This document shows, piece by piece, positions 1 to 64,000 of a DNA stretch of 64,000 nt (position 1 is its first letter; each line of letters starts with the position of its first letter). Origin of the DNA: Reinekea thalattae (GTDB taxonomy: Bacteria; Pseudomonadota; Gammaproteobacteria; Pseudomonadales; Natronospirillaceae); contig NZ_VKAD01000001.1 of NCBI RefSeq assembly GCF_008041945.1, forward strand, positions 806,001 through 870,000. Reading direction: 5' to 3'. The notes under the pieces were generated by a model. The model worked only from the letters and a program-made list of their open reading frames with translations. It made no database searches and had not been told where the DNA came from. The position numbers were made by a program, and so were the translations under genes.

Positions 1-570
1 GAGGCTAGAAAATACGTTGTCATTCAGGCGGCAACCTACTCGGTACTGATGATATTTTTAACCAACTCTTCGATGATCTATATCGAAAACTACGGCCTAA
101 GCGAAACACTCTTTTCTAGTCTTTTTATTCTTAATACCGCTGCGGGCATTATTGTTAACCGACTAAATTCCTTTTTATTAAATCGCTACTCCCCCGAAAA
201 ACTATTGTCGGCTTTTGTCAGCCTGCAAGTTGTTGGTCTTTTAATACTGTTGACTGGGCAACTGGTCATGCCAGAAAACTGGCTGATTGTTGTGCTCGGC
301 TTTGTTATCGCCATGGCTTCATTGGGCGGCATACTTGGCAATTCTAACGCTTGCTTTATGTCGTTTTTCTCAAGCAATACCGGAGTCGCCTCTTCTTACC
401 TTGGTGCTACTCAATCGATTGCCAGTGCCGTCATTGCTGCGCTTTCAACCTTGCTTATTACTTTCGGGCTGGGTGCATTAGCACTGCTCATGCTTGGGCT
501 TAGCGTGACTGCGTTACTGGTTTCTGCCAAGGCCAACCAACAAGCTCAACCTAACCAAGGCGCTGCCTAG
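1..570 (+). CDS. MFS drug-resistance transporter, Bcr/CflA type (3' part)
   Basis: This is the C-terminal part of a 12-helix major facilitator protein; the reading frame is open from the first base, so the start lies outside the window. About 189 residues remain, with roughly five hydrophobic helices. The segment around MIYIENYGLSE resembles the loop seen in Bcr/CflA-type efflux proteins, which export bicyclomycin, chloramphenicol and similar compounds in exchange for protons. It ends in a short hydrophilic tail rich in Gln and Ala. The gene stops 147 bases before the RND efflux operon, so the two drug-export loci are neighbours and could share a regulator outside the window. The family call is good; the substrate cannot be told. 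Confidence 0.75.
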   Translation, partial: EARKYVVIQAATYSVLMIFLTNSSMIYIENYGLSETLFSSLFILNTAAGIIVNRLNSFLLNRYSPEKLLSAFVSLQVVGLLILLTGQLVMPENWLIVVLGFVIAMASLGGILGNSNACFMSFFSSNTGVASSYLGATQSIASAVIAALSTLLITFGLGALALLMLGLSVTALLVSAKANQQAQPNQGAA

Positions 571-669
571 TTATTAGCTTAGGCAAACACTAATCATCCA
601 GATAAAAGACGATTTGTTATTTAACCTAGGGTTACTTGAAAACATCCTTAACCAATACTTAACTCAATA

Positions 670-686
670 TTTGCTAACTTAGCAAA
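670..686. promoter_or_regulatory. 17-bp perfect palindrome, candidate operator of the RND operon
   Basis: TTTGCTAA-C-TTAGCAAA is a perfect inverted repeat, 31 bases before the adaptor start codon. A TATAAA sequence at 701-706 could be a -10 element, with a weak TTAGCA -35 lying inside the palindrome at 679-684. A repressor bound here would block that promoter. RND pumps are usually controlled by a TetR- or MarR-type repressor, but no such gene is inside the window. Confidence 0.5.
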
Positions 687-717
687 AACTGCACCGTTGA
701 TATAAATAGGGTTTACT

Positions 718-1893
718 ATGATCTTGACTAAACTAGCGAAATACGGCTCTTGCCTACTGCTTCCGTTTTTATTACTTAGCTGTAATGCGCCACCAGAACT
801 TGAACGCCCACCAATACCGGTGCACGTTGATACACTCACTTTATCGCCTTCGCTGCTGCGCTTAACCAAGGAGCTTCCAGGACGCATATCGGCGTTAAAA
901 GAAGCCGAAGTGCGGCCTCAAGTTACCGGCATTGTCACTGCGCGTTTATTTGAAGAAGGCAGCTTTGTAAACCGTGGCGATGTGCTTTATACAATCGACC
1001 CGATGAGCTACCAAGCAACGGTCAACAGTGCCCGCGCTCAATTAGAAAAGGCCAAGGCTAACGAAAGCACCGCAAAAAAATTGGTAGAACGCTATCAGGC
1101 TTTATTAACCAACAAGCTAACCAGCCAAGAGCTTTATGATGATGCGGTTTCTGCTTACCAACAGGCCAAAGCAGAAGTTGCCATTTACCAAGCAGCGCTG
1201 GATAACGCCAACATTGAGCTTTCATACACTGAAATTAAAGCGCCAATATCTGGCACGATTGGCTTATCAGAGGTTTCTGAAGGTTCGTTAGTAAGTTCTG
1301 GCCAAGCGTCTTACATGACAACCATTACCCAATCTGATCAGGTTTATATCGACATGCAGCAGTCGTCTCTGTCGCTGTATAAACTGCGCCAAGAATATTC
1401 TGAGCCCGACGGTAACAAAGACATTCAAATCCCGGTCGACGTAGCCTTAGAAGATGGCACCCTTTACGATAAACAGGGTTACCTGACCTTTTCTGACACT
1501 CACGTCAGTGACTCAACAGGCAGTGTGACACTGCGTGCGCTAGTGCCTAACGACAATAAATTTTTACTCCCGGGTATGTTTGTACGCGCCACCATTTCTA
1601 TGCCAAACGAAAAAGAATACTTAGTGGTTCCTCAGTCTGCTGTTGTACGCAGTCAATCTGGTGAACCCTCGGTGTTTATTGTTAATGATGACAACGTAAC
1701 AGAAAAAAAATCGGTCGTTCTTGGCGCAGAAGTCGACACTGGCTGGGTCGTTGAACAGGGACTTAATTTCGGTGATAACGTGGTTATTACTAACTTAAAC
1801 CAAATGAAAAATGACCTAAACGTTATTATCGATTCAAAGACCGATAATAACGGTGACGTTGCCTACAGCGTGCAACCAACCACTCACAATTAG
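718..1893 (+). CDS. RND efflux periplasmic adaptor (AcrA/MexA-type lipoprotein)
   Basis: Membrane fusion protein that links an inner-membrane RND pump to an outer-membrane channel. The N-terminus is a lipoprotein signal with lipobox LLSC and the lipidated Cys at residue 22. The order is typical: a split lipoyl/barrel-sandwich region (residues about 60-90 and 170-205), an alpha-helical hairpin between them (about 95-165), then the beta-barrel and membrane-proximal domains, ending with a Thr/Asn-rich tail. At 391 aa it has the normal family length. It lies 10 bases upstream of the pump gene and surely shares its mRNA. No outer-membrane channel gene follows, so a TolC/OprM partner must be encoded elsewhere. 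The true substrate is unknown. Confidence 0.93.
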   Translation: MILTKLAKYGSCLLLPFLLLSCNAPPELERPPIPVHVDTLTLSPSLLRLTKELPGRISALKEAEVRPQVTGIVTARLFEEGSFVNRGDVLYTIDPMSYQATVNSARAQLEKAKANESTAKKLVERYQALLTNKLTSQELYDDAVSAYQQAKAEVAIYQAALDNANIELSYTEIKAPISGTIGLSEVSEGSLVSSGQASYMTTITQSDQVYIDMQQSSLSLYKLRQEYSEPDGNKDIQIPVDVALEDGTLYDKQGYLTFSDTHVSDSTGSVTLRALVPNDNKFLLPGMFVRATISMPNEKEYLVVPQSAVVRSQSGEPSVFIVNDDNVTEKKSVVLGAEVDTGWVVEQGLNFGDNVVITNLNQMKNDLNVIIDSKTDNNGDVAYSVQPTTHN

Positions 1894-1903
1894 GGGTTAA
1901 CTG

Positions 1904-4900
1904 ATGTCTCGTTTTTTTATTGATAGACCCATTTTTGCCTGGGTAATCGCTATCGTTATCATGCTTGCAGGCATAACGTCTATTATGACCTTGCCGGTTG
2001 CTCAATACCCAACCATTGCACCGCCATCAATCCAGATTAGCGCTTCTTATCCGGGGGCTTCGGCTAAAACCATTGAAGACAGTGTGACTCAAGTAATCGA
2101 GCAAAGCATGACTGGGCTTGATAACTTGCTTTATATGTCGTCAACCAGTGACTCCTCTGGCAGCGCATCCATTACCCTAACCTTCAGTGCTGATACCGAT
2201 CCAGACATTGCTCAGGTTCAGGTTCAAAACAATTTGCAACAGGCCACCAGCCGACTTCCGGCTGCGGTTCAGAGCCAAGGTACAACGGTTAAGAAAAGCA
2301 GCTCAGGCTTTATGTCGGTGACGAACTTTTATTCACCTGACGGTACTATGGGTGCTGCCGATATTCACGATTACGTTAATTCGAATATCAAAGATATTAT
2401 CAGCCGAGTTACAGGTGTCGGCGAAGCGACAGTATTTGGACCATCTTATGCAATGCGTATTTGGCTCGATCCAGTAAAGCTTAGCGGCTACTCACTGACG
2501 CCTTCCGATATTTCAGCAGCGCTTGAGGAACAAAATAGCCAAGTCACGGTTGGTCAATTAGGCGGTACGCCAGCAACCGATACGCAACTCATTAATGCGC
2601 CGATAACCGCCCAGAGCCTTTTAACCACCACAACAGAATTCGAAAATATTCTTATTAAAGTGGATGAAAGCGGCTCTCAAATTCGCCTCAAAGATATCGC
2701 ACGAGTCGAATTAGGCAGTGAAGACTCCAGCCTTATTCCAGCCTACAACGGTTACGAAGCCTCTGGTATTGCCGTCACCCTTGCTTCTGGTGCGAACTCG
2801 CTGGATACACAAACGGCGGTCGATGAAAAACTCGCCGAGTTGTCTAAAAGCTTCCCCGAAGGCTTGGTCATGGCCAAAGCTACCGATACCAATAACTTTA
2901 TTCGACTGTCTATTCATGAAGTAGTGAAGACATTATTCGAAGCCATTGTGTTGGTATTTTTTGTCATGCTGCTCTTTTTACAAAACTTTAGAGCAACGCT
3001 GATTCCAACCATTGCGGTTCCGGTTGTTTTGTTAGGTACCTTTGCGATTATGGCCGCGCTTGGTTTTACCATTAATACGCTGACCATGTTCGGCATGGTA
3101 TTAGCCATCGGCTTACTAGTTGATGATGCTATTGTGGTGGTCGAAAACGTTGAACGTATCATGCGTGAAGAGCAGCTCTCTGCGTTAGAGGCGACAAAAA
3201 AATCGATGAGCCAAATAAGCAGCGCCTTAATCGGCATTGCCATGGTGCTTTCTGTTGTGTTTATCCCGATGGCCTTTATGTCTGGCTCAACTGGTGCTAT
3301 TTATCGCCAATTTTCACTCACTATTGTCTCCGCCATGCTGCTCTCTGTATTGGTGGCCTTAGTCCTTACGCCGGTACTGTGTGCAACACTGTTAAAGCCT
3401 ATCGATCACGATGCAAACTCGGGTATTTTTGGGCTGTTTAACCGCTTATTTAATCGCTCATTAACCGGCTATCGCTCATCCATTAAGCACGTACTAAAAC
3501 GCCCACTACGCTTTGGTTTAATTTACATCGCGCTACTCGGCGGCTGTGCTTATATCTACTCTTCATTGCCTAGTTCCTTTTTACCTAATGAGGATCAGGG
3601 CGACTTTTTAGTTATGGCTACATTGCCAAATGGCTCCACGCTACGAGAAACCGCCGATGTCATGAAGGACGTTAGCGCCTATTTCCAAGAGTATGAAGCC
3701 GACAACGTCAGCGCTGCATTTACCGCTTCTGGGTTCAGCTTTTCTGGCAAAGGGCAAAATGCGGCCATGGGTTTTATCGGCCTAAAAGATTGGTCTGAAC
3801 GAACCGGCGAAGGTCAGGACGTTGACTCCATTATTCAACGTACCATGATTCATTTTTCAAGCTATAAAAAAGCCTCCGTGTTCGCCTTTAACAGCCCTCC
3901 AATACGAGAGCTTGGAACCTCAACAGGCTTCGATTTTTATTTAGAAGACGTTGGCAACTTAAGCCACGATGAACTGATCGCACTGCGTAATCAGCTTATT
4001 GGCCAGATGTCCCAAAGCCCGGTATTGCAAAAGGTTCGACCTAACGGCCTAGAAGACAGCGCTCAGCTGTATTTGGATATCGATTACGAAAAAGCCAAAG
4101 TACTCGGCATAGAAATTAGCGATATCAATAACACCCTTTCAATTGCCTGGGGCTCATCCTATGTAAATGATTTCATTGATCGTGGCCGTTCTAAAAAGGT
4201 GTACTTACAAGCAGACGCCGAATACCGAATGACGCCAGAAGATATCGACCTATGGTATGTGCGCAACAATCAGGGCGAAATGGTGCCCTTCTCAGCATTT
4301 ACCACCTCTTACTGGGCACAGGGTTCGCCGCAGTTGATCCGCTTTAATGGTAATTCTGCCGTTGAGATTGTTGGTGAAGCTGCCGACGGTTACAGCACCG
4401 GTGACGCCATGAATGAAATTACTCGTATCGCGGCCGAGCTTTCTAATGATATACAGGTCAGTTGGACAGGCATGTCTTATCAGGAGCTGCAATCGCAAGG
4501 CCAAGCGCCGATTCTTTACAGCGTTTCCCTGCTGATGGTGTTTTTATGCTTAGCAGCCTTATATGAAAGCTGGAGCATTCCAATATCGATTATCTTAGTG
4601 GTACCGCTCGGCGTATTAGGAGCACTTGCCGCCATTCTGCTCAGAGGCATGGAAAACGACATCTACTTCCAAGTCGGCCTGTTAACTACCATTGGTCTGT
4701 CTGCTAAAAATGCGATCTTGATTGTTGAGTTCGCCAAAGAGCTGTACGACAAGGGTATCGATCTTGTTGATGCCACCATACAGGCCTGTGAAATGCGACT
4801 TCGCCCCATTATCATGACCTCGTTCGCCTTTATTCTTGGTGTCACACCTATGGTTATTAGTACCGGCGCAGGCGCCAACGCACGTAACGCCTTAGGCACC

Positions 4901-5023
4901 TCGGTTATGGGCGGGATGATCGCAGCAACGATCTTAGTGGTTTATTTTGCGCCGCTGTTTTTTGTCATGATCGTCAAGCTAGCTCGCCGCGGCAACAATA
5001 AAGAAAGCGCTAACGCGAACTAG
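1904..5023 (+). CDS. RND multidrug efflux pump, AcrB/MexB family (HAE1)
   Basis: Proton-driven trimeric exporter of the inner membrane. The 1039-aa length, N-terminal transmembrane helix, two large periplasmic loops and two six-helix blocks match AcrB. The proton-relay residues are present: the Asp pair in [18 protein letters not shown] (about residues 404-421) and the Lys in [14 protein letters not shown] (about 929-942). The segment [20 protein letters not shown] near residue 36 is a hallmark of the HAE1 hydrophobe/amphiphile group. It follows the adaptor gene by 10 bases. It most likely exports hydrophobic drugs, dyes or detergents; the exact substrates cannot be read from the sequence. 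Confidence 0.95.
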
Positions 5024-5061
5024 TTTTAGCCTAGCTTTATTAAAACTGCCCTCTACCCGAC

Positions 5062-5085
5062 TGGCGCTCCAAAAATGGAGCGCCA
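5062..5085 (+). repeat. 9-bp-arm hairpin without T-run after the RND operon
   Basis: TGGCGCTCC and GGAGCGCCA form perfect 9-base arms around a 6-base AAAAAT loop, 39 bases after the pump stop codon. No T-run follows, so it is more likely an mRNA 3'-end stabiliser or a weak terminator than a classic intrinsic terminator. Confidence 0.5.
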
Positions 5086-5272
5086 ATGTGTTCAGGGGTA
5101 ACAACAGGGTTAAATCACCTTAAAGTAAATAGCTTAATAACTTAGTAACTTAATAATTTAGCGCCTATAACCGCTGACGCTATTTGAATTGCAATTGCTT
5201 AGTAGATAAGTTCGACTTCAACCTAAAGAATATAAATCCAAAAAAATAAACCTAAAAGCTAGTAAGTCATAT

Positions 5273-5304
5273 AAAAAAAGCCAAGCTCGTTGCTTGGCTT
5301 TTTT
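5273..5304. terminator. bidirectional intrinsic terminator
   Basis: GCCAAGC (5280-5286) and GCTTGGC (5292-5298) are perfect arms around a 5-base loop, flanked by A7 on the left and T6 on the right. It can therefore stop transcription from both the RND operon (plus strand) and the convergent lipoprotein gene (minus strand), whose stop codon is 27 bases away. Confidence 0.88.
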
Positions 5305-5330
5305 AGCAGTTATAACTCAGCATGGAAAAA

Positions 5331-5885
5331 TTAACTGCCTGCTGAGGCGACTAGCTTTCTATTAAACTCTTTCACTTTATCCGAAAAAATAGAAGGCTGA
5401 TAAAGCACTGTGTCTGGCTCGCCTTCTGCCTGAATAGTAATTTTAAAAACAAAGTTGGTACTACCCTGCTCATAAAGCCAAGGCGTTTCATCTTCATTAA
5501 TTGCAACACCGCTGGTATTAGCGCGCCATATACCATTATTCAAAGACGCTGCGTTATCTTCTACCATCACTTTGCTTACATCACCCGGTGCAACCTGCTC
5601 GACTAACACGCGCGTTAACGTCACCGGCTGTTTAGCAGCAAAAGCAAAGCCCCAAATTAATTCAGACTCTTTCGATGCCGTAACCGAAAAACCCGCAGCG
5701 CGAACCTTGTAGGTTTCGTTCTCGGCAGGAATCGGCCCATTCACTGTTACCGGTAAAGCAATCTCTTGCCCTTCGGCAAGGTTGAATGTTTTATTGGTCA
5801 CAAGTTGGCCAGCATAAAAACTTGGCGTGGTACAACTCACAGCCATAACAACAAGCATCAACAATACAATTCGATGAATCATCAT
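5331..5885 (-). CDS. uncharacterised lipoprotein, 184 aa
   Basis: I do not recognise a family. The N-terminus is a clear lipoprotein signal: two Met, Arg, a hydrophobic stretch and a lipobox ending AVSC at about residue 18, followed by Thr-Thr-Pro, which suggests export to the outer membrane or periplasm. The mature part is about 165 residues, looks mostly beta-rich, has no further Cys and ends in a short helical tail. An AAGGA sequence lies just upstream of two adjacent ATG codons (5885 and 5882); either could be the start. The gene is monocistronic, with the bidirectional terminator directly downstream. Confidence 0.75.
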   Translation of the reverse strand: MMIHRIVLLMLVVMAVSCTTPSFYAGQLVTNKTFNLAEGQEIALPVTVNGPIPAENETYKVRAAGFSVTASKESELIWGFAFAAKQPVTLTRVLVEQVAPGDVSKVMVEDNAASLNNGIWRANTSGVAINEDETPWLYEQGSTNFVFKITIQAEGEPDTVLYQPSIFSDKVKEFNRKLVASAGS

Positions 5886-6092
5886 ATTTTCCTTTTGGTG
5901 TCGAACCTATTTTAAAAATGGATAGCCTTCCTACACCAGATGCTACTTGTTATATGCGGTTTAAAGCAACCGCTTAGAGAGGTGTATTTATAAATGGTCG
6001 CATTTATAAATGCCCAAATAGCCAAGACCTCAAGCGGGTTTTAATTGGTTAAAAACCATAGCGCCCGCTGCAAAATTATACTGGCTGGTCAG

Positions 6093-6491
6093 CTAGGCTC
6101 TGCAAGCAACGGCTTCGATTTCAATCAACAGCTCTGGAGCGGCCAATGAGCTAACGCCGACGCCGGTTAATGCAGGCTTTGAGCTTTCTAAGTATTCTTT
6201 GAGTACTGGCCCTAGCTCGGCCATATATTCGCTGACCTCACCGCGCACGTATATGCGCACTTGCAAAAGATGATTCAAGCTTGACCCTGCTGCTTCTAAT
6301 GCAAGCTTAAGGTTCTCAAATGCGGCTCGAGCTTGGCCTGCTATGCTGTTTGCGGAAATTTCATGCTCGACACTCCAATCGACCTGACCAGATACAAAAA
6401 CCAACCCATGCTCGGTTGAAATCGTTGCCTGAGACATACCATTGGGTGTTGCATCATAAAGGGTTTTTGGGTTTACAGTGATTATTGTCAT
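6093..6491 (-). CDS. Rid (YjgF/YER057c) family protein, non-canonical
   Basis: At 132 aa this is a trimeric Rid-fold protein, recognisable from GLVFVSGQVDWS (about residues 29-40), the helix AFENLKLALEAAGSSLNHL and the C-terminal LLIEIEAVA strand. RidA hydrolyses reactive enamine/imine intermediates such as 2-aminoacrylate. In RidA the catalytic Arg sits in the PARSCVEV-like strand; here that strand reads KPALTGVGVSS with no Arg. This points to one of the Rid subfamilies that are not classical imine deaminases. It lies 87 bases downstream of a LysR gene on the same strand, with a 25-bp palindrome between them, so the LysR protein may regulate it. Confidence 0.88.
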   Translation of the reverse strand: MTIITVNPKTLYDATPNGMSQATISTEHGLVFVSGQVDWSVEHEISANSIAGQARAAFENLKLALEAAGSSLNHLLQVRIYVRGEVSEYMAELGPVLKEYLESSKPALTGVGVSSLAAPELLIEIEAVACRA

Positions 6492-6557
6492 GTACGTTAA
6501 GCTCTAAAAAAATGGAGCAATTACTTTAGAGTTTACCCGCCAGCAGGACTACCAACT

Positions 6558-6582
6558 GTAGGTTGTAGCTGCTACAACCTAC
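6558..6582. promoter_or_regulatory. 25-bp perfect palindrome between LysR and Rid genes
   Basis: GTAGGTTGTAGC (6558-6569), a central T, then GCTACAACCTAC (6571-6582) form a perfect inverted repeat. It overlaps the stop codon of the LysR gene and lies 67 bases before the Rid gene start. No T-run follows on the minus strand, which speaks against a terminator. The half-site TACAACCTA recurs at 7548-7556, upstream of the LysR gene itself, which suggests a binding site for that LysR protein. Confidence 0.5.
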
Positions 6583-7478
6583 TGAGCCACTTCATCATTC
6601 ACAATATCTATGATGGTGTTTCTGATGTGCGCAAACACAGGGTCTTCGGCCTGACTTGGGTGATAGGCTAATACAGATTGGAAGCCCGGCGGTGAGCTTT
6701 CTAATTGCAATTCAATAAGGCCGCTCTCCGGCAATAGCCTAGAGGGTAAAAATGCCAAATAATTGGTCTGCTTAACGATTTCTTTGGTCATCGAAAAGCT
6801 CGACGATGATACCGCGACCTCGCGCTCATAGCCTTTTCGGCGCAACCAATCATCCGCAGAACCTTTAAAGGCTGGCACGCTCGGGTTGGTTACCACAAAG
6901 GCATGTTGGGTTAAATCTACCAAGCTAACAGGCGATGTCTGAAACAGCTTTTCATTTGATGTAACACATCGATACTGCTCAACAAACAAATCGTCTGTTA
7001 GCAGGCCATCAGGAACATAACCTTGTGAGGTTAAGGCTAAATCTATTTCCCCGGCACTGAACTTACGCACCAGCTCGGACGATTCGATATTAATTAAGAT
7101 CAACTTAATGCCCGGCGCACTGACCGATAACTTGGCAATCAACTTGGTTACAACCACCTGTTGTAGAAAATCGGTAGCGGATATGGTGATAACCTTTTCA
7201 ACCAATTGAGGGTCGGCATCTACCGGCAAAGGTATTTGGACAATGCTATCAAGCGCCGCCTCTACAAATGGAAATATCTTTTTAGCGTAGGGAGTTGGCA
7301 CAACGCCATGCCCAGACTTTACAAATAGCTGATCGCAAAATTCTAGCCGCATTTTTTTCAGCTTTACGCTGAGTGCTTGCTGCGATGTATTTAACTTTTC
7401 ACTTGCGGCGGTAATATTTTTTAACTTGTAGATTTGTCTAAAGGCTTTTAAATGGTGAAGTTCAATATTGTCTAGCAT
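6579..7478 (-). CDS. LysR-family transcriptional regulator
   Basis: A 299-aa protein with an N-terminal winged helix-turn-helix (about residues 5-65; the recognition part includes LNTSQQALSVKLKKM) and a C-terminal periplasmic-binding-protein-like effector domain (about 95-290). It starts MLDNIELHHLKAFRQIYKLK, a typical LysR opening. The Rid gene follows on the same strand and is its most likely target or operon partner. The HTH is a little unusual in its high Lys content. The inducer is unknown. A repeated TACAACCTA half-site, before this gene and in the palindrome at its 3' end, could be its operator. Confidence 0.92.
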   Translation of the reverse strand: MLDNIELHHLKAFRQIYKLKNITAASEKLNTSQQALSVKLKKMRLEFCDQLFVKSGHGVVPTPYAKKIFPFVEAALDSIVQIPLPVDADPQLVEKVITISATDFLQQVVVTKLIAKLSVSAPGIKLILINIESSELVRKFSAGEIDLALTSQGYVPDGLLTDDLFVEQYRCVTSNEKLFQTSPVSLVDLTQHAFVVTNPSVPAFKGSADDWLRRKGYEREVAVSSSSFSMTKEIVKQTNYLAFLPSRLLPESGLIELQLESSPPGFQSVLAYHPSQAEDPVFAHIRNTIIDIVNDEVAQ

Positions 7479-7547
7479 AAATACTTCCGTAATTTTTTAT
7501 TTATCTATTTAATACCGAACCTCAATAGCGTTTTTAGTTTTTCTAGA

Positions 7548-7556
7548 TACAACCTA
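7548..7556 (+). promoter_or_regulatory. TACAACCTA half-site upstream of the LysR gene
   Basis: This 9-mer is identical to the right half-site of the palindrome at 6558-6582. It lies 70 bases upstream of the LysR start codon, a usual position for an autoregulatory LysR site. It sits in the small imperfect dyad CTAG-N7-CTAG. It is a single half-site, so this remains tentative. Confidence 0.35.
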
Positions 7557-7621
7557 GCACTCAAGAATAAAATTTATTTTTTCTGAATTAGCTAGATTGC
7601 TTTGTTAAAGTGAGCGTATTG

Positions 7622-7641
7622 GTCAGCTTTGTAAAGCTGAT
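7622..7641 (-). repeat. hairpin after the DUF5677-like gene
   Basis: On the plus strand GTCAGCTTT and AAAGCTGAT form near-perfect arms around a tight loop, 13 bases past the stop codon of the DUF5677-like gene. No T-run follows on the minus strand, so it is a weak terminator at best. Confidence 0.4.
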
Positions 7642-7653
7642 CTATCAATTACC

Positions 7654-8541
7654 TTAAATATCGTCAACCATTTCATCATGCTCTTCAATGATTTTATTTA
7701 CGGGGGCCGCTGCAGTAATTATATCTAAAAGTAAATCATCTCGTTCGGCCTTTATGCAGCACCTAGCGACACATTCAGCAAAAAGGCCAACAACTAATGC
7801 AGACAAATATATTGCAAACGAAGCTTTTTCATCAAAGTAGGCAGATATGCTTTCTGTTTTTTCTTCAGATGGTAAAGACTCTCTATATAAAAGTTGATAT
7901 ATATCCTCAGATAGCGAGTGAGTAGAGTTTGATGCTGGGGCAAATATATGATGATAAGCACTTTCTAAGCCAATAGACCTAAACTTTTCCTGAGTACTAG
8001 GCCAACGAGGTATCGAGCCAGAAAATATCGATGGCATAGACTCTCTTATTATATCGACTATTTTAATTTTTAATTTCGCTGCAAAGACCTCTTCTTTTAA
8101 TTTATTTTCCTCAGCATACTCAAGCCATTTTTTTACATTGTTCTTTGAGTTCCTATGATAATCTTTGAGTAATGACTTGGCGTTATCATTATCTTTACCA
8201 GAAATCACATACATTAAATTGGCTGAAAATTCACATGAGGATCTAGACAATATCTCTGCTGTTGAATACGATTTAGTCCTTAAGCAATAAATAATATTCG
8301 TGTTTATTTCGTTGATATTATAAAGAATATAATCCATGTTCAGCTTCATAATAGTATATTTTATTTTCTCGTTTTCACCGGGTTTAAGCTTTTTAGAAAT
8401 GCCATATATCTGCTTCTGACAAGCATCAATAGGATCAATGTGATTTAAGTGCTTTTTCCAATTCTCTATATAAACCTTTAAACTCATACGAACTCTAAAA
8501 TCATAGTGGTATTCCTTACAAAAATCAGACACCTTACTCAT
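7654..8541 (-). CDS. AT-rich helical protein, DUF5677-like
   Basis: A 295-aa, mostly alpha-helical, soluble protein. The layout recalls DUF5677 proteins: a helix with repeated Tyr/Leu and an Arg-Ser-Ser-Cys-Glu segment (about residues 98-104), a KWLEYAEE helix (about 137-144), and a HIFAPASNSTHSLSED segment (about 200-215) in place of the usual S-x-x-HG stretch. This is a by-eye match and only moderate. DUF5677 proteins have no settled function; the fold looks HEPN-like, but I see no R-x4-6-H RNase motif. Codon use is strongly AT-biased, unlike the housekeeping neighbours, which suggests transfer. It lies 260 bases after druE in the same direction with its own possible promoter, so it may be cargo or an accessory defence gene. 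Confidence 0.6.
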   Translation of the reverse strand: MSKVSDFCKEYHYDFRVRMSLKVYIENWKKHLNHIDPIDACQKQIYGISKKLKPGENEKIKYTIMKLNMDYILYNINEINTNIIYCLRTKSYSTAEILSRSSCEFSANLMYVISGKDNDNAKSLLKDYHRNSKNNVKKWLEYAEENKLKEEVFAAKLKIKIVDIIRESMPSIFSGSIPRWPSTQEKFRSIGLESAYHHIFAPASNSTHSLSEDIYQLLYRESLPSEEKTESISAYFDEKASFAIYLSALVVGLFAECVARCCIKAERDDLLLDIITAAAPVNKIIEEHDEMVDDI

Positions 8542-8612
8542 GCGGAAATTGTCGCGTCATCTTAAAATTCAACAACGCCCAGCACATAGCTTTCGAAATG
8601 CCTTCTCTTGCT

Positions 8613-8618
8613 ATTATA
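8613..8618 (-). promoter_or_regulatory. candidate -10 element of the DUF5677-like gene
   Basis: The minus strand reads a perfect TATAAT here, 71 bases before the start codon at 8541. The -35 region is poor (no TTGACA-like hexamer at 16-18 bases). It suggests that this gene can be expressed apart from druHE. Confidence 0.35.
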
Positions 8619-8801
8619 AAGACGTCAATATAACCAAATAGACTAAATCTAATTTCATCAACCGACTAGTAGTTTTTTTTGCGTAGATCAACCCTACCTT
8701 AAATCGAGCAGAGAAGGATTCCATAACAGCATCACCCCGACAATTTCCCTTACCTGTCATGCCCCTAATTATATCCGAAGCTCGACTTTAATTTTAAAAC
8801 T

Positions 8802-11800
8802 TTAAACGTTTAAAACACTTACATAGATCGCTGTTGGGTGATCTGACCTTGTATAAACCTTCAAGCTATCCTTTATCCGAGCTAACTCTTTAATCTGCTC
8901 TTCATAGGAATTATCAAAATCGAAACGGCCATCAATGGACCAATGGCCAAAACCTTGATCAAAAATCACTTCAGCTTTATCGCCTGATTCAAATTCGATG
9001 ATCATGGTTCGAAAATGTGGGAGTTCATGAGTGTTGTAGTGAAGATGAAAATCGACTTGCCCTTTTGATTCTAATTTAATCCATATTTGAGCTACCTTTT
9101 TAAAATCTTCCTCCCATCGCCAATTATTTCTAAGCCGTGTTGGAGACCATTTAGAGTCTTTATCTAAAAAGTGTGTAGATACGTTAATGTTAGTTCCTGA
9201 ATTTATCGCCAACTCACCAACGAACTCAGCGAGCATTAACACAACTTCTGGACTTTTAAGATATCGGTCTGAATAAGAAATAGATTTAACAGTTTGATTA
9301 TCTAGTAACGCTTTAAAAGCAGGAGACTTTTGGCATAAGCTGTCGACCAGCCTCGCCCCAAAACCTGTTAATCTTCCATTTAGCTCCTTATGAGGCTTTA
9401 TCTTTACAGTTTTTTCTAATTCTATAACTGGCTCAAAAGAGATAACCTTTCCAACAATTTCATCTTCATAATTCGAAATAACGACAGGCTCTCTGGTCTC
9501 CAACCATTCAGAACCTAAAATCCTTGGTTCATCAGACTGCACTGCTGCCGATCTCCACCCCTTTTTTGTCTTGGCTTGGAATACTACATGGCCTTTATAT
9601 TGCGAGGAGATATGTTTAACTCCAATTCGCTCCAATTGATATAAATACTCTCTTACCTCATCGCCAAATTCTGTTTCTGGTAACAAGAATGAAACGTCAA
9701 CGTCACGCTCTAAAAATGCATAGAGCCAAGGTTTCACAATAGAAAGTGACAAATCCCAAGAATCTACGTTCTCCGATAGAATAAATTTAACTTCAGAGAC
9801 TCCTTGGTTTAGCCACTCCGTCATTTGAGACCTAAGTGGTCGGGGGCAATATTCCGCACCATGAACAAGCCCAATGAGGTTTTCGTCTAATTTGATATAT
9901 TGCGTAAAGTTTTCGCCTAGCCAATCAAGTGCAGCATGTCGATCGAGCTTGTCTACGTCATGTCTACTATCAACCTCTAACAAACACTTAGAACATGCGT
10001 CGTTACAGTTTGAGATACAGTGGAGTTCATTTACCATACCCTTTAATACTGCTTCAATGTGAGACGGTGCCGAAGTAGCAAAGCCTGCTCCACCACTAAC
10101 AGCATCAAAAAGCTGCAGCACCAAAACCTCTTTACTTCCCTCAACGATCGCAGGCCGAATACTATAATTGATCTCGTTTTTTGATATACCGAGTTGTTTT
10201 GTGAGCGCCGCTCTCAAAGCTACAACGAGAGTCGTTGCAATAATCCGACCTGCTTCATCATCTGATATGTGCTCACCGGTAGCGGGGTTCATTAGCGCCA
10301 GCTCAAATACATCAGTTGCAGTGTGTGCACCCAAATGTATTCCAGGCATTAATTTAGCACTTCCCGAACATTCTAAGAGTTTATTGTCCTCGCCTTTATC
10401 AAACTTAGTTGGCCTCGGTGGAGTGTGAATACCATCTGGTGTAAGTGCTTTTGGAAACTCACCTATTGATGTCATTGATTCAGCTTTTCCACAAGCTAAA
10501 CATATAGCGTAACCGTTACCATTGTGGCCAGAACTATGATAGAAAACTGAACCGTTGCTATCAACCTTCATAGTTCCCATTCCACGGTAAGGTAAAGTAA
10601 TCGCAGACGTGCTTGCACTCACCCATGCTGGCTGAACAGGTACGAATGACTGATTCTGAAAGTTATTAGTAGGCTCTTCATAGAAATCAACTGCAAACCC
10701 TGCTGGCCGTAGCACCTTCTTTTGACAAACAATATCGCCTGAAGATAAATGAATACTAGATGGGATCTTCTTACCACAGTGCTCATTAGTACAGAAAAGG
10801 TCAACTTGATCCTTCTTGTTAGCACTATCTTCATAACCAGTTTGTCCGCAATGGGGGCAACGCCAAGCAAGGTCGAATTTTTGATTGTCTTTTAACCCGC
10901 TCATGACACCAGTTAACGAAATACCAGCGACTCTGTGAACTCGACCATCGAGGGCAACTTCACTTCCAGGTGCATACTCTCTTATCGCCATCGCTAGATT
11001 GCGAGAAGGCATCTCTCGACTTCGAGATACATTGTCTTCACGTGTATTGGTATTCTTCTTTTTCTCTTGTCGCCTGATAAAGTCTGCAACATTATCGATG
11101 TCTAGGTTTACAACATCCGTGGGGAAACCGTATCCAGGTAGAAACCCTCTTGTTGCAAGGTCTTTAAGTAGGTATTCACTGCACAAACGATGTTTTTCAC
11201 TCTCTAGCTTAAAAGCATAAGGAGATTCAACTTCCGCAATCTTTAGTTGCTCTTCTAAATACTCGTAATCCTCTATCCATCGTGTTTGTATTTCGTTCAA
11301 TTTTTTAATTGCACTCTCAATCAACGAGTTTGAAGATGCTCCCGTTAATGCAGTACCAGTAACAATTGTCTTGATTCCATTTCGATATTTTGGCTTTAAA
11401 AACTTTACCCAGTTCTTAAACTCATTCGCAAACGAGTCACGACTACCCTCAGGCAAGAAAAACCATATAAGCTGCAAGTTAATTCGTTCACTTTTGGTAG
11501 CCTCTATTTGCGTTGTAAGAAAAGTTCCCAAGAGATAAGAGTTTACGTGCCTTTGTACAAGCTTCGCGGAGCTAAACTCAACATGAGGCGCTGGGATACT
11601 TGTTACGAATGGCCAAGTGGGTTGGTTAAATACACCCAAATCATGAGGGTTCGATTTACAAATTGTATAACTTAGTGCTCTAGCTTCCTTAGATCGGCCA
11701 GCTCGACCGGCGCGCTGGAGAAAATTCGCTGGATGCGGAGGAACATTGTTCATCACTACCGCTGATATCCCACCAATATCAACTCCCATCTCCATGGTTG

Positions 11801-14800
11801 TGGAGCAATTCAATACATTCTTTCGACCTAGCTTGAACTGTTTCTCATAAAGTTTAAGAGTACTAGCTCCTTGCTGGGCTGAATGTTCTGCCGTTGTATA
11901 ATAGAAGCCTCCTTCGACGGCTCTATCATTGATGTCAGTCCACAGGTTTCTTTCACGAAGACCCTGAACAACTGTATTTTCAATAGTTAACTTCCTCTTA
12001 ATAGAAACTTCAGTTAGGGGATCTTCACCGTCTGCTTTGATATTCCATACATCGGGTAGAACTATCTTCTCGCACTCTAAATCTTGGTTTGATTTATTCC
12101 GCGCTAAGTAAGGTGTAAAACCTCTGAATGCCCTATTCAGTATCTTGTTAGTTATCGGGCACACATAACCTGATGTGAGTAATGAAAAACTGACATTATT
12201 AAGGTTTAAACTGTATTGACTTGTTTCTGAAGACGCTGTTAAAAGTTTATTCTTTGAATCAACGAGTACTTTCCATGCATTACGAAGCCAGCTATTTATT
12301 AAGTCCTCGCCGGATGGGTTTTCTGGATTTATCGCAGTAGCCCGAATCAATATTTCTACAATTCTTCTCTGAACTCCCTTGCCTTTCTTATACATAGGCC
12401 ATTTCTTTACTCTTACTTCTTCATCATCTTTTGAATCTGGAGATATCAGTGTTTTCGAGCTAAAAAGCATTCCTATCCACTTTTTCCAGTCTCGATTTAT
12501 ATCGACGAAAGTGTTTTCTCTTATAAAAAAGTCCATGCAAAAGTATAAGTAGTCCTTCCAATCATTCAGGTCTAGCCCATATTCGAGCCAATGTTCTGGA
12601 ACGCTCTCTAGTTGGTCGATTCCTGGATAAACTATTTGAATTAAGCCCTGGGTCTCTAAGTTGTTTTGCCGTTTTGGTCGTCTTGCGAACTCACGAGTCA
12701 ATAACATTGCAGCAAGGTCATTTTTCCCTGTATTTTTACCAAATACTTCAGGCGCAAGTCGTTTGTTTTCATTGAGCATGGACTCAGATAAGTCTCTACT
12801 TTTTACCAAACTATCAATTAATTCATCCCATGTAATCACAGATGGCGAAATGACAGTGCTACCGCTTTTCTTAACTTCAATATATTCTTGCAAGTACTTA
12901 GCCTGCTTAGGTGAGGCACTCTCAATAGCAGGCATCAAGGGTTCTAAAACATTTAAAGGCATAGAGGAATAATCTTTCACTTTTTCAAATAATTCATCTG
13001 AAACAGCCTCATTCTCTTCAATCATGCTTTGCAAACGCTCAAAAACCAATCCTCGCAATTTAGAACGCTCTGCTTCTTGCTGCATTTTTATTGACATCTT
13101 TGCAGTGCCTTGTCGACTATCAGTAAAAGTTATTAGTCTTCGGCCTCTAGCAGGAAGCATATTCGGACCAGGATCATCCTTTTTCTCTTTTACAGCATCG
13201 GGGCAATACTCTAGTACAGTTGGAATCGCGTTAGTGGTATAGAAAGGTGCGCCTAATAAAGCACGTCTAAATGGCTTTCCGTGTGGCCCACGACCTTTGA
13301 AACCACACGATCTACACTGCTCAGCATCGCTTTCTAGCTGCGCTAGCAATATACTATCGGGTTCGGAACTGCCAACAATTCCCTTTCGGCTAACTTTGGT
13401 CGGCAAGTATTCAGTTTCTTCATTTGGCAAATATGAAAAAACTTCTAATCGTTCTCTCGTAGCTTTAGGGTGTTGATCAGACCTGCTTTCATCAAACTCT
13501 TTTTCACCTTCATCCAAGAGAGAGAACTCGTCATTAACTTTTCCTGTCCATTGCATCAACTTAGGAGGGCTCGACACTTGAGGCTTTGACAACCCAATAA
13601 GATGAGGCTCATTACACTCCTGACAGAATGAAACTTCCAGTACAGGGAATCCACAAGTACAGGTAGAACGGTTTTGACCATAAACCATGCCGAAGGGCCA
13701 CTCACCGTATAAAGGAGTGCTCTTTTTATCTGGACAGTTAGTATCAATGCATGACCAGAGGCCTTGCATTGTACGTTGAAAAAAATGCGCACGAATTTTT
13801 AAAAATGCTTCACCATTGCTGGTTTTTCTTGTTGCTGTACAAACATCAAGCCATCTGCCTAGCTCAGCCTCAGTCAATTTGTATTTCTTTAGCGCATGCA
13901 GAATTTCATCAGTGGTTTGAGGTCGGCCATTTTCTTTGGTTAACAAGGTCCTCAGCTCTCTGGCCAAACATGAGCTTTCCAATGCGCTATATCGCTTGTT
14001 CGAAACCTCTTTATCTGCTTTAGCTTTTTTACTAACTGGATCTTCACCTTCAGGTTCAATACTCAGAATTTCATATAAAGGAAGATCTTGGGCTAAAGGG
14101 TTATCCAGCTTTGGAGTAACTCTACGCCCTCCAATAACAACAATCTGATCTGTCGACACCCCCGCCAAGTCAGACAGGTATTGCTTCAATTGCTCCTCTG
14201 CTTCTTCTCCAGCGATCGTTGCTGAAGTAGCAACGAACCTCACATTTTTGGCTTCCACTTCAAACGCTTGAAGTACCCGCTTAAGCTGAAGTGCCAGTTC
14301 AGCAGCTTGGGAACCCACATAGGTATGCGCTTCATCCAGCACAATCCAACGAAGCTTACCTTTAGACTGTTCGATTATTGGTGCATCCGATTGCCTGACA
14401 AGCATATACTCAAGCATTGTCCCATTTGTTACGAGAATTGATGCTGGGTTCTCACGCAATTGATTGCGTGACATAACTTCCTGGGGGTTCTTTGCTTGAA
14501 CCTGCTTTTGTTGTGCATTCAGATCATCAGGCGTGTTTCTATTAAACAAACAGAATCGGATATCACCATTGAAGTGGCTAGACCAGGCATTTAATCGCTC
14601 TCTCTGGGAGTTAATTAAAGCATTAAGTGGGTACAAGAAGAGTGCACGTACGCCAGTAAGAGCTCCTTCAGTTTGGCTTTCCCGGTATAAATCCTCTAAT
14701 ACCGGCACCATAAAACACTCCGTTTTACCAGAACCTGTACCACTGGTGATCACCGCAGACTTAGGATTAGAGTCGAGCAATGTATTCCAACTGGATAACT

Positions 14801-15098
14801 GGTGCTCAAAAGGCTTCCATTCCTTCTTGAAGGCATAACGCCCATTATCATCCGAGTCGAGCGCATCTATTAGACCTGACGATAAAGTACTCCCTGCTAA
14901 TTCACTCACTATGGTTTCTGACTGCTCCCAGCCAAACATTTGCTCCAAAACTGGACCATTTAAAAAAGGGTCAGCCCCATCAAACTGTTCTGCCAAATGC
15001 TTTCTTAATCCAGGATTACTAATGCCCAGAACACTTAAAGTCGATTCTTTAGCTCTCTGGTTAGCTTGTTCCTTCAAATCTATAAAAAACGGCTTCAT
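8802..15098 (-). CDS. druE: DruE-like giant DEAH helicase with DUF1998 domain (Druantia type III)
   Basis: A 2098-aa superfamily 2 helicase. Motifs seen: Walker A GTGSGKTE (about residue 120), DEAH (255-258), SAT (292-294), then in the second RecA lobe STTMEMGVDIGG and QRAGRAGR (about 1126-1133). Cys clusters suggest zinc sites near 447-492, 592-595 and 1412-1440. A DUF1998 module (about 1560-1720) shows DAVSGGAGFAT and a CISNCNDACSKCL cluster. The last 370 residues are not explained; they look like a degenerate phospholipase D-type fold without the HxK motif. A giant DUF1998 helicase is the hallmark of Druantia anti-phage systems, and pairing with a DruH-like protein marks type III. Its ATG overlaps the druH stop by four bases (ATGA), with GGAG upstream, so the two are translationally coupled. 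DISARM was considered, but it has separate helicase and DUF1998 genes. Confidence 0.85.
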   Translation of the reverse strand: MKPFFIDLKEQANQRAKESTLSVLGISNPGLRKHLAEQFDGADPFLNGPVLEQMFGWEQSETIVSELAGSTLSSGLIDALDSDDNGRYAFKKEWKPFEHQLSSWNTLLDSNPKSAVITSGTGSGKTECFMVPVLEDLYRESQTEGALTGVRALFLYPLNALINSQRERLNAWSSHFNGDIRFCLFNRNTPDDLNAQQKQVQAKNPQEVMSRNQLRENPASILVTNGTMLEYMLVRQSDAPIIEQSKGKLRWIVLDEAHTYVGSQAAELALQLKRVLQAFEVEAKNVRFVATSATIAGEEAEEQLKQYLSDLAGVSTDQIVVIGGRRVTPKLDNPLAQDLPLYEILSIEPEGEDPVSKKAKADKEVSNKRYSALESSCLARELRTLLTKENGRPQTTDEILHALKKYKLTEAELGRWLDVCTATRKTSNGEAFLKIRAHFFQRTMQGLWSCIDTNCPDKKSTPLYGEWPFGMVYGQNRSTCTCGFPVLEVSFCQECNEPHLIGLSKPQVSSPPKLMQWTGKVNDEFSLLDEGEKEFDESRSDQHPKATRERLEVFSYLPNEETEYLPTKVSRKGIVGSSEPDSILLAQLESDAEQCRSCGFKGRGPHGKPFRRALLGAPFYTTNAIPTVLEYCPDAVKEKKDDPGPNMLPARGRRLITFTDSRQGTAKMSIKMQQEAERSKLRGLVFERLQSMIEENEAVSDELFEKVKDYSSMPLNVLEPLMPAIESASPKQAKYLQEYIEVKKSGSTVISPSVITWDELIDSLVKSRDLSESMLNENKRLAPEVFGKNTGKNDLAAMLLTREFARRPKRQNNLETQGLIQIVYPGIDQLESVPEHWLEYGLDLNDWKDYLYFCMDFFIRENTFVDINRDWKKWIGMLFSSKTLISPDSKDDEEVRVKKWPMYKKGKGVQRRIVEILIRATAINPENPSGEDLINSWLRNAWKVLVDSKNKLLTASSETSQYSLNLNNVSFSLLTSGYVCPITNKILNRAFRGFTPYLARNKSNQDLECEKIVLPDVWNIKADGEDPLTEVSIKRKLTIENTVVQGLRERNLWTDINDRAVEGGFYYTTAEHSAQQGASTLKLYEKQFKLGRKNVLNCSTTMEMGVDIGGISAVVMNNVPPHPANFLQRAGRAGRSKEARALSYTICKSNPHDLGVFNQPTWPFVTSIPAPHVEFSSAKLVQRHVNSYLLGTFLTTQIEATKSERINLQLIWFFLPEGSRDSFANEFKNWVKFLKPKYRNGIKTIVTGTALTGASSNSLIESAIKKLNEIQTRWIEDYEYLEEQLKIAEVESPYAFKLESEKHRLCSEYLLKDLATRGFLPGYGFPTDVVNLDIDNVADFIRRQEKKKNTNTREDNVSRSREMPSRNLAMAIREYAPGSEVALDGRVHRVAGISLTGVMSGLKDNQKFDLAWRCPHCGQTGYEDSANKKDQVDLFCTNEHCGKKIPSSIHLSSGDIVCQKKVLRPAGFAVDFYEEPTNNFQNQSFVPVQPAWVSASTSAITLPYRGMGTMKVDSNGSVFYHSSGHNGNGYAICLACGKAESMTSIGEFPKALTPDGIHTPPRPTKFDKGEDNKLLECSGSAKLMPGIHLGAHTATDVFELALMNPATGEHISDDEAGRIIATTLVVALRAALTKQLGISKNEINYSIRPAIVEGSKEVLVLQLFDAVSGGAGFATSAPSHIEAVLKGMVNELHCISNCNDACSKCLLEVDSRHDVDKLDRHAALDWLGENFTQYIKLDENLIGLVHGAEYCPRPLRSQMTEWLNQGVSEVKFILSENVDSWDLSLSIVKPWLYAFLERDVDVSFLLPETEFGDEVREYLYQLERIGVKHISSQYKGHVVFQAKTKKGWRSAAVQSDEPRILGSEWLETREPVVISNYEDEIVGKVISFEPVIELEKTVKIKPHKELNGRLTGFGARLVDSLCQKSPAFKALLDNQTVKSISYSDRYLKSPEVVLMLAEFVGELAINSGTNINVSTHFLDKDSKWSPTRLRNNWRWEEDFKKVAQIWIKLESKGQVDFHLHYNTHELPHFRTMIIEFESGDKAEVIFDQGFGHWSIDGRFDFDNSYEEQIKELARIKDSLKVYTRSDHPTAIYVSVLNV

Positions 15099-18000
15099 TT
15101 CGTTTCTCCACTTACAAGCAAGCCAACAGTAGGAAGGTATGAAGCCTCAAACCATTGACGATCGAATTCAATTAATTGTTTAAACTGGAAGTAATCACTA
15201 GGGCTATCTTCTAAACCAAATAATTCTTTGAGAGTCATATGCCCTGTTACAATCAGCGCAGATAAAAACGGAGCATAAGTTACGGCCTTTTGGTAACCAG
15301 ATGGTTTATTGAGACCTTTCAGAAATGTCAGTTTTGAAAACACCAACTGCTCGATCTCGATACCATACGAAGAGGGCCAGCGTTCCACGTCAGAGGAATG
15401 CCGAAGTAAGTCTTGGAAGCACTCTGAAATCATGTGAGTATACAATAATTGGGTGATTCTAGTCTTGGCTGCTGCGCCTTCCTCTGGAGTAATGAACCCT
15501 GCTGTCAATAGAGGGCTAAAAGCAGAAATTTTCTTTATCTTTGTTGTAACTAAAGAATCTACCACACTATCTGGCAATCCTTTTTCTAGGAAAAAAGATT
15601 TATAGTTTTGGCTGGCATCATTCCAAGCTTTCAGGGATATCAAATCCCAACTTACATTGAACTGCTCTTGTAAGGCCTGCATTAAATCCAAAGGCTCTTC
15701 CAAACGAAATACTATGGAAGCTAAAACATCATCGTGTTTCACTGCTGACTTCCATACTTCAAAAGTAGAAAGAGGCAAATACGAATATGAGTCATAGAGA
15801 TCGGAAATAAACGTCCAGCTTGCGTGATTAAAATCACGAGACATTGCCAGTAAAACACTCGATATGACATGCTTGTTTACTTCCGGCTGAAAAACCGACA
15901 CTGCTTTATTTAAAGTATTAACTGAATCGTTAGCGAATTGTCGAGTTCCAGGAATAAAACCTGCTCTAAACTTCACCTCCGAATTTTTCGAAGGAACAAT
16001 CAAGCTCGGGGTATCAAAAGGCCTATCTAATTCATAGATTCCGGTCTCAACACCTTCACTGAGTCGACTACGTAATACTTTTGGCTTTGCAAGGGGATCA
16101 GCGAGATCGATAAGGACCGGCTTAGCTAACTTACCAGAACCAAACGATTGACTAACCTCAATCACTTTCTCGTTTCTTTCTAAGAGTGCTGAATAGTTTC
16201 CAACGCTGTATTGACGCGTCCTACAATCTCCTGATATTTCGATTGACACCTTGGCATCCAAGTCACCGGTAGCCGCCAGTATTTCTGTGATGTGATTCCT
16301 CAAATCGTAAAGTTTCACTTCCACGGGCAACTTACTTACTCGATACCTCCATGACGCAACGAAACTGGATTGGAACTTAGAACCACGAATAGATATCGCA
16401 TAGTTTGCCTTTCCAAAAGTCGCAGGGTAAAACACAACTCGACTACCCAAAAGCTCATCGACTGTCAGCGCTTTTGGTAAATCCGACCCATCTGCAGCAA
16501 AAGCTAATGCCCCCTGAGATGGAAAAGGTACAAGCACCTCAATAGGCAACGATTCGAGGTTAGCCTGTAAAAACATCCTCATTTCAGACGGTGGTTTTCC
16601 TTCAGCTTCCAATTCAAACCTTCGGCCATTTTTAAGTCTAATAGTCCTAATGTTTATACCATCACACTTAATACTAGATAATAGGGACCTAGAACTAAGT
16701 ACCTCAACAGCCCCAGATCTAGCAGAGCTTCCTTGAATCAGATTAATTTTTATGTCATCCGGAAGTATATTTAGTTTTTTGTAATAAAGAGTAACCCCTT
16801 GAGAATCTTTAAGTTTAACTGACTGTTTGCCATAACAACTTGCTGAAGTTATGTGTTCGGCAAGCTCTTTGCCGATCCAGGTTTGAGCGCTAAAATTAGA
16901 GCACTTCAACCTAGGCACCCCTAAGTATATTGGCTGACCTTCTTTCGATAGAAAATCCAGCGTTCTACCTTCAATTAAAACAGACTCTAAATCACTTGTA
17001 TTAGCCTTCGTGGAAATGACATAAATATCAGAGTGTTCGTCCCTATTCAAAGTAACCCTAAGGTCGCCGTTAAACTCTAAATTCTCCATACCTGAAACTG
17101 GTTGCACATCAAAAACATTTGTATTAGATGCATCTACTGAAGCATCCTTAGGTAAAAGTACGCCCAATTTTTCTGAGCGATGACTAACGCTCCCTGTACC
17201 AATTACGATTCGTTGATCATTCTTATGCTTTATGACGATAGGAATGTTTCCTATCTGAAGATCGGAACCTGGAATTTCCTCGCGGTAAATCTGCTTACCC
17301 GCTTGAGCGAAGACTAAGAATAGAGATTCTTCAGGCCTGTTTCTCCGATACTCACCACCGGGCTTACGAAGATAAACACGGGTAGTCTGTTCATCAGGAT
17401 TTGTTTGGATTTGGCCGACCGTCACCTCATCCAAAATCGAACTCCCTTCTTGAAGAAAGGCTTCGACACGTGCCCCTGTTAATTTTTCTGTAGGGGTTTT
17501 AAAATCAAACTCTTTCGCGAGTTTTATTTTCACAATAAAAGCGAGATCATCTGTAATATTACTAAGTCTTTGTTCAATAAAGATTCGAGATTTTTTTTCA
17601 ACTCGTTCCTTTCTTTGTATTGATGCAGATTTAAACAAACTGCTAATTAAATCCGACCCAGTTTTAGTTTCCATTGGTATTGGGAATTGCTTTCTCCACT
17701 CAGGCCCTTGCTCATCTAAGACCTCTACAATATTCATGTTCTCATCGAACTCATGCTTATCAGTTAGATGCAGAATCAATTCGACCATTCGCGAAACCAG
17801 TTCAACTGTCGTTTCCTTTTGAAATGCTTCTGGAAGCACACTCAATTCATGTCGAATAAAATCGTAAGTGCCACTGCCTAACGATTTCATATCATCATAG
17901 GAACGCAGAATACGCTTTAAGATGTTAACGATTCGACTATCTTCTTGAGAAATTAGCGCGAACGGCAAACCACCTTCACTAAACAAAGAACCCAAGTAGC

Positions 18001-18379
18001 TTTTACGATCCCCTTGGTAGGTTGAAACTGGTCTTTTCCAGAACTCGGTTAATCCTTTGTAAACAACATCTCCCCGCTCGTTTGCATCTAACTCAAAACC
18101 AAGAGTTGTCCAAATGCCATCCCAACTCCAGCCTATTAGGTACTCTCTTCGGTACCATTCCGCAGAAAACAAACAAAAAGCCGCACACCAAACTTTGTTT
18201 TTCCTTGGATATTCGGGTTTACCTAGATCACGAATAAGCATCTTTAACTCTTGATACTCTTCTGAAGTAACATGATACTGAAAAAGCGGCTGTCGTGATG
18301 ATGGCTTAGCAATTCCCTTTCTTTCCATCACGCCTTGTATAAAACTCATCAATTGCATTGAGTTTGTTGAACTAGCCAT
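15095..18379 (-). CDS. druH: DruH-like protein (STY4851/ECs_5259, YjiT-like family)
   Basis: A 1094-aa protein encoded directly upstream of the giant helicase. Its length, position and N-terminal region (for example CLFSAEWYRREYLIGWSWDG near residue 70) fit the STY4851/ECs_5259 (YjiT) family, which I equate with DruH of Druantia type III. The N-terminal 280 residues are helical, the middle (about 300-800) is beta-rich, and the last 250 are helical again. I see no nuclease, methylase or ATPase motif and no membrane segment, so the molecular role is unknown; it may recognise DNA or control DruE. ATG at 18379 is preceded by GTGAG at a usable distance. A good promoter lies 49-77 bases upstream. 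Confidence 0.78.
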   Translation of the reverse strand: MASSTNSMQLMSFIQGVMERKGIAKPSSRQPLFQYHVTSEEYQELKMLIRDLGKPEYPRKNKVWCAAFCLFSAEWYRREYLIGWSWDGIWTTLGFELDANERGDVVYKGLTEFWKRPVSTYQGDRKSYLGSLFSEGGLPFALISQEDSRIVNILKRILRSYDDMKSLGSGTYDFIRHELSVLPEAFQKETTVELVSRMVELILHLTDKHEFDENMNIVEVLDEQGPEWRKQFPIPMETKTGSDLISSLFKSASIQRKERVEKKSRIFIEQRLSNITDDLAFIVKIKLAKEFDFKTPTEKLTGARVEAFLQEGSSILDEVTVGQIQTNPDEQTTRVYLRKPGGEYRRNRPEESLFLVFAQAGKQIYREEIPGSDLQIGNIPIVIKHKNDQRIVIGTGSVSHRSEKLGVLLPKDASVDASNTNVFDVQPVSGMENLEFNGDLRVTLNRDEHSDIYVISTKANTSDLESVLIEGRTLDFLSKEGQPIYLGVPRLKCSNFSAQTWIGKELAEHITSASCYGKQSVKLKDSQGVTLYYKKLNILPDDIKINLIQGSSARSGAVEVLSSRSLLSSIKCDGINIRTIRLKNGRRFELEAEGKPPSEMRMFLQANLESLPIEVLVPFPSQGALAFAADGSDLPKALTVDELLGSRVVFYPATFGKANYAISIRGSKFQSSFVASWRYRVSKLPVEVKLYDLRNHITEILAATGDLDAKVSIEISGDCRTRQYSVGNYSALLERNEKVIEVSQSFGSGKLAKPVLIDLADPLAKPKVLRSRLSEGVETGIYELDRPFDTPSLIVPSKNSEVKFRAGFIPGTRQFANDSVNTLNKAVSVFQPEVNKHVISSVLLAMSRDFNHASWTFISDLYDSYSYLPLSTFEVWKSAVKHDDVLASIVFRLEEPLDLMQALQEQFNVSWDLISLKAWNDASQNYKSFFLEKGLPDSVVDSLVTTKIKKISAFSPLLTAGFITPEEGAAAKTRITQLLYTHMISECFQDLLRHSSDVERWPSSYGIEIEQLVFSKLTFLKGLNKPSGYQKAVTYAPFLSALIVTGHMTLKELFGLEDSPSDYFQFKQLIEFDRQWFEASYLPTVGLLVSGETK

Positions 18380-18400
18380 AAATTCTCACTTTTATTCTAA

Positions 18401-18409
18401 AAGTCACTT
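18401..18409. promoter_or_regulatory. AAGT-C-ACTT palindrome, druHE-proximal copy
   Basis: AAGTCACTT is a perfect palindrome around one central base. It lies between the predicted druHE transcription start and the druH start codon. An identical palindrome (reading AAGTGACTT on the plus strand) is at 18511-18519, on the other side of the promoter. Confidence 0.35.
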
Positions 18410-18427
18410 TCTAATGCATACCACTCC

Positions 18428-18456
18428 AATCTATCGAGCGAGAAAATACAAGTCAA
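18428..18456 (-). promoter_or_regulatory. predicted sigma-70 promoter of druHE
   Basis: On the minus strand: -35 TTGACT (18451-18456), a 17-base spacer, -10 TAGATT (18428-18433). This would start the mRNA about 40 bases before the druH ATG. It is the best promoter match in the gap between tRNA-Pro and druH. Confidence 0.6.
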
Positions 18457-18510
18457 ATTGATTAGCAGGTAGTTTATATTTTTCCTGATTTCAACTATAC
18501 AAGTTCACAT

Positions 18511-18519
18511 AAGTGACTT
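18511..18519. promoter_or_regulatory. AAGT-G-ACTT palindrome, upstream copy
   Basis: Second copy of the 9-base palindrome found at 18401-18409. The centres are 110 bases apart, close to a whole number of helical turns if DNA loops. A related AAGTTCAC lies next to it at 18501-18508. Confidence 0.35.
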
Positions 18520-18561
18520 AGGCGTAAGAATTACAACGAGTTTTCTATAAAACACAGGCAC

Positions 18562-18589
18562 AAAAAAAGCAGCCTTATAAGCTGCTTTT
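18562..18589 (-). terminator. intrinsic terminator after tRNA-Pro
   Basis: On the minus strand AAAAGCAGC and GCTGC arms are followed by a run of seven T. It lies 10 bases past the CCA end of tRNA-Pro and insulates druHE from the core-genome transcript. Confidence 0.8.
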
Positions 18590-18598
18590 AGAATTGAT

Positions 18599-18675
18599 TG
18601 GTCGGGCATAGAGGATTTGAACCTCTGACCCTCGCCACCCCATGACGATGCGCTACCAGACTGCGCTAATGCCCG
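18599..18675 (-). tRNA. tRNA-Pro (anticodon GGG)
   Basis: A 77-nt cloverleaf on the minus strand, with C1-G72 and discriminator A73 as expected for bacterial tRNA-Pro, and CCA encoded. The acceptor stem is CGGGCAT/ATGCCCG; the anticodon loop is ATGGGGT with anticodon GGG; the T arm is AGAGGTTCAAATCCTCT. It closely resembles E. coli proL. Its place after ihfA-merR is the same as in Pseudomonas, and the accessory block begins just downstream. Confidence 0.97.
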
Positions 18676-18720
18676 ACTAGGTTTGCTATTGTAAGCTAAG
18701 ATATTGAAATGTAAAAGAAT

Positions 18721-19086
18721 TTATCCTGAGACTTTTAGCAGCTGTAGTACGGTTTCTAGCTCTTCGATCATTTCGCGAATCAGCGATTGATGCTGGTGCT
18801 GTAGGTGTTCGGCGTTTTCGGGTTCTGAAAGCTTTTGCCGAGCGCCGCCAATGGTAAAGCCATCTTCATAAAGTAGATGGCGAATTTGGCGAATCAGCAC
18901 GACGTCGTCACGTTGATAGTAACGGCGATTACCGCGGCGTTTTACCGGACTGAGCTGTGGAAACTCTTGTTCCCAATAGCGCAATACGTGCGGCTTAACC
19001 GCGCAGAGTTCGCTGACTTCACCAATGGTGAAATAGCGTTTGCCCGGTATAACCGGAAGTTCGTTATTCTGGCTCGGTTCCAGCAT
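18721..19086 (-). CDS. MerR-family regulator downstream of ihfA
   Basis: A 121-aa protein if started at the [11 protein letters not shown]. An in-frame TTG lies nine bases further upstream, but homologues known to me start at MLEP. The N-terminal MerR winged helix-turn-helix is clear ([25 protein letters not shown] split over residues about 15-40, then [13 protein letters not shown]). The C-terminal part is a short helix with no metal-binding Cys pair, so it is unlikely to be a metal sensor. The gene overlaps the 3' end of ihfA by 23 bases and is thus part of the pheST-ihfA operon. This orphan MerR is conserved at the same place in Pseudomonas; its targets are not known to me. Confidence 0.9.
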
Positions 19087-19366
19087 AGTTCTCAACCGTT
19101 ACCTTAAGTTTTTGGCCGGGTCTAAAGGTGACGACTCGGCGGGCAGAAATGGGTATTTCTTCCCCCGTTTTCGGGTTACGGCCTGGGCGCTGACGCTTAT
19201 CTCTAAGGTCGAAATTGCCAAAGCCTGAAAGCTTTACCTGTTCGTTATGTACGAGACTTTCACGAATTTCTTCAAAGAAAATCTCGACCATTTCTTTTGC
19301 TTCGCGTTTGTTAAGGCCAAGTTCCTCGTACAAACGGTCTGCCATTTCTGCTTTAGTTAGGGCCAC
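19064..19366 (-). CDS. ihfA: integration host factor alpha subunit
   Basis: A 100-aa HU/IHF-fold protein, beginning [20 protein letters not shown]. The DNA-intercalating arm has the segment [19 protein letters not shown], with the conserved Pro of the beta-ribbon tip. With IhfB (encoded elsewhere) it bends DNA sharply at specific sites and helps recombination, replication and transcription. It follows pheT by ten bases, the standard gammaproteobacterial order, and its end overlaps the MerR gene. Confidence 0.97.
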
Positions 19367-19376
19367 GCTGAGCTCC

Positions 19377-21752
19377 TTACCCCCTCAAGCTCGCATCGAA
19401 ACGGGTTTGAAGAGTGTTAATGATCGAATCCATAAACTGGTTAACTTCATCATCAGTAAGAGTGCGCGAAGGATTCTGCCACGTCAAGCCGAAGGCGAGA
19501 CTTTTTCGTTTAGAATCAATACCTTTGCCACGATAGATGTCAAACAGGTTCAACGATACCAGATCATCACCGGCCATTTCTTTGACCGAGTCGACAACAC
19601 CACTGACCGATACATCTTCATCGACCACCACGGCTAAGTCTCGCGAGGTAGAAGGATGCTTAGACAGCGGGCTGAATTTTGGCAATTCGGCATGCTGGAT
19701 GCGGTCTAGGCGTAATTCGAACAGGTAAACGCTCTGCTTGATTCCAAAGAGTTTAGCAAAGTTTGGATGCAGCGCACCCAAATAGCCAACCAACTTGCCA
19801 TCGCGCTCAATACGCGCACATTGGCCTGGGTGTAAGGCGCTGTGTTTACCCGGCAAGAAGTCGAATTCGACACCGTGAATGCAGTTAAGCAGTTGCTCTA
19901 GATCGCCTTTTACGTCGTAAAAATCGACCGATTCGCCCTGCTCGTACCAGCCTTTGGCTAAACGAGAACCGGTTACCACACCAGAAATCATAGCAACCTG
20001 CTCTAGGCCTTTTTCTTCTTGGCGGAAGCGTAAGCCGCTTTCGAACAGACGCACGTGATCTTGCTGGCGGTTAAGGTTGTGCTGCAGTGCCTTTAATAGA
20101 CCTGGCCACAACGAAACACGCATGACTGACATATCAGCAGAAATCGGGTTTGCCAATTGGGCAGACGATTCGTTCGGGAACATCTGCTGCTGAATGCTCG
20201 GCTCTACAAAGCTGTAGGTTACCGCTTCTTGGTAACCGAGCGAGACCAATCGGTCAGCCAATACCGCCAACGGCGTTTGTTGCTCTGGCGTACCTTGCGG
20301 TTTTAGTTCGGCTGTTGGTGCAGTAATCGGCAAGTTGTTGTAGCCGTAAATACGCGCTAACTCTTCGACAAGGTCGGCTTGAATGGCCATATCGAAACGC
20401 CAGCTTGGCGCTTTCACTTTCCAGTAACCAGCGCTGCTTTGCAAAACAGTGAAGCCTAGGCCAACAAGAATTTGTTCAATGCGAGCATCGTCGATCTCAA
20501 CACCTAACATGCTGGTGACAACGCTGCTGTTGAGTTCAATTTCGGCGCAAACCGGTACCGTTTCGGCATGTTCGGTTAAAACGGCTGGGCCTGCTTTGGC
20601 ACCACAAATTTCAATTAACAGGGCACTGGCGCGTTCTACTGCCATTTCTTGCAATTGGAAGTCAACACCGCGCTCATAACGGTGGCTGGCGTCGGTGTGC
20701 AAACCTTTGGCACGGGCTTTACCGGCAATTTCGATCGGCGCAAAGAAGGCACATTCTAAAAAGACACGCTTGGTGGATTCGCTGACACCAGAATCTTTAC
20801 CGCCCATAATGCCCGCTAAGGCTAATGGGCCTGAGGCGTCGGCAATTAATAGTTCTGAAGAATCTAGCTCCAGTTCTTGGCCGTCGAGCAGGGTTAGCTT
20901 TTCGCCTTTCTGCGCTTTACGCACGGTGATTTTTTCGTTCAGGCTGTCTAGGTCGAAGCCGTGCAATGGCTGACCAAGCTCCAACATCACGTAGTTGGTG
21001 ATATCAACAACCGGGTCGATAGAACGCACACCGGCACGGCGTAAACGCTCAACCATCCAAATCGGCGTTGGCACAGTCACATCAACATCGTTAAACACGC
21101 GGCCAATGTAACGTGGGCAACCAACACCATCGGTAATTTCGACAGGGAAAGTATCGTTATGGCTGACTTCTACCGCTGGCGCTGCAACTTCTGTCAGCGA
21201 CTCGTTATTAAGCACGCTCACTTCACGGGCAATACCACGCACACTGAAGCAGTCGGCACGGTTAGGGGTTAAATCGATATCGATGGCGATGTCGTCTAGG
21301 TCTAGGTAATCGCGCAGTGACGTGCCCACAGGTGCGTCCGCTGCTAATTCCATAATGCCGTCGTGGCTTTCGGACAAGCCCAGTTCTTTTTCGCTGCACA
21401 ACATGCCGAAGCTTTCGGCGTCGCGCAATTTGGCTTTTTTGATTTTGAAGTCGCCCGGCAATACCGCACCGACTTCTGCAAAGGCGACCTTTAGGCCAGC
21501 ACGTGCGTTAGGCGCACCACAAACAACCTGCTGGCTATCGGTACCGTTAGTTACCTGACAAACACGCAGTTTGTCGGCATTTGGGTGTTGTTCGCAGGCG
21601 GTAATTTCGCCAATCACAACACCAGAGAAGGCTTCGGCAACCGGCTCGAAACCATCAACTTCTAAACCGGCCATGGTGACCTGATCCATTAGTTCTTGGG
21701 CAGAAATCGCTGGGTTAACCCAAGTACGCAGCCACTTTTCGCTGATTTTCAT
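19377..21752 (-). CDS. pheT: phenylalanyl-tRNA synthetase beta subunit
   Basis: A 791-aa subunit of the (alpha-beta)2 enzyme that charges tRNA-Phe. Domains in order: EMAP-type tRNA-binding fold (about residues 40-150), B3/B4 editing region (about 210-375), B5 winged domain (about 400-470), a catalytic-like core, and the C-terminal anticodon-binding FDX-ACB domain (about 700-790, with [20 protein letters not shown]). Its length and start [14 protein letters not shown] match the family. It lies 21 bases downstream of pheS in the same operon. Confidence 0.98.
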
Positions 21753-21773
21753 GAACTCTTTCCTATTACTGAA

Positions 21774-22814
<1,041 letters not shown>

Positions 22815-22950
22815 TCACTATAAGGTAGGAAATGAAATAAGCAACTGATCTAACTAGGTTTTATCAGAAATTCACACCCAGTTTTCATTATTCTGGTCTA
22901 TTTACTAGCAGTGCAGCTTTTAAATAGCCTGCCAGCCAAATAGATCGCTC

Positions 22951-22978
22951 TTAAATAGACAGCTAGTTAAATAGACAG
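22951..22978. repeat. two direct copies of a 12-bp repeat
   Basis: TTAAATAGACAG occurs at 22951-22962 and again at 22967-22978, directly after the pyrI stop codon, with further degenerate AAATAG units to the left (22921-22942). It is short and may simply be an AT-rich slippage product. Confidence 0.5.
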
Positions 22979-23446
22979 TTACTTAAATAAACTGTCGGAA
23001 AAAGTACGTTCGCAAAAATGGCACTGCAAGCGCACCTTATGGGTGTTCGCTTCGGCATTGTGAGTCTGCGATACCGAAAAACGGCTCGCCACTGGCTCGG
23101 TATGCGAAATACAATTGCTGTTTGGGCAAGCAAACAGGCCAACAAACTGGTCTGGCAATTCTATTTTAAACTTCTTCACCACGGCGTAGTTGTCGATCAC
23201 GTTGACGGTCGCCGTTGGGGCATAAAGCGCCATTTCACCAGCGTCATGCTGCGAGAACAACCAACCTTCAACCTTGATAATGTCTTTTTTGCCATTGCCT
23301 TTAGAAGGCAGGTTTAAGCCGACGGTAATTTGCGCTTGCGGGTCTCGCTTTTGGATCAGCGATAAAATATTTAAGCCTTGCCCGGTTGGAACGTGATCGA
23401 TCACGGTGCCTTTAAGAATGGCTTCAACGGCCATGGTTTCACGCAT
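22979..23446 (-). CDS. pyrI: aspartate carbamoyltransferase regulatory chain
   Basis: A 155-aa regulatory subunit that binds CTP/ATP and makes the class B ATCase allosteric. The N-terminal nucleotide-binding domain holds [17 protein letters not shown]. The C-terminal zinc domain has the four Cys ligands in CPNSNC (about 110-115) and CHFC (about 142-145). ATG at 23446 is preceded by AAGGAG at eight bases and overlaps the pyrB stop by eight bases, so the subunits are translationally coupled. An alternative ATG four codons later is less likely. Confidence 0.97.
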
Positions 23447-24377
23447 TGTCGAGCTCCTTAATGTGTTCGTTCATCACCAATGCCAACAGCGCTTGGCGGG
23501 CATAAACACCGTTTTCGGCTTGCTGGAAATAATAGGCATGCTCGGAGGAGTCAACATCGGGGTGGATTTCATCAACGCGCGGCAATGGGTGCAGTACGCG
23601 CATATTGGGCTTAGCACCTTTGAGCATGGCTTTGGTGAGAATGTACTTGGAGGCAATGTGCATGTATTCGGTTGGGTCAAAGCGTTCTTTTTGCACACGC
23701 GTCATATAAAGAATATCAACCTGCTCAACGCCCTCTTCCAAACTGCTTAAGTATTGATAAGAGATACCTTTTTCAGCCAGATCCTGCTCTAAGTAGCTTG
23801 GCATTTTTAACGCTTCCGGCGCGATAAAATAAAAGGTTGGGTTAAATAACGACAAGGCTTGCGCCAATGAATGCACGGTGCGGCCATATTTAAGGTCGCC
23901 CACAAAGGCGACTTTTAAGTCGGTCAAGCGGCCTTGGCATTCGGCAATAGAAAACAGATCCAGCAATGTTTGGCTCGGGTGCTGGTTTGCGCCGTCACCG
24001 CCATTAATCACCGGCACCGTTGCGACTTCGGCTGCTAAGCGCGCTGCGCCCTCTTTTGGGTGCCGCATAATGATGGCATCGGCATAAGAGGAGATCATGT
24101 TAATGCTGTCGGTGAGTGTTTCACCCTTTTGGGTTGAAGTATTAGCACTGTCAGAAAAGCCGATCAAACTGCCTTGCAAACGCTGCACTGCGGTTTCGAA
24201 TGATAAACGGGTTCGGGTTGAGGCTTCAAAAAAACAACTGGCAATGACTTTATTGCTTAAATAGGGAGAAACGGGTTGGGCTTTAATAATAGAGGCTAGC
24301 TGGATAATCAATTCCAACTCGGTTTGGTTGAGGTCACGAATGGAAACGATATCTTTTTGATAGAGCGGATTCGGCAT
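23439..24377 (-). CDS. pyrB: aspartate carbamoyltransferase catalytic chain
   Basis: Second step of pyrimidine synthesis: carbamoyl phosphate plus aspartate to carbamoyl aspartate. I start it at the ATG of [16 protein letters not shown], 312 aa, since AGAAGG lies seven bases upstream and E. coli PyrB starts with ANPLYQKHI. A further upstream GTG-type start would run through a TATACT promoter element. The carbamoyl-phosphate signature [13 protein letters not shown] (about residues 49-61) and the loops [11 protein letters not shown] and HPLPRVDEI are present. It is the E. coli-type class B enzyme paired with PyrI, not the long PyrB with a dihydroorotase-like partner found in Pseudomonas. Confidence 0.97.
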
Positions 24378-24403
24378 TGGAGCACCTTCTTCGGAGTTGG
24401 CGC

Positions 24404-24409
24404 AGTATA
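24404..24409 (-). promoter_or_regulatory. candidate -10 box of pyrBI
   Basis: The minus strand reads TATACT 26 bases before the chosen pyrB ATG, giving a leader of only about 20 bases. The -35 is poor. With such a short leader there would be no room for the UTP-sensitive attenuator known from E. coli pyrBI. Confidence 0.4.
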
Positions 24410-24502
24410 CCATCGGATTTTTACGAATAAATATCTTTCACTCAGGGATGCCGTGTTAAGCCAAGGTTTTAGCTGTAAACAGATTTTAGAACCGCCAAAA
24501 AC

Positions 24503-24529
24503 AAAAAAGCCCGCATAATGCGAGCTTTT
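24503..24529 (-). terminator. intrinsic terminator after tRNA-Ala
   Basis: On the minus strand AAAAGC-t-CGCA and TGCG-g-GCTTTT pair around a 3-base loop with one mismatch and end in six T. It lies 61 bases past tRNA-Ala and separates the gltX/tRNA-Ala transcript from pyrBI. Confidence 0.85.
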
Positions 24530-24589
24530 GTTTATTTTTAACAAGCAAGGACTTATTAAAAATAAAGAGCTTACTAAAAATAAAAAATT

Positions 24590-24665
24590 TGGTGGAGCTA
24601 TGCGGGATCGAACCGCAGACCTCCTGCATGCCATGCAGGCGCTCTCCCAGCTGAGCTATAGCCCC
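24590..24665 (-). tRNA. tRNA-Ala (anticodon GGC)
   Basis: A 76-nt cloverleaf with encoded CCA. The acceptor stem GGGGCTA/TAGCTCC carries the G3-T70 pair that is the alanine identity element. The anticodon loop is CATGGCATG with anticodon GGC, and the D arm AGCTCAGCTGGGAGAGC is nearly identical to E. coli tRNA-Ala(GGC). It lies about 140 bases downstream of gltX on the same strand and may be cotranscribed with it. Confidence 0.97.
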
Positions 24666-24808
24666 TTAACAGGTGGCAGGCATATTAATCAGCCTGCTCT
24701 GTTGTGTCAATAACTTTGGCAATATTTCTTTATAAAATTCAAAGGCTTAGCTTAAGTGGTTTGAACTGATTTTTAGTCTGATCGAAACCACTCTCAGCCT
24801 GATCTAAA

Positions 24809-26302
24809 TTAAGCCTCAGCGCCCAGCTGACGGAATTCTTTTTCCAGCGATTTCAGTTTCTTCTTACCGATACCGCCTAACACTGTGAGCGCATGACGCA
24901 AGCGACCGCGCGTCATATCTGGGCCTAAAATCGCCATCGCATCCATCACCGAAACCGAGGCTGTGCTGCCAGTAATGGCGATAAAGATCGGCGTATTCAG
25001 GTCGCGCAATTTAATACCTGTGCCATCAGCAACGGCTTTGATATCGGCAAAGATGTTGTCTTTAGACCAATGACGCTGCGCTTCTAAACGCCACAAGACA
25101 AATTGCAGCGCTTTTTTAAGCTCGTCTTCTTCTAACTTAACCGGCGCAAAGCTCTCTTCGTTAATCTCTGGATTACCTTGGAAGAAGAAGCCTAACAAGC
25201 CTGCAATATCACCCAAAGTTTCGGCACGCGTTTGCGCCAATGGCATCAATTGAGTGACAAATTCAGCATTAAATTTCCAGTCGAGCAAACGCTGTAACAG
25301 CTGTTCTGGCGTATGCATTTCACGTAGGTATTTACCGTTTAGCCAGTTCAGCTTTTCAAGGTCGAACACTGGGCCACCGAGTGAAATACGATTCACGTCA
25401 AATGCTTTGGCCATATCGGCAACCGAGAACACTTCTTCGCCTTCTGGCATGGTCCAACCCATCATGCCTAAAAAGTTAACCAAGGCTTCTGGCAATATGC
25501 CCAGCTCACGATAATAGGTAATGGAGGTTGGGTTTTTACGCTTGCTGAGTTTCGATTTATCGGCATTACGCAACAGCGGTAAATGCACATAAACCGGTGG
25601 CGTCCAGCCAAAGTATTGGTACAGGGCAATCTGTTTTGGTGTCGATGAAATCCACTCTTCACCACGTAAAATATGGCTAATTTCCATTAGGTGATCGTCC
25701 ACCACACTGGCAAGGTGGTAAGTCGGCAAGCCGTCGGACTTCATCAGTACTTGCATGTCGATCTGTTTCCAGTCGATCTCTACATCGCCACGCAATACAT
25801 CTTTAATGACGCAAGTGCCCTCGGTCGGCACTTTCATACGCACAACATGCTCTTCGCCTGCATCCAGCTTTTGCTGAATATCTGCTTCGCTCAATGATAA
25901 GCAATGACCGTCGTAGCCGATGTCTTCACCATTGGCGCGCTGCTGTTCACGCACTTCATCCAAGCGTTCGTTGCTACAAAAACAACGGAAGGCATGGCCG
26001 TCATCGATCAGTTGGTTGACGTATTTTTGATAGATATCTTTTCGGTCTGACTGGCGGTAAGGACCATGTGGACCACCGACATCTGGGCCTTCTGCCCAGT
26101 TTAAGCCCAGCCAGTTAAGGCTATCTAAAATGGCTTGCTCAGATTCTGCAGTTGAACGAGCCTGATCGGTATCTTCGATACGTAAAATAAACTCGCCGCC
26201 TTGGCTTTCGGCAAACACCTTGTTGAACAAGGCGATATAGGCTGTGCCGACGTGTGGATCACCTGTTGGTGAAGGAGCAATACGCGTACGAATTTTAGTC
26301 AT
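24809..26302 (-). CDS. gltX: glutamyl-tRNA synthetase
   Basis: A class I aminoacyl-tRNA synthetase of 497 aa that charges tRNA-Glu. The HIGH-type motif appears as [16 protein letters not shown] (about residues 11-26), the KMSKS loop as [10 protein letters not shown] (about 254), and the C-terminal helical domain binds the anticodon. Length and start ([14 protein letters not shown]) fit the family. The HIGH and KMSKS variants are normal for bacterial GltX. tRNA-Ala follows downstream. Confidence 0.98.
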
Positions 26303-26368
26303 TAAAAGAATTCTCTTGGTGGTGTCACGAAAAGGTGGCCGGATTATAGCGATGCCGAGCTTGAAAAA

Positions 26369-26424
26369 CTATCTATCACGGGCTATCTATCAGGAGCTAT
26401 CTATCACGGGCTATCAATCAGGAG
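26369..26424. repeat. 28-bp tandem repeat, two copies, upstream of gltX
   Basis: Two adjacent 28-base units (26369-26396 and 26397-26424) differ at a single base. Each contains CTATCTATCACGGGCTAT and ends CAGGAG. They lie 67 bases upstream of the gltX start on the transcribed side, in the 233-base gap before the DUF4250 gene. Confidence 0.8.
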
Positions 26425-26535
26425 CCATATACCAGAAACGATTTACATAAAGCAGCCACAATGGCGATTGATAAAACCGATTCGCCTGCTGGCGCGAACA
26501 GAAGGCGCAGCCTGCTAGGTATAAAAAGGAGCTAA

Positions 26536-26727
26536 TTAGCGGAACTGGCCTATTTCGGCCATAAACTCAAAGCCTGCGCTGGCGAGTTTGGCTTCTAGTT
26601 TTTGCTGGTCGATATCAAAGCTTTTAGCTAGCTCATCGAGCTTGCCGTCAAAGTCGTTTCTCAGCTTAAGGTTAACAATGCTCAGCAGCATGGCTGGATC
26701 CATGGTTTCAAAATTATCTAGGTTCAA
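26536..26727 (-). CDS. DUF4250 family small protein
   Basis: A 63-aa protein with the family opening MNLDNFETMDPAMLLSIVN and the C-terminal pattern FDIDQQKLEAKLASAGFEF, which resembles a small helix-turn-helix fold. The start codon is TTG; it is directly next to the stop codon of the upstream yaeP-like gene, and the first residues match relatives, so I accept this rare start. Function is unknown. It forms a two-gene unit with the UPF0253 gene. Confidence 0.82.
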   Translation of the reverse strand: MNLDNFETMDPAMLLSIVNLKLRNDFDGKLDELAKSFDIDQQKLEAKLASAGFEFMAEIGQFR

Positions 26728-26934
26728 CTAGCTGTCCTCTAAATCTGAAATCAATAAATTCGCGGCGGCAAAGGCGGCAGACTCACGCGTCTGTTTTGGT
26801 AACGCTTCATCTGCGGCTATGTCATTCAGCGCTGTTAACGCACACTGGATGGCTTTCGGCACATAGGCCTGATCGCCACTGCCAATTTGCGCATAGTGCA
26901 TCCTAACTAACTCGCAACAGTCGTAGACCTTCAT
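26728..26934 (-). CDS. yaeP: UPF0253 (YaeP-like) small protein
   Basis: A 68-aa helical protein close to E. coli Yae[21 protein letters not shown] in the first half and [12 protein letters not shown] near the end are family hallmarks. Function is unknown. The start at 26934 follows a run of G bases that can act as ribosome binding site. It lies 61 bases downstream of purF, and the DUF4250 gene abuts its 3' end. Confidence 0.88.
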
Positions 26935-26995
26935 CGTCGCCCCCCTGCTTTCCGCTTTTTGTTTTAGCTTTTTTGCGCCGTACTGAGCTTATTCA

Positions 26996-28513
26996 CTAAG
27001 CTTCTTCGTTATGGATTTCCACTAACGAAGAGTCTCGCGCTTCAGTCTGGTTCTTTTTATCGTCGCTACGGCTATTTTCCAGCTCGTCTAAATAGAGTTG
27101 GTCGATATCGCCGGTAATGTAGCAGCCATTAAATACTGAGCAATCAAACTCATGCACGTCCGACTTTTTGGTTTGCGTCGCTTCGATTAAATCGTCCAGC
27201 GCTTGATACACCAACCAGTCTGCACCGATCGATTTGCAAATCTCTTCATTGGTACGGCCATGAGCAATAAGCTCTTTTGCCGCTGGCATATCAATGCCGT
27301 AAACGTTAGGGAATTTCACTTCTGGTGCGGCTGAGGCAAAGTAAACTTTTTTGGCTCCGGCATCGCGTGCCATTTCGATAATTTCGTTACAGGTGGTGCC
27401 ACGCACAATGGAGTCGTCGACCAATAAAACCGTTTTGCCTTTGAATTCTAAATCGATGGCATTGAGCTTTTGACGTACCGATTTTTTACGCTGTTTTTGG
27501 CCTGGCATAATAAAGGTTCGGCCAATGTAACGGTTCTTAATAAAGCCTTCGCGGTAGGTGACGTTTAATTTATTCGCCAACTGCAATGCCGATGTTCGGC
27601 TGGTATCAGGGATTGGAATGACTACGTCGATATCGTGATCCGGTCGCTCTGCCAAAATACGCTTAGCCAGAGCATCGCCCATACGCAAACGGGCTTTGTA
27701 AACAGAAATGCCATCGATGATGGAATCAGGACGGGCAAAATAAACAAATTCGAAAATACAGGGCGACTTTTTCACCTCTGTGGCGCATTGCTGCACATGA
27801 AGCTCGCCTTCGGCATCGATATAAATAGCTTCGCCTGGTGCGACATCGTCAACCAATTCAAAGCCGATGCTGTCTAATGCAACACTTTCGGAGGCAACCA
27901 TGTATTCGGTTTTACCGTTTTCGGCAACGCGCTTACCGTACACCAACGGACGAATACCATTAGGGTCACGAAACGCCAGCATGCCCAAACCGCTGATCAT
28001 GGCAACAACACCATAAGCACCTTTACAGCGGCGATGAACGCCCTGCACTGCGGCAAACATATCTTCTGGTAATGGTTTTAATTTGTTTTGAATTTGCAGC
28101 TCGTGTGCAAACACGTTGAGCAGCACTTCAGAGTCCGAAGTGGTGTTAATGTGGCGTAAATCAGCTTGGAATACCGCCTTGCTGAGTTCGTCAGAATTAG
28201 TCAGGTTACCGTTATGCGCCAGCACAATGCCGTACGGTGAGTTAACATAAAAAGGCTGACTTTGCGCGGTACTGCTGGAACCTGCCGTTGGGTAACGGAC
28301 ATGACCCACACCGGCATTACCGATCAGCGATTGCATGTGGCGACTCTGGAACACATCGTTCACCAAACCATTGCTTTTACGCAGATAAAATTTGCCATCC
28401 GCTTCGGTAACAATACCGGCAGCGTCTTGGCCGCGATGCTGCAACACGGTTAATGCATCGTACAAGAGCTGATTAACTGGAGACTGCCCGACAATACCCA
28501 CTACACCACACAT
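26996..28513 (-). CDS. purF: amidophosphoribosyltransferase
   Basis: First committed enzyme of purine synthesis, making phosphoribosylamine from PRPP and glutamine. It starts MCGVVGIVG; Cys2 becomes the N-terminal nucleophile of the glutaminase half (about residues 2-235). The PRPP-binding loop [13 protein letters not shown] is at about 365-377. Length 505 aa is normal, with no propeptide and no Fe-S ligands, as in E. coli. It follows cvpA by 25 bases, the usual cvpA-purF operon. Confidence 0.98.
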
Positions 28514-28538
28514 ACTTTACTCTCCACTAACCGACAGA

Positions 28539-29030
28539 TTATTCACCACCAACCGAAAGGATGGCATCGGATGCTCTATATAAATGTTCTCCGACCCAGC
28601 GAATGACTGGCTCGAAATATGGAATTAATACGGAATCTTGCCAAAATTGCTCAATAGCAAACAGCCGACCGACAGCCAGTACCGCAACCACCAGCACAAT
28701 ACCTCTGAGCAAACCAAACACGGTGCCTAACACACGATCGGTTCCTGAAAGTCCGGTAATACGAATAAACTCTGACAACAGATGGTTAACTAATGCACCG
28801 ACAACCAAGGCGGCAATAAATAAAATAATAAAAGACAGGGTATAGCGATTGGTTTCGCTAGAAAGCAAACCAGAAAACAGAGACGCTAGGTTATCGCTAT
28901 ACAGGCGCGCAATGATCAGTGCGGCAAGCCAAGTGGCTAAAGACATCGCTTCTCGTGCGAAACCCCGTTTAATACTGATCAGTGACGATACAACAAGAAT
29001 GGCAACAATAGCCCAATCGATAGAGGTCAT
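28539..29030 (-). CDS. cvpA: CvpA family membrane protein
   Basis: A 163-aa inner-membrane protein with four to five hydrophobic helices, starting MTSIDWAIVAILVVSSLISI. E. coli CvpA is needed for colicin V production and envelope homeostasis; its exact function is unsettled. The segment IKRGFAREAMSLATWLAA (about residues 23-40) is the family signature. It heads the cvpA-purF transcript, with a candidate promoter and a PurR-like site just upstream. Confidence 0.93.
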   Translation of the reverse strand: MTSIDWAIVAILVVSSLISIKRGFAREAMSLATWLAALIIARLYSDNLASLFSGLLSSETNRYTLSFIILFIAALVVGALVNHLLSEFIRITGLSGTDRVLGTVFGLLRGIVLVVAVLAVGRLFAIEQFWQDSVLIPYFEPVIRWVGEHLYRASDAILSVGGE

Positions 29031-29057
29031 TTTAAGCCCTGAAAAAGTAACGCGCGC

Positions 29058-29085
29058 ATTTTAACAGGATTCAACCGTTTGTGAA
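29058..29085 (-). promoter_or_regulatory. candidate cvpA-purF promoter with PurR-like operator
   Basis: On the minus strand: -35 TTCACA (29080-29085), 16-base spacer, -10 TAAAAT (29058-29063). The plus strand at 29070-29085 reads TTCAACCGTTTGTGAA, which contains the CAAnCGnTT core of the PurR operator and overlaps the -35 and the spacer. E. coli cvpA-purF is controlled by PurR at the same place. The outer positions match poorly. Confidence 0.4.
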
Positions 29086-29128
29086 CGCTAGAATCGGCTG
29101 TTCTTTACTTAGCTGAAAAAGCACACCG

Positions 29129-29689
29129 CTAATCCTGCCGGTAGCGAACCACCAAACCCTGCTGTTTGAATTGAGTTTTAATTTGCTCTTTCAACTGTTC
29201 AGCCGCCGCTTTGCTATCGACTGGGCCAACAAATACCTGGGTAAAAAGACTCTCATCGGAAAGCAGCTTTTCACGGAAATAGGCATTTAAGCCAGCCTGC
29301 TGCAAAGTCTGTTGCAATGCCGAGGCTTTGCTTCGATCTCTAAAACTGGCGACTTGCACGCTCCACAACCCATCAACGGTAGTCGAGCTGTCATTAGCGG
29401 TATTCAATTGAGCCTGTGCCGAGCCGCTCTGCACGACCGACTGAGCGGTCGAAACCACCGCACTGACAGAGGCTTCAGGCTGAGCTACTGGTTCAGACTG
29501 CTGCTCAGCTTGGTTTTGCTCCTGAGTTGCTAGCAGCGAAGAGACCGGTAATTCAATAGCGGTATCTTTCGGCTGCGACGCCCCTTCCGGTACACGCCCT
29601 TCAGCATCAAAAATCATTGGCGCTAAAATCAGCACAGACAGCAACAGAATCGCTAAACCGACTAGACGCTGTGATAATTTTGCATCCAT
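29129..29689 (-). CDS. dedD: SPOR-domain protein, DedD-like
   Basis: A 186-aa bitopic protein: a short cytoplasmic tail, one transmembrane helix (LVGLAILLLSVLILAPMIFD, about residues 10-29), a Gln/Ser/Val-rich linker, and a C-terminal SPOR domain (about 105-183, with WSVQVASFRDRSKASAL). SPOR domains bind denuded septal peptidoglycan and bring the protein to the division site. The gene lies four bases after folC and before cvpA, the conserved folC-dedD-cvpA-purF order. Confidence 0.93.
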   Translation of the reverse strand: MDAKLSQRLVGLAILLLSVLILAPMIFDAEGRVPEGASQPKDTAIELPVSSLLATQEQNQAEQQSEPVAQPEASVSAVVSTAQSVVQSGSAQAQLNTANDSSTTVDGLWSVQVASFRDRSKASALQQTLQQAGLNAYFREKLLSDESLFTQVFVGPVDSKAAAEQLKEQIKTQFKQQGLVVRYRQD

Positions 29690-29693
29690 AGCA

Positions 29694-30914
29694 TCAACCC
29701 TCCAACAACGTCAGCGCTTGGGCGACGGTATAAAAAGAGCCACCGATAAAGATCGGTTCATCCGGATATTGCTGATGAATAGCCGCCAACGCTTCAGCTA
29801 AAGAATGGTGCACTTGGCTTTTCTGCTCAAGGCTTTGCGCCAGCTGCTCGGCACTAAAGCCGCGCGGCACATCCAAACCGATACAGTGATAACTGCCAGC
29901 AATCGGCGCTAAGGCATTAGCAAAGCCTCGGCTGTCTTTGTCTTTCAGCATGCCCAATACAATATGATAACGCTGCGCAGCTAATGCCGTGGCAATATAG
30001 CCAGCGGCATGCGGATTATGACCAACATCCATAATCAACGCATGATCATGGTATAACGCCTGCTGCAAACGGCCTGCAACCTGCACTTGAGCAATAATGT
30101 CCTGTGCTTGTTCTGCATTCAAAGCAAACGGGCTTAAGGCAAAGGCTTGCAGCGCACTGGCAGCATTGGCTGCTGGAATATTCAGCGCTGAACGCGAACA
30201 TATTCCATCCTGCCAATAGAGGCTGTCGGTCTTTATTCCATGCTGCTGATTAAATGGATACAGATGAGCGCCAACCTTGCGAGCGGTTTGCTGTACGCTG
30301 TCTGGCATATTTTCTGAACCCAGCACCAAAGGCTTATCGGCGCGACAAATACTCGCCTTCTCGATGCCAATTTGGTTGATATCCGATCCTAAAAACGCCT
30401 CGTGATCTAAGCCGATGGTGGTCACAACACTGATATCTGGCTCGATAATATTGACCGCATCCAATCGGCCACCCAAGCCAATCTCTAATACCCAAACAGA
30501 TAACTCTAGCTGCTGGAATAAATAGAACGCCGCGAGCGTGGTGAATTCAAAATACGACAGTGACATTTGAGTCGCTTGACGAGCTTGCTCAACAGCGGCA
30601 AAGGCTTCAACCAACTGTTCATCTGTTGCAGGCACATTGTTGATGCGGATGCGCTCATTAAAACGCAATAGATGTGGTGAACTGTACTGGCCAACTGTTT
30701 GGCCCGCACCAAGAGCCAACGCATTAAGCGCAGCAACGGTGGTGCCTTTACCGTTAGTACCGGCAACAGTAAACACAAAGGCATTGGTTGGTTCGGGTAA
30801 AAGCTGAGCTAAGACCGTTTTTAGTCGGTCTAAGCCCATATCAATTTCTGTAGGGTGAATGGCTTCGATATAACCGAGCCATTCATTTAGGGTTGCGTTG
30901 TTAGGCGGGCACAT
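29694..30914 (-). CDS. folC: folylpolyglutamate/dihydrofolate synthase
   Basis: A bifunctional Mur-ligase-type enzyme that makes dihydrofolate and adds glutamate tails. I start at ATG 30914 ([20 protein letters not shown]); an in-frame TTG two codons earlier is less likely. The P-loop [11 protein letters not shown] is near residue 50, and [10 protein letters not shown] near 145. Length 406 aa is normal. The start overlaps the accD end by 14 bases, implying coupled translation. Confidence 0.96.
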
Positions 30915-31761
30915 TAACAAATTTTTTCAACACGCGAGAAAGCGTTGTTCTCAGTTCACTTCGGCTGACAATCATATCGATAGCACCCTTTTCTAACAAG
31001 AACTCACTGCGTTGAAAGCCTTCTGGAAGTTTTTCGCGAACGGTTTGCTCAATAACACGCGGACCGGCAAAGCCGATCAAGGCATTAGGTTCGGCAACAT
31101 TAATGTCACCTAACAGCGCCAACGATGCCGAAACACCACCAAAGCATGGATCAATCATTACCGAAACGTAAGGCGTACCCTGCTGTTTGAGTCGCTCTAA
31201 GATAGCGCTGGTTTTCGCCATCTGCATAAGCGAGAACAAGGCTTCCTGCATACGAGCACCACCGGAAGTTGCAAAGCAGATAAACGGAATGTTTTTCTCT
31301 TGCGCAACACTGGCGGCCTGTACAAATTTTTCACCAACAACCGAGCCCATAGAACCGCCCATAAAGGCAAAGTCGAACGCGGCAACAACAACCGGCAAGC
31401 CTTCAACGGTGCCTTGCATGGCAACTAAGGCATCGTTTTCGCCGGTCTGTTTTTGCGCAGCAGTTAAGCGGTCTTTATAGCGTTTGCTGTCTTTAAAGCG
31501 CAGTTTATCTTCAGGTTTTACATCCGCGGCAATTTCGACTCGGCCGTCGGTGTCTAAAAACATATCCAAACGGCGACGAGCACCAATACGCATGTGGTGA
31601 TCACATTTTGGACAAACATCGAGATTCTTTTCTAATTCTGGTCGGTACAGAACCGCTGAACACTTTGGACACTTTTTCCACAAGCCTTCAGGAACATTAG
31701 AACGACGCTCCGAATCAGAACGAATAATCGAAGGTACGATTTTCTCCAGCCAGCTGCTCAT
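30901..31761 (-). CDS. accD: acetyl-CoA carboxylase carboxyltransferase beta subunit
   Basis: With AccA (not in the window) it transfers the carboxyl group from biotin to acetyl-CoA, the first step of fatty acid synthesis. The N-terminal zinc ribbon has two pairs of Cys in [13 protein letters not shown] and VCPKCDHHM (about residues 29-56), followed by the crotonase-fold domain with [11 protein letters not shown] and [17 protein letters not shown]. Length 286 aa is typical. It sits between trpF and folC, as in Pseudomonas. Confidence 0.97.
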
Positions 31762-31847
31762 AGAGCCCCCATTAATGAGTTAATATAATTGATGTCGCTA
31801 TTATTACTTATTTCATGCCATCGTTTATCAAGCATGATAAGAGACAC

Positions 31848-32492
31848 TTATGAAGAATTTTCAATGAATAGCGCATCTGCCTGCCGAACAGCTTCGGCAA
31901 AAGCAAAAATTTTATCGATATCTTTGATGCCTGGCGCCTGCTCAATACCACCAGCAACGTCGACTGCATAAGGCCTCAGAGCCTGTATCGCAGTGCCAAC
32001 ATTGTCAGCATTAAGGCCTCCGGCTAAAAATAATTTATGCCGAATCGACTCTGGTGTCATAGACCAATCAAACTGCTGGCCGGTTCCACCAGGAACACCC
32101 TTTACATAAGCATCTAACATAATAGCATCCGCTTGGTGATGCTCGGCTATTTTTTCGGCTACTTCGGCGGCGGATTTGACTCGCAGCGCCTTGATATAAC
32201 GACGGCCAAACTGCTGACAAAACTCTGCTGACTCATCACCATGAAACTGCAAAATATCCGCACCAGTCGCAGCAACCACGTCATTCACAAAGTTGACCTC
32301 TGGATTAACGAACAGCGCTACCTTATCGACAGCAAGACTGACATGCTGCGCTAGCTTCTCGGCTTGCGAAACCTCAATATAACGGCCGCTAGGCGGATAA
32401 AAAATCATACCGATGGCGTCGGCACCCGCTTGGCAGGCAGCTTCGACATCTTCTGATCGAGTCATGCCGCACATCTTTATTCGGGTTCTCAT
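31848..32492 (-). CDS. trpF: phosphoribosylanthranilate isomerase
   Basis: A (beta/alpha)8-barrel isomerase of tryptophan synthesis. The opening IKMCGMTRSEDVEAACQAG contains the catalytic Cys in the KMCG motif, and GMIFYPPSGRYI follows. I use the ATG at 32492 (MRTRIKMCG), 214 aa; a GTG three codons earlier is possible. In this organism trpF is separated from trpC and sits next to accD, as in pseudomonads where trpF-trpB-trpA is split; trpBA are absent here. Confidence 0.96.
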   Translation of the reverse strand: MRTRIKMCGMTRSEDVEAACQAGADAIGMIFYPPSGRYIEVSQAEKLAQHVSLAVDKVALFVNPEVNFVNDVVAATGADILQFHGDESAEFCQQFGRRYIKALRVKSAAEVAEKIAEHHQADAIMLDAYVKGVPGGTGQQFDWSMTPESIRHKLFLAGGLNADNVGTAIQALRPYAVDVAGGIEQAPGIKDIDKIFAFAEAVRQADALFIENSS

Positions 32493-32525
32493 TGCTGTCA
32501 CGAATTAGTTGCCTTCTTGCTTTGT

Positions 32526-33386
32526 TTACACGGGACGAAAACTGGGCGCTAAGTTTGCTATGAGTGGTTCAATAAAACTAGGGCCTGCGTCTAACTTTGG
32601 TAGATCATTACGTTCATAGTCGGCCCGCACAAAATATAGGCCATCACCATGAGCCGTGACACCACCTTTTTTTCGATCCTGATAAGCCAGTACCTGCTGC
32701 GCCCATTCGATAGGTTTTCGGCCTCGACCAATGGGCAGCAGGACACCAACTAGGTTACGCACCATATGATGCAAAAAGCCATCGGCTCTCACCTGTAAAA
32801 TAACAAACTCACCAACGCGCTCAATCGATAGCTCTTTTAATGTTCGTACCGGTGAGTGGGCTTGGCATTCGGCAGCACGAAAGGAACTAAAGTCGTGCTG
32901 GCCAAGCAATAAGTTCGCAGCCTGTTGCATTTTTTCGGCATCCAGCGGGTAGCGTTCCCACGTCGTTAGCTCATTCAACAATGCCGACTTCACCCAGTTG
33001 TTATAAATCACAAAACGGTAACAGCGCTCTTTGGCAGAAAAGCGCGCATGAAATTCAGTATCGACCTGTTTCACCCAGCGCACACTAATATCATCCGGCA
33101 ACCGACCATTAATGCCCATTTGCCAACCATATTCGCTGCGTTCACTTTGAGTATCGAAATGCACTATTTGGTTGGTGGCGTGCACGCCAGCATCGGTACG
33201 GCCAGCAACAATGCTGGCAACTGGTTCATTAGCAACCGATGAAATTGCCGATTCCAACGCTTGCTGGACAGTGGGCACACCGCTGCGTTGCACTTGCCAA
33301 CCACGATAACGAGTGCCGCGATATTCAATCGCCATGGCTATACGAAAACGATCGGTTGGTCGTTCAAATTCAAATACTTCACACAT
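32526..33386 (-). CDS. truA: tRNA pseudouridine synthase A
   Basis: Makes pseudouridine 38-40 in the anticodon stem-loop of many tRNAs. The catalytic Asp is in GRTDAGVHATNQIVHF (about residue 63). A conserved FLHHMVRNLVG segment is near residue 200. Length 286 aa is normal, and the gene lies between fimV and trpF as in Pseudomonas. The N-terminus (MCEVFEFERPTDRF) is slightly extended relative to E. coli. Confidence 0.96.
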   Translation of the reverse strand: MCEVFEFERPTDRFRIAMAIEYRGTRYRGWQVQRSGVPTVQQALESAISSVANEPVASIVAGRTDAGVHATNQIVHFDTQSERSEYGWQMGINGRLPDDISVRWVKQVDTEFHARFSAKERCYRFVIYNNWVKSALLNELTTWERYPLDAEKMQQAANLLLGQHDFSSFRAAECQAHSPVRTLKELSIERVGEFVILQVRADGFLHHMVRNLVGVLLPIGRGRKPIEWAQQVLAYQDRKKGGVTAHGDGLYFVRADYERNDLPKLDAGPSFIEPLIANLAPSFRPV

Positions 33387-33414
33387 ACCAATAAGATTCT
33401 TTCTGTGAGGAAAT

Positions 33415-33439
33415 AAAAAAGCCGCTCGGCGCGACTTTT
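33415..33439 (-). terminator. intrinsic terminator after fimV
   Basis: The minus strand reads AAAAGTCGC, a five-base loop, then GCGGCTTTT and more T (one G-T pair). It lies 28 bases past the fimV stop and ahead of truA, so truA-trpF probably need read-through or their own promoter. Confidence 0.85.
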
Positions 33440-33466
33440 AAAAATAACTTGCAAGCTGAGAGCTTG

Positions 33467-36343
33467 CTATTGCATTTGGTCGATCAACGCTTGCGCCTGT
33501 GCTTGCTGATCTTCATTACCCTCGCCTAATACTTCGTTGAGGATATCGCGAGCGCCTTCTAAGTCTTCCATTTCCATGTAAGCGCGAGCTAGATCCAGTT
33601 TGGTACTGGCTTCATCGCTGCCCGATAAGAAGTTAAAGTCTTCATCATCGAGGTCTGACTCGCTGCCAAAATCATCGCCCTGACCTTCTAGGTCTTCAAT
33701 ATAGGCATCCAGACCTTGAGCAAATTCTGGCTCGGTTTCAGGTTCAGACTCTAATTCTGGTTCAACCTCAGGTTCAGATTCAACTTCAGGCTCTGCTTCA
33801 ACTTCTGGTTCTGGTTCAACCTCAGGCTCTGGTTCTGGTTCAACCTCAGGCTCTGGCTCTGGTTCAACCTCAGGTTCGGCTTCTGGCTCTGGTTCAACCT
33901 CAGCTTCGGCTTCAACTTCAGGCTCAGATTCGATTTCTGGTTCGATTTCGGGTTCAACTTCAGGCTCTGCTTCTGCAGTATTATCGGAACCGAAAAATAA
34001 CTCTGCATCATCATCTTCTGAATCACTCGGCGCTTCCGGCTCAGGCTCTGATTCTGCTTGAACCTCTAGTTCTGGCTCTGCTTCTAATTCAGGTTCTGGA
34101 GTCGGCTCTGGTTGAACTTCTGGCTCTGCTTCTAATTCAGGCTCTGGAGTCGGTTCTGGTTGAACTTCTGGCTCTGCTTCAATTTCCAATTCAGCTTCTG
34201 GCTCAAGAGCTTCCAAGTCCAGTTCATCTTCATCGAATGGCAAGGTAGCGCTGTCGTCATCACCAATGGTCGGCGTAACTAGATCATCGTCATCAAGATC
34301 TTCATCTAGGTCTAAATTCAGTACCGGATCTTCATCGATATCGAGTTCGTTTAGATCCAAGCTAAAGTCTAAATCTTCAAGCTCACTGTCGTCGATATCA
34401 ATATCGCTATCGTCGTCTGGCAAGGAATAGGAATTCAGTGAAAAGTCTAGATCATCCGGTTCTTCAAGCTCTTCTAACTCAGCATCAAAGTCGTCTAGCT
34501 CATCTAATTCATCCAGATCGTCTAAATCTTCTTCCAACTCAGGGTGATCAACCTGTGCTGGCGTTGTCAGTTTATTGCGTAACTCAGCAACAGCCTGATG
34601 CTGTGCAACCGACAATTTAAGCTCTGAGGCTAGATCATCAAAAGCATCTAGATCGCCAGTTTCGACATATAAATCTAACAGCTTAAGGCCAATTGCCGTA
34701 CGGTTAGGAAACTGCTTACGAGCTTCCAACAGCTTGGTCTCAGCCTGATCGTATTTCTGATACGCCATGTACATATCGGCTTCAGAGATTGGGTCAAGCT
34801 GCTCTGGCTCAGGCTGTGCGACTGGCGTTTCAGCAACATCGTCATCTTCATCCTGATCATCGTCTAACGAACGGTAGTTATAGTCATGCTCGTCATCGGC
34901 GGCCAGATCAATACCGTCGAGTTCGTCGTCCAACATCTCATCGCGTTTGTTACCACGACGCGCCAAAGCCAAAAACGGCAGTAGCAACAACAATAAGACA
35001 GCCGCTGCCGCGATCGCCATATTGCGAGTACTCGCCATCACCCACTCGACCAGTTGATCAATATAGGGCTTGGCTTGCTGATATTTTTCTAGCAGGTACT
35101 GAACCGCTGGGTTCTGCATGCTAAAGAAGGCAGGCTTCTCAGTTGAAACAAGGTCGTCATCTAGGCCGCTATCGGTTTGGCCTAATGTCTGCTGCACTTC
35201 CGCCAGATCGTTATTTTGGATCTCTAGCAGTCGCTCCATGATAGCGATCTGCTCTTGCAAGTCAGAAACTTGAGTCTCTAACTGGCTGCGCTCATTTTGG
35301 TACTGATCGTTCAGTTCTTCGGCGGCGTTAAGCTGATTTTGTAATCGATCGACTTCGACGGCGATATCGCCTGAGGCCGACGTTGTCTGGCTGCCATCTT
35401 GCGCCGATAGCTCTAAATAACCATCTGGATTACGCTCTGCTTCAGAGTTAGGCAAGGCCGATGCAGTGGTGTCGGTAGCAGACAATTGCAGTTCACTATT
35501 ACGGGCTTCACGGCGAAGGTCCGCGGCCAAGTTCTGCGCTCGTACTTCGGCAACAGCCTGCTGGAAGCTGCGCACAGCTATTTGCGCTTCGGTTGGCAGT
35601 ACTAGGCGGCTACCGGCTCGTACCAAGTTGATGTTTTCATCGATAAAGGCATTCGGGTTTAAATCCTGAATCGCCAACATGATTTGCTGTACCGAATAGT
35701 CATCATGCTCTGGCATCTGCAATGCGATTTCCCAGAGAGTATCTCCGCGTACAACATTGTATGGGCTGGCAATGGCTGGCGCTTGAATCGGCTGTGGCGC
35801 TGGAGCAGGCGTAGATTCCGTAACCGATTCCGGCTCGGCAGTCGCAACCGGAGCAACATTTGGTGTTGGCTGCACGCTCGGTTCTGCAACCAATGGCTGA
35901 GTCACAGCTGGCTCAACAATCAATGAGTCTAACGATAAGCCGTCGTCGAATACCGGAGGATCTAAAAGGATGGTGTATTCTTTAAACAGCCGTCCGCCGG
36001 GCCAATTGACCTCGACTAAAAAATTCAAGAAAGGTTCGCGTACCACTTGGCGAGTAGAAACCGCAATAACGATGTCGCCATTGGTTTTTTGTTGAGTGAC
36101 AAATTGGATATTAGAAAGGAAAAAATTACGCTCGATGCCGGCTCGGCGGAAATCATCAATTGAGGCCAACGTTGGCAGGATGTCTTGCTCTTCCAAACCC
36201 TGCAGCTGCGTTAACTGAATCTCTGCCTGTAACGGTTGATTTAGGTTGGAGTCGACAGTGATATTGCCCAATCCAAGACCGAATGCAGAACTGCTAAATA
36301 CCAGAAAGGTGGCAAGTATCAGTAACGTTTGTTTTTTTACCAT
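33467..36343 (-). CDS. fimV: FimV-family pilus/polarity protein
   Basis: A large inner-membrane protein that in Pseudomonas organises type IV pilus assembly and polar signalling through its periplasmic LysM domain. I start at the ATG of [16 protein letters not shown] (958 aa), since GGAGGAAAGGA lies before it and a signal peptide follows. In order: signal peptide, FimV N-terminal domain, a Pro-rich linker, LysM ([15 protein letters not shown], about residue 190), coiled coil (about 325-385), one transmembrane helix ([20 protein letters not shown]), then a very acidic cytoplasmic region with Pro-Glu repeats and the C-terminal FimV/TPR motif ([20 protein letters not shown]). Confidence 0.95.
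33722..34206. repeat. degenerate Pro-Glu tandem repeats inside fimV
   Basis: About 160 codons encode alternating E-P-E-V/E-P-E-P units. Part is a near-exact duplication coding for [16 protein letters not shown] twice in a row. The low-complexity DNA (CTCAGGCTCTGGTTCTGGTT-like units on the plus strand) is prone to slippage, so length may vary between strains. Confidence 0.85.
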
Positions 36344-36683
36344 TTCTTTTTCCTTTCCTCCGAGCTGTATCCAAAAACAACCCAAGAGGGCCTTTCATAA
36401 AAAAACCGAAGTACACCAAACCAAAAACAAATTACTTAATGCGGCGCTCTAAGGTCTTACACTGGTGAAAATATAATAGAAAGAACATTTAAAACTATCG
36501 CTAAGTATTATTTATTAAAGGGCTTTTAGCAACACAGTGCCTGTTATAGTTCGCACTTTCAAAAAAATTCCAGTCTTATTAGCGGCAATTTATCGAACTG
36601 AAGGCTATTTTTTTCGGCAAGGCAACGAAAAACGCCCCAACTAATCAGATTAGTTGAGGCGTTTATGAGTGCCACTAAAAAGC
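36344..36683. other. gene-free stretch between fimV and asd
   Basis: A 340-base AT-rich gap. Its right end carries the asd terminator; the left end carries the fimV ribosome binding site. A minus-strand AT-rich segment around 36468-36480 (TATTATATTTT) could hold the -10 of fimV, but no convincing -35 is seen. No coding or RNA gene is visible. Confidence 0.6.
36628..36664 (-). terminator. intrinsic terminator after asd
   Basis: The minus strand reads AAACGCC and AACTAAT, a short turn, then ATTAGTT and GGCGTTTTT. The stem is interrupted by a small mismatch. It lies 20 bases past the asd stop codon and ends the leuCDB-asd transcript. Confidence 0.85.
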
Positions 36684-37802
36684 TTACAGATCGTTTTTAA
36701 GTATCGCGAGCATGCGGCGCAACGGCTCTGCTGCACCCCACAATAGCTGGTCGCCAACGGTAAAGGCGCTGATGTACTCAGGCCCCATTGCCAGTTTACG
36801 CACACGACCAACAGGCACATTCATGGTGCCGGTTACGGCAGCAGGCGTTAGCTCACGCATCGATAGTTCACGATCGTTAGGTACATAACGCACCCAATCG
36901 TTTGCACCACTGATAATTTCACCCAAGGATTCCACTGACACGTCTTTTTTCAGCTTCAACGTAATGGCTTGTGAGTGACTGCGCATTGCGCCAATACGAA
37001 CACATAAACCGTCGATCGGTACTGGCTGATTTGAGCTGCCTAATATTTTATTGGCCTCTACCTGAGCTTTCCATTCTTCTTTGCTTTGGCCTGAAGCCAT
37101 TGGCTTGTCGATCCAAGGAATCAAACTACCCGCCAGTGGCACACCGAATTGATCGCACGGGTAGTCTTCTGAACGAATAAAGTCAGCGACTTTTTTATCC
37201 AACTCCAAAATAGCACTGGCCGGATCATTTAATAGCGCAGCCGAAGTATTATGAATAGCGCCCATTTGCGAAATAAGCTCACGCATATTGCGCGCACCAG
37301 CACCAGATGCAGCTTGGTAAGTCATCGGCGATGCCCACTCGACCAAATCTTCTGCAAACAGGCCGTGCAAACCTAGCAACATCAAACTAACCGTACAGTT
37401 ACCACCAACAAAGGTTTTAACACCTGACTCCAATGCTTGGTCGATCATTTTGCGGTTAACAGGGTCAAGCACGATGACCGAATCTTCTGCCATTCGCAAA
37501 GAAGAAGCGGCATCGATCCAGTAACCGTTCCAACCAGAATCACGCAATGGCTGATAAACCTCTGCGGTATAGTCCCCGCCTTGGCAGGTTAACACCACAT
37601 CGCAAGCAGCCAGTGCTTCAATACTGCTGGCATCTTCTAGCGTTGCTGCGCCTTGACCAACATCGGGAGCTGGCTGTCCTTTTTGACTGGTGGTAAAGAA
37701 GATCGGTTCAATGTTATTAAAATCGCCTTCTTCTTTTAGCCGCTGCATTAATACCGAGCCGACCATACCGCGCCAACCAACGATGCCTACTTTTAAACTC
37801 AT
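36684..37802 (-). CDS. asd: aspartate-semialdehyde dehydrogenase
   Basis: Reduces aspartyl phosphate to aspartate semialdehyde, the branch point to lysine/diaminopimelate, threonine and methionine. The N-terminal Rossmann motif is [17 protein letters not shown], and the catalytic Cys is in [17 protein letters not shown] (about residue 137). Length 372 aa matches the gammaproteobacterial Asd group. It lies 70 bases after leuB and before fimV, as in Pseudomonas. Confidence 0.97.
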
Positions 37803-37872
37803 GTTCGTTATTCCTCTTTAATTCTTTTTAGTGGCCAATCAACGTTAGCGATCAACCTAAATTAGCGATCGA

Positions 37873-38964
37873 CTAGGCTAAAGCTGCTAGTACAGCGTCG
37901 CCCATCTGCTCGGTCGAGACTAAATTCATACCTTCGGACTGAATATCCGCAGTACGGAAACCCTGATCGAGAGTCACGCCAACGGCATCTTCAATCGCTT
38001 GCGCGGCATCGGCTTCATCAAACGAATAACGCAACATCATCGCGACCGATAAGATAGTCGCCAACGGGTTAGCAATACCTTGACCTGCAATATCTGGCGC
38101 ACTGCCATGAATGGGCTCGTACATACCTTTGCCATTTTCATCCAACGAGGCCGAAGGCAACATACCGATAGAACCCGTCAACATAGCGGCACAATCGGAT
38201 AAAATGTCGCCAAACATATTGCCAGTTACCATAACGTCAAACTGCTTCGGTGCTCGTACCAACTGCATGGCCGCGTTATCGACGTACATGTGTGTTAGCT
38301 CAACATCTGGGTAGTCTTTTGCTAATTCATCCATAACTTCGCGCCACAATACGGTAGCTTCAAGCACGTTAGCCTTATCGACCGAGCAAAGCTTGCCGCC
38401 GCGCTTTTGCGCCGCTTCAAATGCTTGACGACCAATACGACGCACTTCAGATTCAGAATATTTGTAGGTGTTAAAACCTTCGCGCTCGCCATTTTCTAAT
38501 TCACGAATGCCACGTGGCTGACCAAAATAAATGCCGCCTGTCAGTTCACGCACAATCAAGAGATCCAAACCAGCAACCAACTCTGGCTTCAGTGAGCTGG
38601 CATCGGCCAATTGCGGATAAAGAATAGCCGGACGCAAATTACCAAACAGGTTGAGGTTCGAACGCAAACCCAGTAGACCTTTTTCGGGCCGAATGCTCAT
38701 ATCAACCGAATCCCATTTAGGGCCGCCAACAGCACCCAACAGCACAGCGTCGCAAGCTTTGGCTTTCTCTAATGTGATTTCTGGTAGTGGTGATCCGTGC
38801 GCATCAATTGCTGCACCGCCCACTAAACCCTTTTCAATATTGATGCCCAATGCGAACTTATCGTTCACGCGAGCCAAGACACGCTCTGCTTGTGCCACAA
38901 TTTCCGGACCAATACCATCACCTGGCAATACCAATACTTGACGAGACGCTACGTTAGAAGACAC
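37873..38964 (-). CDS. leuB: 3-isopropylmalate dehydrogenase
   Basis: Third step of leucine synthesis: NAD-dependent oxidative decarboxylation of 3-isopropylmalate. The family motifs [19 protein letters not shown] and the metal/NAD region [19 protein letters not shown] and [18 protein letters not shown] are present. The start codon is GTG, with AAGGGG eight bases upstream. Length 363 aa is normal. It follows leuD by 12 bases. Confidence 0.97.
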
Positions 38965-38976
38965 TCAATAAACCCC

Positions 38977-39627
38977 TTATTTAATTTGGCCAAACACCCA
39001 CGGGTGCTGCTGTGCGCGTTGCTGTTCATACTGTTTAATTTTATCGGCTTCTTGCAAGGTAAGGCCGATATCGTCCAAACCATTAAGTAAGCAATGTTTG
39101 CGGAAAGCATCGACTTCAAAGCTCACCTGCTTACCTTCTGCATCGGTAATGGTTTGGCTTTCTAGGTCAACGGTGAGTTGATAGCCTTCGTTAGCGTCAA
39201 CGGTTTTAAACCAGCCATCCAAGACTTGCTCATCGACAACAATTGGCAAAACACCATTTTTAAAGCAGTTGTTATAGAAAATATCGGCAAAGCTGCTGGC
39301 TAAAATCACTCGAAAACCGAAGTCTTCTAACGCCCACGGCGCATGCTCACGGCTAGAACCACAGCCGAAATTTTCTCGGCTCATTAAGATACTTGCACCC
39401 TGATAGCGCGGCTGATTAAGCACAAAATCAGGATTAAGCGGCCGAGTGCTGTTATCCATATTCGGCCGACCTTCATCTAAATAGCGCAATTCGTCGAACA
39501 GGTTTGGGCCAAAGCCGCTGCGTTTAATCGACTTTAAAAACTGCTTTGGAATAATCATGTCAGTATCGATATTGGAGCGGTCTAGTGGCGCAACAATGCC
39601 AGTTACGGTCGTCAATGCTTTCATCAT
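38977..39627 (-). CDS. leuD: 3-isopropylmalate dehydratase small subunit
   Basis: Swivel-domain subunit, 216 aa, of the isopropylmalate isomerase. [12 protein letters not shown] and the substrate-binding loop [14 protein letters not shown] are diagnostic. Its ATG overlaps the leuC stop in a TAATG junction, so LeuC and LeuD are translated in a coupled way. A second ATG directly follows the first. Confidence 0.97.
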
Positions 39628-41048
39628 TAGGCTCCTTGTTCTGTAATATCAACAAAATGGCCAGCAATTGCCGCGGCGGCTGCCATCGCAGGGCTGACCA
39701 AATGAGTACGGCCACCAAAACCTTGGCGACCTTCAAAGTTACGGTTCGAGGTAGACGCACAGTGCTCACCCTCGCCTAACTTGTCGGCATTCATTGCCAA
39801 GCACATAGAACAACCCGGCTCTCGCCATTGGAAACCCGCTTCTTTAAAGATTTTATCCAAGCCTTCTTCTTCGGCTTGTTTTTTTACCAAGCCACTGCCG
39901 GGTACAACCAACGCTTCGATCAACGAGCCAGCCACCTTTTTGCCTTTGGCAACGGCCGCCGCAGCGCGCATGTCTTCAATACGAGAGTTAGTACAAGAGC
40001 CGATAAAGACACGGTCTAACTTGATATCGCGAATTTTTTGATTTGGCTGCAAGCCCATGTACTTCAACGCACGCTCAACACCCGACTTCTTCACTTCGTC
40101 ATCGAAATCGGCTGGGTTAGGCGCTTCACCGTTAATGTCCGTGACCATTTCTGGCGAGGTTCCCCACGTTACTTGCGGGTAAATATCTTGTGCATCCAAC
40201 AGAATATCTTTATCGAACACGGCACCTTCATCGCTGACTAAATCACGCCAAGCTTCTGCGGCTAACTCAAACTGCTCACCTTTCGGCGCAAATGGACGGC
40301 CTTTAAAGTAATTAATGGTGGTGTCATCAACCGCAACAAGACCAACACGTGCGCCCGCTTCGATCGACATATTACAAATAGTTAAGCGGCCTTCCATGCT
40401 AAGCGATTGAATCGCAGAGCCAGCAAATTCTAAGGCGCAGCCGTTACCACCGGCAGTACCGATTTGACCGATGATGTAAAGCACGATGTCTTTTGCTGTA
40501 ACACCTGGGCGCAACTCACCTTCAACACGAATACGCATGTTTTTCATTTTTCGTTGAATCAAACACTGCGTAGCCAATACATGCTCAACTTCGGAAGTGC
40601 CGATACCAAACGCCAACGAGCCCATCGCGCCGTGCGTTGAAGTATGGGAGTCGCCACACACAATGGTCATGCCCGGCAAGGTCGCGCCCTGCTCTGGGCC
40701 CATGACATGAACAATACCTTGGTTGATCGAATTCATATCGAATTCACGCACCCCAAAGTCGTTACAGTTGTCGTCCAAGGTTTTTACTTGGATGCGGGAG
40801 GTTTCATCGGCGATGCCATCAATGCCAGACTCACGCTCTTTTGCCGTGGTTGGCACGTTGTGGTCTGGTGTGGCGATATTGGTATCTAAACGCCAAGGCT
40901 TACGGCTTGCAATACGCAGTCCTTCAAACGCTTGTGGTGAAGTTACTTCGTGCAAAATTTGTCGGTCAATGTAGATCAAGGCAGTACCGTCGTCTCGCTC
41001 GGAAACAACGTGCATGTCCCATAATTTGTCGTAAAGCGTTTTCGCCAT
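39627..41048 (-). CDS. leuC: 3-isopropylmalate dehydratase large subunit
   Basis: Aconitase-type subunit, 473 aa, carrying a 4Fe-4S cluster. The cluster Cys residues are in [12 protein letters not shown] (about residue 350) and GCSMCLAMN (about 410-418). It starts [15 protein letters not shown]. It heads the leuCDB-asd unit and is divergent from a LysR gene 120 bases away, which may control it. I saw no leader peptide with Leu codons in that short gap. Confidence 0.97.
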
Positions 41049-41149
41049 GAGCCTAGGCCTCTTCCTGCTGGTTTTAATCGTATTTTTTTAATGGTGCCTA
41101 TTCTAATTAGACTGTAAGATAATACAAATTTATTATTTTTATGATTTCC

Positions 41150-41164
41150 ATTCCAAATAGGAAT
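41150..41164. promoter_or_regulatory. ATTCC-N5-GGAAT inverted repeat, LysR-type box
   Basis: A perfect 5-5-5 dyad with the T-N11-A pattern of LysR-type sites, four bases before the LysR start codon at 41169 and about 100 bases from leuC. It fits autoregulation of the LysR gene, or control of leuC. Confidence 0.45.
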
Positions 41165-41168
41165 ACCA

Positions 41169-42041
41169 ATGGATTTACCCAGCCTAGAAACCTTTCTTGC
41201 CGTGGCCGAATTAGGCTCATTCAGCGCCGCCGGGCAGAAGCTCTACCTCACTCAGCCTGCGGTTTCCAAGCGCATTGCCAATTTAGAAAGCCAGCTCAAC
41301 GCCTCCCTATTCGACCGCATTGGCCGTGAAGTAACACTTACCGAGGCTGGGCATCTATTAATGGGCAAAGCTCAACAGCTGCTTAACGACATGCGAGAAC
41401 TGCAAAGCTCAGTCAGCCAACTAAGCGAAACGGGCGTACGCTCACTGAGCCTTGCCAGCAGTCACCACATTGGTTTGCATTACTTAGGGCCTCTGTTGCG
41501 TCAGTTTTCTCAGGACAATCCGCTAGCAAAGCTGGACTTGCGTTTTATGGAATCGGAACAGGCGATCAGCAGCCTACTCAACCGCGATATTGAACTAGTG
41601 CTAACGACCATCCCTTCGCCATTACCCAAAGACCTTGTCGCGCAAACCTTTTGGAAAGACGAGCTTATTTTTGTGGCTGCACATGATGACCCATTGGCGC
41701 AAAAAAAACGCATCCGACTGAATGAGCTCACCTACAGCAACGCCATCTTGCCGGAGCCTGGCACCACCACTTACCAAATTATCGAGCAGACATTCAACCG
41801 CCACCACATTCCGCTCAAGCGCGTTATCCATGTGAACTACTTAGAAACGATTCATGCATTGGTCAGCAACGGACTGGGCTGGAGTTTGTTACCTAAAAAG
41901 ATGATTGCTGCTGAGCTGCAACAATTGGATGTCGACGGTGTTGAATTAAGCCGTAATCTCGGGCTGATAGAGCACAAACAGCGCACACTCAGTAATGGTG
42001 CCCGAGCCTTTAAAGAGGTGCTCGCCGAGAACGGCCTGTAA
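41169..42041 (+). CDS. LysR-family regulator divergent from leuCDB
   Basis: A 290-aa regulator with an N-terminal winged helix-turn-helix (residues about 1-60, including LSAAGQKLYLTQPAVSKRI-like residues: GSFSAAGQKLYLTQPAVSKR) and a substrate-binding domain (about 88-290). The divergent position next to leuC suggests control of leucine synthesis, as with similarly placed LysR genes in pseudomonads, but this is by context only. A LysR-type dyad lies four bases upstream. Its last 32 bases overlap the convergent rhombosortase gene. Confidence 0.93.
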   Translation: MDLPSLETFLAVAELGSFSAAGQKLYLTQPAVSKRIANLESQLNASLFDRIGREVTLTEAGHLLMGKAQQLLNDMRELQSSVSQLSETGVRSLSLASSHHIGLHYLGPLLRQFSQDNPLAKLDLRFMESEQAISSLLNRDIELVLTTIPSPLPKDLVAQTFWKDELIFVAAHDDPLAQKKRIRLNELTYSNAILPEPGTTTYQIIEQTFNRHHIPLKRVIHVNYLETIHALVSNGLGWSLLPKKMIAAELQQLDVDGVELSRNLGLIEHKQRTLSNGARAFKEVLAENGL

Positions 42042-42648
42042 ACCAATGCAACAGCGCGAGCAGAAATAAATAGACCAAGCCAGAACTGATACCCCACCAG
42101 TGAGAGCGATAGGCAACTGGCCCTTGCAGCAACTGAGTGACCGTCTGGCTTTGCCAAGAAAGACCGAAAATAAACTGATTTTCGAGCAATACTTTAACCA
42201 ACAGGATAGCGACAAACACCGCCTTCACAAAACGCGAGTAATAAGGCGAATAGTAAGCAGAAAGCACCAGCCAACCATAGAGCACACCTGATAAACCAAC
42301 GTAAGCCTGATAACTTGAATGCAACAAACACAGGCTGCTATACAACCAAACCACAACAAAGCCCAAACTTTGTAGGCGCGTTAAACGAGCAGGCAAAAGC
42401 AACAGCATTACCAAGACGCCCCATTGATTGATCAACCAATGCAGGCCATCACGCTGCGTGAACCAGGCTGTAAAAGGCCGCCACCATTGCCCTGCCGCGG
42501 TCAACTCAGCATGATAAAAGCCCCACTGCACGACAGCCGAAAAGCTGGCAATAAAGCTCAACGCCGAAAGCAGCAACAGCGCAATTTGAACTGGGCCACA
42601 GCGTGGTAAAAAATCTGTTTTTAAGCGGATAAAATCGAACTTAGCCAT
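42010..42648 (-). CDS. rhomboid-family membrane protease, rhombosortase-like
   Basis: A 212-aa integral membrane protein with about six helices. YVGLSGVLYGWLV (about residues 116-128) holds the catalytic Ser in the GLSG motif of rhombosortases, HWLINQWGVL lies in the second helix, and a late His in YRSHWWGISSGLVYL (about 180-194) can be the second catalytic residue. Rhombosortases cut proteins with a C-terminal GlyGly-CTERM tag so that they are released or surface-anchored. I found no GlyGly-CTERM protein in this window. A divergent rdgC start is 62 bases away. Confidence 0.8.
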   Translation of the reverse strand: MAKFDFIRLKTDFLPRCGPVQIALLLLSALSFIASFSAVVQWGFYHAELTAAGQWWRPFTAWFTQRDGLHWLINQWGVLVMLLLLPARLTRLQSLGFVVVWLYSSLCLLHSSYQAYVGLSGVLYGWLVLSAYYSPYYSRFVKAVFVAILLVKVLLENQFIFGLSWQSQTVTQLLQGPVAYRSHWWGISSGLVYLFLLALLHWFTGRSRRAPL

Positions 42649-42710
42649 GCAATATTTCTTTGTTAGGGTACAATGCCGCGCTCAAATTCAAGCGAACGAG
42701 CGGCTTTTCT

Positions 42711-43598
42711 ATGTGGTTTAAAAACATCCAAGTATACACCTTTAACGACGCCTTCACGCACAGCGAAGGGCACATAGAAACTCAGCTTAGTCAAAACGCC
42801 TTTCACCCGTTAACTGCTTTGCAAGAGTCGAGTTTTGGATTTGTGCCTTGCTTTAAAGACAGCGAACTCTATGTAGAAAGCATCGCTGGCAAACTCTTTA
42901 TTAGCGCACAAATTCAAGAAAAAATACTGCCCGCCAGTGTCGTCAACGATCACCTAAATGAAAAGCTCGATCAAATAGAGCTCGACGAAGGCCGCAGACC
43001 GACTAAAAAAGAACGTGAAGAAATCAAAGAAGCGATTCGCGCCGAACTGCTGCCTAAAGCATTCCACAAAACCAAAACCGTCAGCGCATGGATAGACAGC
43101 AACAACGGCCTAATGGTCGTCAACGCCGCCAGTGAAAAAACCGCTGACGAATTCACCTCGGCATTACGTGAAGCGATTGGTTCGCTCAGTATTGTTCCAC
43201 TCGGCTCAAACGCCTCAGGTGCAGACTTATTAACTCAGTGGTATGTTGAGCCAGAGTCTCGTCCAGAAGACTTCAGTTTAGAGGCCGACTTAGAATTAAC
43301 ATTACTGCAAGACCCAACAGTAAAAGCGCGTTATAAAAATCTCGATTTAAACGCACCCGAGATAAACCTTTCACTCGAAGCAGGCATGCGCATCTGCCAA
43401 ATGGCATTAAACTTTGAAGAGCAATGCCAGTTTGTATTAAATGAAAAATTCCAAATTAAGCGCATCAAATACCAAGATACGCTAATCGAAAAAGCACAGG
43501 ATTCTGAAGACCCACGCAGCGATGCTTTATTGATGTGCGATACCGTAACTCAGCTTATCGTAAAAATTAAAGCGCAGATAAAACACGAAGCGGTTTAA
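42711..43598 (+). CDS. rdgC: recombination-associated protein RdgC
   Basis: A ring-forming, sequence-independent DNA-binding protein that limits RecA. I start at MWFKNIQVYTFND, the family N-terminus (295 aa). Upstream in-frame codons are less likely. FGFVPCFKD (about residues 42-50) and the acidic C-terminal region with the helical end are typical. It is transcribed alone, convergent with the MFS gene downstream. Confidence 0.95.
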   Translation: MWFKNIQVYTFNDAFTHSEGHIETQLSQNAFHPLTALQESSFGFVPCFKDSELYVESIAGKLFISAQIQEKILPASVVNDHLNEKLDQIELDEGRRPTKKEREEIKEAIRAELLPKAFHKTKTVSAWIDSNNGLMVVNAASEKTADEFTSALREAIGSLSIVPLGSNASGADLLTQWYVEPESRPEDFSLEADLELTLLQDPTVKARYKNLDLNAPEINLSLEAGMRICQMALNFEEQCQFVLNEKFQIKRIKYQDTLIEKAQDSEDPRSDALLMCDTVTQLIVKIKAQIKHEAV

Positions 43599-43630
43599 AC
43601 CTCTTTAGTTTAACCTTCTTTAGCTTTAGC

Positions 43631-44953
43631 TTAATCTTCTTTAAGGTCTACAGGCCCGCCGTTCATCACTTCTTGTTCGGCGGCCTCAAACTCATCCATG
43701 ACAACGTCATCCTGCTCTTCAGAACGCGGATCTAAGTTGAAGGCTTCTGGTGTGGTCATGCCAGCAACCACCTGAAAGTCCTCGTTGTCTTCGGTTGTAA
43801 CCGGCAACACATGAGATTTACGCCGTAAAATCAATACGCCACAAAAGGCGATAAAGCTCACCGCCATAAACAGATACAACGAAGCATGACCAAACAACGA
43901 CATAAAACCAGATGCGAGTGGCCCACCGATTGCCGAACTGACACCATAGGTAATCAACATGGCACTGCCGATATCGACAAAGTCGGCACTGTCTGCATTG
44001 TCGTTAGCGTGCGCTAAACAGATGGCGTACATGGTCATGCCGACACCACCCCAAAAGAAAGCCAACAGCGTCGAAGTGATTCCGGCATAATAACTCTGGA
44101 ACGAAAAAACAAAGGTTAAGACTGAGACAACAGCGCCAGCCAACGCGATGAAGGTTAAAATTATGCGTCGGTCGAATTTATCCGAAAAGCGTCCCAGGGG
44201 AATCTGAAAAACCGCACCGCCGAGCACCACCGCCGACATAAAGTTGGCAATCTGAAAAGTACTTAGCCCGCTGTCTTTAGCGTAAATAGGTGCCAGCGAC
44301 CAAAACGAGCCAGTAATTAATCCAGTAAATACCGAACCTAAAATACCGATGTGCGAATGCCGCCAAACTTTGGGGAAATCGACGTGTATTTTATGAACCG
44401 GAGCCGGTGCGAGAGTCAGCGTTAAAGATACCGGAATAATAGACAGCGCCAAAAATATCGCGGCAATAGAAAACAGCATAGTGCTAGTGGTGCCGCTGAT
44501 GTTTAAAAGCTGTTGCGCCAGCGTGATCATGGCAAGATTCATCATGGCGTAAAACGACAAAATCGAACCGCGGCTGTTCGCGTCTGCTCGCTCGTTTAGC
44601 CAGCTCTCAATAATCATATAAATACCAGAGATCGCGCTACCTATTAAAAAGCGCAACAACATCCAACCAACAAAACTCTGGCTCCAGGCAAAAAACAGAA
44701 TCAACACAACATACAAAGCCGAGAGCACGGCAAAGGTACGAATATGACCAACCCGCTTCAAAATAATCGGCGTAGCAAAGCAACCCGCCACAAAGCCGAC
44801 AAAATAGCTCGAGCCTGTCAGGCCAATTTGGAAATCACTAAAACCTAATAGACTCGCCGAGACCGGCAATAGGGTGAGCAGTAAACCATGCCCTAATAGA
44901 ACCAAGGCATCAGAAATCAGCAGTGCTGCAAGCGGGATAAGGTGGGCAACCAT
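43631..44953 (-). CDS. MFS transporter, YcaD-like
   Basis: A 440-aa transporter with twelve hydrophobic helices and an acidic cytoplasmic tail of about 60 residues (rich in Glu/Asp, about 380-440). The loop IESWLNERADANSRGSILSF (about residues 116-135) is typical of the YcaD/TIGR00902-like MFS group, and GRFSDKFDRR is the motif in the central loop. The substrate is unknown. The long acidic tail is uncommon. Confidence 0.85.
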   Translation of the reverse strand: MVAHLIPLAALLISDALVLLGHGLLLTLLPVSASLLGFSDFQIGLTGSSYFVGFVAGCFATPIILKRVGHIRTFAVLSALYVVLILFFAWSQSFVGWMLLRFLIGSAISGIYMIIESWLNERADANSRGSILSFYAMMNLAMITLAQQLLNISGTTSTMLFSIAAIFLALSIIPVSLTLTLAPAPVHKIHVDFPKVWRHSHIGILGSVFTGLITGSFWSLAPIYAKDSGLSTFQIANFMSAVVLGGAVFQIPLGRFSDKFDRRIILTFIALAGAVVSVLTFVFSFQSYYAGITSTLLAFFWGGVGMTMYAICLAHANDNADSADFVDIGSAMLITYGVSSAIGGPLASGFMSLFGHASLYLFMAVSFIAFCGVLILRRKSHVLPVTTEDNEDFQVVAGMTTPEAFNLDPRSEEQDDVVMDEFEAAEQEVMNGGPVDLKED

Positions 44954-45041
44954 AACGATCCAAAAATAGAAGCTGTAGCCCTTAGCCTATACGAACTTAA
45001 GCCAAGTTGCTAAAGACAAATGTCACCAATATCGACCTTTA

Positions 45042-45260
45042 TTAGCTAAAGGTTTCTATGTACAGTGCCTCAAGCTTATCTCGGGCCCATTGGGTTTTAC
45101 GCAAAAACTTTAGCGACGACTTAATTGAAGGCTCATTAGCAAAGCAATTTACCGAAACTCGATCGTATAGACCCTGCCAACCAAAGTGCGCTTGCAAACG
45201 CACCAGTATTTTTTCTAACGTTAAACCATGCAGTGGGTTATTGGCTTGCTCTTGGCTCAT
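45042..45260 (-). CDS. VF530-type small DNA-binding protein (DUF2132)
   Basis: A 72-aa protein that matches the VF530 family closely: NNPLHGLTLEKILVRLQAHF, then FANEPSIKSSLKFLRKTQWA and a C-terminal YIETF. The Vibrio fischeri VF530 structure suggests DNA binding; the biological role is unknown. It lies upstream of the MFS gene on the same strand with an 88-base gap. Confidence 0.88.
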   Translation of the reverse strand: MSQEQANNPLHGLTLEKILVRLQAHFGWQGLYDRVSVNCFANEPSIKSSLKFLRKTQWARDKLEALYIETFS

Positions 45261-45319
45261 GTTTTAGGCTCGTGAAAATAAGTAGATAGATAATGCAGGT
45301 TGAATACCAAAACGATAAA

Positions 45320-45347
45320 CGGCGAGCCTAATAGTTTAGACTCGCCG
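45320..45347 (-). terminator. intrinsic terminator after the DUF4282 gene
   Basis: CGGCGAG and CTCGCCG form perfect seven-base arms with a partly paired 14-base loop. On the minus strand TTTATCGTTTT follows. It lies 45 bases past the DUF4282-like stop codon. Confidence 0.7.
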
Positions 45348-45392
45348 CTGTGTGGATATTTTAACAGTCACCTATTGGTGACCTATCAAAAT

Positions 45393-45638
45393 TTATTTAG
45401 CTGATGAATTATCAGCAATCACTCTTAAAGATTCATAAATCTTAAATAGGATGATCATGATTTCGCAGTAGATTCTTGTACCAATTGATCCACCAACAAT
45501 AATGCCTAGGCCTGCCCAAAAGCTGCCAAAAAACACCATAAATAGACCACCAACGATGACGAATAACAATGCTAACCAATAAATAACATTAATAATTTTT
45601 GGGGTGATCATTGTGTCAAGATAAAGAACTTCCTTCAT
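45393..45638 (-). CDS. small membrane protein, DUF4282-like
   Basis: An 81-aa protein with two hydrophobic helices (about residues 16-34 and 39-52) and the segment TRIYCEIMIILFKIYESL near the end, which is the pattern of DUF4282 proteins. Function is unknown. AAGGAAGTAGGT precedes the ATG. It is a single gene, divergent from the iron ABC transporter operon 287 bases away. Confidence 0.75.
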   Translation of the reverse strand: MKEVLYLDTMITPKIINVIYWLALLFVIVGGLFMVFFGSFWAGLGIIVGGSIGTRIYCEIMIILFKIYESLRVIADNSSAK

Positions 45639-45760
45639 ACCTACTTCCTTTAAAAATAAGATATATAGATTAACGCTGATAGCGTCACAGATACCGCAGA
45701 TGCGGTTTTCAGCCTTTCAATAGGTCCGAACTGACTGAATACTGCTAATATGCAATCTAA

Positions 45761-45775
45761 TGATCTTGATTGTCA
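45761..45775. promoter_or_regulatory. Fur-box-like site before the ABC importer
   Basis: TGATCTTGATTGTCA matches 12 of the 14 specified positions of the 7-1-7 Fur consensus TGATAATnATTATCA. It is 151 bases before the binding-protein start. AT-rich promoter-like sequence (TATAAA at 45787-45792) follows. It supports iron-responsive control. Confidence 0.5.
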
Positions 45776-45857
45776 ATTTTAATACCTATAAAAAGTGGCT
45801 AGAAACTGGCAACAGTAAAGCCAATCTTCTAGCTCTAGATCTCGCCATTGTCGCGAA

Positions 45858-45917
45858 CCTGTCATAAATCGGAAATAAGATTGAGCGTTCGCTTAACTCC
45901 ATAGACTCTATGACAGG
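45858..45917 (+). promoter_or_regulatory. leader stem-loop covering the Shine-Dalgarno of the iron ABC operon
   Basis: CCTGTCATA (45858-45866) is a perfect complement of TATGACAGG (45909-45917). The right arm contains the AGG of the Shine-Dalgarno AGGA (45915-45918), eight bases before the ATG. A smaller hairpin (TTGAGCG/CGCTTAA, 45881-45896) lies in the loop. Pairing would hide the ribosome binding site, so translation could be regulated. No known riboswitch class is recognised. Confidence 0.45.
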
Positions 45918-45925
45918 AACTCCTC

Positions 45926-46882
45926 ATGAATAAACTGGTTACTTTTTTAGCCGGTTCGTTGCTTACTGCAACGACCGCTATTGCCGCAGATACACTCACT
46001 GTTTATAGCGCAGGTCCAGCACCTCTGTCTGGCGCACTTGCCACAGCCTTTGAAGAAAAAACAGGCACGAAAGTCGAATTATTCCAATCCAGTGCTGGAA
46101 AAATCATGGCTCGTTACCAAGCTGAAAAATCTAATCCGCATGTTGATGTAATTATTTCTGCGTCTTGGGGCGATGCCTTAGCATTATCAGAAGATTCCGA
46201 TTTACTGCCGTATCAATCACCTAATGCAGCCAACGTTCCTGCTGCGCTAAAAACGCCTACCTTTGTAGCTCAGGGTGCCGCTGCACTGGCTATTGCTTAC
46301 AACCCAAACTCAGGCTTACCAAAACCTGCTCATTGGGCTGATCTAGCTAAAGTAGAATACAAAGGTGAAGTTACCATGCCAGACCCAACAAAATCTGGCT
46401 CAGCATTGACTCTAGTACAGGGCTTAGTTGCTCAAAACAGCGACTCTGCTTGGCAATTGTTTGATGATCTAGCCGCAAATGAATTACTCGTTCCAGGAGC
46501 AAACAGCGCAGCTTTAAACCCAGTATTACAGGGCGCTAAAGGTGTCGTTTTTGGCGCGGTCGATTACATCGTACTTGGCGCCAAAAACAAAGGCGAAGCT
46601 ATTGAGGTGGTATACCCGAGTGAAGGGACGGTACTTGCTCCGCGGCCAATTATGATTCTAAAGAGCAGCAAGCAACAAGACAGTGCTAAGGCATTTGTTG
46701 ACTTTGTACTTTCCGAAGAAGGTCAAAAAATGGTTGCTGAGCAGTTCATTTTACCGGCTCGTACTGACATTCAAGCTAAACGCCCAGGCTGGGATGAGCT
46801 AACGCTAATCGAGTTTGATATGGCAGCCGCAGCGAATGATTCTGCGAGCACGAAAGAAAAGTTCAGCCAGATCACGAAATAA
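45926..46882 (+). CDS. ABC importer periplasmic binding protein, Fe3+ type
   Basis: A 318-aa exported protein. The signal peptide is clear and ends AIA before ADTLTVYSAG. The fold belongs to the FbpA/AfuA-like group that also contains phosphonate, thiamine and sulfate-type binders. The usual adjacent Tyr-Tyr ligand pair of FbpA is not visible (the region reads FGAVDYIVLGAK), so the iron call rests on the permease and ATPase type and on the Fur-like box. Other substrates such as 2-aminoethylphosphonate are possible. It is the first gene of a three-gene operon. Confidence 0.8.
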   Translation: MNKLVTFLAGSLLTATTAIAADTLTVYSAGPAPLSGALATAFEEKTGTKVELFQSSAGKIMARYQAEKSNPHVDVIISASWGDALALSEDSDLLPYQSPNAANVPAALKTPTFVAQGAAALAIAYNPNSGLPKPAHWADLAKVEYKGEVTMPDPTKSGSALTLVQGLVAQNSDSAWQLFDDLAANELLVPGANSAALNPVLQGAKGVVFGAVDYIVLGAKNKGEAIEVVYPSEGTVLAPRPIMILKSSKQQDSAKAFVDFVLSEEGQKMVAEQFILPARTDIQAKRPGWDELTLIEFDMAAAANDSASTKEKFSQITK

Positions 46883-46889
46883 TTCTCTC

Positions 46890-48593
46890 ATGGCATTTTC
46901 TCTACTCGGTGGCACAGGCGCCACCGTGGCCTCAACCCGTTGGTTGAGGCCACTGTTATTTTGGCTTACTACTGCGCTGCTGTTATTGCTGGTCGGCTTA
47001 CCCGTATTAGCAATTGTCGCTTATGCATTGTTTCCACATATTAACGAATGGTCTTTTGCACAACCCTTTAGTGCCATTATCCCAAGCTTGTCTGATCTTG
47101 ACCTATTAAGTGCCATTGGCAATTCGCTTGTATTATCGTTCAGTGTCACGCTGCTGTCTGTTGTTATCGCCCTCCCCTTAGCCATTCAGCGCCAGCATTT
47201 GGCAGAGTCCAATGGCCGTTTATGGGATGCTTTAATGCTGGTGCCATTTTTAATTCCACCCTACATCGGCGCAATGTCTTGGATGCAATTATTGCAGCGG
47301 CGCGGATTTATCGAACAACTCTTCGGCTTTAACCTAAATGATTTATTGTATTCGTTTCCTGGCTTAGTCATCGTTATGTCGTTACATCTGTTTCCGATGA
47401 TCTATGTTGCAGCCAGCCAATCATTACGCATTATCGGGCAGCGTTATGGCGACGTCGCTCGTGTATTTGGCGGTCAACCTTGGCCTATTTTTTTTCGTAT
47501 TCAACTGCCGTTAGTCAGTGTCAGTCTTCTTGCTAGCGGACTGATGGTCTTTGTATTGACGTTCGAAGAATTTGGCACACCAGAAATCTTAGGCAGTCGT
47601 TTTGGCTTTGAGGTTATCGTAACCTCGATTCATAAAAAGTTTACCGACTGGCCTATTGATCTACCCGGTGCATCGGTACTTTCATTGATTCTCATCGGCA
47701 TTGCTTTTGCTGCGTTTAAAACACACGGCTGGTTAACAAAACGCTTCACCACGGATATCGACACTCCACTTTTAACCGCGACCAAAATTGAAGTACCTCG
47801 TTACCGTTCAATAATTGCCAACGGTTGGTTTTGTCTTGTTGCTATCCCTGCTGTGATATTACCTGTGGTCACTATTGCTATTAGCGCCAGTCAAAAAACT
47901 CTTACCGGTGGCTTAGCTTGGTCCAACCTTGGCTTACAACACTTCATCGCTATCACTGCGGTGAACAGCGAACCTTGGCAGGCGCTAACAACTTCCTTAT
48001 TACTGGCATTTGGTGCTGCACTCGGCAGTGTTGGCATTGCCTTACTGGTTGCGTTCACCTTGGTACGCATGCAGCCAAAAGGGCTCGCCTTACTCGATTT
48101 TTTATCGCTACTGCCAAACGCCTTGCCCGGAATGGCAGTCGCCGTTGGTTTGATCCTAACGTGGAATCAAAGCTTCTGGCCAATGACACCATACAACAGC
48201 AGTGCCATATTATTATTGGCCTACATGACTCTAACGTTGCCTTACCCTATTCGCACATTAACCGCGGCACTCAAGCAGCTACCACTCTCACTTGATGAAG
48301 CAGGTTATGTCTTTGGCGCAAGCGAACTGCGAGTATTGCTGCGAGTATTGTGGCCGTTGATCGCACCGGTGGCACTCGCATCCGGTTTTATTGTCTTCGC
48401 TATTTCTAGTCGCGAATTGGTGAGCTCTTTAATGTTAGCGCCGCCCGGAGTAAACACCGTCGCAACCTATGTTTTTCATCAATTTGATCAAGGCTCAGTG
48501 AATGCTGGCATGGCCATGAGCCTTGTGACCATTTTAGTTTCTGGCAGCATCATACGTCTCGGCCAGTCGCTTACTCGGAGTAATATGCTATGA
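46890..48593 (+). CDS. ABC importer permease, fused FbpB type
   Basis: A 567-aa inner-membrane permease with two binding-protein-dependent transport domains in one chain, about twelve helices, as in FbpB and CysTW fusions. Both halves have the EAA loop, for example GQRYGDVARVFGGQPW and LDEAGYVFGASELRVLLRVL. I use ATG 46890, seven bases after the binding-protein stop; the in-frame 25 codons upstream would overlap that gene heavily. It moves the substrate across the inner membrane. Confidence 0.9.
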   Translation: MAFSLLGGTGATVASTRWLRPLLFWLTTALLLLLVGLPVLAIVAYALFPHINEWSFAQPFSAIIPSLSDLDLLSAIGNSLVLSFSVTLLSVVIALPLAIQRQHLAESNGRLWDALMLVPFLIPPYIGAMSWMQLLQRRGFIEQLFGFNLNDLLYSFPGLVIVMSLHLFPMIYVAASQSLRIIGQRYGDVARVFGGQPWPIFFRIQLPLVSVSLLASGLMVFVLTFEEFGTPEILGSRFGFEVIVTSIHKKFTDWPIDLPGASVLSLILIGIAFAAFKTHGWLTKRFTTDIDTPLLTATKIEVPRYRSIIANGWFCLVAIPAVILPVVTIAISASQKTLTGGLAWSNLGLQHFIAITAVNSEPWQALTTSLLLAFGAALGSVGIALLVAFTLVRMQPKGLALLDFLSLLPNALPGMAVAVGLILTWNQSFWPMTPYNSSAILLLAYMTLTLPYPIRTLTAALKQLPLSLDEAGYVFGASELRVLLRVLWPLIAPVALASGFIVFAISSRELVSSLMLAPPGVNTVATYVFHQFDQGSVNAGMAMSLVTILVSGSIIRLGQSLTRSNML

Positions 48594-49639
48594 AGCCGTT
48601 AACGCTAAATCAGATTGGTAAATCCTTCGCCGGTAAAACCGTCTTGGACAGTATTGATCTGGATGTTGAAGCGGGATGTTTCCTAACCTTACTTGGTCCA
48701 TCCGGTTGTGGTAAAACCACACTGCTTCGCATTATTGCCGGCTTAGAACAACCCGACAGCGGCACGCTCTATAACGAACACCGCTTACTCGATGACCCCA
48801 AAAAAAATCGACACTTAGCACCACAACAGCGTCACTTTGGTTTTGTCTTTCAAGACTATGGCTTATGGCCACATATGAATGTCGCTGCAAATGTCGCCTT
48901 CCCTCTGCAAATGGCGAAAGTCAGTAAGCAGGAGATCAAAAATCGAGTGAAGCAAGCGTTAACCGATGTGCACATGCAAGATCACGCCGACAAACGACCT
49001 ACTCAACTTTCTGGAGGCCAGAAACAGCGTATCTCTATTGCACGCGCTCTTGTCGCTCGACCAAAATTAATTTTATTTGATGAGCCGCTTTCAAACCTCG
49101 ACGCCAACCTGCGAGAAGAACTTGGTCATGACATTCGCCGACTAGCACGCGAGCAAGGCCTAACCTGTATCAATGTGACGCACGACCGACGTGAAGCGCA
49201 GCTACTTTCGGATAAAATCGTGCTATTAAAAGACGGCCGCTGTCATCAACAGGGTACGCCAGAAGAGTTATTCCATACGCCTATTGATGCTTGGGCTGCA
49301 AAATTTCTCGATGCAGGAAACTTATTAGCAGAAAAAACACTATGGCCTGAGCGAGCCGAAAACAGCTCAGACCTGATTTTAATACCGCGCAGTGCTATCG
49401 CTATTACAACTCAGCAGAACGAGATAAGTGCGCAGGTCATCAGTTGTCGTTATTTAGACGACCGCCACGAAATTGTGGTAGAAAAATCTGGTGAACGATT
49501 AAAGTTTTATCAATCAAAATCCGCTCAGATCGGTCAAACGGTTCATTTAAAAATCGACGAAAATACTATTAGCCGTTATTGTCGAAAAGCCATCTCAAAT
49601 AACAAGCTAGACAATATTCCAGTAGAGAATATTGCATAG
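48590..49639 (+). CDS. ABC importer ATPase, FbpC type
   Basis: A 349-aa ATPase. Walker A is GPSGCGKTT (about residues 35-43), the Q-loop [14 protein letters not shown] (about 84-97), signature LSGGQKQR (about 138-145) and Walker [13 protein letters not shown] (about 159-170), then [12 protein letters not shown] with the switch His. A C-terminal TOBE-like domain (about 240-330) follows. It overlaps the permease stop by four bases (ATGA). The intact motifs show a working ATPase. Confidence 0.93.
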
Positions 49640-49684
49640 CTAACACTTTCATAAACTCGCGCTGAACATTTTTCAACCGCGATC

Positions 49685-49723
49685 AAGCACTTGCGTAAGC
49701 GACTACACTCAAGTGCTTTTTTT
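49685..49723 (+). terminator. intrinsic terminator after the ABC operon
   Basis: AAGCACTTG (49685-49693) pairs with CAAGTGCTT (49710-49718) around a 16-base loop, and the arm runs into a T7 tract. It ends the iron ABC operon 46 bases past its last stop codon and overlaps the 3' end of the convergent DUF2157 gene. Confidence 0.85.
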
Positions 49724-50767
49724 AACTAACCGCTTAACAGAACCCATGTGCCATATCTTTTCTGCTCTGGTGCCTAAATACCAAAAGCTCAACGCCAGTA
49801 TCGCAAAAAATATCGCTTTATGAGTGCCTTGCCAAAAATATTCAAAGAATTTTGTATAAAGATTGATAAAGATAAAGGTCAGGCCAAATCCTCTGGTCAT
49901 GCCATCATCATATTTTACACCATGGAAAATCGCTACTATTGCTGACAACGCAAACAGAATTGACCAAAACAACAACTCAGATTTTTGAGCCATAATCCAG
50001 AAATAGTCATCACCGTAATTACCAAACAGAGACAATATCCAAAGCGATATAAACAAATAAAGCATGCCGACCGCTTTTGTTGTTGGTAAGAATTCGGCTC
50101 TAGCCTGCCACTTATGAAACAGATATGAACCTAGAACAATTAAAACCAAACCGAAGACAACAAAACGTAACGGATAGTTCATACCGAGGTAATAAGCGCC
50201 CCAGCCCGAAACATAACCTGTTTCGGCACCAAACCAAGCGCCTAGCGAAAGCAGTGAAAACAACCAGACTAATTTAGAAGGGAACCAAAGCCCCAGCAAT
50301 CCATAAACAATCGCTGCCAGTAATAACAGTAATGAAAAATGTCCAGAGCCGTTATCGATAGCCATGCCGAGAAAGGCAACCGCCATTGCTGTGGTTAGCA
50401 CAGCCAAAAAGAAGACCGCTTCGTTACTGAATATTTTTTCTGGGCTGCGTTGTTTTTTTATCACACCTAAAAAATACAAAACCACGGCTAAAACCGCGAG
50501 ACTCATCGATTTCATAAAATCAGAAAGATTAAACAAACTTACCAGCAGCCCCATCAGCCACTGGTCTGCTAAGGCTGATGATATTGCGATAACAATACAG
50601 GAAATCGCTAGCCAGAATGAGTACTTAGCCACTCGCTTCCAATCGAAAGCTGTCACTTTATAGGATGCTTTAAGCTTGTCGAATTCCGCTTCCGAGATAA
50701 CATCAGTCTCGCGCCAGCGGCTAATCGCCTGCTCAAGCACTCGACCTTCCTTCTTTGATACCTGCAT
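49709..50767 (-). CDS. DUF2157 membrane protein
   Basis: A polytopic protein of about 352 aa when started at ATG 50767 (MQVSKKEGRVLEQAISRWRE), which has AGGAG nine bases upstream; 22 further in-frame codons to 50833 are possible but unlikely. The N-terminal soluble helix (about residues 1-50) fits DUF2157, followed by ten or so hydrophobic helices. Function is unknown. It is convergent with the ABC operon and shares the terminator region. Confidence 0.8.
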   Translation of the reverse strand: MQVSKKEGRVLEQAISRWRETDVISEAEFDKLKASYKVTAFDWKRVAKYSFWLAISCIVIAISSALADQWLMGLLVSLFNLSDFMKSMSLAVLAVVLYFLGVIKKQRSPEKIFSNEAVFFLAVLTTAMAVAFLGMAIDNGSGHFSLLLLLAAIVYGLLGLWFPSKLVWLFSLLSLGAWFGAETGYVSGWGAYYLGMNYPLRFVVFGLVLIVLGSYLFHKWQARAEFLPTTKAVGMLYLFISLWILSLFGNYGDDYFWIMAQKSELLFWSILFALSAIVAIFHGVKYDDGMTRGFGLTFIFINLYTKFFEYFWQGTHKAIFFAILALSFWYLGTRAEKIWHMGSVKRLVKKST

Positions 50768-50926
50768 TAAGTTGCACTCCTGAATCATGCTTAAAGCAAA
50801 GGCTAATAAAGTCCGCCTGAGGTAATTGAACACTCGCCACGATCAAGCATTGTACCTTGCATGCAGTATGGACACAGGCACGGCGTCACAGAAACAGCCA
50901 ATCAATAATTTGAGAACAGCTAGAAA

Positions 50927-51208
50927 TTATTTTTCATTCTCAATCCAATAGTTGGTTAGTACTTCTTTTTCAATACCTGAGTAAACTTTAATGACCTGAT
51001 ATTCACCTATTGTTTTATCTGTGATGTTTTGAAAACTTTTAATACGAATCTTTGCAATGGCGTTACGATTTAAATCAATCAGATCTATTGGTGTTTCTAT
51101 AGGAAATACCCTATTCCCTACCTTTGTGAACTCATAACAATTACCAGCGACAGGTTCTTCAGATACGCTTAGTTGTAAAACCCAGTTGAACTTAATAGCA
51201 GAACCCAT
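50927..51208 (-). CDS. small protein, DUF2584-like
   Basis: A 93-aa cytoplasmic beta-rich protein. The opening MGSAIKFNWVLQL, then YEFTKVGNRVFPIETPIDLI and YQVIKVYSG resemble DUF2584 proteins known mainly from Bacillales; the match is by eye and modest. Function is unknown. GAGGG precedes the ATG. It heads the minus-strand group that continues with DUF2157, with 160 bases between them. Confidence 0.6.
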   Translation of the reverse strand: MGSAIKFNWVLQLSVSEEPVAGNCYEFTKVGNRVFPIETPIDLIDLNRNAIAKIRIKSFQNITDKTIGEYQVIKVYSGIEKEVLTNYWIENEK

Positions 51209-51376
51209 GCTTTACCCTCTGTGAACAGATAAAAGGTTATATTTATACTGACGGCCTATCTTTTTAAGCAAGATATTCATAATCTGAATAGGCTTTAATA
51301 ACGTTTTATAGAAGCCATAGTAGCTATAAATAAAACCGAAATTGAAGCCTAGCCCATAAATATGAAAGACCTTAGA

Positions 51377-52015
51377 TTACTTCTTAGTCACGGTACCTAA
51401 GTAATATTTTTCAAAATAGTGTTGAGAGAAAAAAAATCTATGTTCATCAACCCAATAAAAATCTCTCACCGTATGGAGCTGATAATTATCTGAGTGACCG
51501 TTAAGCTTAACCCAATGACCACTTACCTTTTTTTGGATGAACCATTCTGCTTCTTGACCATTGTAAAAGGCACTCATTCGATATTGATAACCTGGTGAAT
51601 AATTTCGCCCACTAGGAACCTCACCTAGAAACTCTCCGGTAACAGTAGAGATAACATAATCACTTTCCATCCAGTCTTTTTTATATATGAGATTATCTTC
51701 AGGGTAATAAGCAACAAATGTATCGGGTTCTTCTTGATAAACATGAGTGTAAATCGGATCACCTTGAGTACTCAAAATTTCAAAGCGCTCATCATTAAAT
51801 ATAAATCGACCGTTTAACGCCTTTATCGCTTCATCAACGTCTGTGATACGAACTAACTCAGGCTGTTCGTAAGGTTTAAGATTTGTCACCATTTCATTAA
51901 ATTTTTGCTCCGTTATCTCTTTTGTTTCTACGATAAATTCTGTCGCTTGCAATCTAGTAGCAGGCAGTATTTGGAAAACAATAGTGATTAAAAAAAAGAA
52001 CAGTACTTTATTCAT
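51377..52015 (-). CDS. uncharacterised exported protein, 212 aa
   Basis: I do not recognise it. It has a signal peptide (MNKVLFFFLITIVFQILPAT, cleavage near LQA-TEF at about residue 24). The mature part is about 188 residues, rich in Tyr, Phe, Asp and Glu, without Cys, and looks mostly beta. No catalytic motif is visible. It is the last of three successive minus-strand genes for exported proteins of unknown function, all AT-rich compared with the ligA-smc region. Confidence 0.65.
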   Translation of the reverse strand: MNKVLFFFLITIVFQILPATRLQATEFIVETKEITEQKFNEMVTNLKPYEQPELVRITDVDEAIKALNGRFIFNDERFEILSTQGDPIYTHVYQEEPDTFVAYYPEDNLIYKKDWMESDYVISTVTGEFLGEVPSGRNYSPGYQYRMSAFYNGQEAEWFIQKKVSGHWVKLNGHSDNYQLHTVRDFYWVDEHRFFFSQHYFEKYYLGTVTKK

Positions 52016-52061
52016 AATTTCACCCTACAAATTTTAATATAAGTTTAAAAATCAAGTTTTA

Positions 52062-52868
52062 TTATATTTTTTTGACATTACGATCACTTACCCAAGCACG
52101 TAACTTTTTATTTTCAAAATCCGAATAAATTGGATTAGAACATTCATAAGAGTCGTACATAGCCTGTTGTGGGATTTCTACATAAAGCCAAGTTCTTTCT
52201 TCTCGATCATCACCTTTGTATTCCGCAATCACATCTATAATCGCTCCACTTTTAATTTTGGCGACAATATTAGTGTTTTTATCTTCTTCACAGGTGAAAT
52301 AAGCTGTATGAGAACGTAAATCAGAAGAAAAACGTGCATTATATTGATCAAAGGTTACTTCAACCTGATAACTTTCTGATAAAAATTCGGTCGGCGAAAA
52401 CTGAACATTAGACAAGTCGCCTTGATAATAATCTCTAGCATCATATAGAACATAATCACTGATTAAATAGTGACTGTCATTCTCAAACCCAATAGTTGTA
52501 TAAGAATCAAAAGGGCTTTCGCCGCAACAATGGGAAGTCACTCTGATCTGCTTAGTATTCAAGTCACTTTTATAATCATTATAAGAGGTCAAATAGCCAA
52601 ATTGAGAAAACTTTTCATGATATAAGCCATTAACATTTACATATAGGCTGACACAATTACTTTCACCACAGAGTATCGTTACTGCAACATCGAGATCACC
52701 GTCCAAATCAAAGTCTATAAGCTTTAATTCCATATCATAATGAGACATATTCTGTTTTTTATTCTGAGCGATTAACTCTTCTAATGTTCCTATAAATCTA
52801 TCATTAGAAAAACATGGCAGTGCCATAGTCGCCAACAAAACATAAACAATTATCCGAACTATATTCAT
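52062..52868 (-). CDS. uncharacterised exported protein with SH3-like end
   Basis: A 268-aa protein with a signal peptide (ending LPCFS near residue 21). DFDLDGDLDVAVTILCGE (about residues 48-65) is a Ca2+-type DxDxDG loop of the FG-GAP/VCBS-repeat kind. The C-terminal part (about 205-268, with VAKIKSGAIIDVIAEYKG and RAWVSDRNVKKI) resembles a bacterial SH3 domain. Such a pairing suggests a periplasmic or surface protein; function is unknown. Confidence 0.65.
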   Translation of the reverse strand: MNIVRIIVYVLLATMALPCFSNDRFIGTLEELIAQNKKQNMSHYDMELKLIDFDLDGDLDVAVTILCGESNCVSLYVNVNGLYHEKFSQFGYLTSYNDYKSDLNTKQIRVTSHCCGESPFDSYTTIGFENDSHYLISDYVLYDARDYYQGDLSNVQFSPTEFLSESYQVEVTFDQYNARFSSDLRSHTAYFTCEEDKNTNIVAKIKSGAIIDVIAEYKGDDREERTWLYVEIPQQAMYDSYECSNPIYSDFENKKLRAWVSDRNVKKI

Positions 52869-52901
52869 ATGAGTTCCCTTTAATCTATCTATATTCTTCC
52901 A

Positions 52902-53936
52902 TTAGCCTTTAACATCTGAACCTAGGCCCATGATTTCTTTAGCTTCAGGGCTTAAAAATGGCAATAATTCTTCAAATGTTACAGAGAAGAACCGTTCGCA
53001 GCCATCGCCATAGGCATCTTCATAAATCTGTAAGCCGCCGTCTTTATTCAAGCGAACCTCAAAGACATCTCTGGTTCTGTAATAATGATCTGGCGCGCAA
53101 TCGTGATAGCCTTTTAATAGATACGCTTTCAACTTTGGGTCTAGCTTTTTGCTATCTTCGTTACTGCCGATCCATTGCCACAGATCGACCTCTTCTCCGG
53201 TTTTTGCACTCCAGGTTTTGGTTTCATTCCACATGCCATTTCTTCCTGTACCAGCAGCCCAGAAGTAATGTCCAATTGAAATAACATGTTCATCCCAATA
53301 CTCTATTCCAACATCATGGGAATCCGTTACCGGCAAACCGAAGCGGCCTAAAAACTCTCTTCGTTGATCGAAATAATCCTGAATGACTTCTTCGCTCTTA
53401 TCGAGCTTTAACATTTGGTTGATTTTATCTATTGCAGGGTCAGGCCCCGTCAACTGAACTGTCGCCCTGCCAGCAAAGCTTAATTCACGGTATTGGCGCT
53501 CTGGTGAAAAGGTCATGAGTTCCGATATTTCAACCTTCGGGTAGGTTTCTAACCTTTGGTTAAATGAGTCGCGAGAGCAAGCCTCAGTGTCTTCGCGCCC
53601 ATCTATATAGTTCAGTTTTATGGGAAGGGTTTTACTAGTGGTCGGGTGGCGCCATGTGCCTAAAAGCGTTTCGTTATTAGGCGTACCCAATTCCCAAAAG
53701 CCGGTATCTTCATATTCGCTCCAATAAGGCTCTTCATCACTGGTTGTGAGCTGAATAGGTGTCAGGTAATCGAGGTAGTAATAACTCGACCATGAATAAC
53801 CAGAAACCTCGTTAAAACATGCAACAATATCTTTAGAACCTAACGTACCTTGCCATACGCCTTCAATAGTAATAGGTCGAGCTAGTGCGAGGGAAGATAT
53901 AGCCAGAAACATGAAAGAAGCAACAGTCCTAACCAT
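52902..53936 (-). CDS. uncharacterised exported protein, 344 aa
   Basis: I start at ATG 53936 (MVRTVASFMFLAISSLALAR), with AGGAG five bases upstream; the next 11 in-frame codons upstream lack such a site. A signal peptide precedes RPITIEGVWQGTLG. The mature protein holds four Cys and many aromatic residues. The C-terminal half (SAKTGEEVDLWQWIG, then the beta-rich end) is faintly like DUF3298/RsiV-type domains, which I rate as weak. Function is unknown. Confidence 0.65.
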   Translation of the reverse strand: MVRTVASFMFLAISSLALARPITIEGVWQGTLGSKDIVACFNEVSGYSWSSYYYLDYLTPIQLTTSDEEPYWSEYEDTGFWELGTPNNETLLGTWRHPTTSKTLPIKLNYIDGREDTEACSRDSFNQRLETYPKVEISELMTFSPERQYRELSFAGRATVQLTGPDPAIDKINQMLKLDKSEEVIQDYFDQRREFLGRFGLPVTDSHDVGIEYWDEHVISIGHYFWAAGTGRNGMWNETKTWSAKTGEEVDLWQWIGSNEDSKKLDPKLKAYLLKGYHDCAPDHYYRTRDVFEVRLNKDGGLQIYEDAYGDGCERFFSVTFEELLPFLSPEAKEIMGLGSDVKG

Positions 53937-54156
53937 GATAACTCCTAAGAATTTATTTATTGGGATCAATCAATACCGTCACTTTAGCATTACTGAAAGT
54001 GGCTGTCTTTTCGAGTTTATATTGTCTCATTGAATACAAATAAAACCTGTGTAGTTTTACGGTGTGTTATATGGAGGGGCGGCGGCGATGACTGAGAAAA
54101 TAAAAGTCGAAGCTGGCCACGGCGCTACCTGAACGGTAACGCGCGAGGTTTAGCTT

Positions 54157-54621
54157 TTACAGGTAAGATTCGTCAATTGTTTTGAGTTGCTCAAAGCATG
54201 CCGTTAAAGGCGCTTTGTACTTTTCTTCAATACTGGTTCGCTGGCGGTCTTGTTCGCGGCGTTGCTGTTTGCTGAGGTCTTTACGGGCTTGGTGGGTATC
54301 GAATTCGGCGACTTGATCAAATACGTCGCGCAATAGTGTGTAGGGTTGCCACTGTTGTTCGCTAAGTTGCAAACCTTCTAACAGCATTTTGCAGCGAATC
54401 ACGGCTTCAGAAACCGATAGCTCTTCATTAAGCGCTGTGTGAGAGATCACCCGCAAGCTTTCTAAAATGTACTGTTGCTTTTCGGTTTTAATTTTTTCTT
54501 GCTGCTGTTTTATCTTTTGTTTTTGCTGTTCTTGTTGACGAACCTGTTTAAGCAAATAAAAAGCATACGTAGCCAACAAGGCAATAATAATGAGAGCTAA
54601 AACAACAAAGGCTATGATCAT
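54157..54621 (-). CDS. DUF2489 family membrane-anchored protein
   Basis: A 154-aa protein: one N-terminal transmembrane helix (about residues 3-24), a long charged coiled coil rich in Gln and Lys (about 25-50), and a helical domain with ISHTALNEELSVSEAVIRCK typical of DUF2489. Function unknown; found mainly in marine gammaproteobacteria. It is the last gene of the smc-zipA-ligA-yheU direction. Confidence 0.82.
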   Translation of the reverse strand: MIIAFVVLALIIIALLATYAFYLLKQVRQQEQQKQKIKQQQEKIKTEKQQYILESLRVISHTALNEELSVSEAVIRCKMLLEGLQLSEQQWQPYTLLRDVFDQVAEFDTHQARKDLSKQQRREQDRQRTSIEEKYKAPLTACFEQLKTIDESYL

Positions 54622-54655
54622 GTGGGTTCTCTTTTATGTTTTTTGTGGCGTTATT

Positions 54656-54879
54656 TTATTCTGAAGCGTCGAGCTGATCGGCTGGAATCATGCCGAGGCT
54701 GTTCATTTCTTCATCCCAAGTAATCAGCAGCTGTTTAGTTTTCAGTGCCTGCATTACCTGTTCTATCGCCTGCTGTTTTTCGTCGGCATCGCCGAGCCAT
54801 TCTTGCGCTTGACGGCTAAGCCAGTCTTCACAAATGGCTTGTAGTGTTTCGGCTTGCAGTTGCTGATACGGAATAATCA

Positions 54880-54880
<1 letters not shown>
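54656..54880 (-). CDS. YheU-like protein (UPF0270)
   Basis: A 74-aa protein starting MIIPYQQLQAETLQAICEDW, close to E. coli YheU in the opening and in the C-terminal MIPADQL stretch. I use ATG 54880, which forms a TAATG junction with the ligA stop; the four further upstream codons would run inside ligA. Function is unknown. Confidence 0.8.
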
Positions 54881-56916
<2,036 letters not shown>

Positions 56917-56937
56917 CTATTACTGATAAAACGCGGC

Positions 56938-56998
56938 GGCAACCGCACAAAAAAGGATTGCCGAGAACAACTCAGCAGCAGATTGGTTTGTGGTTGCC
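56938..56998. repeat. imperfect inverted repeat between zipA and ligA
   Basis: GGCAACC-g-CACAAA (56938-56951) and TTTGTGGTTGCC (56987-56998) form 12 paired bases with one bulge and a 35-base loop. It lies in the zipA-ligA gap. No T-run is placed to make it a standard terminator. Confidence 0.5.
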
Positions 56999-57003
56999 AA
57001 AGG

Positions 57004-58095
57004 CTAGTCTGGCAACAGTTTAGAGCGAGCAAAGGCACGGAGTTTTTCGCGATAGTATTCACAGCGTTGTGCGGTGACCGTGCTGTGCTCTTCGTCCAGT
57101 AAATCAGCGTCGAGTTTTTTCGCTAGATATGTGCCCATTTGATACATGTGCTCAAACGCTTCCATGCTATTGGCGCGTGACGGCAACTGCAAAAACAGGG
57201 TAATACCCGGCGTGTTGAGCTGGCTCATCGCATCGGGGTTAAAGGTACCCGGATGCACGCAGTTAGCCAGTGAGAATTCGGTTTGGCCTTTTGGATTACG
57301 GTAATGGAATATGCCCATTGGGCCGTGGCGTAAACCAGAGGCGAGTAACAGCTCTAAAATTTCGGAGCCAGAAAGCTCTTGGCCTTGCTTGGCCATGACA
57401 TGCATGATCACCAGATCTTCAACCGGCTCCAGCTCTTCGGCTGATTCCAAGCCTGCTTCGGCCTGCTCTGCCGAGATCGCTGTAGCAGGCTGCGATTCTG
57501 GTTCTTCTGATGCTGGCTCAGTTAAGTCTTTGTCTTCAAATTCTGATTCAGCAAGCCCTGATTCATCAAATTCTGGTTCTATCTGTTCCGGTTCTGACTG
57601 CTCTTGTTCTTCAGGCAAAAGCTCAGCTTCAATGCTTTCTAATTCTGCATTAGTGGGTTGATTGCTGCTTAGCGAAACCGGTTGTTCGTCGATGTCATCA
57701 ATGGAAAGCTGAGCACCAAAATCGAGTTCGGCCTGTTCGGTATCTGCTGTTGCTTCTGTTGAGGCTTGCTCTGCTTCGTCGTCCAGCTCGATGCGCTCCA
57801 TCAGCATGGGCACACGTTCTTGCAGGTTAAGACGAGTTAAACTTTTGTTAGTCGCGGTATGAGCTTCGGTATTTGTGTCTGTATTTTCAGGAGCTGGTGT
57901 TGCGGCTTTTTTTTGTTTGCGCACGCGCGCACCGCCGTTTGGTAACTCACGGGCTATTTGTGCTTTACGCGCCAGCTCTTCTGGGTCTTGGTAATCATCG
58001 TCGGCTTTTTTGTTGGCCGCCTTCATGCGCCTAAGACCATCCCAAATAATAAGGCTGATGGCGATTAGGCCTAAAAATATAATGATCTCTCTCAC
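57004..58095 (-). CDS. zipA: cell division protein ZipA
   Basis: A 363-aa protein that anchors FtsZ to the inner membrane. One N-terminal transmembrane helix (about residues 3-20), a charged segment, a long acidic Pro/Glu/Gln-rich linker (about 60-215), then the C-terminal FtsZ-binding domain (about 225-355, with LVIMHVMAKQGQELSG and MGIFHY). Start is GTG, with AAAGAGAG upstream. It follows smc, as in Pseudomonas. A 14-bp tandem repeat lies in its upstream region. Confidence 0.95.
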   Translation of the reverse strand: MREIIIFLGLIAISLIIWDGLRRMKAANKKADDDYQDPEELARKAQIARELPNGGARVRKQKKAATPAPENTDTNTEAHTATNKSLTRLNLQERVPMLMERIELDDEAEQASTEATADTEQAELDFGAQLSIDDIDEQPVSLSSNQPTNAELESIEAELLPEEQEQSEPEQIEPEFDESGLAESEFEDKDLTEPASEEPESQPATAISAEQAEAGLESAEELEPVEDLVIMHVMAKQGQELSGSEILELLLASGLRHGPMGIFHYRNPKGQTEFSLANCVHPGTFNPDAMSQLNTPGITLFLQLPSRANSMEAFEHMYQMGTYLAKKLDADLLDEEHSTVTAQRCEYYREKLRAFARSKLLPD

Positions 58096-58117
58096 CGCTG
58101 TACTCTCTTTGTTATCT

Positions 58118-58187
58118 GTACTTTGCTATTGGTACTTTGCTATTGGTACTTTGATATCGCTACCTTGCTATCCGTACTTTGCAGCCC
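58118..58187. repeat. five tandem 14-bp units upstream of zipA
   Basis: The consensus unit GTACTTTGCTATTG occurs at 58118-58131 and 58132-58145 exactly, then three degenerate units at 58146-58159, 58160-58173 and 58174-58187. The array begins 23 bases upstream of the zipA GTG start and so lies in its leader or promoter. Confidence 0.85.
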
Positions 58188-58350
58188 GTACTGAAAACAG
58201 CCTCAATGCTTTTAAATTGTGCAAACCGATAAATTGTGCAACCCGAGTGTTTACGTCCGCTTGGTTTGTTGTCTTATGCAGCCTTTTATTTAAGCGCCCG
58301 TTGTTAGCCTAAAAAATCGAAACCGGTTTAAACTGGTGCCGTACAACTTA

Positions 58351-61300
58351 TTACATAGCAGCCAGTTCTGCGGCCTCTTCAACATTCACCGATACCAGTC
58401 GAGAAACACCCGGCTCGTTCATGGTGACACCCATCAATTGGTGCGCCATTTCCATCGCGCCTTTGTTGTGGGTGATATAAATAAACTGCACGTGCTCAGA
58501 CATTGCCTCAACCAGTTTGGCGTAACGGCCAACGTTGGCATCATCCAACGGTGCGTCCACTTCATCCAACATACAAAACGGTGCTGGATTCAAACGGAAA
58601 ATCGAGAACACCAAGGCAATTGCCGTTAAGGCTTTTTCACCACCAGAAAGCAGGTGAATGGTGCTGTTCTTTTTACCCGGTGGACGCGCCATAATGGCAA
58701 CGCCGGTATCCAACAGATCTTCGCTGGTCATTTCCAAATAAGCATGGCCACCGCCAAATACTTTCGGGAACAGCTCTTTTAAGCCAGCGTTAATTTTGTC
58801 GAACGTTTCTTTAAATCGTGTTCGCGTTTCTTTATCGATTTTGCGAATAGCGTTTTCCAATACTTCTAAGGCGCGTTGTAAATCTTGGTCTTGCTCATCC
58901 AAGTAACGCTTACGCTCACTCTGCGTTTGGTACTCTTCAATTGCCGCCAAGTTGATTGGCCCTAAACGCTGAACCTGTGCCGCTAGGCGTTCTAATGCGG
59001 CTTCCCAGTCGGCTTCGTTAGCCTCTTCCGGCAAGGTTTCGAGCACGGTTGCAAGATCGTACTGCTGCTCTTGTAACTGTTCTTGCAGGGTTGTGCGTCG
59101 TGTCATAACCGCTTGCGCTGCCATACGGCTTTGCTCTAATTCACTACGCACTGTCATGGCTTGCTGGTCGAGCGAATGACGACTTTGTTCCATGTCTCGC
59201 ATTTTGGCATCTGCAGTTTCTACCACAATACGCTTTTCACCTAATTGACCTTCCAGCTCGACGCGCTGTTCTAACTTTGCTTCCAGTTCTAACTGAATAT
59301 CGTCATCAGGATCGTCTTTTTGTTGCAGCTGAGCTTTCAGTTTTTCAACTCGTTCAGCGGCACGATTTTTTTGATTTTTGGCACGTTCAAGTGAAGTTTG
59401 GAAACTGTTCACTTCCGACTGTAACTGCTGCTGTTTTAACTGTAGCTGATGCTGAGCATCACGTGCTTGGCGTACCAAATCTCGCTGCTCATCGATTGCG
59501 ATACGGCTTTGTTCACGCGCCGCCAATAAGGCTTCGCGTTCTTCGACATCGTCTTCCATTGAGTCGAGCGATTGCTGCAGTTCTTCGCGCGTCATGGCTA
59601 AGGCTTCACGCTCTTCAAGCATTTGCGCTTCTAGCTCTTCGATGTCTTGATCGAGGCGAGCTTTACGCGCTTTAAGCTCTTCTGCCTGAACACGCTTACC
59701 GCTAAGCTGTGCTTTCACTTCGGCCTGTTCGCGGCTCAGCTGTTGGAATTCCGCTTGGCGCTGCTCACGTTCGTTTTCGATGGTTTTAAGCTGCAATTGC
59801 ACGGCGTCGAGGTCGACCGATAAATCTTCTTCGGCGACTTCTAGCTCGTCTACCAACTCTTCCAGTGTTTCTAGTTCTTGCTGCAAACTCAGCAGACCGT
59901 TTTGGCTGTCTTCGCCGCTGCGCATACGCAGCCAGTTAGCACCCAACCAAATGCCTTCGGGCGTGATTAGGCTTTCGCCGGCTTTTAGTGTGGCGCGCTT
60001 ATCCAAGGCTTGCTGTAGGTTTTCGGCAAGGTAAACACTGCCTAACCAACCGCTGAGGTCTGTCGAACTGGTTACCTTAGTTAACAGCGTATCGGCAGTC
60101 GCTGCACCGCTATTGCCACGATCTATTAAGGCTAATTCACCGTCTTTAAAACGCGCTAAAGCATCTGGCAATTCCGCAATATTGTCGACCTGAATGGCTT
60201 GTAATGAACCGCCAAGCACCATTTCGACGGCTTGCTCCCAGCCTGCTTCGACCTGTAGGTCTTGCGCTAGGCGTTTGGCTTCACGTAATTGATGACTGCT
60301 CAACCAGTTTTGCACGCCTTCGGATTCTTCTGCCATTGAGGCTTTAATCAAGGCTTTTACCGTGCTGTGGCGCGCCGACTTTTGTTGCAGTTGGTTTTTT
60401 GCTTGCTCTAATTCGCTGCGCTTTTGCTCTACTAATTCTCGGTATTGATGCTGACGCTGCGTCAACTCTTCAAGCTGAGCTTGCACTTGCTCGGCTTTAT
60501 CGTCGAGCATTTCGGATTCTTCGATCAGCTGAGTTAACACTTCCGATTCTGGGTTCGCTTCAATCTGTTGGCGCTCTTGATGCAACGTTTCTTGCCGACG
60601 ATGGTATTGGTCGAGCACTCGCTCTAAATGCTGAATACGCGACTGAGCAACTTCGGCTTGGCGCTTAGGGCCTTGTGCATTTTGGTTAAAGGCATCCCAA
60701 CGGGTTTGCCATTGCGCTTGCTTCTCTTCCAGTTCGGTTAGCTGCTCAGTGAGCTGCTCAGATTTTTCTGCCGCGGCTTCAATTTCGGGCTCTAAAAACT
60801 CCAGCGTTTCGCGCTTCTCTTCGACCAGCTCATTGTCTGACTGAGATTCAATTGAAGCCTCATGCAAGACTCGTTCAGCGTCTTGAATGTCTTGCAGCAA
60901 TTGCGCTGACTGCTCTTGGCGGTGCGCAATGGTTTGCTCAAAGCGAGCGATTTCATTGCCGAGCTGATAAAAGCGCTCTTGCACCTGATTGAAGGCTTCG
61001 GAGGCTTCGTGGTGTTGTTCGCGTACCACTTCCATTTCGGTATCGATATGGCGCTGCTGAGTGACAAAGGATTCGTACTTGGTTTCTAGCTCGCTGATGG
61101 CAAGTTCGTGTTCACTGACTTCGTTATTCAAACGCTGCCAGCGTAAGGCTGACAGTTGCGCCTTGGTGGTTCGTTCTTCTTGCTTTAGCTTTTTGTATTT
61201 TTCGGCCGATTGCGCTTGGCGATGCAAATGTTGCAGCTGACGGTCCAGCTCTTCGCGGATGTCGGTTAAACGCTCTAGGTTTTCATGTGTGCGGCGCATG

Positions 61301-61848
61301 CGGTTTTCGGTTTCGCGGCGGCGCTCTTTATAGCGTGAAATACCGGCGGCTTCTTCAATGTAAACTCGCAGCTCTTCAGGTTTGGATTCGATCAAGCGAG
61401 AAATCATGCCCTGCTCGATAATGGAGTAAGAGCGCGGGCCAAGGCCGGTACCTAAAAACAGGTCGGTAACGTCTTTACGGCGGCATTTGGTGCCGTTTAG
61501 AAAATAGCTGGAGTCACCATCACGAGTAACGCGACGGCGAATAGAAACTTCGTTATAGGCGGCAAATTCACCGCGTAAGGTGTGATCTGAGTTATCGAAC
61601 ACCAATTCAACGTTACACTGACTCACCGGTTTACGCGAATTACTGCCGTTGAAGATAACGTCGGTTTTCGATTCACCACGCAAATGCTTCGCTGAAGACT
61701 CCCCCATAACCCAACGTACGGCGTCGATGGTATTGGACTTACCACAGCCGTTTGGCCCAACAATGGCCGAAAGGTTGGTCGGGAATGGAATTCTGGTGGA
61801 ATCGACAAAGGATTTAAAACCAGAAAGTTTGATACTTTTTAAGCGCAT
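58351..61848 (-). CDS. smc: chromosome partition protein SMC
   Basis: A 1165-aa SMC ATPase for chromosome organisation. Head N-half: Walker A VGPNGCGKSNTIDA (about residues 31-44). Long coiled coil arms (about 170-500 and 665-1000) flank a hinge (about 515-640). C-terminal head: signature LLSGGEKALTAIALVF and Walker B FCMLDEVDAPLDDANV. It works with ScpA/ScpB, not seen here. An imperfect hairpin at 58319-58338 follows the stop codon, and the zipA leader repeats come next. Confidence 0.98.
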   Translation of the reverse strand: MRLKSIKLSGFKSFVDSTRIPFPTNLSAIVGPNGCGKSNTIDAVRWVMGESSAKHLRGESKTDVIFNGSNSRKPVSQCNVELVFDNSDHTLRGEFAAYNEVSIRRRVTRDGDSSYFLNGTKCRRKDVTDLFLGTGLGPRSYSIIEQGMISRLIESKPEELRVYIEEAAGISRYKERRRETENRMRRTHENLERLTDIREELDRQLQHLHRQAQSAEKYKKLKQEERTTKAQLSALRWQRLNNEVSEHELAISELETKYESFVTQQRHIDTEMEVVREQHHEASEAFNQVQERFYQLGNEIARFEQTIAHRQEQSAQLLQDIQDAERVLHEASIESQSDNELVEEKRETLEFLEPEIEAAAEKSEQLTEQLTELEEKQAQWQTRWDAFNQNAQGPKRQAEVAQSRIQHLERVLDQYHRRQETLHQERQQIEANPESEVLTQLIEESEMLDDKAEQVQAQLEELTQRQHQYRELVEQKRSELEQAKNQLQQKSARHSTVKALIKASMAEESEGVQNWLSSHQLREAKRLAQDLQVEAGWEQAVEMVLGGSLQAIQVDNIAELPDALARFKDGELALIDRGNSGAATADTLLTKVTSSTDLSGWLGSVYLAENLQQALDKRATLKAGESLITPEGIWLGANWLRMRSGEDSQNGLLSLQQELETLEELVDELEVAEEDLSVDLDAVQLQLKTIENEREQRQAEFQQLSREQAEVKAQLSGKRVQAEELKARKARLDQDIEELEAQMLEEREALAMTREELQQSLDSMEDDVEEREALLAAREQSRIAIDEQRDLVRQARDAQHQLQLKQQQLQSEVNSFQTSLERAKNQKNRAAERVEKLKAQLQQKDDPDDDIQLELEAKLEQRVELEGQLGEKRIVVETADAKMRDMEQSRHSLDQQAMTVRSELEQSRMAAQAVMTRRTTLQEQLQEQQYDLATVLETLPEEANEADWEAALERLAAQVQRLGPINLAAIEEYQTQSERKRYLDEQDQDLQRALEVLENAIRKIDKETRTRFKETFDKINAGLKELFPKVFGGGHAYLEMTSEDLLDTGVAIMARPPGKKNSTIHLLSGGEKALTAIALVFSIFRLNPAPFCMLDEVDAPLDDANVGRYAKLVEAMSEHVQFIYITHNKGAMEMAHQLMGVTMNEPGVSRLVSVNVEEAAELAAM

Positions 61849-62063
61849 TCGGTGTTCTTCTGTGCTGCATAAGAGGTTGATTCTAGCGTCAATCTTACCC
61901 GCTGAAAACCTTAAGCAAAAGAGACTTTTCTTTTCAGAAACAACAACTTAAATAATGACGTCAGTAAAATGACAACTGCACCACATTAATGCCCTCTGTC
62001 GTACGCTCTCACATACAAACCAGCATGTACTGAAGCAGCAGCTTCTGCCAAATAAATCGCCCA

Positions 62064-63287
62064 CTAGGGTTGGCGAATTGTTAGCTGTAAAACCGCTGGC
62101 TGATTTTGCGGAGCAACTAATACCGGTTCGGCTTGCCAGTCTCCCGCGCTGGGGCTTGCAGAGCCAGACAGCGAAATACGGGCAAGCACTTCCAGCTCGC
62201 TGAAATCGCCCATTTGCGCACCGGTCATGCTGTCGTTATCGCTCAACAGTATCGACATCTGTTGCGCCGTCACCGCCAAACGCTTTACCGCAATAGGCTG
62301 CCGCTCACCCGGGACTCGGGCATAAACAAACAGCGCCGCCTGTGGCGTTAAGCCTTGCCAAGCCTCGGGCAGCAACAGTTTTAATTGCAGCCGTGTCTGT
62401 TCGCTGAGCTGGTAATCGATGCCTTGCGCCGCTAAAGCTGCAATGGAGGTTTCGATAAAGCCATCGATTAGGCTCATATCTGCCTCAGGATTAGCATTTT
62501 TTAATTGCAGCCAGTAGTCGATTGACTGCTCGTACTGGCCTAATTCATAACTGACGCGGCCAGCTAAGCCTAAGGCTGTGTTGGTTTGAGCCAGCTGTAA
62601 TGATTGCTCGAACGCTGCCAATGCTTCTGGCCGTTGCGCTAAGAAAAAGTGCATCTCTCCGATTGAAGACAGCAAGCTGGCTTCATCGAGCACATTGTGC
62701 TCCACCCTGCGTATTTGGTTTAACAGATGCTGGAAGCTGGCCAGCGCAGGCTGATACAGCTGCAAGTCTTTTTGTAAATTCGCCAGCTGAAACCAACCTT
62801 CTAGGTTTTCTGGCTGTGTTTGCAAGAGAGCTTGGTAATCGCTGATGGCGCGATACACCGCTTCGGCGTCGAACTCATCGGCATTGGCAAGCTCGGCAAA
62901 CTGCTGCTGCACCTTAACCGCACTGGCAGAACCCAACTGCTGGTAAGCGACAAAAGCAGCACTGCAAACCAGCAGCGATAAACCCAACCACCAGCCATAG
63001 CCCAAACGACGACTTTGCTGTACTGCTTTATTATTTTGTGGCGCAACACTGAGTGCACTGTCGGCTAACAGAGCGCGTTGCTGCTCTTGCTTAAGCGCAT
63101 GGTAATCCGCTTCGTTGAGCTGACCTTGCTGATACTGCTGTTCTAGCTGAGCCAACTGTTCACGATGAATATCGATGGCTCGAATGGTGGAATCTTGCGC
63201 GCTGATCAGCTGCTTTCTGAGCCGCACGGCAAACAATAAAAATAACAGCGCCGGTAGTAACAACAGTAACATCCATAGGTAAAGCAT
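62064..63287 (-). CDS. ccmI: cytochrome c biogenesis protein CcmI
   Basis: A 407-aa apocytochrome c chaperone of System I maturation. Two N-terminal transmembrane helices (about residues 2-20 and 95-115) with a cytoplasmic loop containing the QLAQLEQQYQQGQLNEADYH stretch, then periplasmic TPR repeats (about 130-275) and a C-terminal domain. The TGATG junction couples its start to the ccmH stop. Downstream, 215 bases separate it from the smc start. Confidence 0.93.
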   Translation of the reverse strand: MLYLWMLLLLLPALLFLLFAVRLRKQLISAQDSTIRAIDIHREQLAQLEQQYQQGQLNEADYHALKQEQQRALLADSALSVAPQNNKAVQQSRRLGYGWWLGLSLLVCSAAFVAYQQLGSASAVKVQQQFAELANADEFDAEAVYRAISDYQALLQTQPENLEGWFQLANLQKDLQLYQPALASFQHLLNQIRRVEHNVLDEASLLSSIGEMHFFLAQRPEALAAFEQSLQLAQTNTALGLAGRVSYELGQYEQSIDYWLQLKNANPEADMSLIDGFIETSIAALAAQGIDYQLSEQTRLQLKLLLPEAWQGLTPQAALFVYARVPGERQPIAVKRLAVTAQQMSILLSDNDSMTGAQMGDFSELEVLARISLSGSASPSAGDWQAEPVLVAPQNQPAVLQLTIRQP

Positions 63288-63772
63288 CAGTCGCGCTCCT
63301 CAAGTACCGGCTTCGATAACAGCTCGTCCAACCGTGCTTGCTCAGCGGCACTAAAATCGGTTTGCGGTGTTTGTTTACCGCGCACCGATAAGCGAACCAC
63401 CAAAATAGAACCCAGCACCAGCAAAGCCAACGGTAACAGCCACAACCAAACCGTAATGAAAGACAGCTGCGGTTTATAAATAACAAATTCGGTATAGCGC
63501 TCGACCATGAAATCGATAATTTCTTGGTCGCTATAGCCCTCGCGTATCAGCTGATAGGTTCTTGTACGGATATCTTCGGCAATGGGCGCGTTGGAGTCGG
63601 CGACATTTTGGTTCTGGCACTTTGGGCACCGCAGTTCAAAGGTCAGCTGCAAATAGCGCTGTCGTTGCTGCTCATTATCGAATTGCAATAACTCTTCGGC
63701 CGACCAAGCCGTACCTTGGCAAAAAAACATCAGCAATAGGCTGCTGATTAAAACTTTAGACCATGTCATCAT
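63287..63772 (-). CDS. ccmH: cytochrome c biogenesis protein CcmH
   Basis: A 161-aa thioredoxin-like reductant of apocytochrome c. A signal peptide precedes SAEELLQFDN; the active CxxC is in LRCPKCQNQNVADSNAPIA (about residues 47-65). A C-terminal transmembrane helix (about 105-125) and a short cytoplasmic tail follow. It is the short CcmH form, with the TPR part on a separate ccmI gene. Its start overlaps the ccmG end by 17 bases. Confidence 0.95.
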   Translation of the reverse strand: MMTWSKVLISSLLLMFFCQGTAWSAEELLQFDNEQQRQRYLQLTFELRCPKCQNQNVADSNAPIAEDIRTRTYQLIREGYSDQEIIDFMVERYTEFVIYKPQLSFITVWLWLLPLALLVLGSILVVRLSVRGKQTPQTDFSAAEQARLDELLSKPVLEERD

Positions 63773-64000
63773 AAATCGACTTCAGTTGCTCTTGCCAAAG
63801 GGTCTCTGTAATGGGCCCTTGAAAGCGATATTGAATGTAACCTTTGGAGTCGATAAAGAAGGTTTCTGGTGCTCCGGTAACACCCAAATCAAACCCTAAA
63901 CTGCCATTAATATCGTAAATATCGACCGCGTAAGGGTCGGCATAATCACGCAACCAGTTAAGTGCATAATCGCGATGATCTTTATAATTCAAGCCAACTA
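63756..64000 (-). CDS. ccmG: thiol:disulfide interchange protein CcmG/DsbE (C-terminal part)
   Basis: The 3' part of a periplasmic thioredoxin-like protein that reduces apocytochrome c; the frame is open to the window edge, so the N-terminus and the CxxC active site are outside. VGLNYKDHRDYALNWL, then DLGVTGAPETFFIDSKG, with the cis-Pro loop GAPETF, are typical of CcmG. It precedes ccmH in the ccm operon. Confidence 0.93.
   Translation of the reverse strand, partial: VGLNYKDHRDYALNWLRDYADPYAVDIYDINGSLGFDLGVTGAPETFFIDSKGYIQYRFQGPITETLWQEQLKSIYDDMV

What the first reader, a model, noticed from the sequence alone, without database searches (positions are those of the whole stretch)
8802..18379. 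Druantia type III-like defence operon beside tRNA-Pro
Seen: two large genes overlap by four bases, the second a 2098-aa DEAH helicase with Walker A, DEAH, SAT and QRAGRAGR motifs plus a DUF1998-type GG/Cys module. Known: a giant DUF1998 helicase (DruE) is the hallmark of Druantia, and pairing with DruH defines type III. Inferred: the 1094-aa partner is DruH, and the pair protects against phage. The locus lies between tRNA-Pro and a LysR gene, the kind of place where core-genome defence cassettes swap.
Basis: partly seen in the sequence, partly recalled or inferred. Interest (0 to 1): 0.75.

Follow-up and report, generated by a model that had tools for sequence, protein, structure and literature searches.

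The report
Druantia type III at tRNA-Pro hotspot
A marine bacterium (most likely a Reinekea species) carries a complete, intact copy of a known two-gene anti-phage system, Druantia type III, beside a proline tRNA gene where relatives keep other defence systems; the system itself is ordinary, and the shared insertion site is the more interesting part.

Summary
Window 8802-15098 (-) encodes a full-length type III DruE and 15095-18379 (-) its partner DruH, overlapping by ATGA. PADLOC places both in type III over nearly their whole length (2349 and 980 bits). DruH also passes NCBIfam's YjiT cut-off fivefold. Both match the solved E. coli Druantia III structures: 9TU7, E=2e-284, and 9TUD, E=2.5e-131 by profile. 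Helicase, zinc and C-terminal nuclease-like motifs are invariant across 12 homologues. In 392 order genomes DruE occurs in 12, all with DruH. Mechanism is already published for relatives (PMC13192584, PMC13316683); defence was not tested here.

Location: pheT-ihfA-merR-tRNA-Pro, the left flank of Pseudomonas aeruginosa's core defence hotspot cDHS1. In all six congeners examined, similarity ends just past the tRNA; one has BREX type I there. The same flank precedes BREX in Pseudomaricurvus and Pgl/BREX and type III restriction in other Pseudomonas. The system is a new member of a known kind; the cross-genus hotspot is the modestly novel part. The adjacent DUF5677 gene is not part of the module.

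The parts
15095..18379 (-). druH (1094 aa), YjiT/STY4851-ECs_5259 family; proposed infection sensor
   Evidence: PADLOC DruH3 PDLC00049 979.5 bits, residues 4-1085; NCBIfam NF038336 783.1 bits vs cut-off 150; PDB 9TUD DruH, phmmer 8.7e-22, profile 2.5e-131
8802..15098 (-). druE (2098 aa), YprA-family SF2 helicase with C-terminal PLD-like nuclease region
   Evidence: PADLOC DruE3 PDLC00037 2348.7 bits, residues 3-2094; PDB 9TU7 E. coli DruE E=2.4e-284, residues 7-2075
15095..15098 (-). ATGA overlap: stop of druH and start of druE
   Evidence: ORF coordinates; sequence printed
14196..14807 (-). DruE first RecA-like helicase domain (residues 98-301) with Walker A (14721-14741) and DEAH (14325-14336)
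   Evidence: Pfam PF00270 74.6 bits; invariant in 12 homologues
11694..11717 (-). DruE helicase motif VI QRAGRAGR (residues 1128-1135)
   Evidence: Pfam PF00271; invariant in 12 homologues
9981..10220 (-). DruE MrfA-like Zn-binding module (formerly DUF1998), residues 1627-1706
   Evidence: Pfam PF09369 39.5 bits vs cut-off 24.2; four Cys invariant in 12 homologues
8952..9017 (-). DruE C-terminal PLD-like motif H2028-x-R2030 ... D2047-x-G2049
   Evidence: invariant in 12 homologues; aligned with the same residues of 9TU7; this 249-aa C-terminal piece alone matches 9TU7 at E=4.1e-11
18599..18675 (-). tRNA-Pro(ggg), core-genome edge of the cassette
   Evidence: ARAGORN; similarity to the six congeners ends just past it, between about 18555 and 18597
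18721..21752 (-). core flank merR (18721-19095), ihfA (19064-19366), pheT (19377-21752)
   Evidence: NCBIfam TIGR00987 and TIGR00472 above cut-off; conserved in all congeners and in 78 of 78 loci with enough sequence

Best explanation
It is an intact Druantia type III anti-phage operon (druH-druE), most likely of a Reinekea species, inserted downstream of tRNA-Pro in the pheT-ihfA-merR-tRNA-Pro core locus. Most likely mechanism, carried over from published work on relatives: DruH, whose N-terminal activation surface is conserved here, senses a phage structural protein late in infection and changes oligomeric state. DruE, a dimeric YprA-family helicase, then loads on 3' single-stranded regions of replicating or recombining phage DNA, assembles along them, and cuts with its C-terminal PLD-like domain, so phage replication fails. 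Shown here: family membership, integrity, invariant catalytic motifs, consistent pairing, and the variable locus. Inferred: phage protection, the sensing step, and nuclease action of this copy.
For: PADLOC type III profiles hit both proteins nearly end to end. Solved E. coli Druantia III structures match both. NCBIfam YjiT_fam above cut-off. Helicase motifs, Zn cysteines and HxR..D.G are invariant in 12 homologues. DruH residues E74, R77, R78, W86, W114, L129, G136, G137 lie in the surface whose substitution abolished defence in E. coli (residues 63-137, including E75, R78/R79, W88, W115, G136/G137) and are invariant in all 12 systems compared, the window included. In 392 order genomes DruE was found in 12, all with DruH; the one extra DruH genome has only a 306-aa open frame. 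druH lies directly upstream of druE wherever both are intact. DruE and DruH divergence track each other (r=0.97 over 66 pairs, pairs not independent), with DruH changing faster, as published. recB and recD, which affect the published mechanism, are present in the genome. The defence-hotspot location is supported.
Against: No functional data for this copy. Two E. coli DruE residues needed for defence there are not conserved here in the pairwise alignments: R1258 (chain 1262) aligns with Ser1262 and R2075 (chain 2079) with Ser2064 (numbering offset of 4 taken from the Walker lysine). The C-terminal assembly details may therefore differ. Published models disagree on whether DruH and DruE bind stably: not detected in E. 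coli, essential in M. smegmatis. The AlphaFold model of DruH has low global confidence (pTM 0.47).
Confidence: 0.93

Rival explanations
1. The large protein is a generic YprA/MrfA-type repair helicase and its neighbour an unrelated protein; no defence system.
For: The helicase core does match YprA (6ZNP, E=1e-13) and other DEAD/DEAH families.
Against: The DruE3 match is full length at 2349 bits while generic helicase models cover only the core. The partner is DruH by three independent libraries. The pair co-occurs in all DruE-bearing genomes sampled.
Confidence: 0.01
2. It belongs to the phylogenetically separate Druantia type III-like branch, or to another YprA defence class such as ARMADA or TALON.
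For: Bell et al. describe a type III-like branch and sister classes with similar helicases but different nuclease domains.
Against: The region that carries the two PLD domains in E. coli DruE is present and alignable, with the C-terminal HxR..D.G residues conserved. Type III profiles outscore types I, II and IV by more than 1800 bits. DruH is adjacent. No tree with labelled type III-like references could be built here.
Confidence: 0.04
3. A recognisable but no longer functional Druantia III remnant.
For: No integrase beside it. druH is split in G223 and reduced to a 306-aa open frame in G039, so decay happens in the family.
Against: Both frames are complete, without internal stops, with invariant motifs and an intact ATGA overlap.
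Confidence: 0.03

Closest known systems
Druantia type III of E. coli (DruE 9TU7-9TUC, DruH 9TUD; PMC13192584)
   Same: Two-gene druH-druE system; full-length DruE match (E=2e-284) and DruH match (profile E=2.5e-131); conserved helicase, Zn, PLD-like and DruH N-terminal surface residues
   Different: Distant in sequence: E. coli R1258 and R2075 equivalents are Ser here. The E. coli clade is frequently carried on SPIDER phage-like elements with Zorya II and ARMADA II; no integrase or other defence gene was found beside this copy
Druantia III of plasmids and other chromosomes: Pseudomonas luteola plasmid, E. coli 64A:C, Marinobacter plasmids
   Same: DruE 40-45% identical and DruH 27-29% identical over nearly full length; same gene order where examined
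   Different: Other genomic contexts: a type I restriction system beside the P. luteola copy, an mdtM gene near the E. coli 64A:C copy
Druantia III of Mycolicibacterium smegmatis (PMC13316683)
   Same: Same two-component DruH-DruE type with published phage defence
   Different: Its DruE is 1667 aa and reported to lack a canonical nuclease domain
P. aeruginosa core defence hotspot 1, cDHS1 (PMC10250203)
   Same: Same left flank: pheS/pheT, ihfA, merR, tRNA-Pro
   Different: Right flank in P. aeruginosa is a small hypothetical gene and a DUF4011 gene; here a DUF5677 gene and a LysR gene follow the cassette

Membership tests
Druantia type III | DruE: giant YprA-family SF2 helicase matching type III profiles along its length | tested here: met
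   PDLC00037 2348.7 bits over residues 3-2094; best other type, DruE1, 515.9 bits
Druantia type III | DruH partner encoded next to DruE | tested here: met
   PDLC00049 979.5 bits; NF038336 above cut-off; 9TUD
Druantia type III | MrfA-like Zn-binding (DUF1998) module in DruE | tested here: met
   PF09369 above cut-off; four Cys invariant
Druantia type III | Two C-terminal PLD-like domains, the last predicted active | tested here: met
   C-terminal region aligns to 9TU7 with conserved HxR..D.G; tested by sequence only, the fold was not modelled here
Druantia type III | E. coli DruE R1258 and R2075, needed for defence there (not defining for the family) | tested here: not met
   Both align with Ser; single residues in divergent regions, where the pairwise alignment may be off
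Druantia type III | DruH N-terminal activation surface (E. coli residues 63-137) | tested here: met
   Corresponding residues invariant across 12 DruH; E. coli mutational data
Druantia type III | Phage protection | not testable with these tools
   needs experiment
Druantia types I, II, IV | Type-specific partner genes instead of DruH | tested here: not met
   Genes on the druE side hit no other Dru family; on the druH side lies the core tRNA-Pro flank
cDHS1-like core defence hotspot | pheT-ihfA-merR-tRNA-Pro flank with unrelated defence cassettes swapped between relatives | tested here: met
   Congener similarity ends after the tRNA; Druantia III here and BREX I in congener G003; pheT-ihfA-merR in 78 of 78 loci, tRNA-Pro within 600 nt of merR in 70 of 78. 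Enrichment over random loci was not measured

The most novel reading that the evidence does not exclude
The pheT-ihfA-merR-tRNA-Pro locus is an ancient defence landing site shared across several families related to Pseudomonas and Reinekea, not a P. aeruginosa peculiarity; Druantia III in this genome is one of its interchangeable occupants.
Probability: 0.65. Interest if true: 0.35.

Novelty: new member of a known kind. Interest (0 to 1): 0.25.

Why it matters
The operon adds a divergent, intact Druantia III (DruE about 44% identical to the closest E. coli copy found) useful for testing which parts of the published mechanism are general. The wider point is the site: the paper that defined cDHS1 in P. 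aeruginosa left open whether such regions occur in other clades. This locus, with Druantia III in one Reinekea, BREX I in another and BREX in Pseudomaricurvus, gives a partial answer and a cheap way to look for unknown defence genes in other genera.

Tried and rejected
Scan of genome contigs with DruE alone: four pattern matches, no confirmed relatives. attL/attR repeats: no copy longer than 11 nt of the tRNA-Pro 3' end elsewhere on the plus strand of the window and no convincing direct repeat bounding the cassette. DUF5677 gene as a third component: absent from the 12 Druantia loci of the order and found in only 1 other of 369 class genomes; rejected. Druantia in phages: no DruH match in the phage collection or in viral contigs. 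Foldseek of the DruH model found only chains of Ig/FN3-like sandwiches with global TM about 0.1, compatible with the reported Ig-like domains but not decisive; 9TUD was not among the matches listed. Zorya and ARMADA in this genome were not searched.

Full report
What is there. Two minus-strand genes, 15095-18379 (1094 aa) and 8802-15098 (2098 aa), overlap by ATGA. The block has 40% G+C against 45% and 47% on its two sides.

Identity. PADLOC assigns the long protein to DruE3 with 2349 bits over residues 3-2094 and the short one to DruH3 with 980 bits over residues 4-1085; other Druantia types score far lower. NCBIfam independently names the short one YjiT_fam (NF038336), 783 bits against a cut-off of 150. 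The E. coli Druantia III proteins have solved structures: the long protein matches 9TU7 at E=2.4e-284 over residues 7-2075, and its C-terminal 249 residues alone at E=4.1e-11. DruH matches 9TUD at E=8.7e-22 by single sequence and 2.5e-131 by a profile of 11 relatives.

Integrity and conservation. In 12 DruE homologues the Walker lysine, DEAH acids, motif VI arginines, four Zn cysteines and a C-terminal H-x-R ... D-x-G set are invariant. In DruH, E74, R77, R78, W86, W114, L129, G136 and G137 are invariant across 12 systems; in E. coli the corresponding surface is essential for defence. Two E. coli DruE residues that matter there, R1258 and R2075, align with serines here, so details of the C-terminal assembly may differ.

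Pairing. Of 392 genomes of the order, 12 have a DruE and 13 a DruH; the 12 are among the 13 and the extra one has only a 306-aa open frame. In ten of the twelve relatives' loci examined both genes match, with druH immediately upstream of druE (in one of these druE runs off the contig). The exceptions are G223, whose druH is interrupted after about codon 937 with its tail and druE about 17 kb away, and the G039 remnant. DruE pairs average 43% identity and DruH pairs 28%, and the two are correlated, r=0.97 over 66 non-independent pairs. The DUF5677 gene next door (7654-8541) does not travel with the pair.

Where it sits. A contig of congener G005 (C1, given as 1,927,789 bases) has the same length as Reinekea sp. 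G2M2-21 contig 1, so the window most likely comes from a Reinekea species; this is an inference from contig length. The cassette follows pheT-ihfA-merR-tRNA-Pro. In the six congeners fetched, DNA similarity to the window ends at or just beyond the tRNA, between about 18555 and 18597, and what follows has no match to this window; two of them (L029, L031) show near-identical gene layouts downstream. In one congener, G003, the site holds BrxB, BrxC, two PglX and a GmrSD-type protein, a BREX type I cluster.

The flank is that of cDHS1 in P. aeruginosa, where 31 kinds of defence system have been annotated and 83.7% of loci carry at least one. A scan with the merR family returned 80 named loci: pheT and ihfA lie just upstream in all 78 with enough sequence, and tRNA-Pro within 600 nt of merR in 70 of 78. 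Selected large downstream genes include BrxC in Pseudomaricurvus (with tRNA-Pro about 1 kb from merR), PglW and PglX in Pseudomonas sp. BN417, and a type III restriction enzyme in P. guariconensis. The picks were large ORFs, not a random sample; 9 of 16 gave no hit or only a marginal one, and enrichment over background is not measured. A phage-type integrase sits beside this tRNA in one Pseudomonas (L081); none lies beside the tRNA in the window.

How it probably works. Published work on relatives gives the mechanism. In E. coli, DruE is a dimeric YprA-family helicase that loads on 3' single-stranded tails, assembles on long ssDNA and cuts with a C-terminal PLD domain; DruH is the likely sensor with dimerisation-dependent nuclease activity, and no stable DruH-DruE complex was seen. 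In M. smegmatis, DruH-DruE contact is reported essential and a minor tail protein activates the system. This copy has the conserved parts that the E. coli model relies on, apart from the two residues above, and its genome has recB and recD. Phage protection by this copy is inferred.

Verdict. A genuine, ordinary Druantia type III at what looks like a genuine defence hotspot. New member of a known kind; the modest novelty is the cross-genus hotspot.

Noticed in passing
L028 (G003:C1:2106000-2124500), 2518-16428 (-): A BREX type I cluster (BrxB, BrxC, two PglX, GmrSD-type protein) occupies the same tRNA-Pro site in a Reinekea congener.
   Followed up: yes
L049 (G223:C1:1055000-1074900), druH at 6957-9824: druH is interrupted after about codon 937; its tail and druE lie about 17 kb downstream, suggesting an insertion inside druH.
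   Followed up: partly
window 7654-8541 (-): A rare DUF5677 protein (PF18928) beside the Druantia genes; only one relative in 369 class genomes; function unknown.
   Followed up: partly
L048:9470-9940, L050:6764-7228, L052:13392-13856, upstream of druH: ORFs of 154-156 aa sit just upstream of druH in three relatives; not present in the window, where tRNA-Pro is adjacent.
   Followed up: no
L093:10748-16000 (-) and L125:14144-18472 (-): Very large ORFs (1750 and 1442 aa) downstream of the same tRNA-Pro in Aestuariicella (kinase-like, PD-T4-6 match) and Pseudoteredinibacter (no PADLOC match): candidate unknown defence genes.
   Followed up: partly
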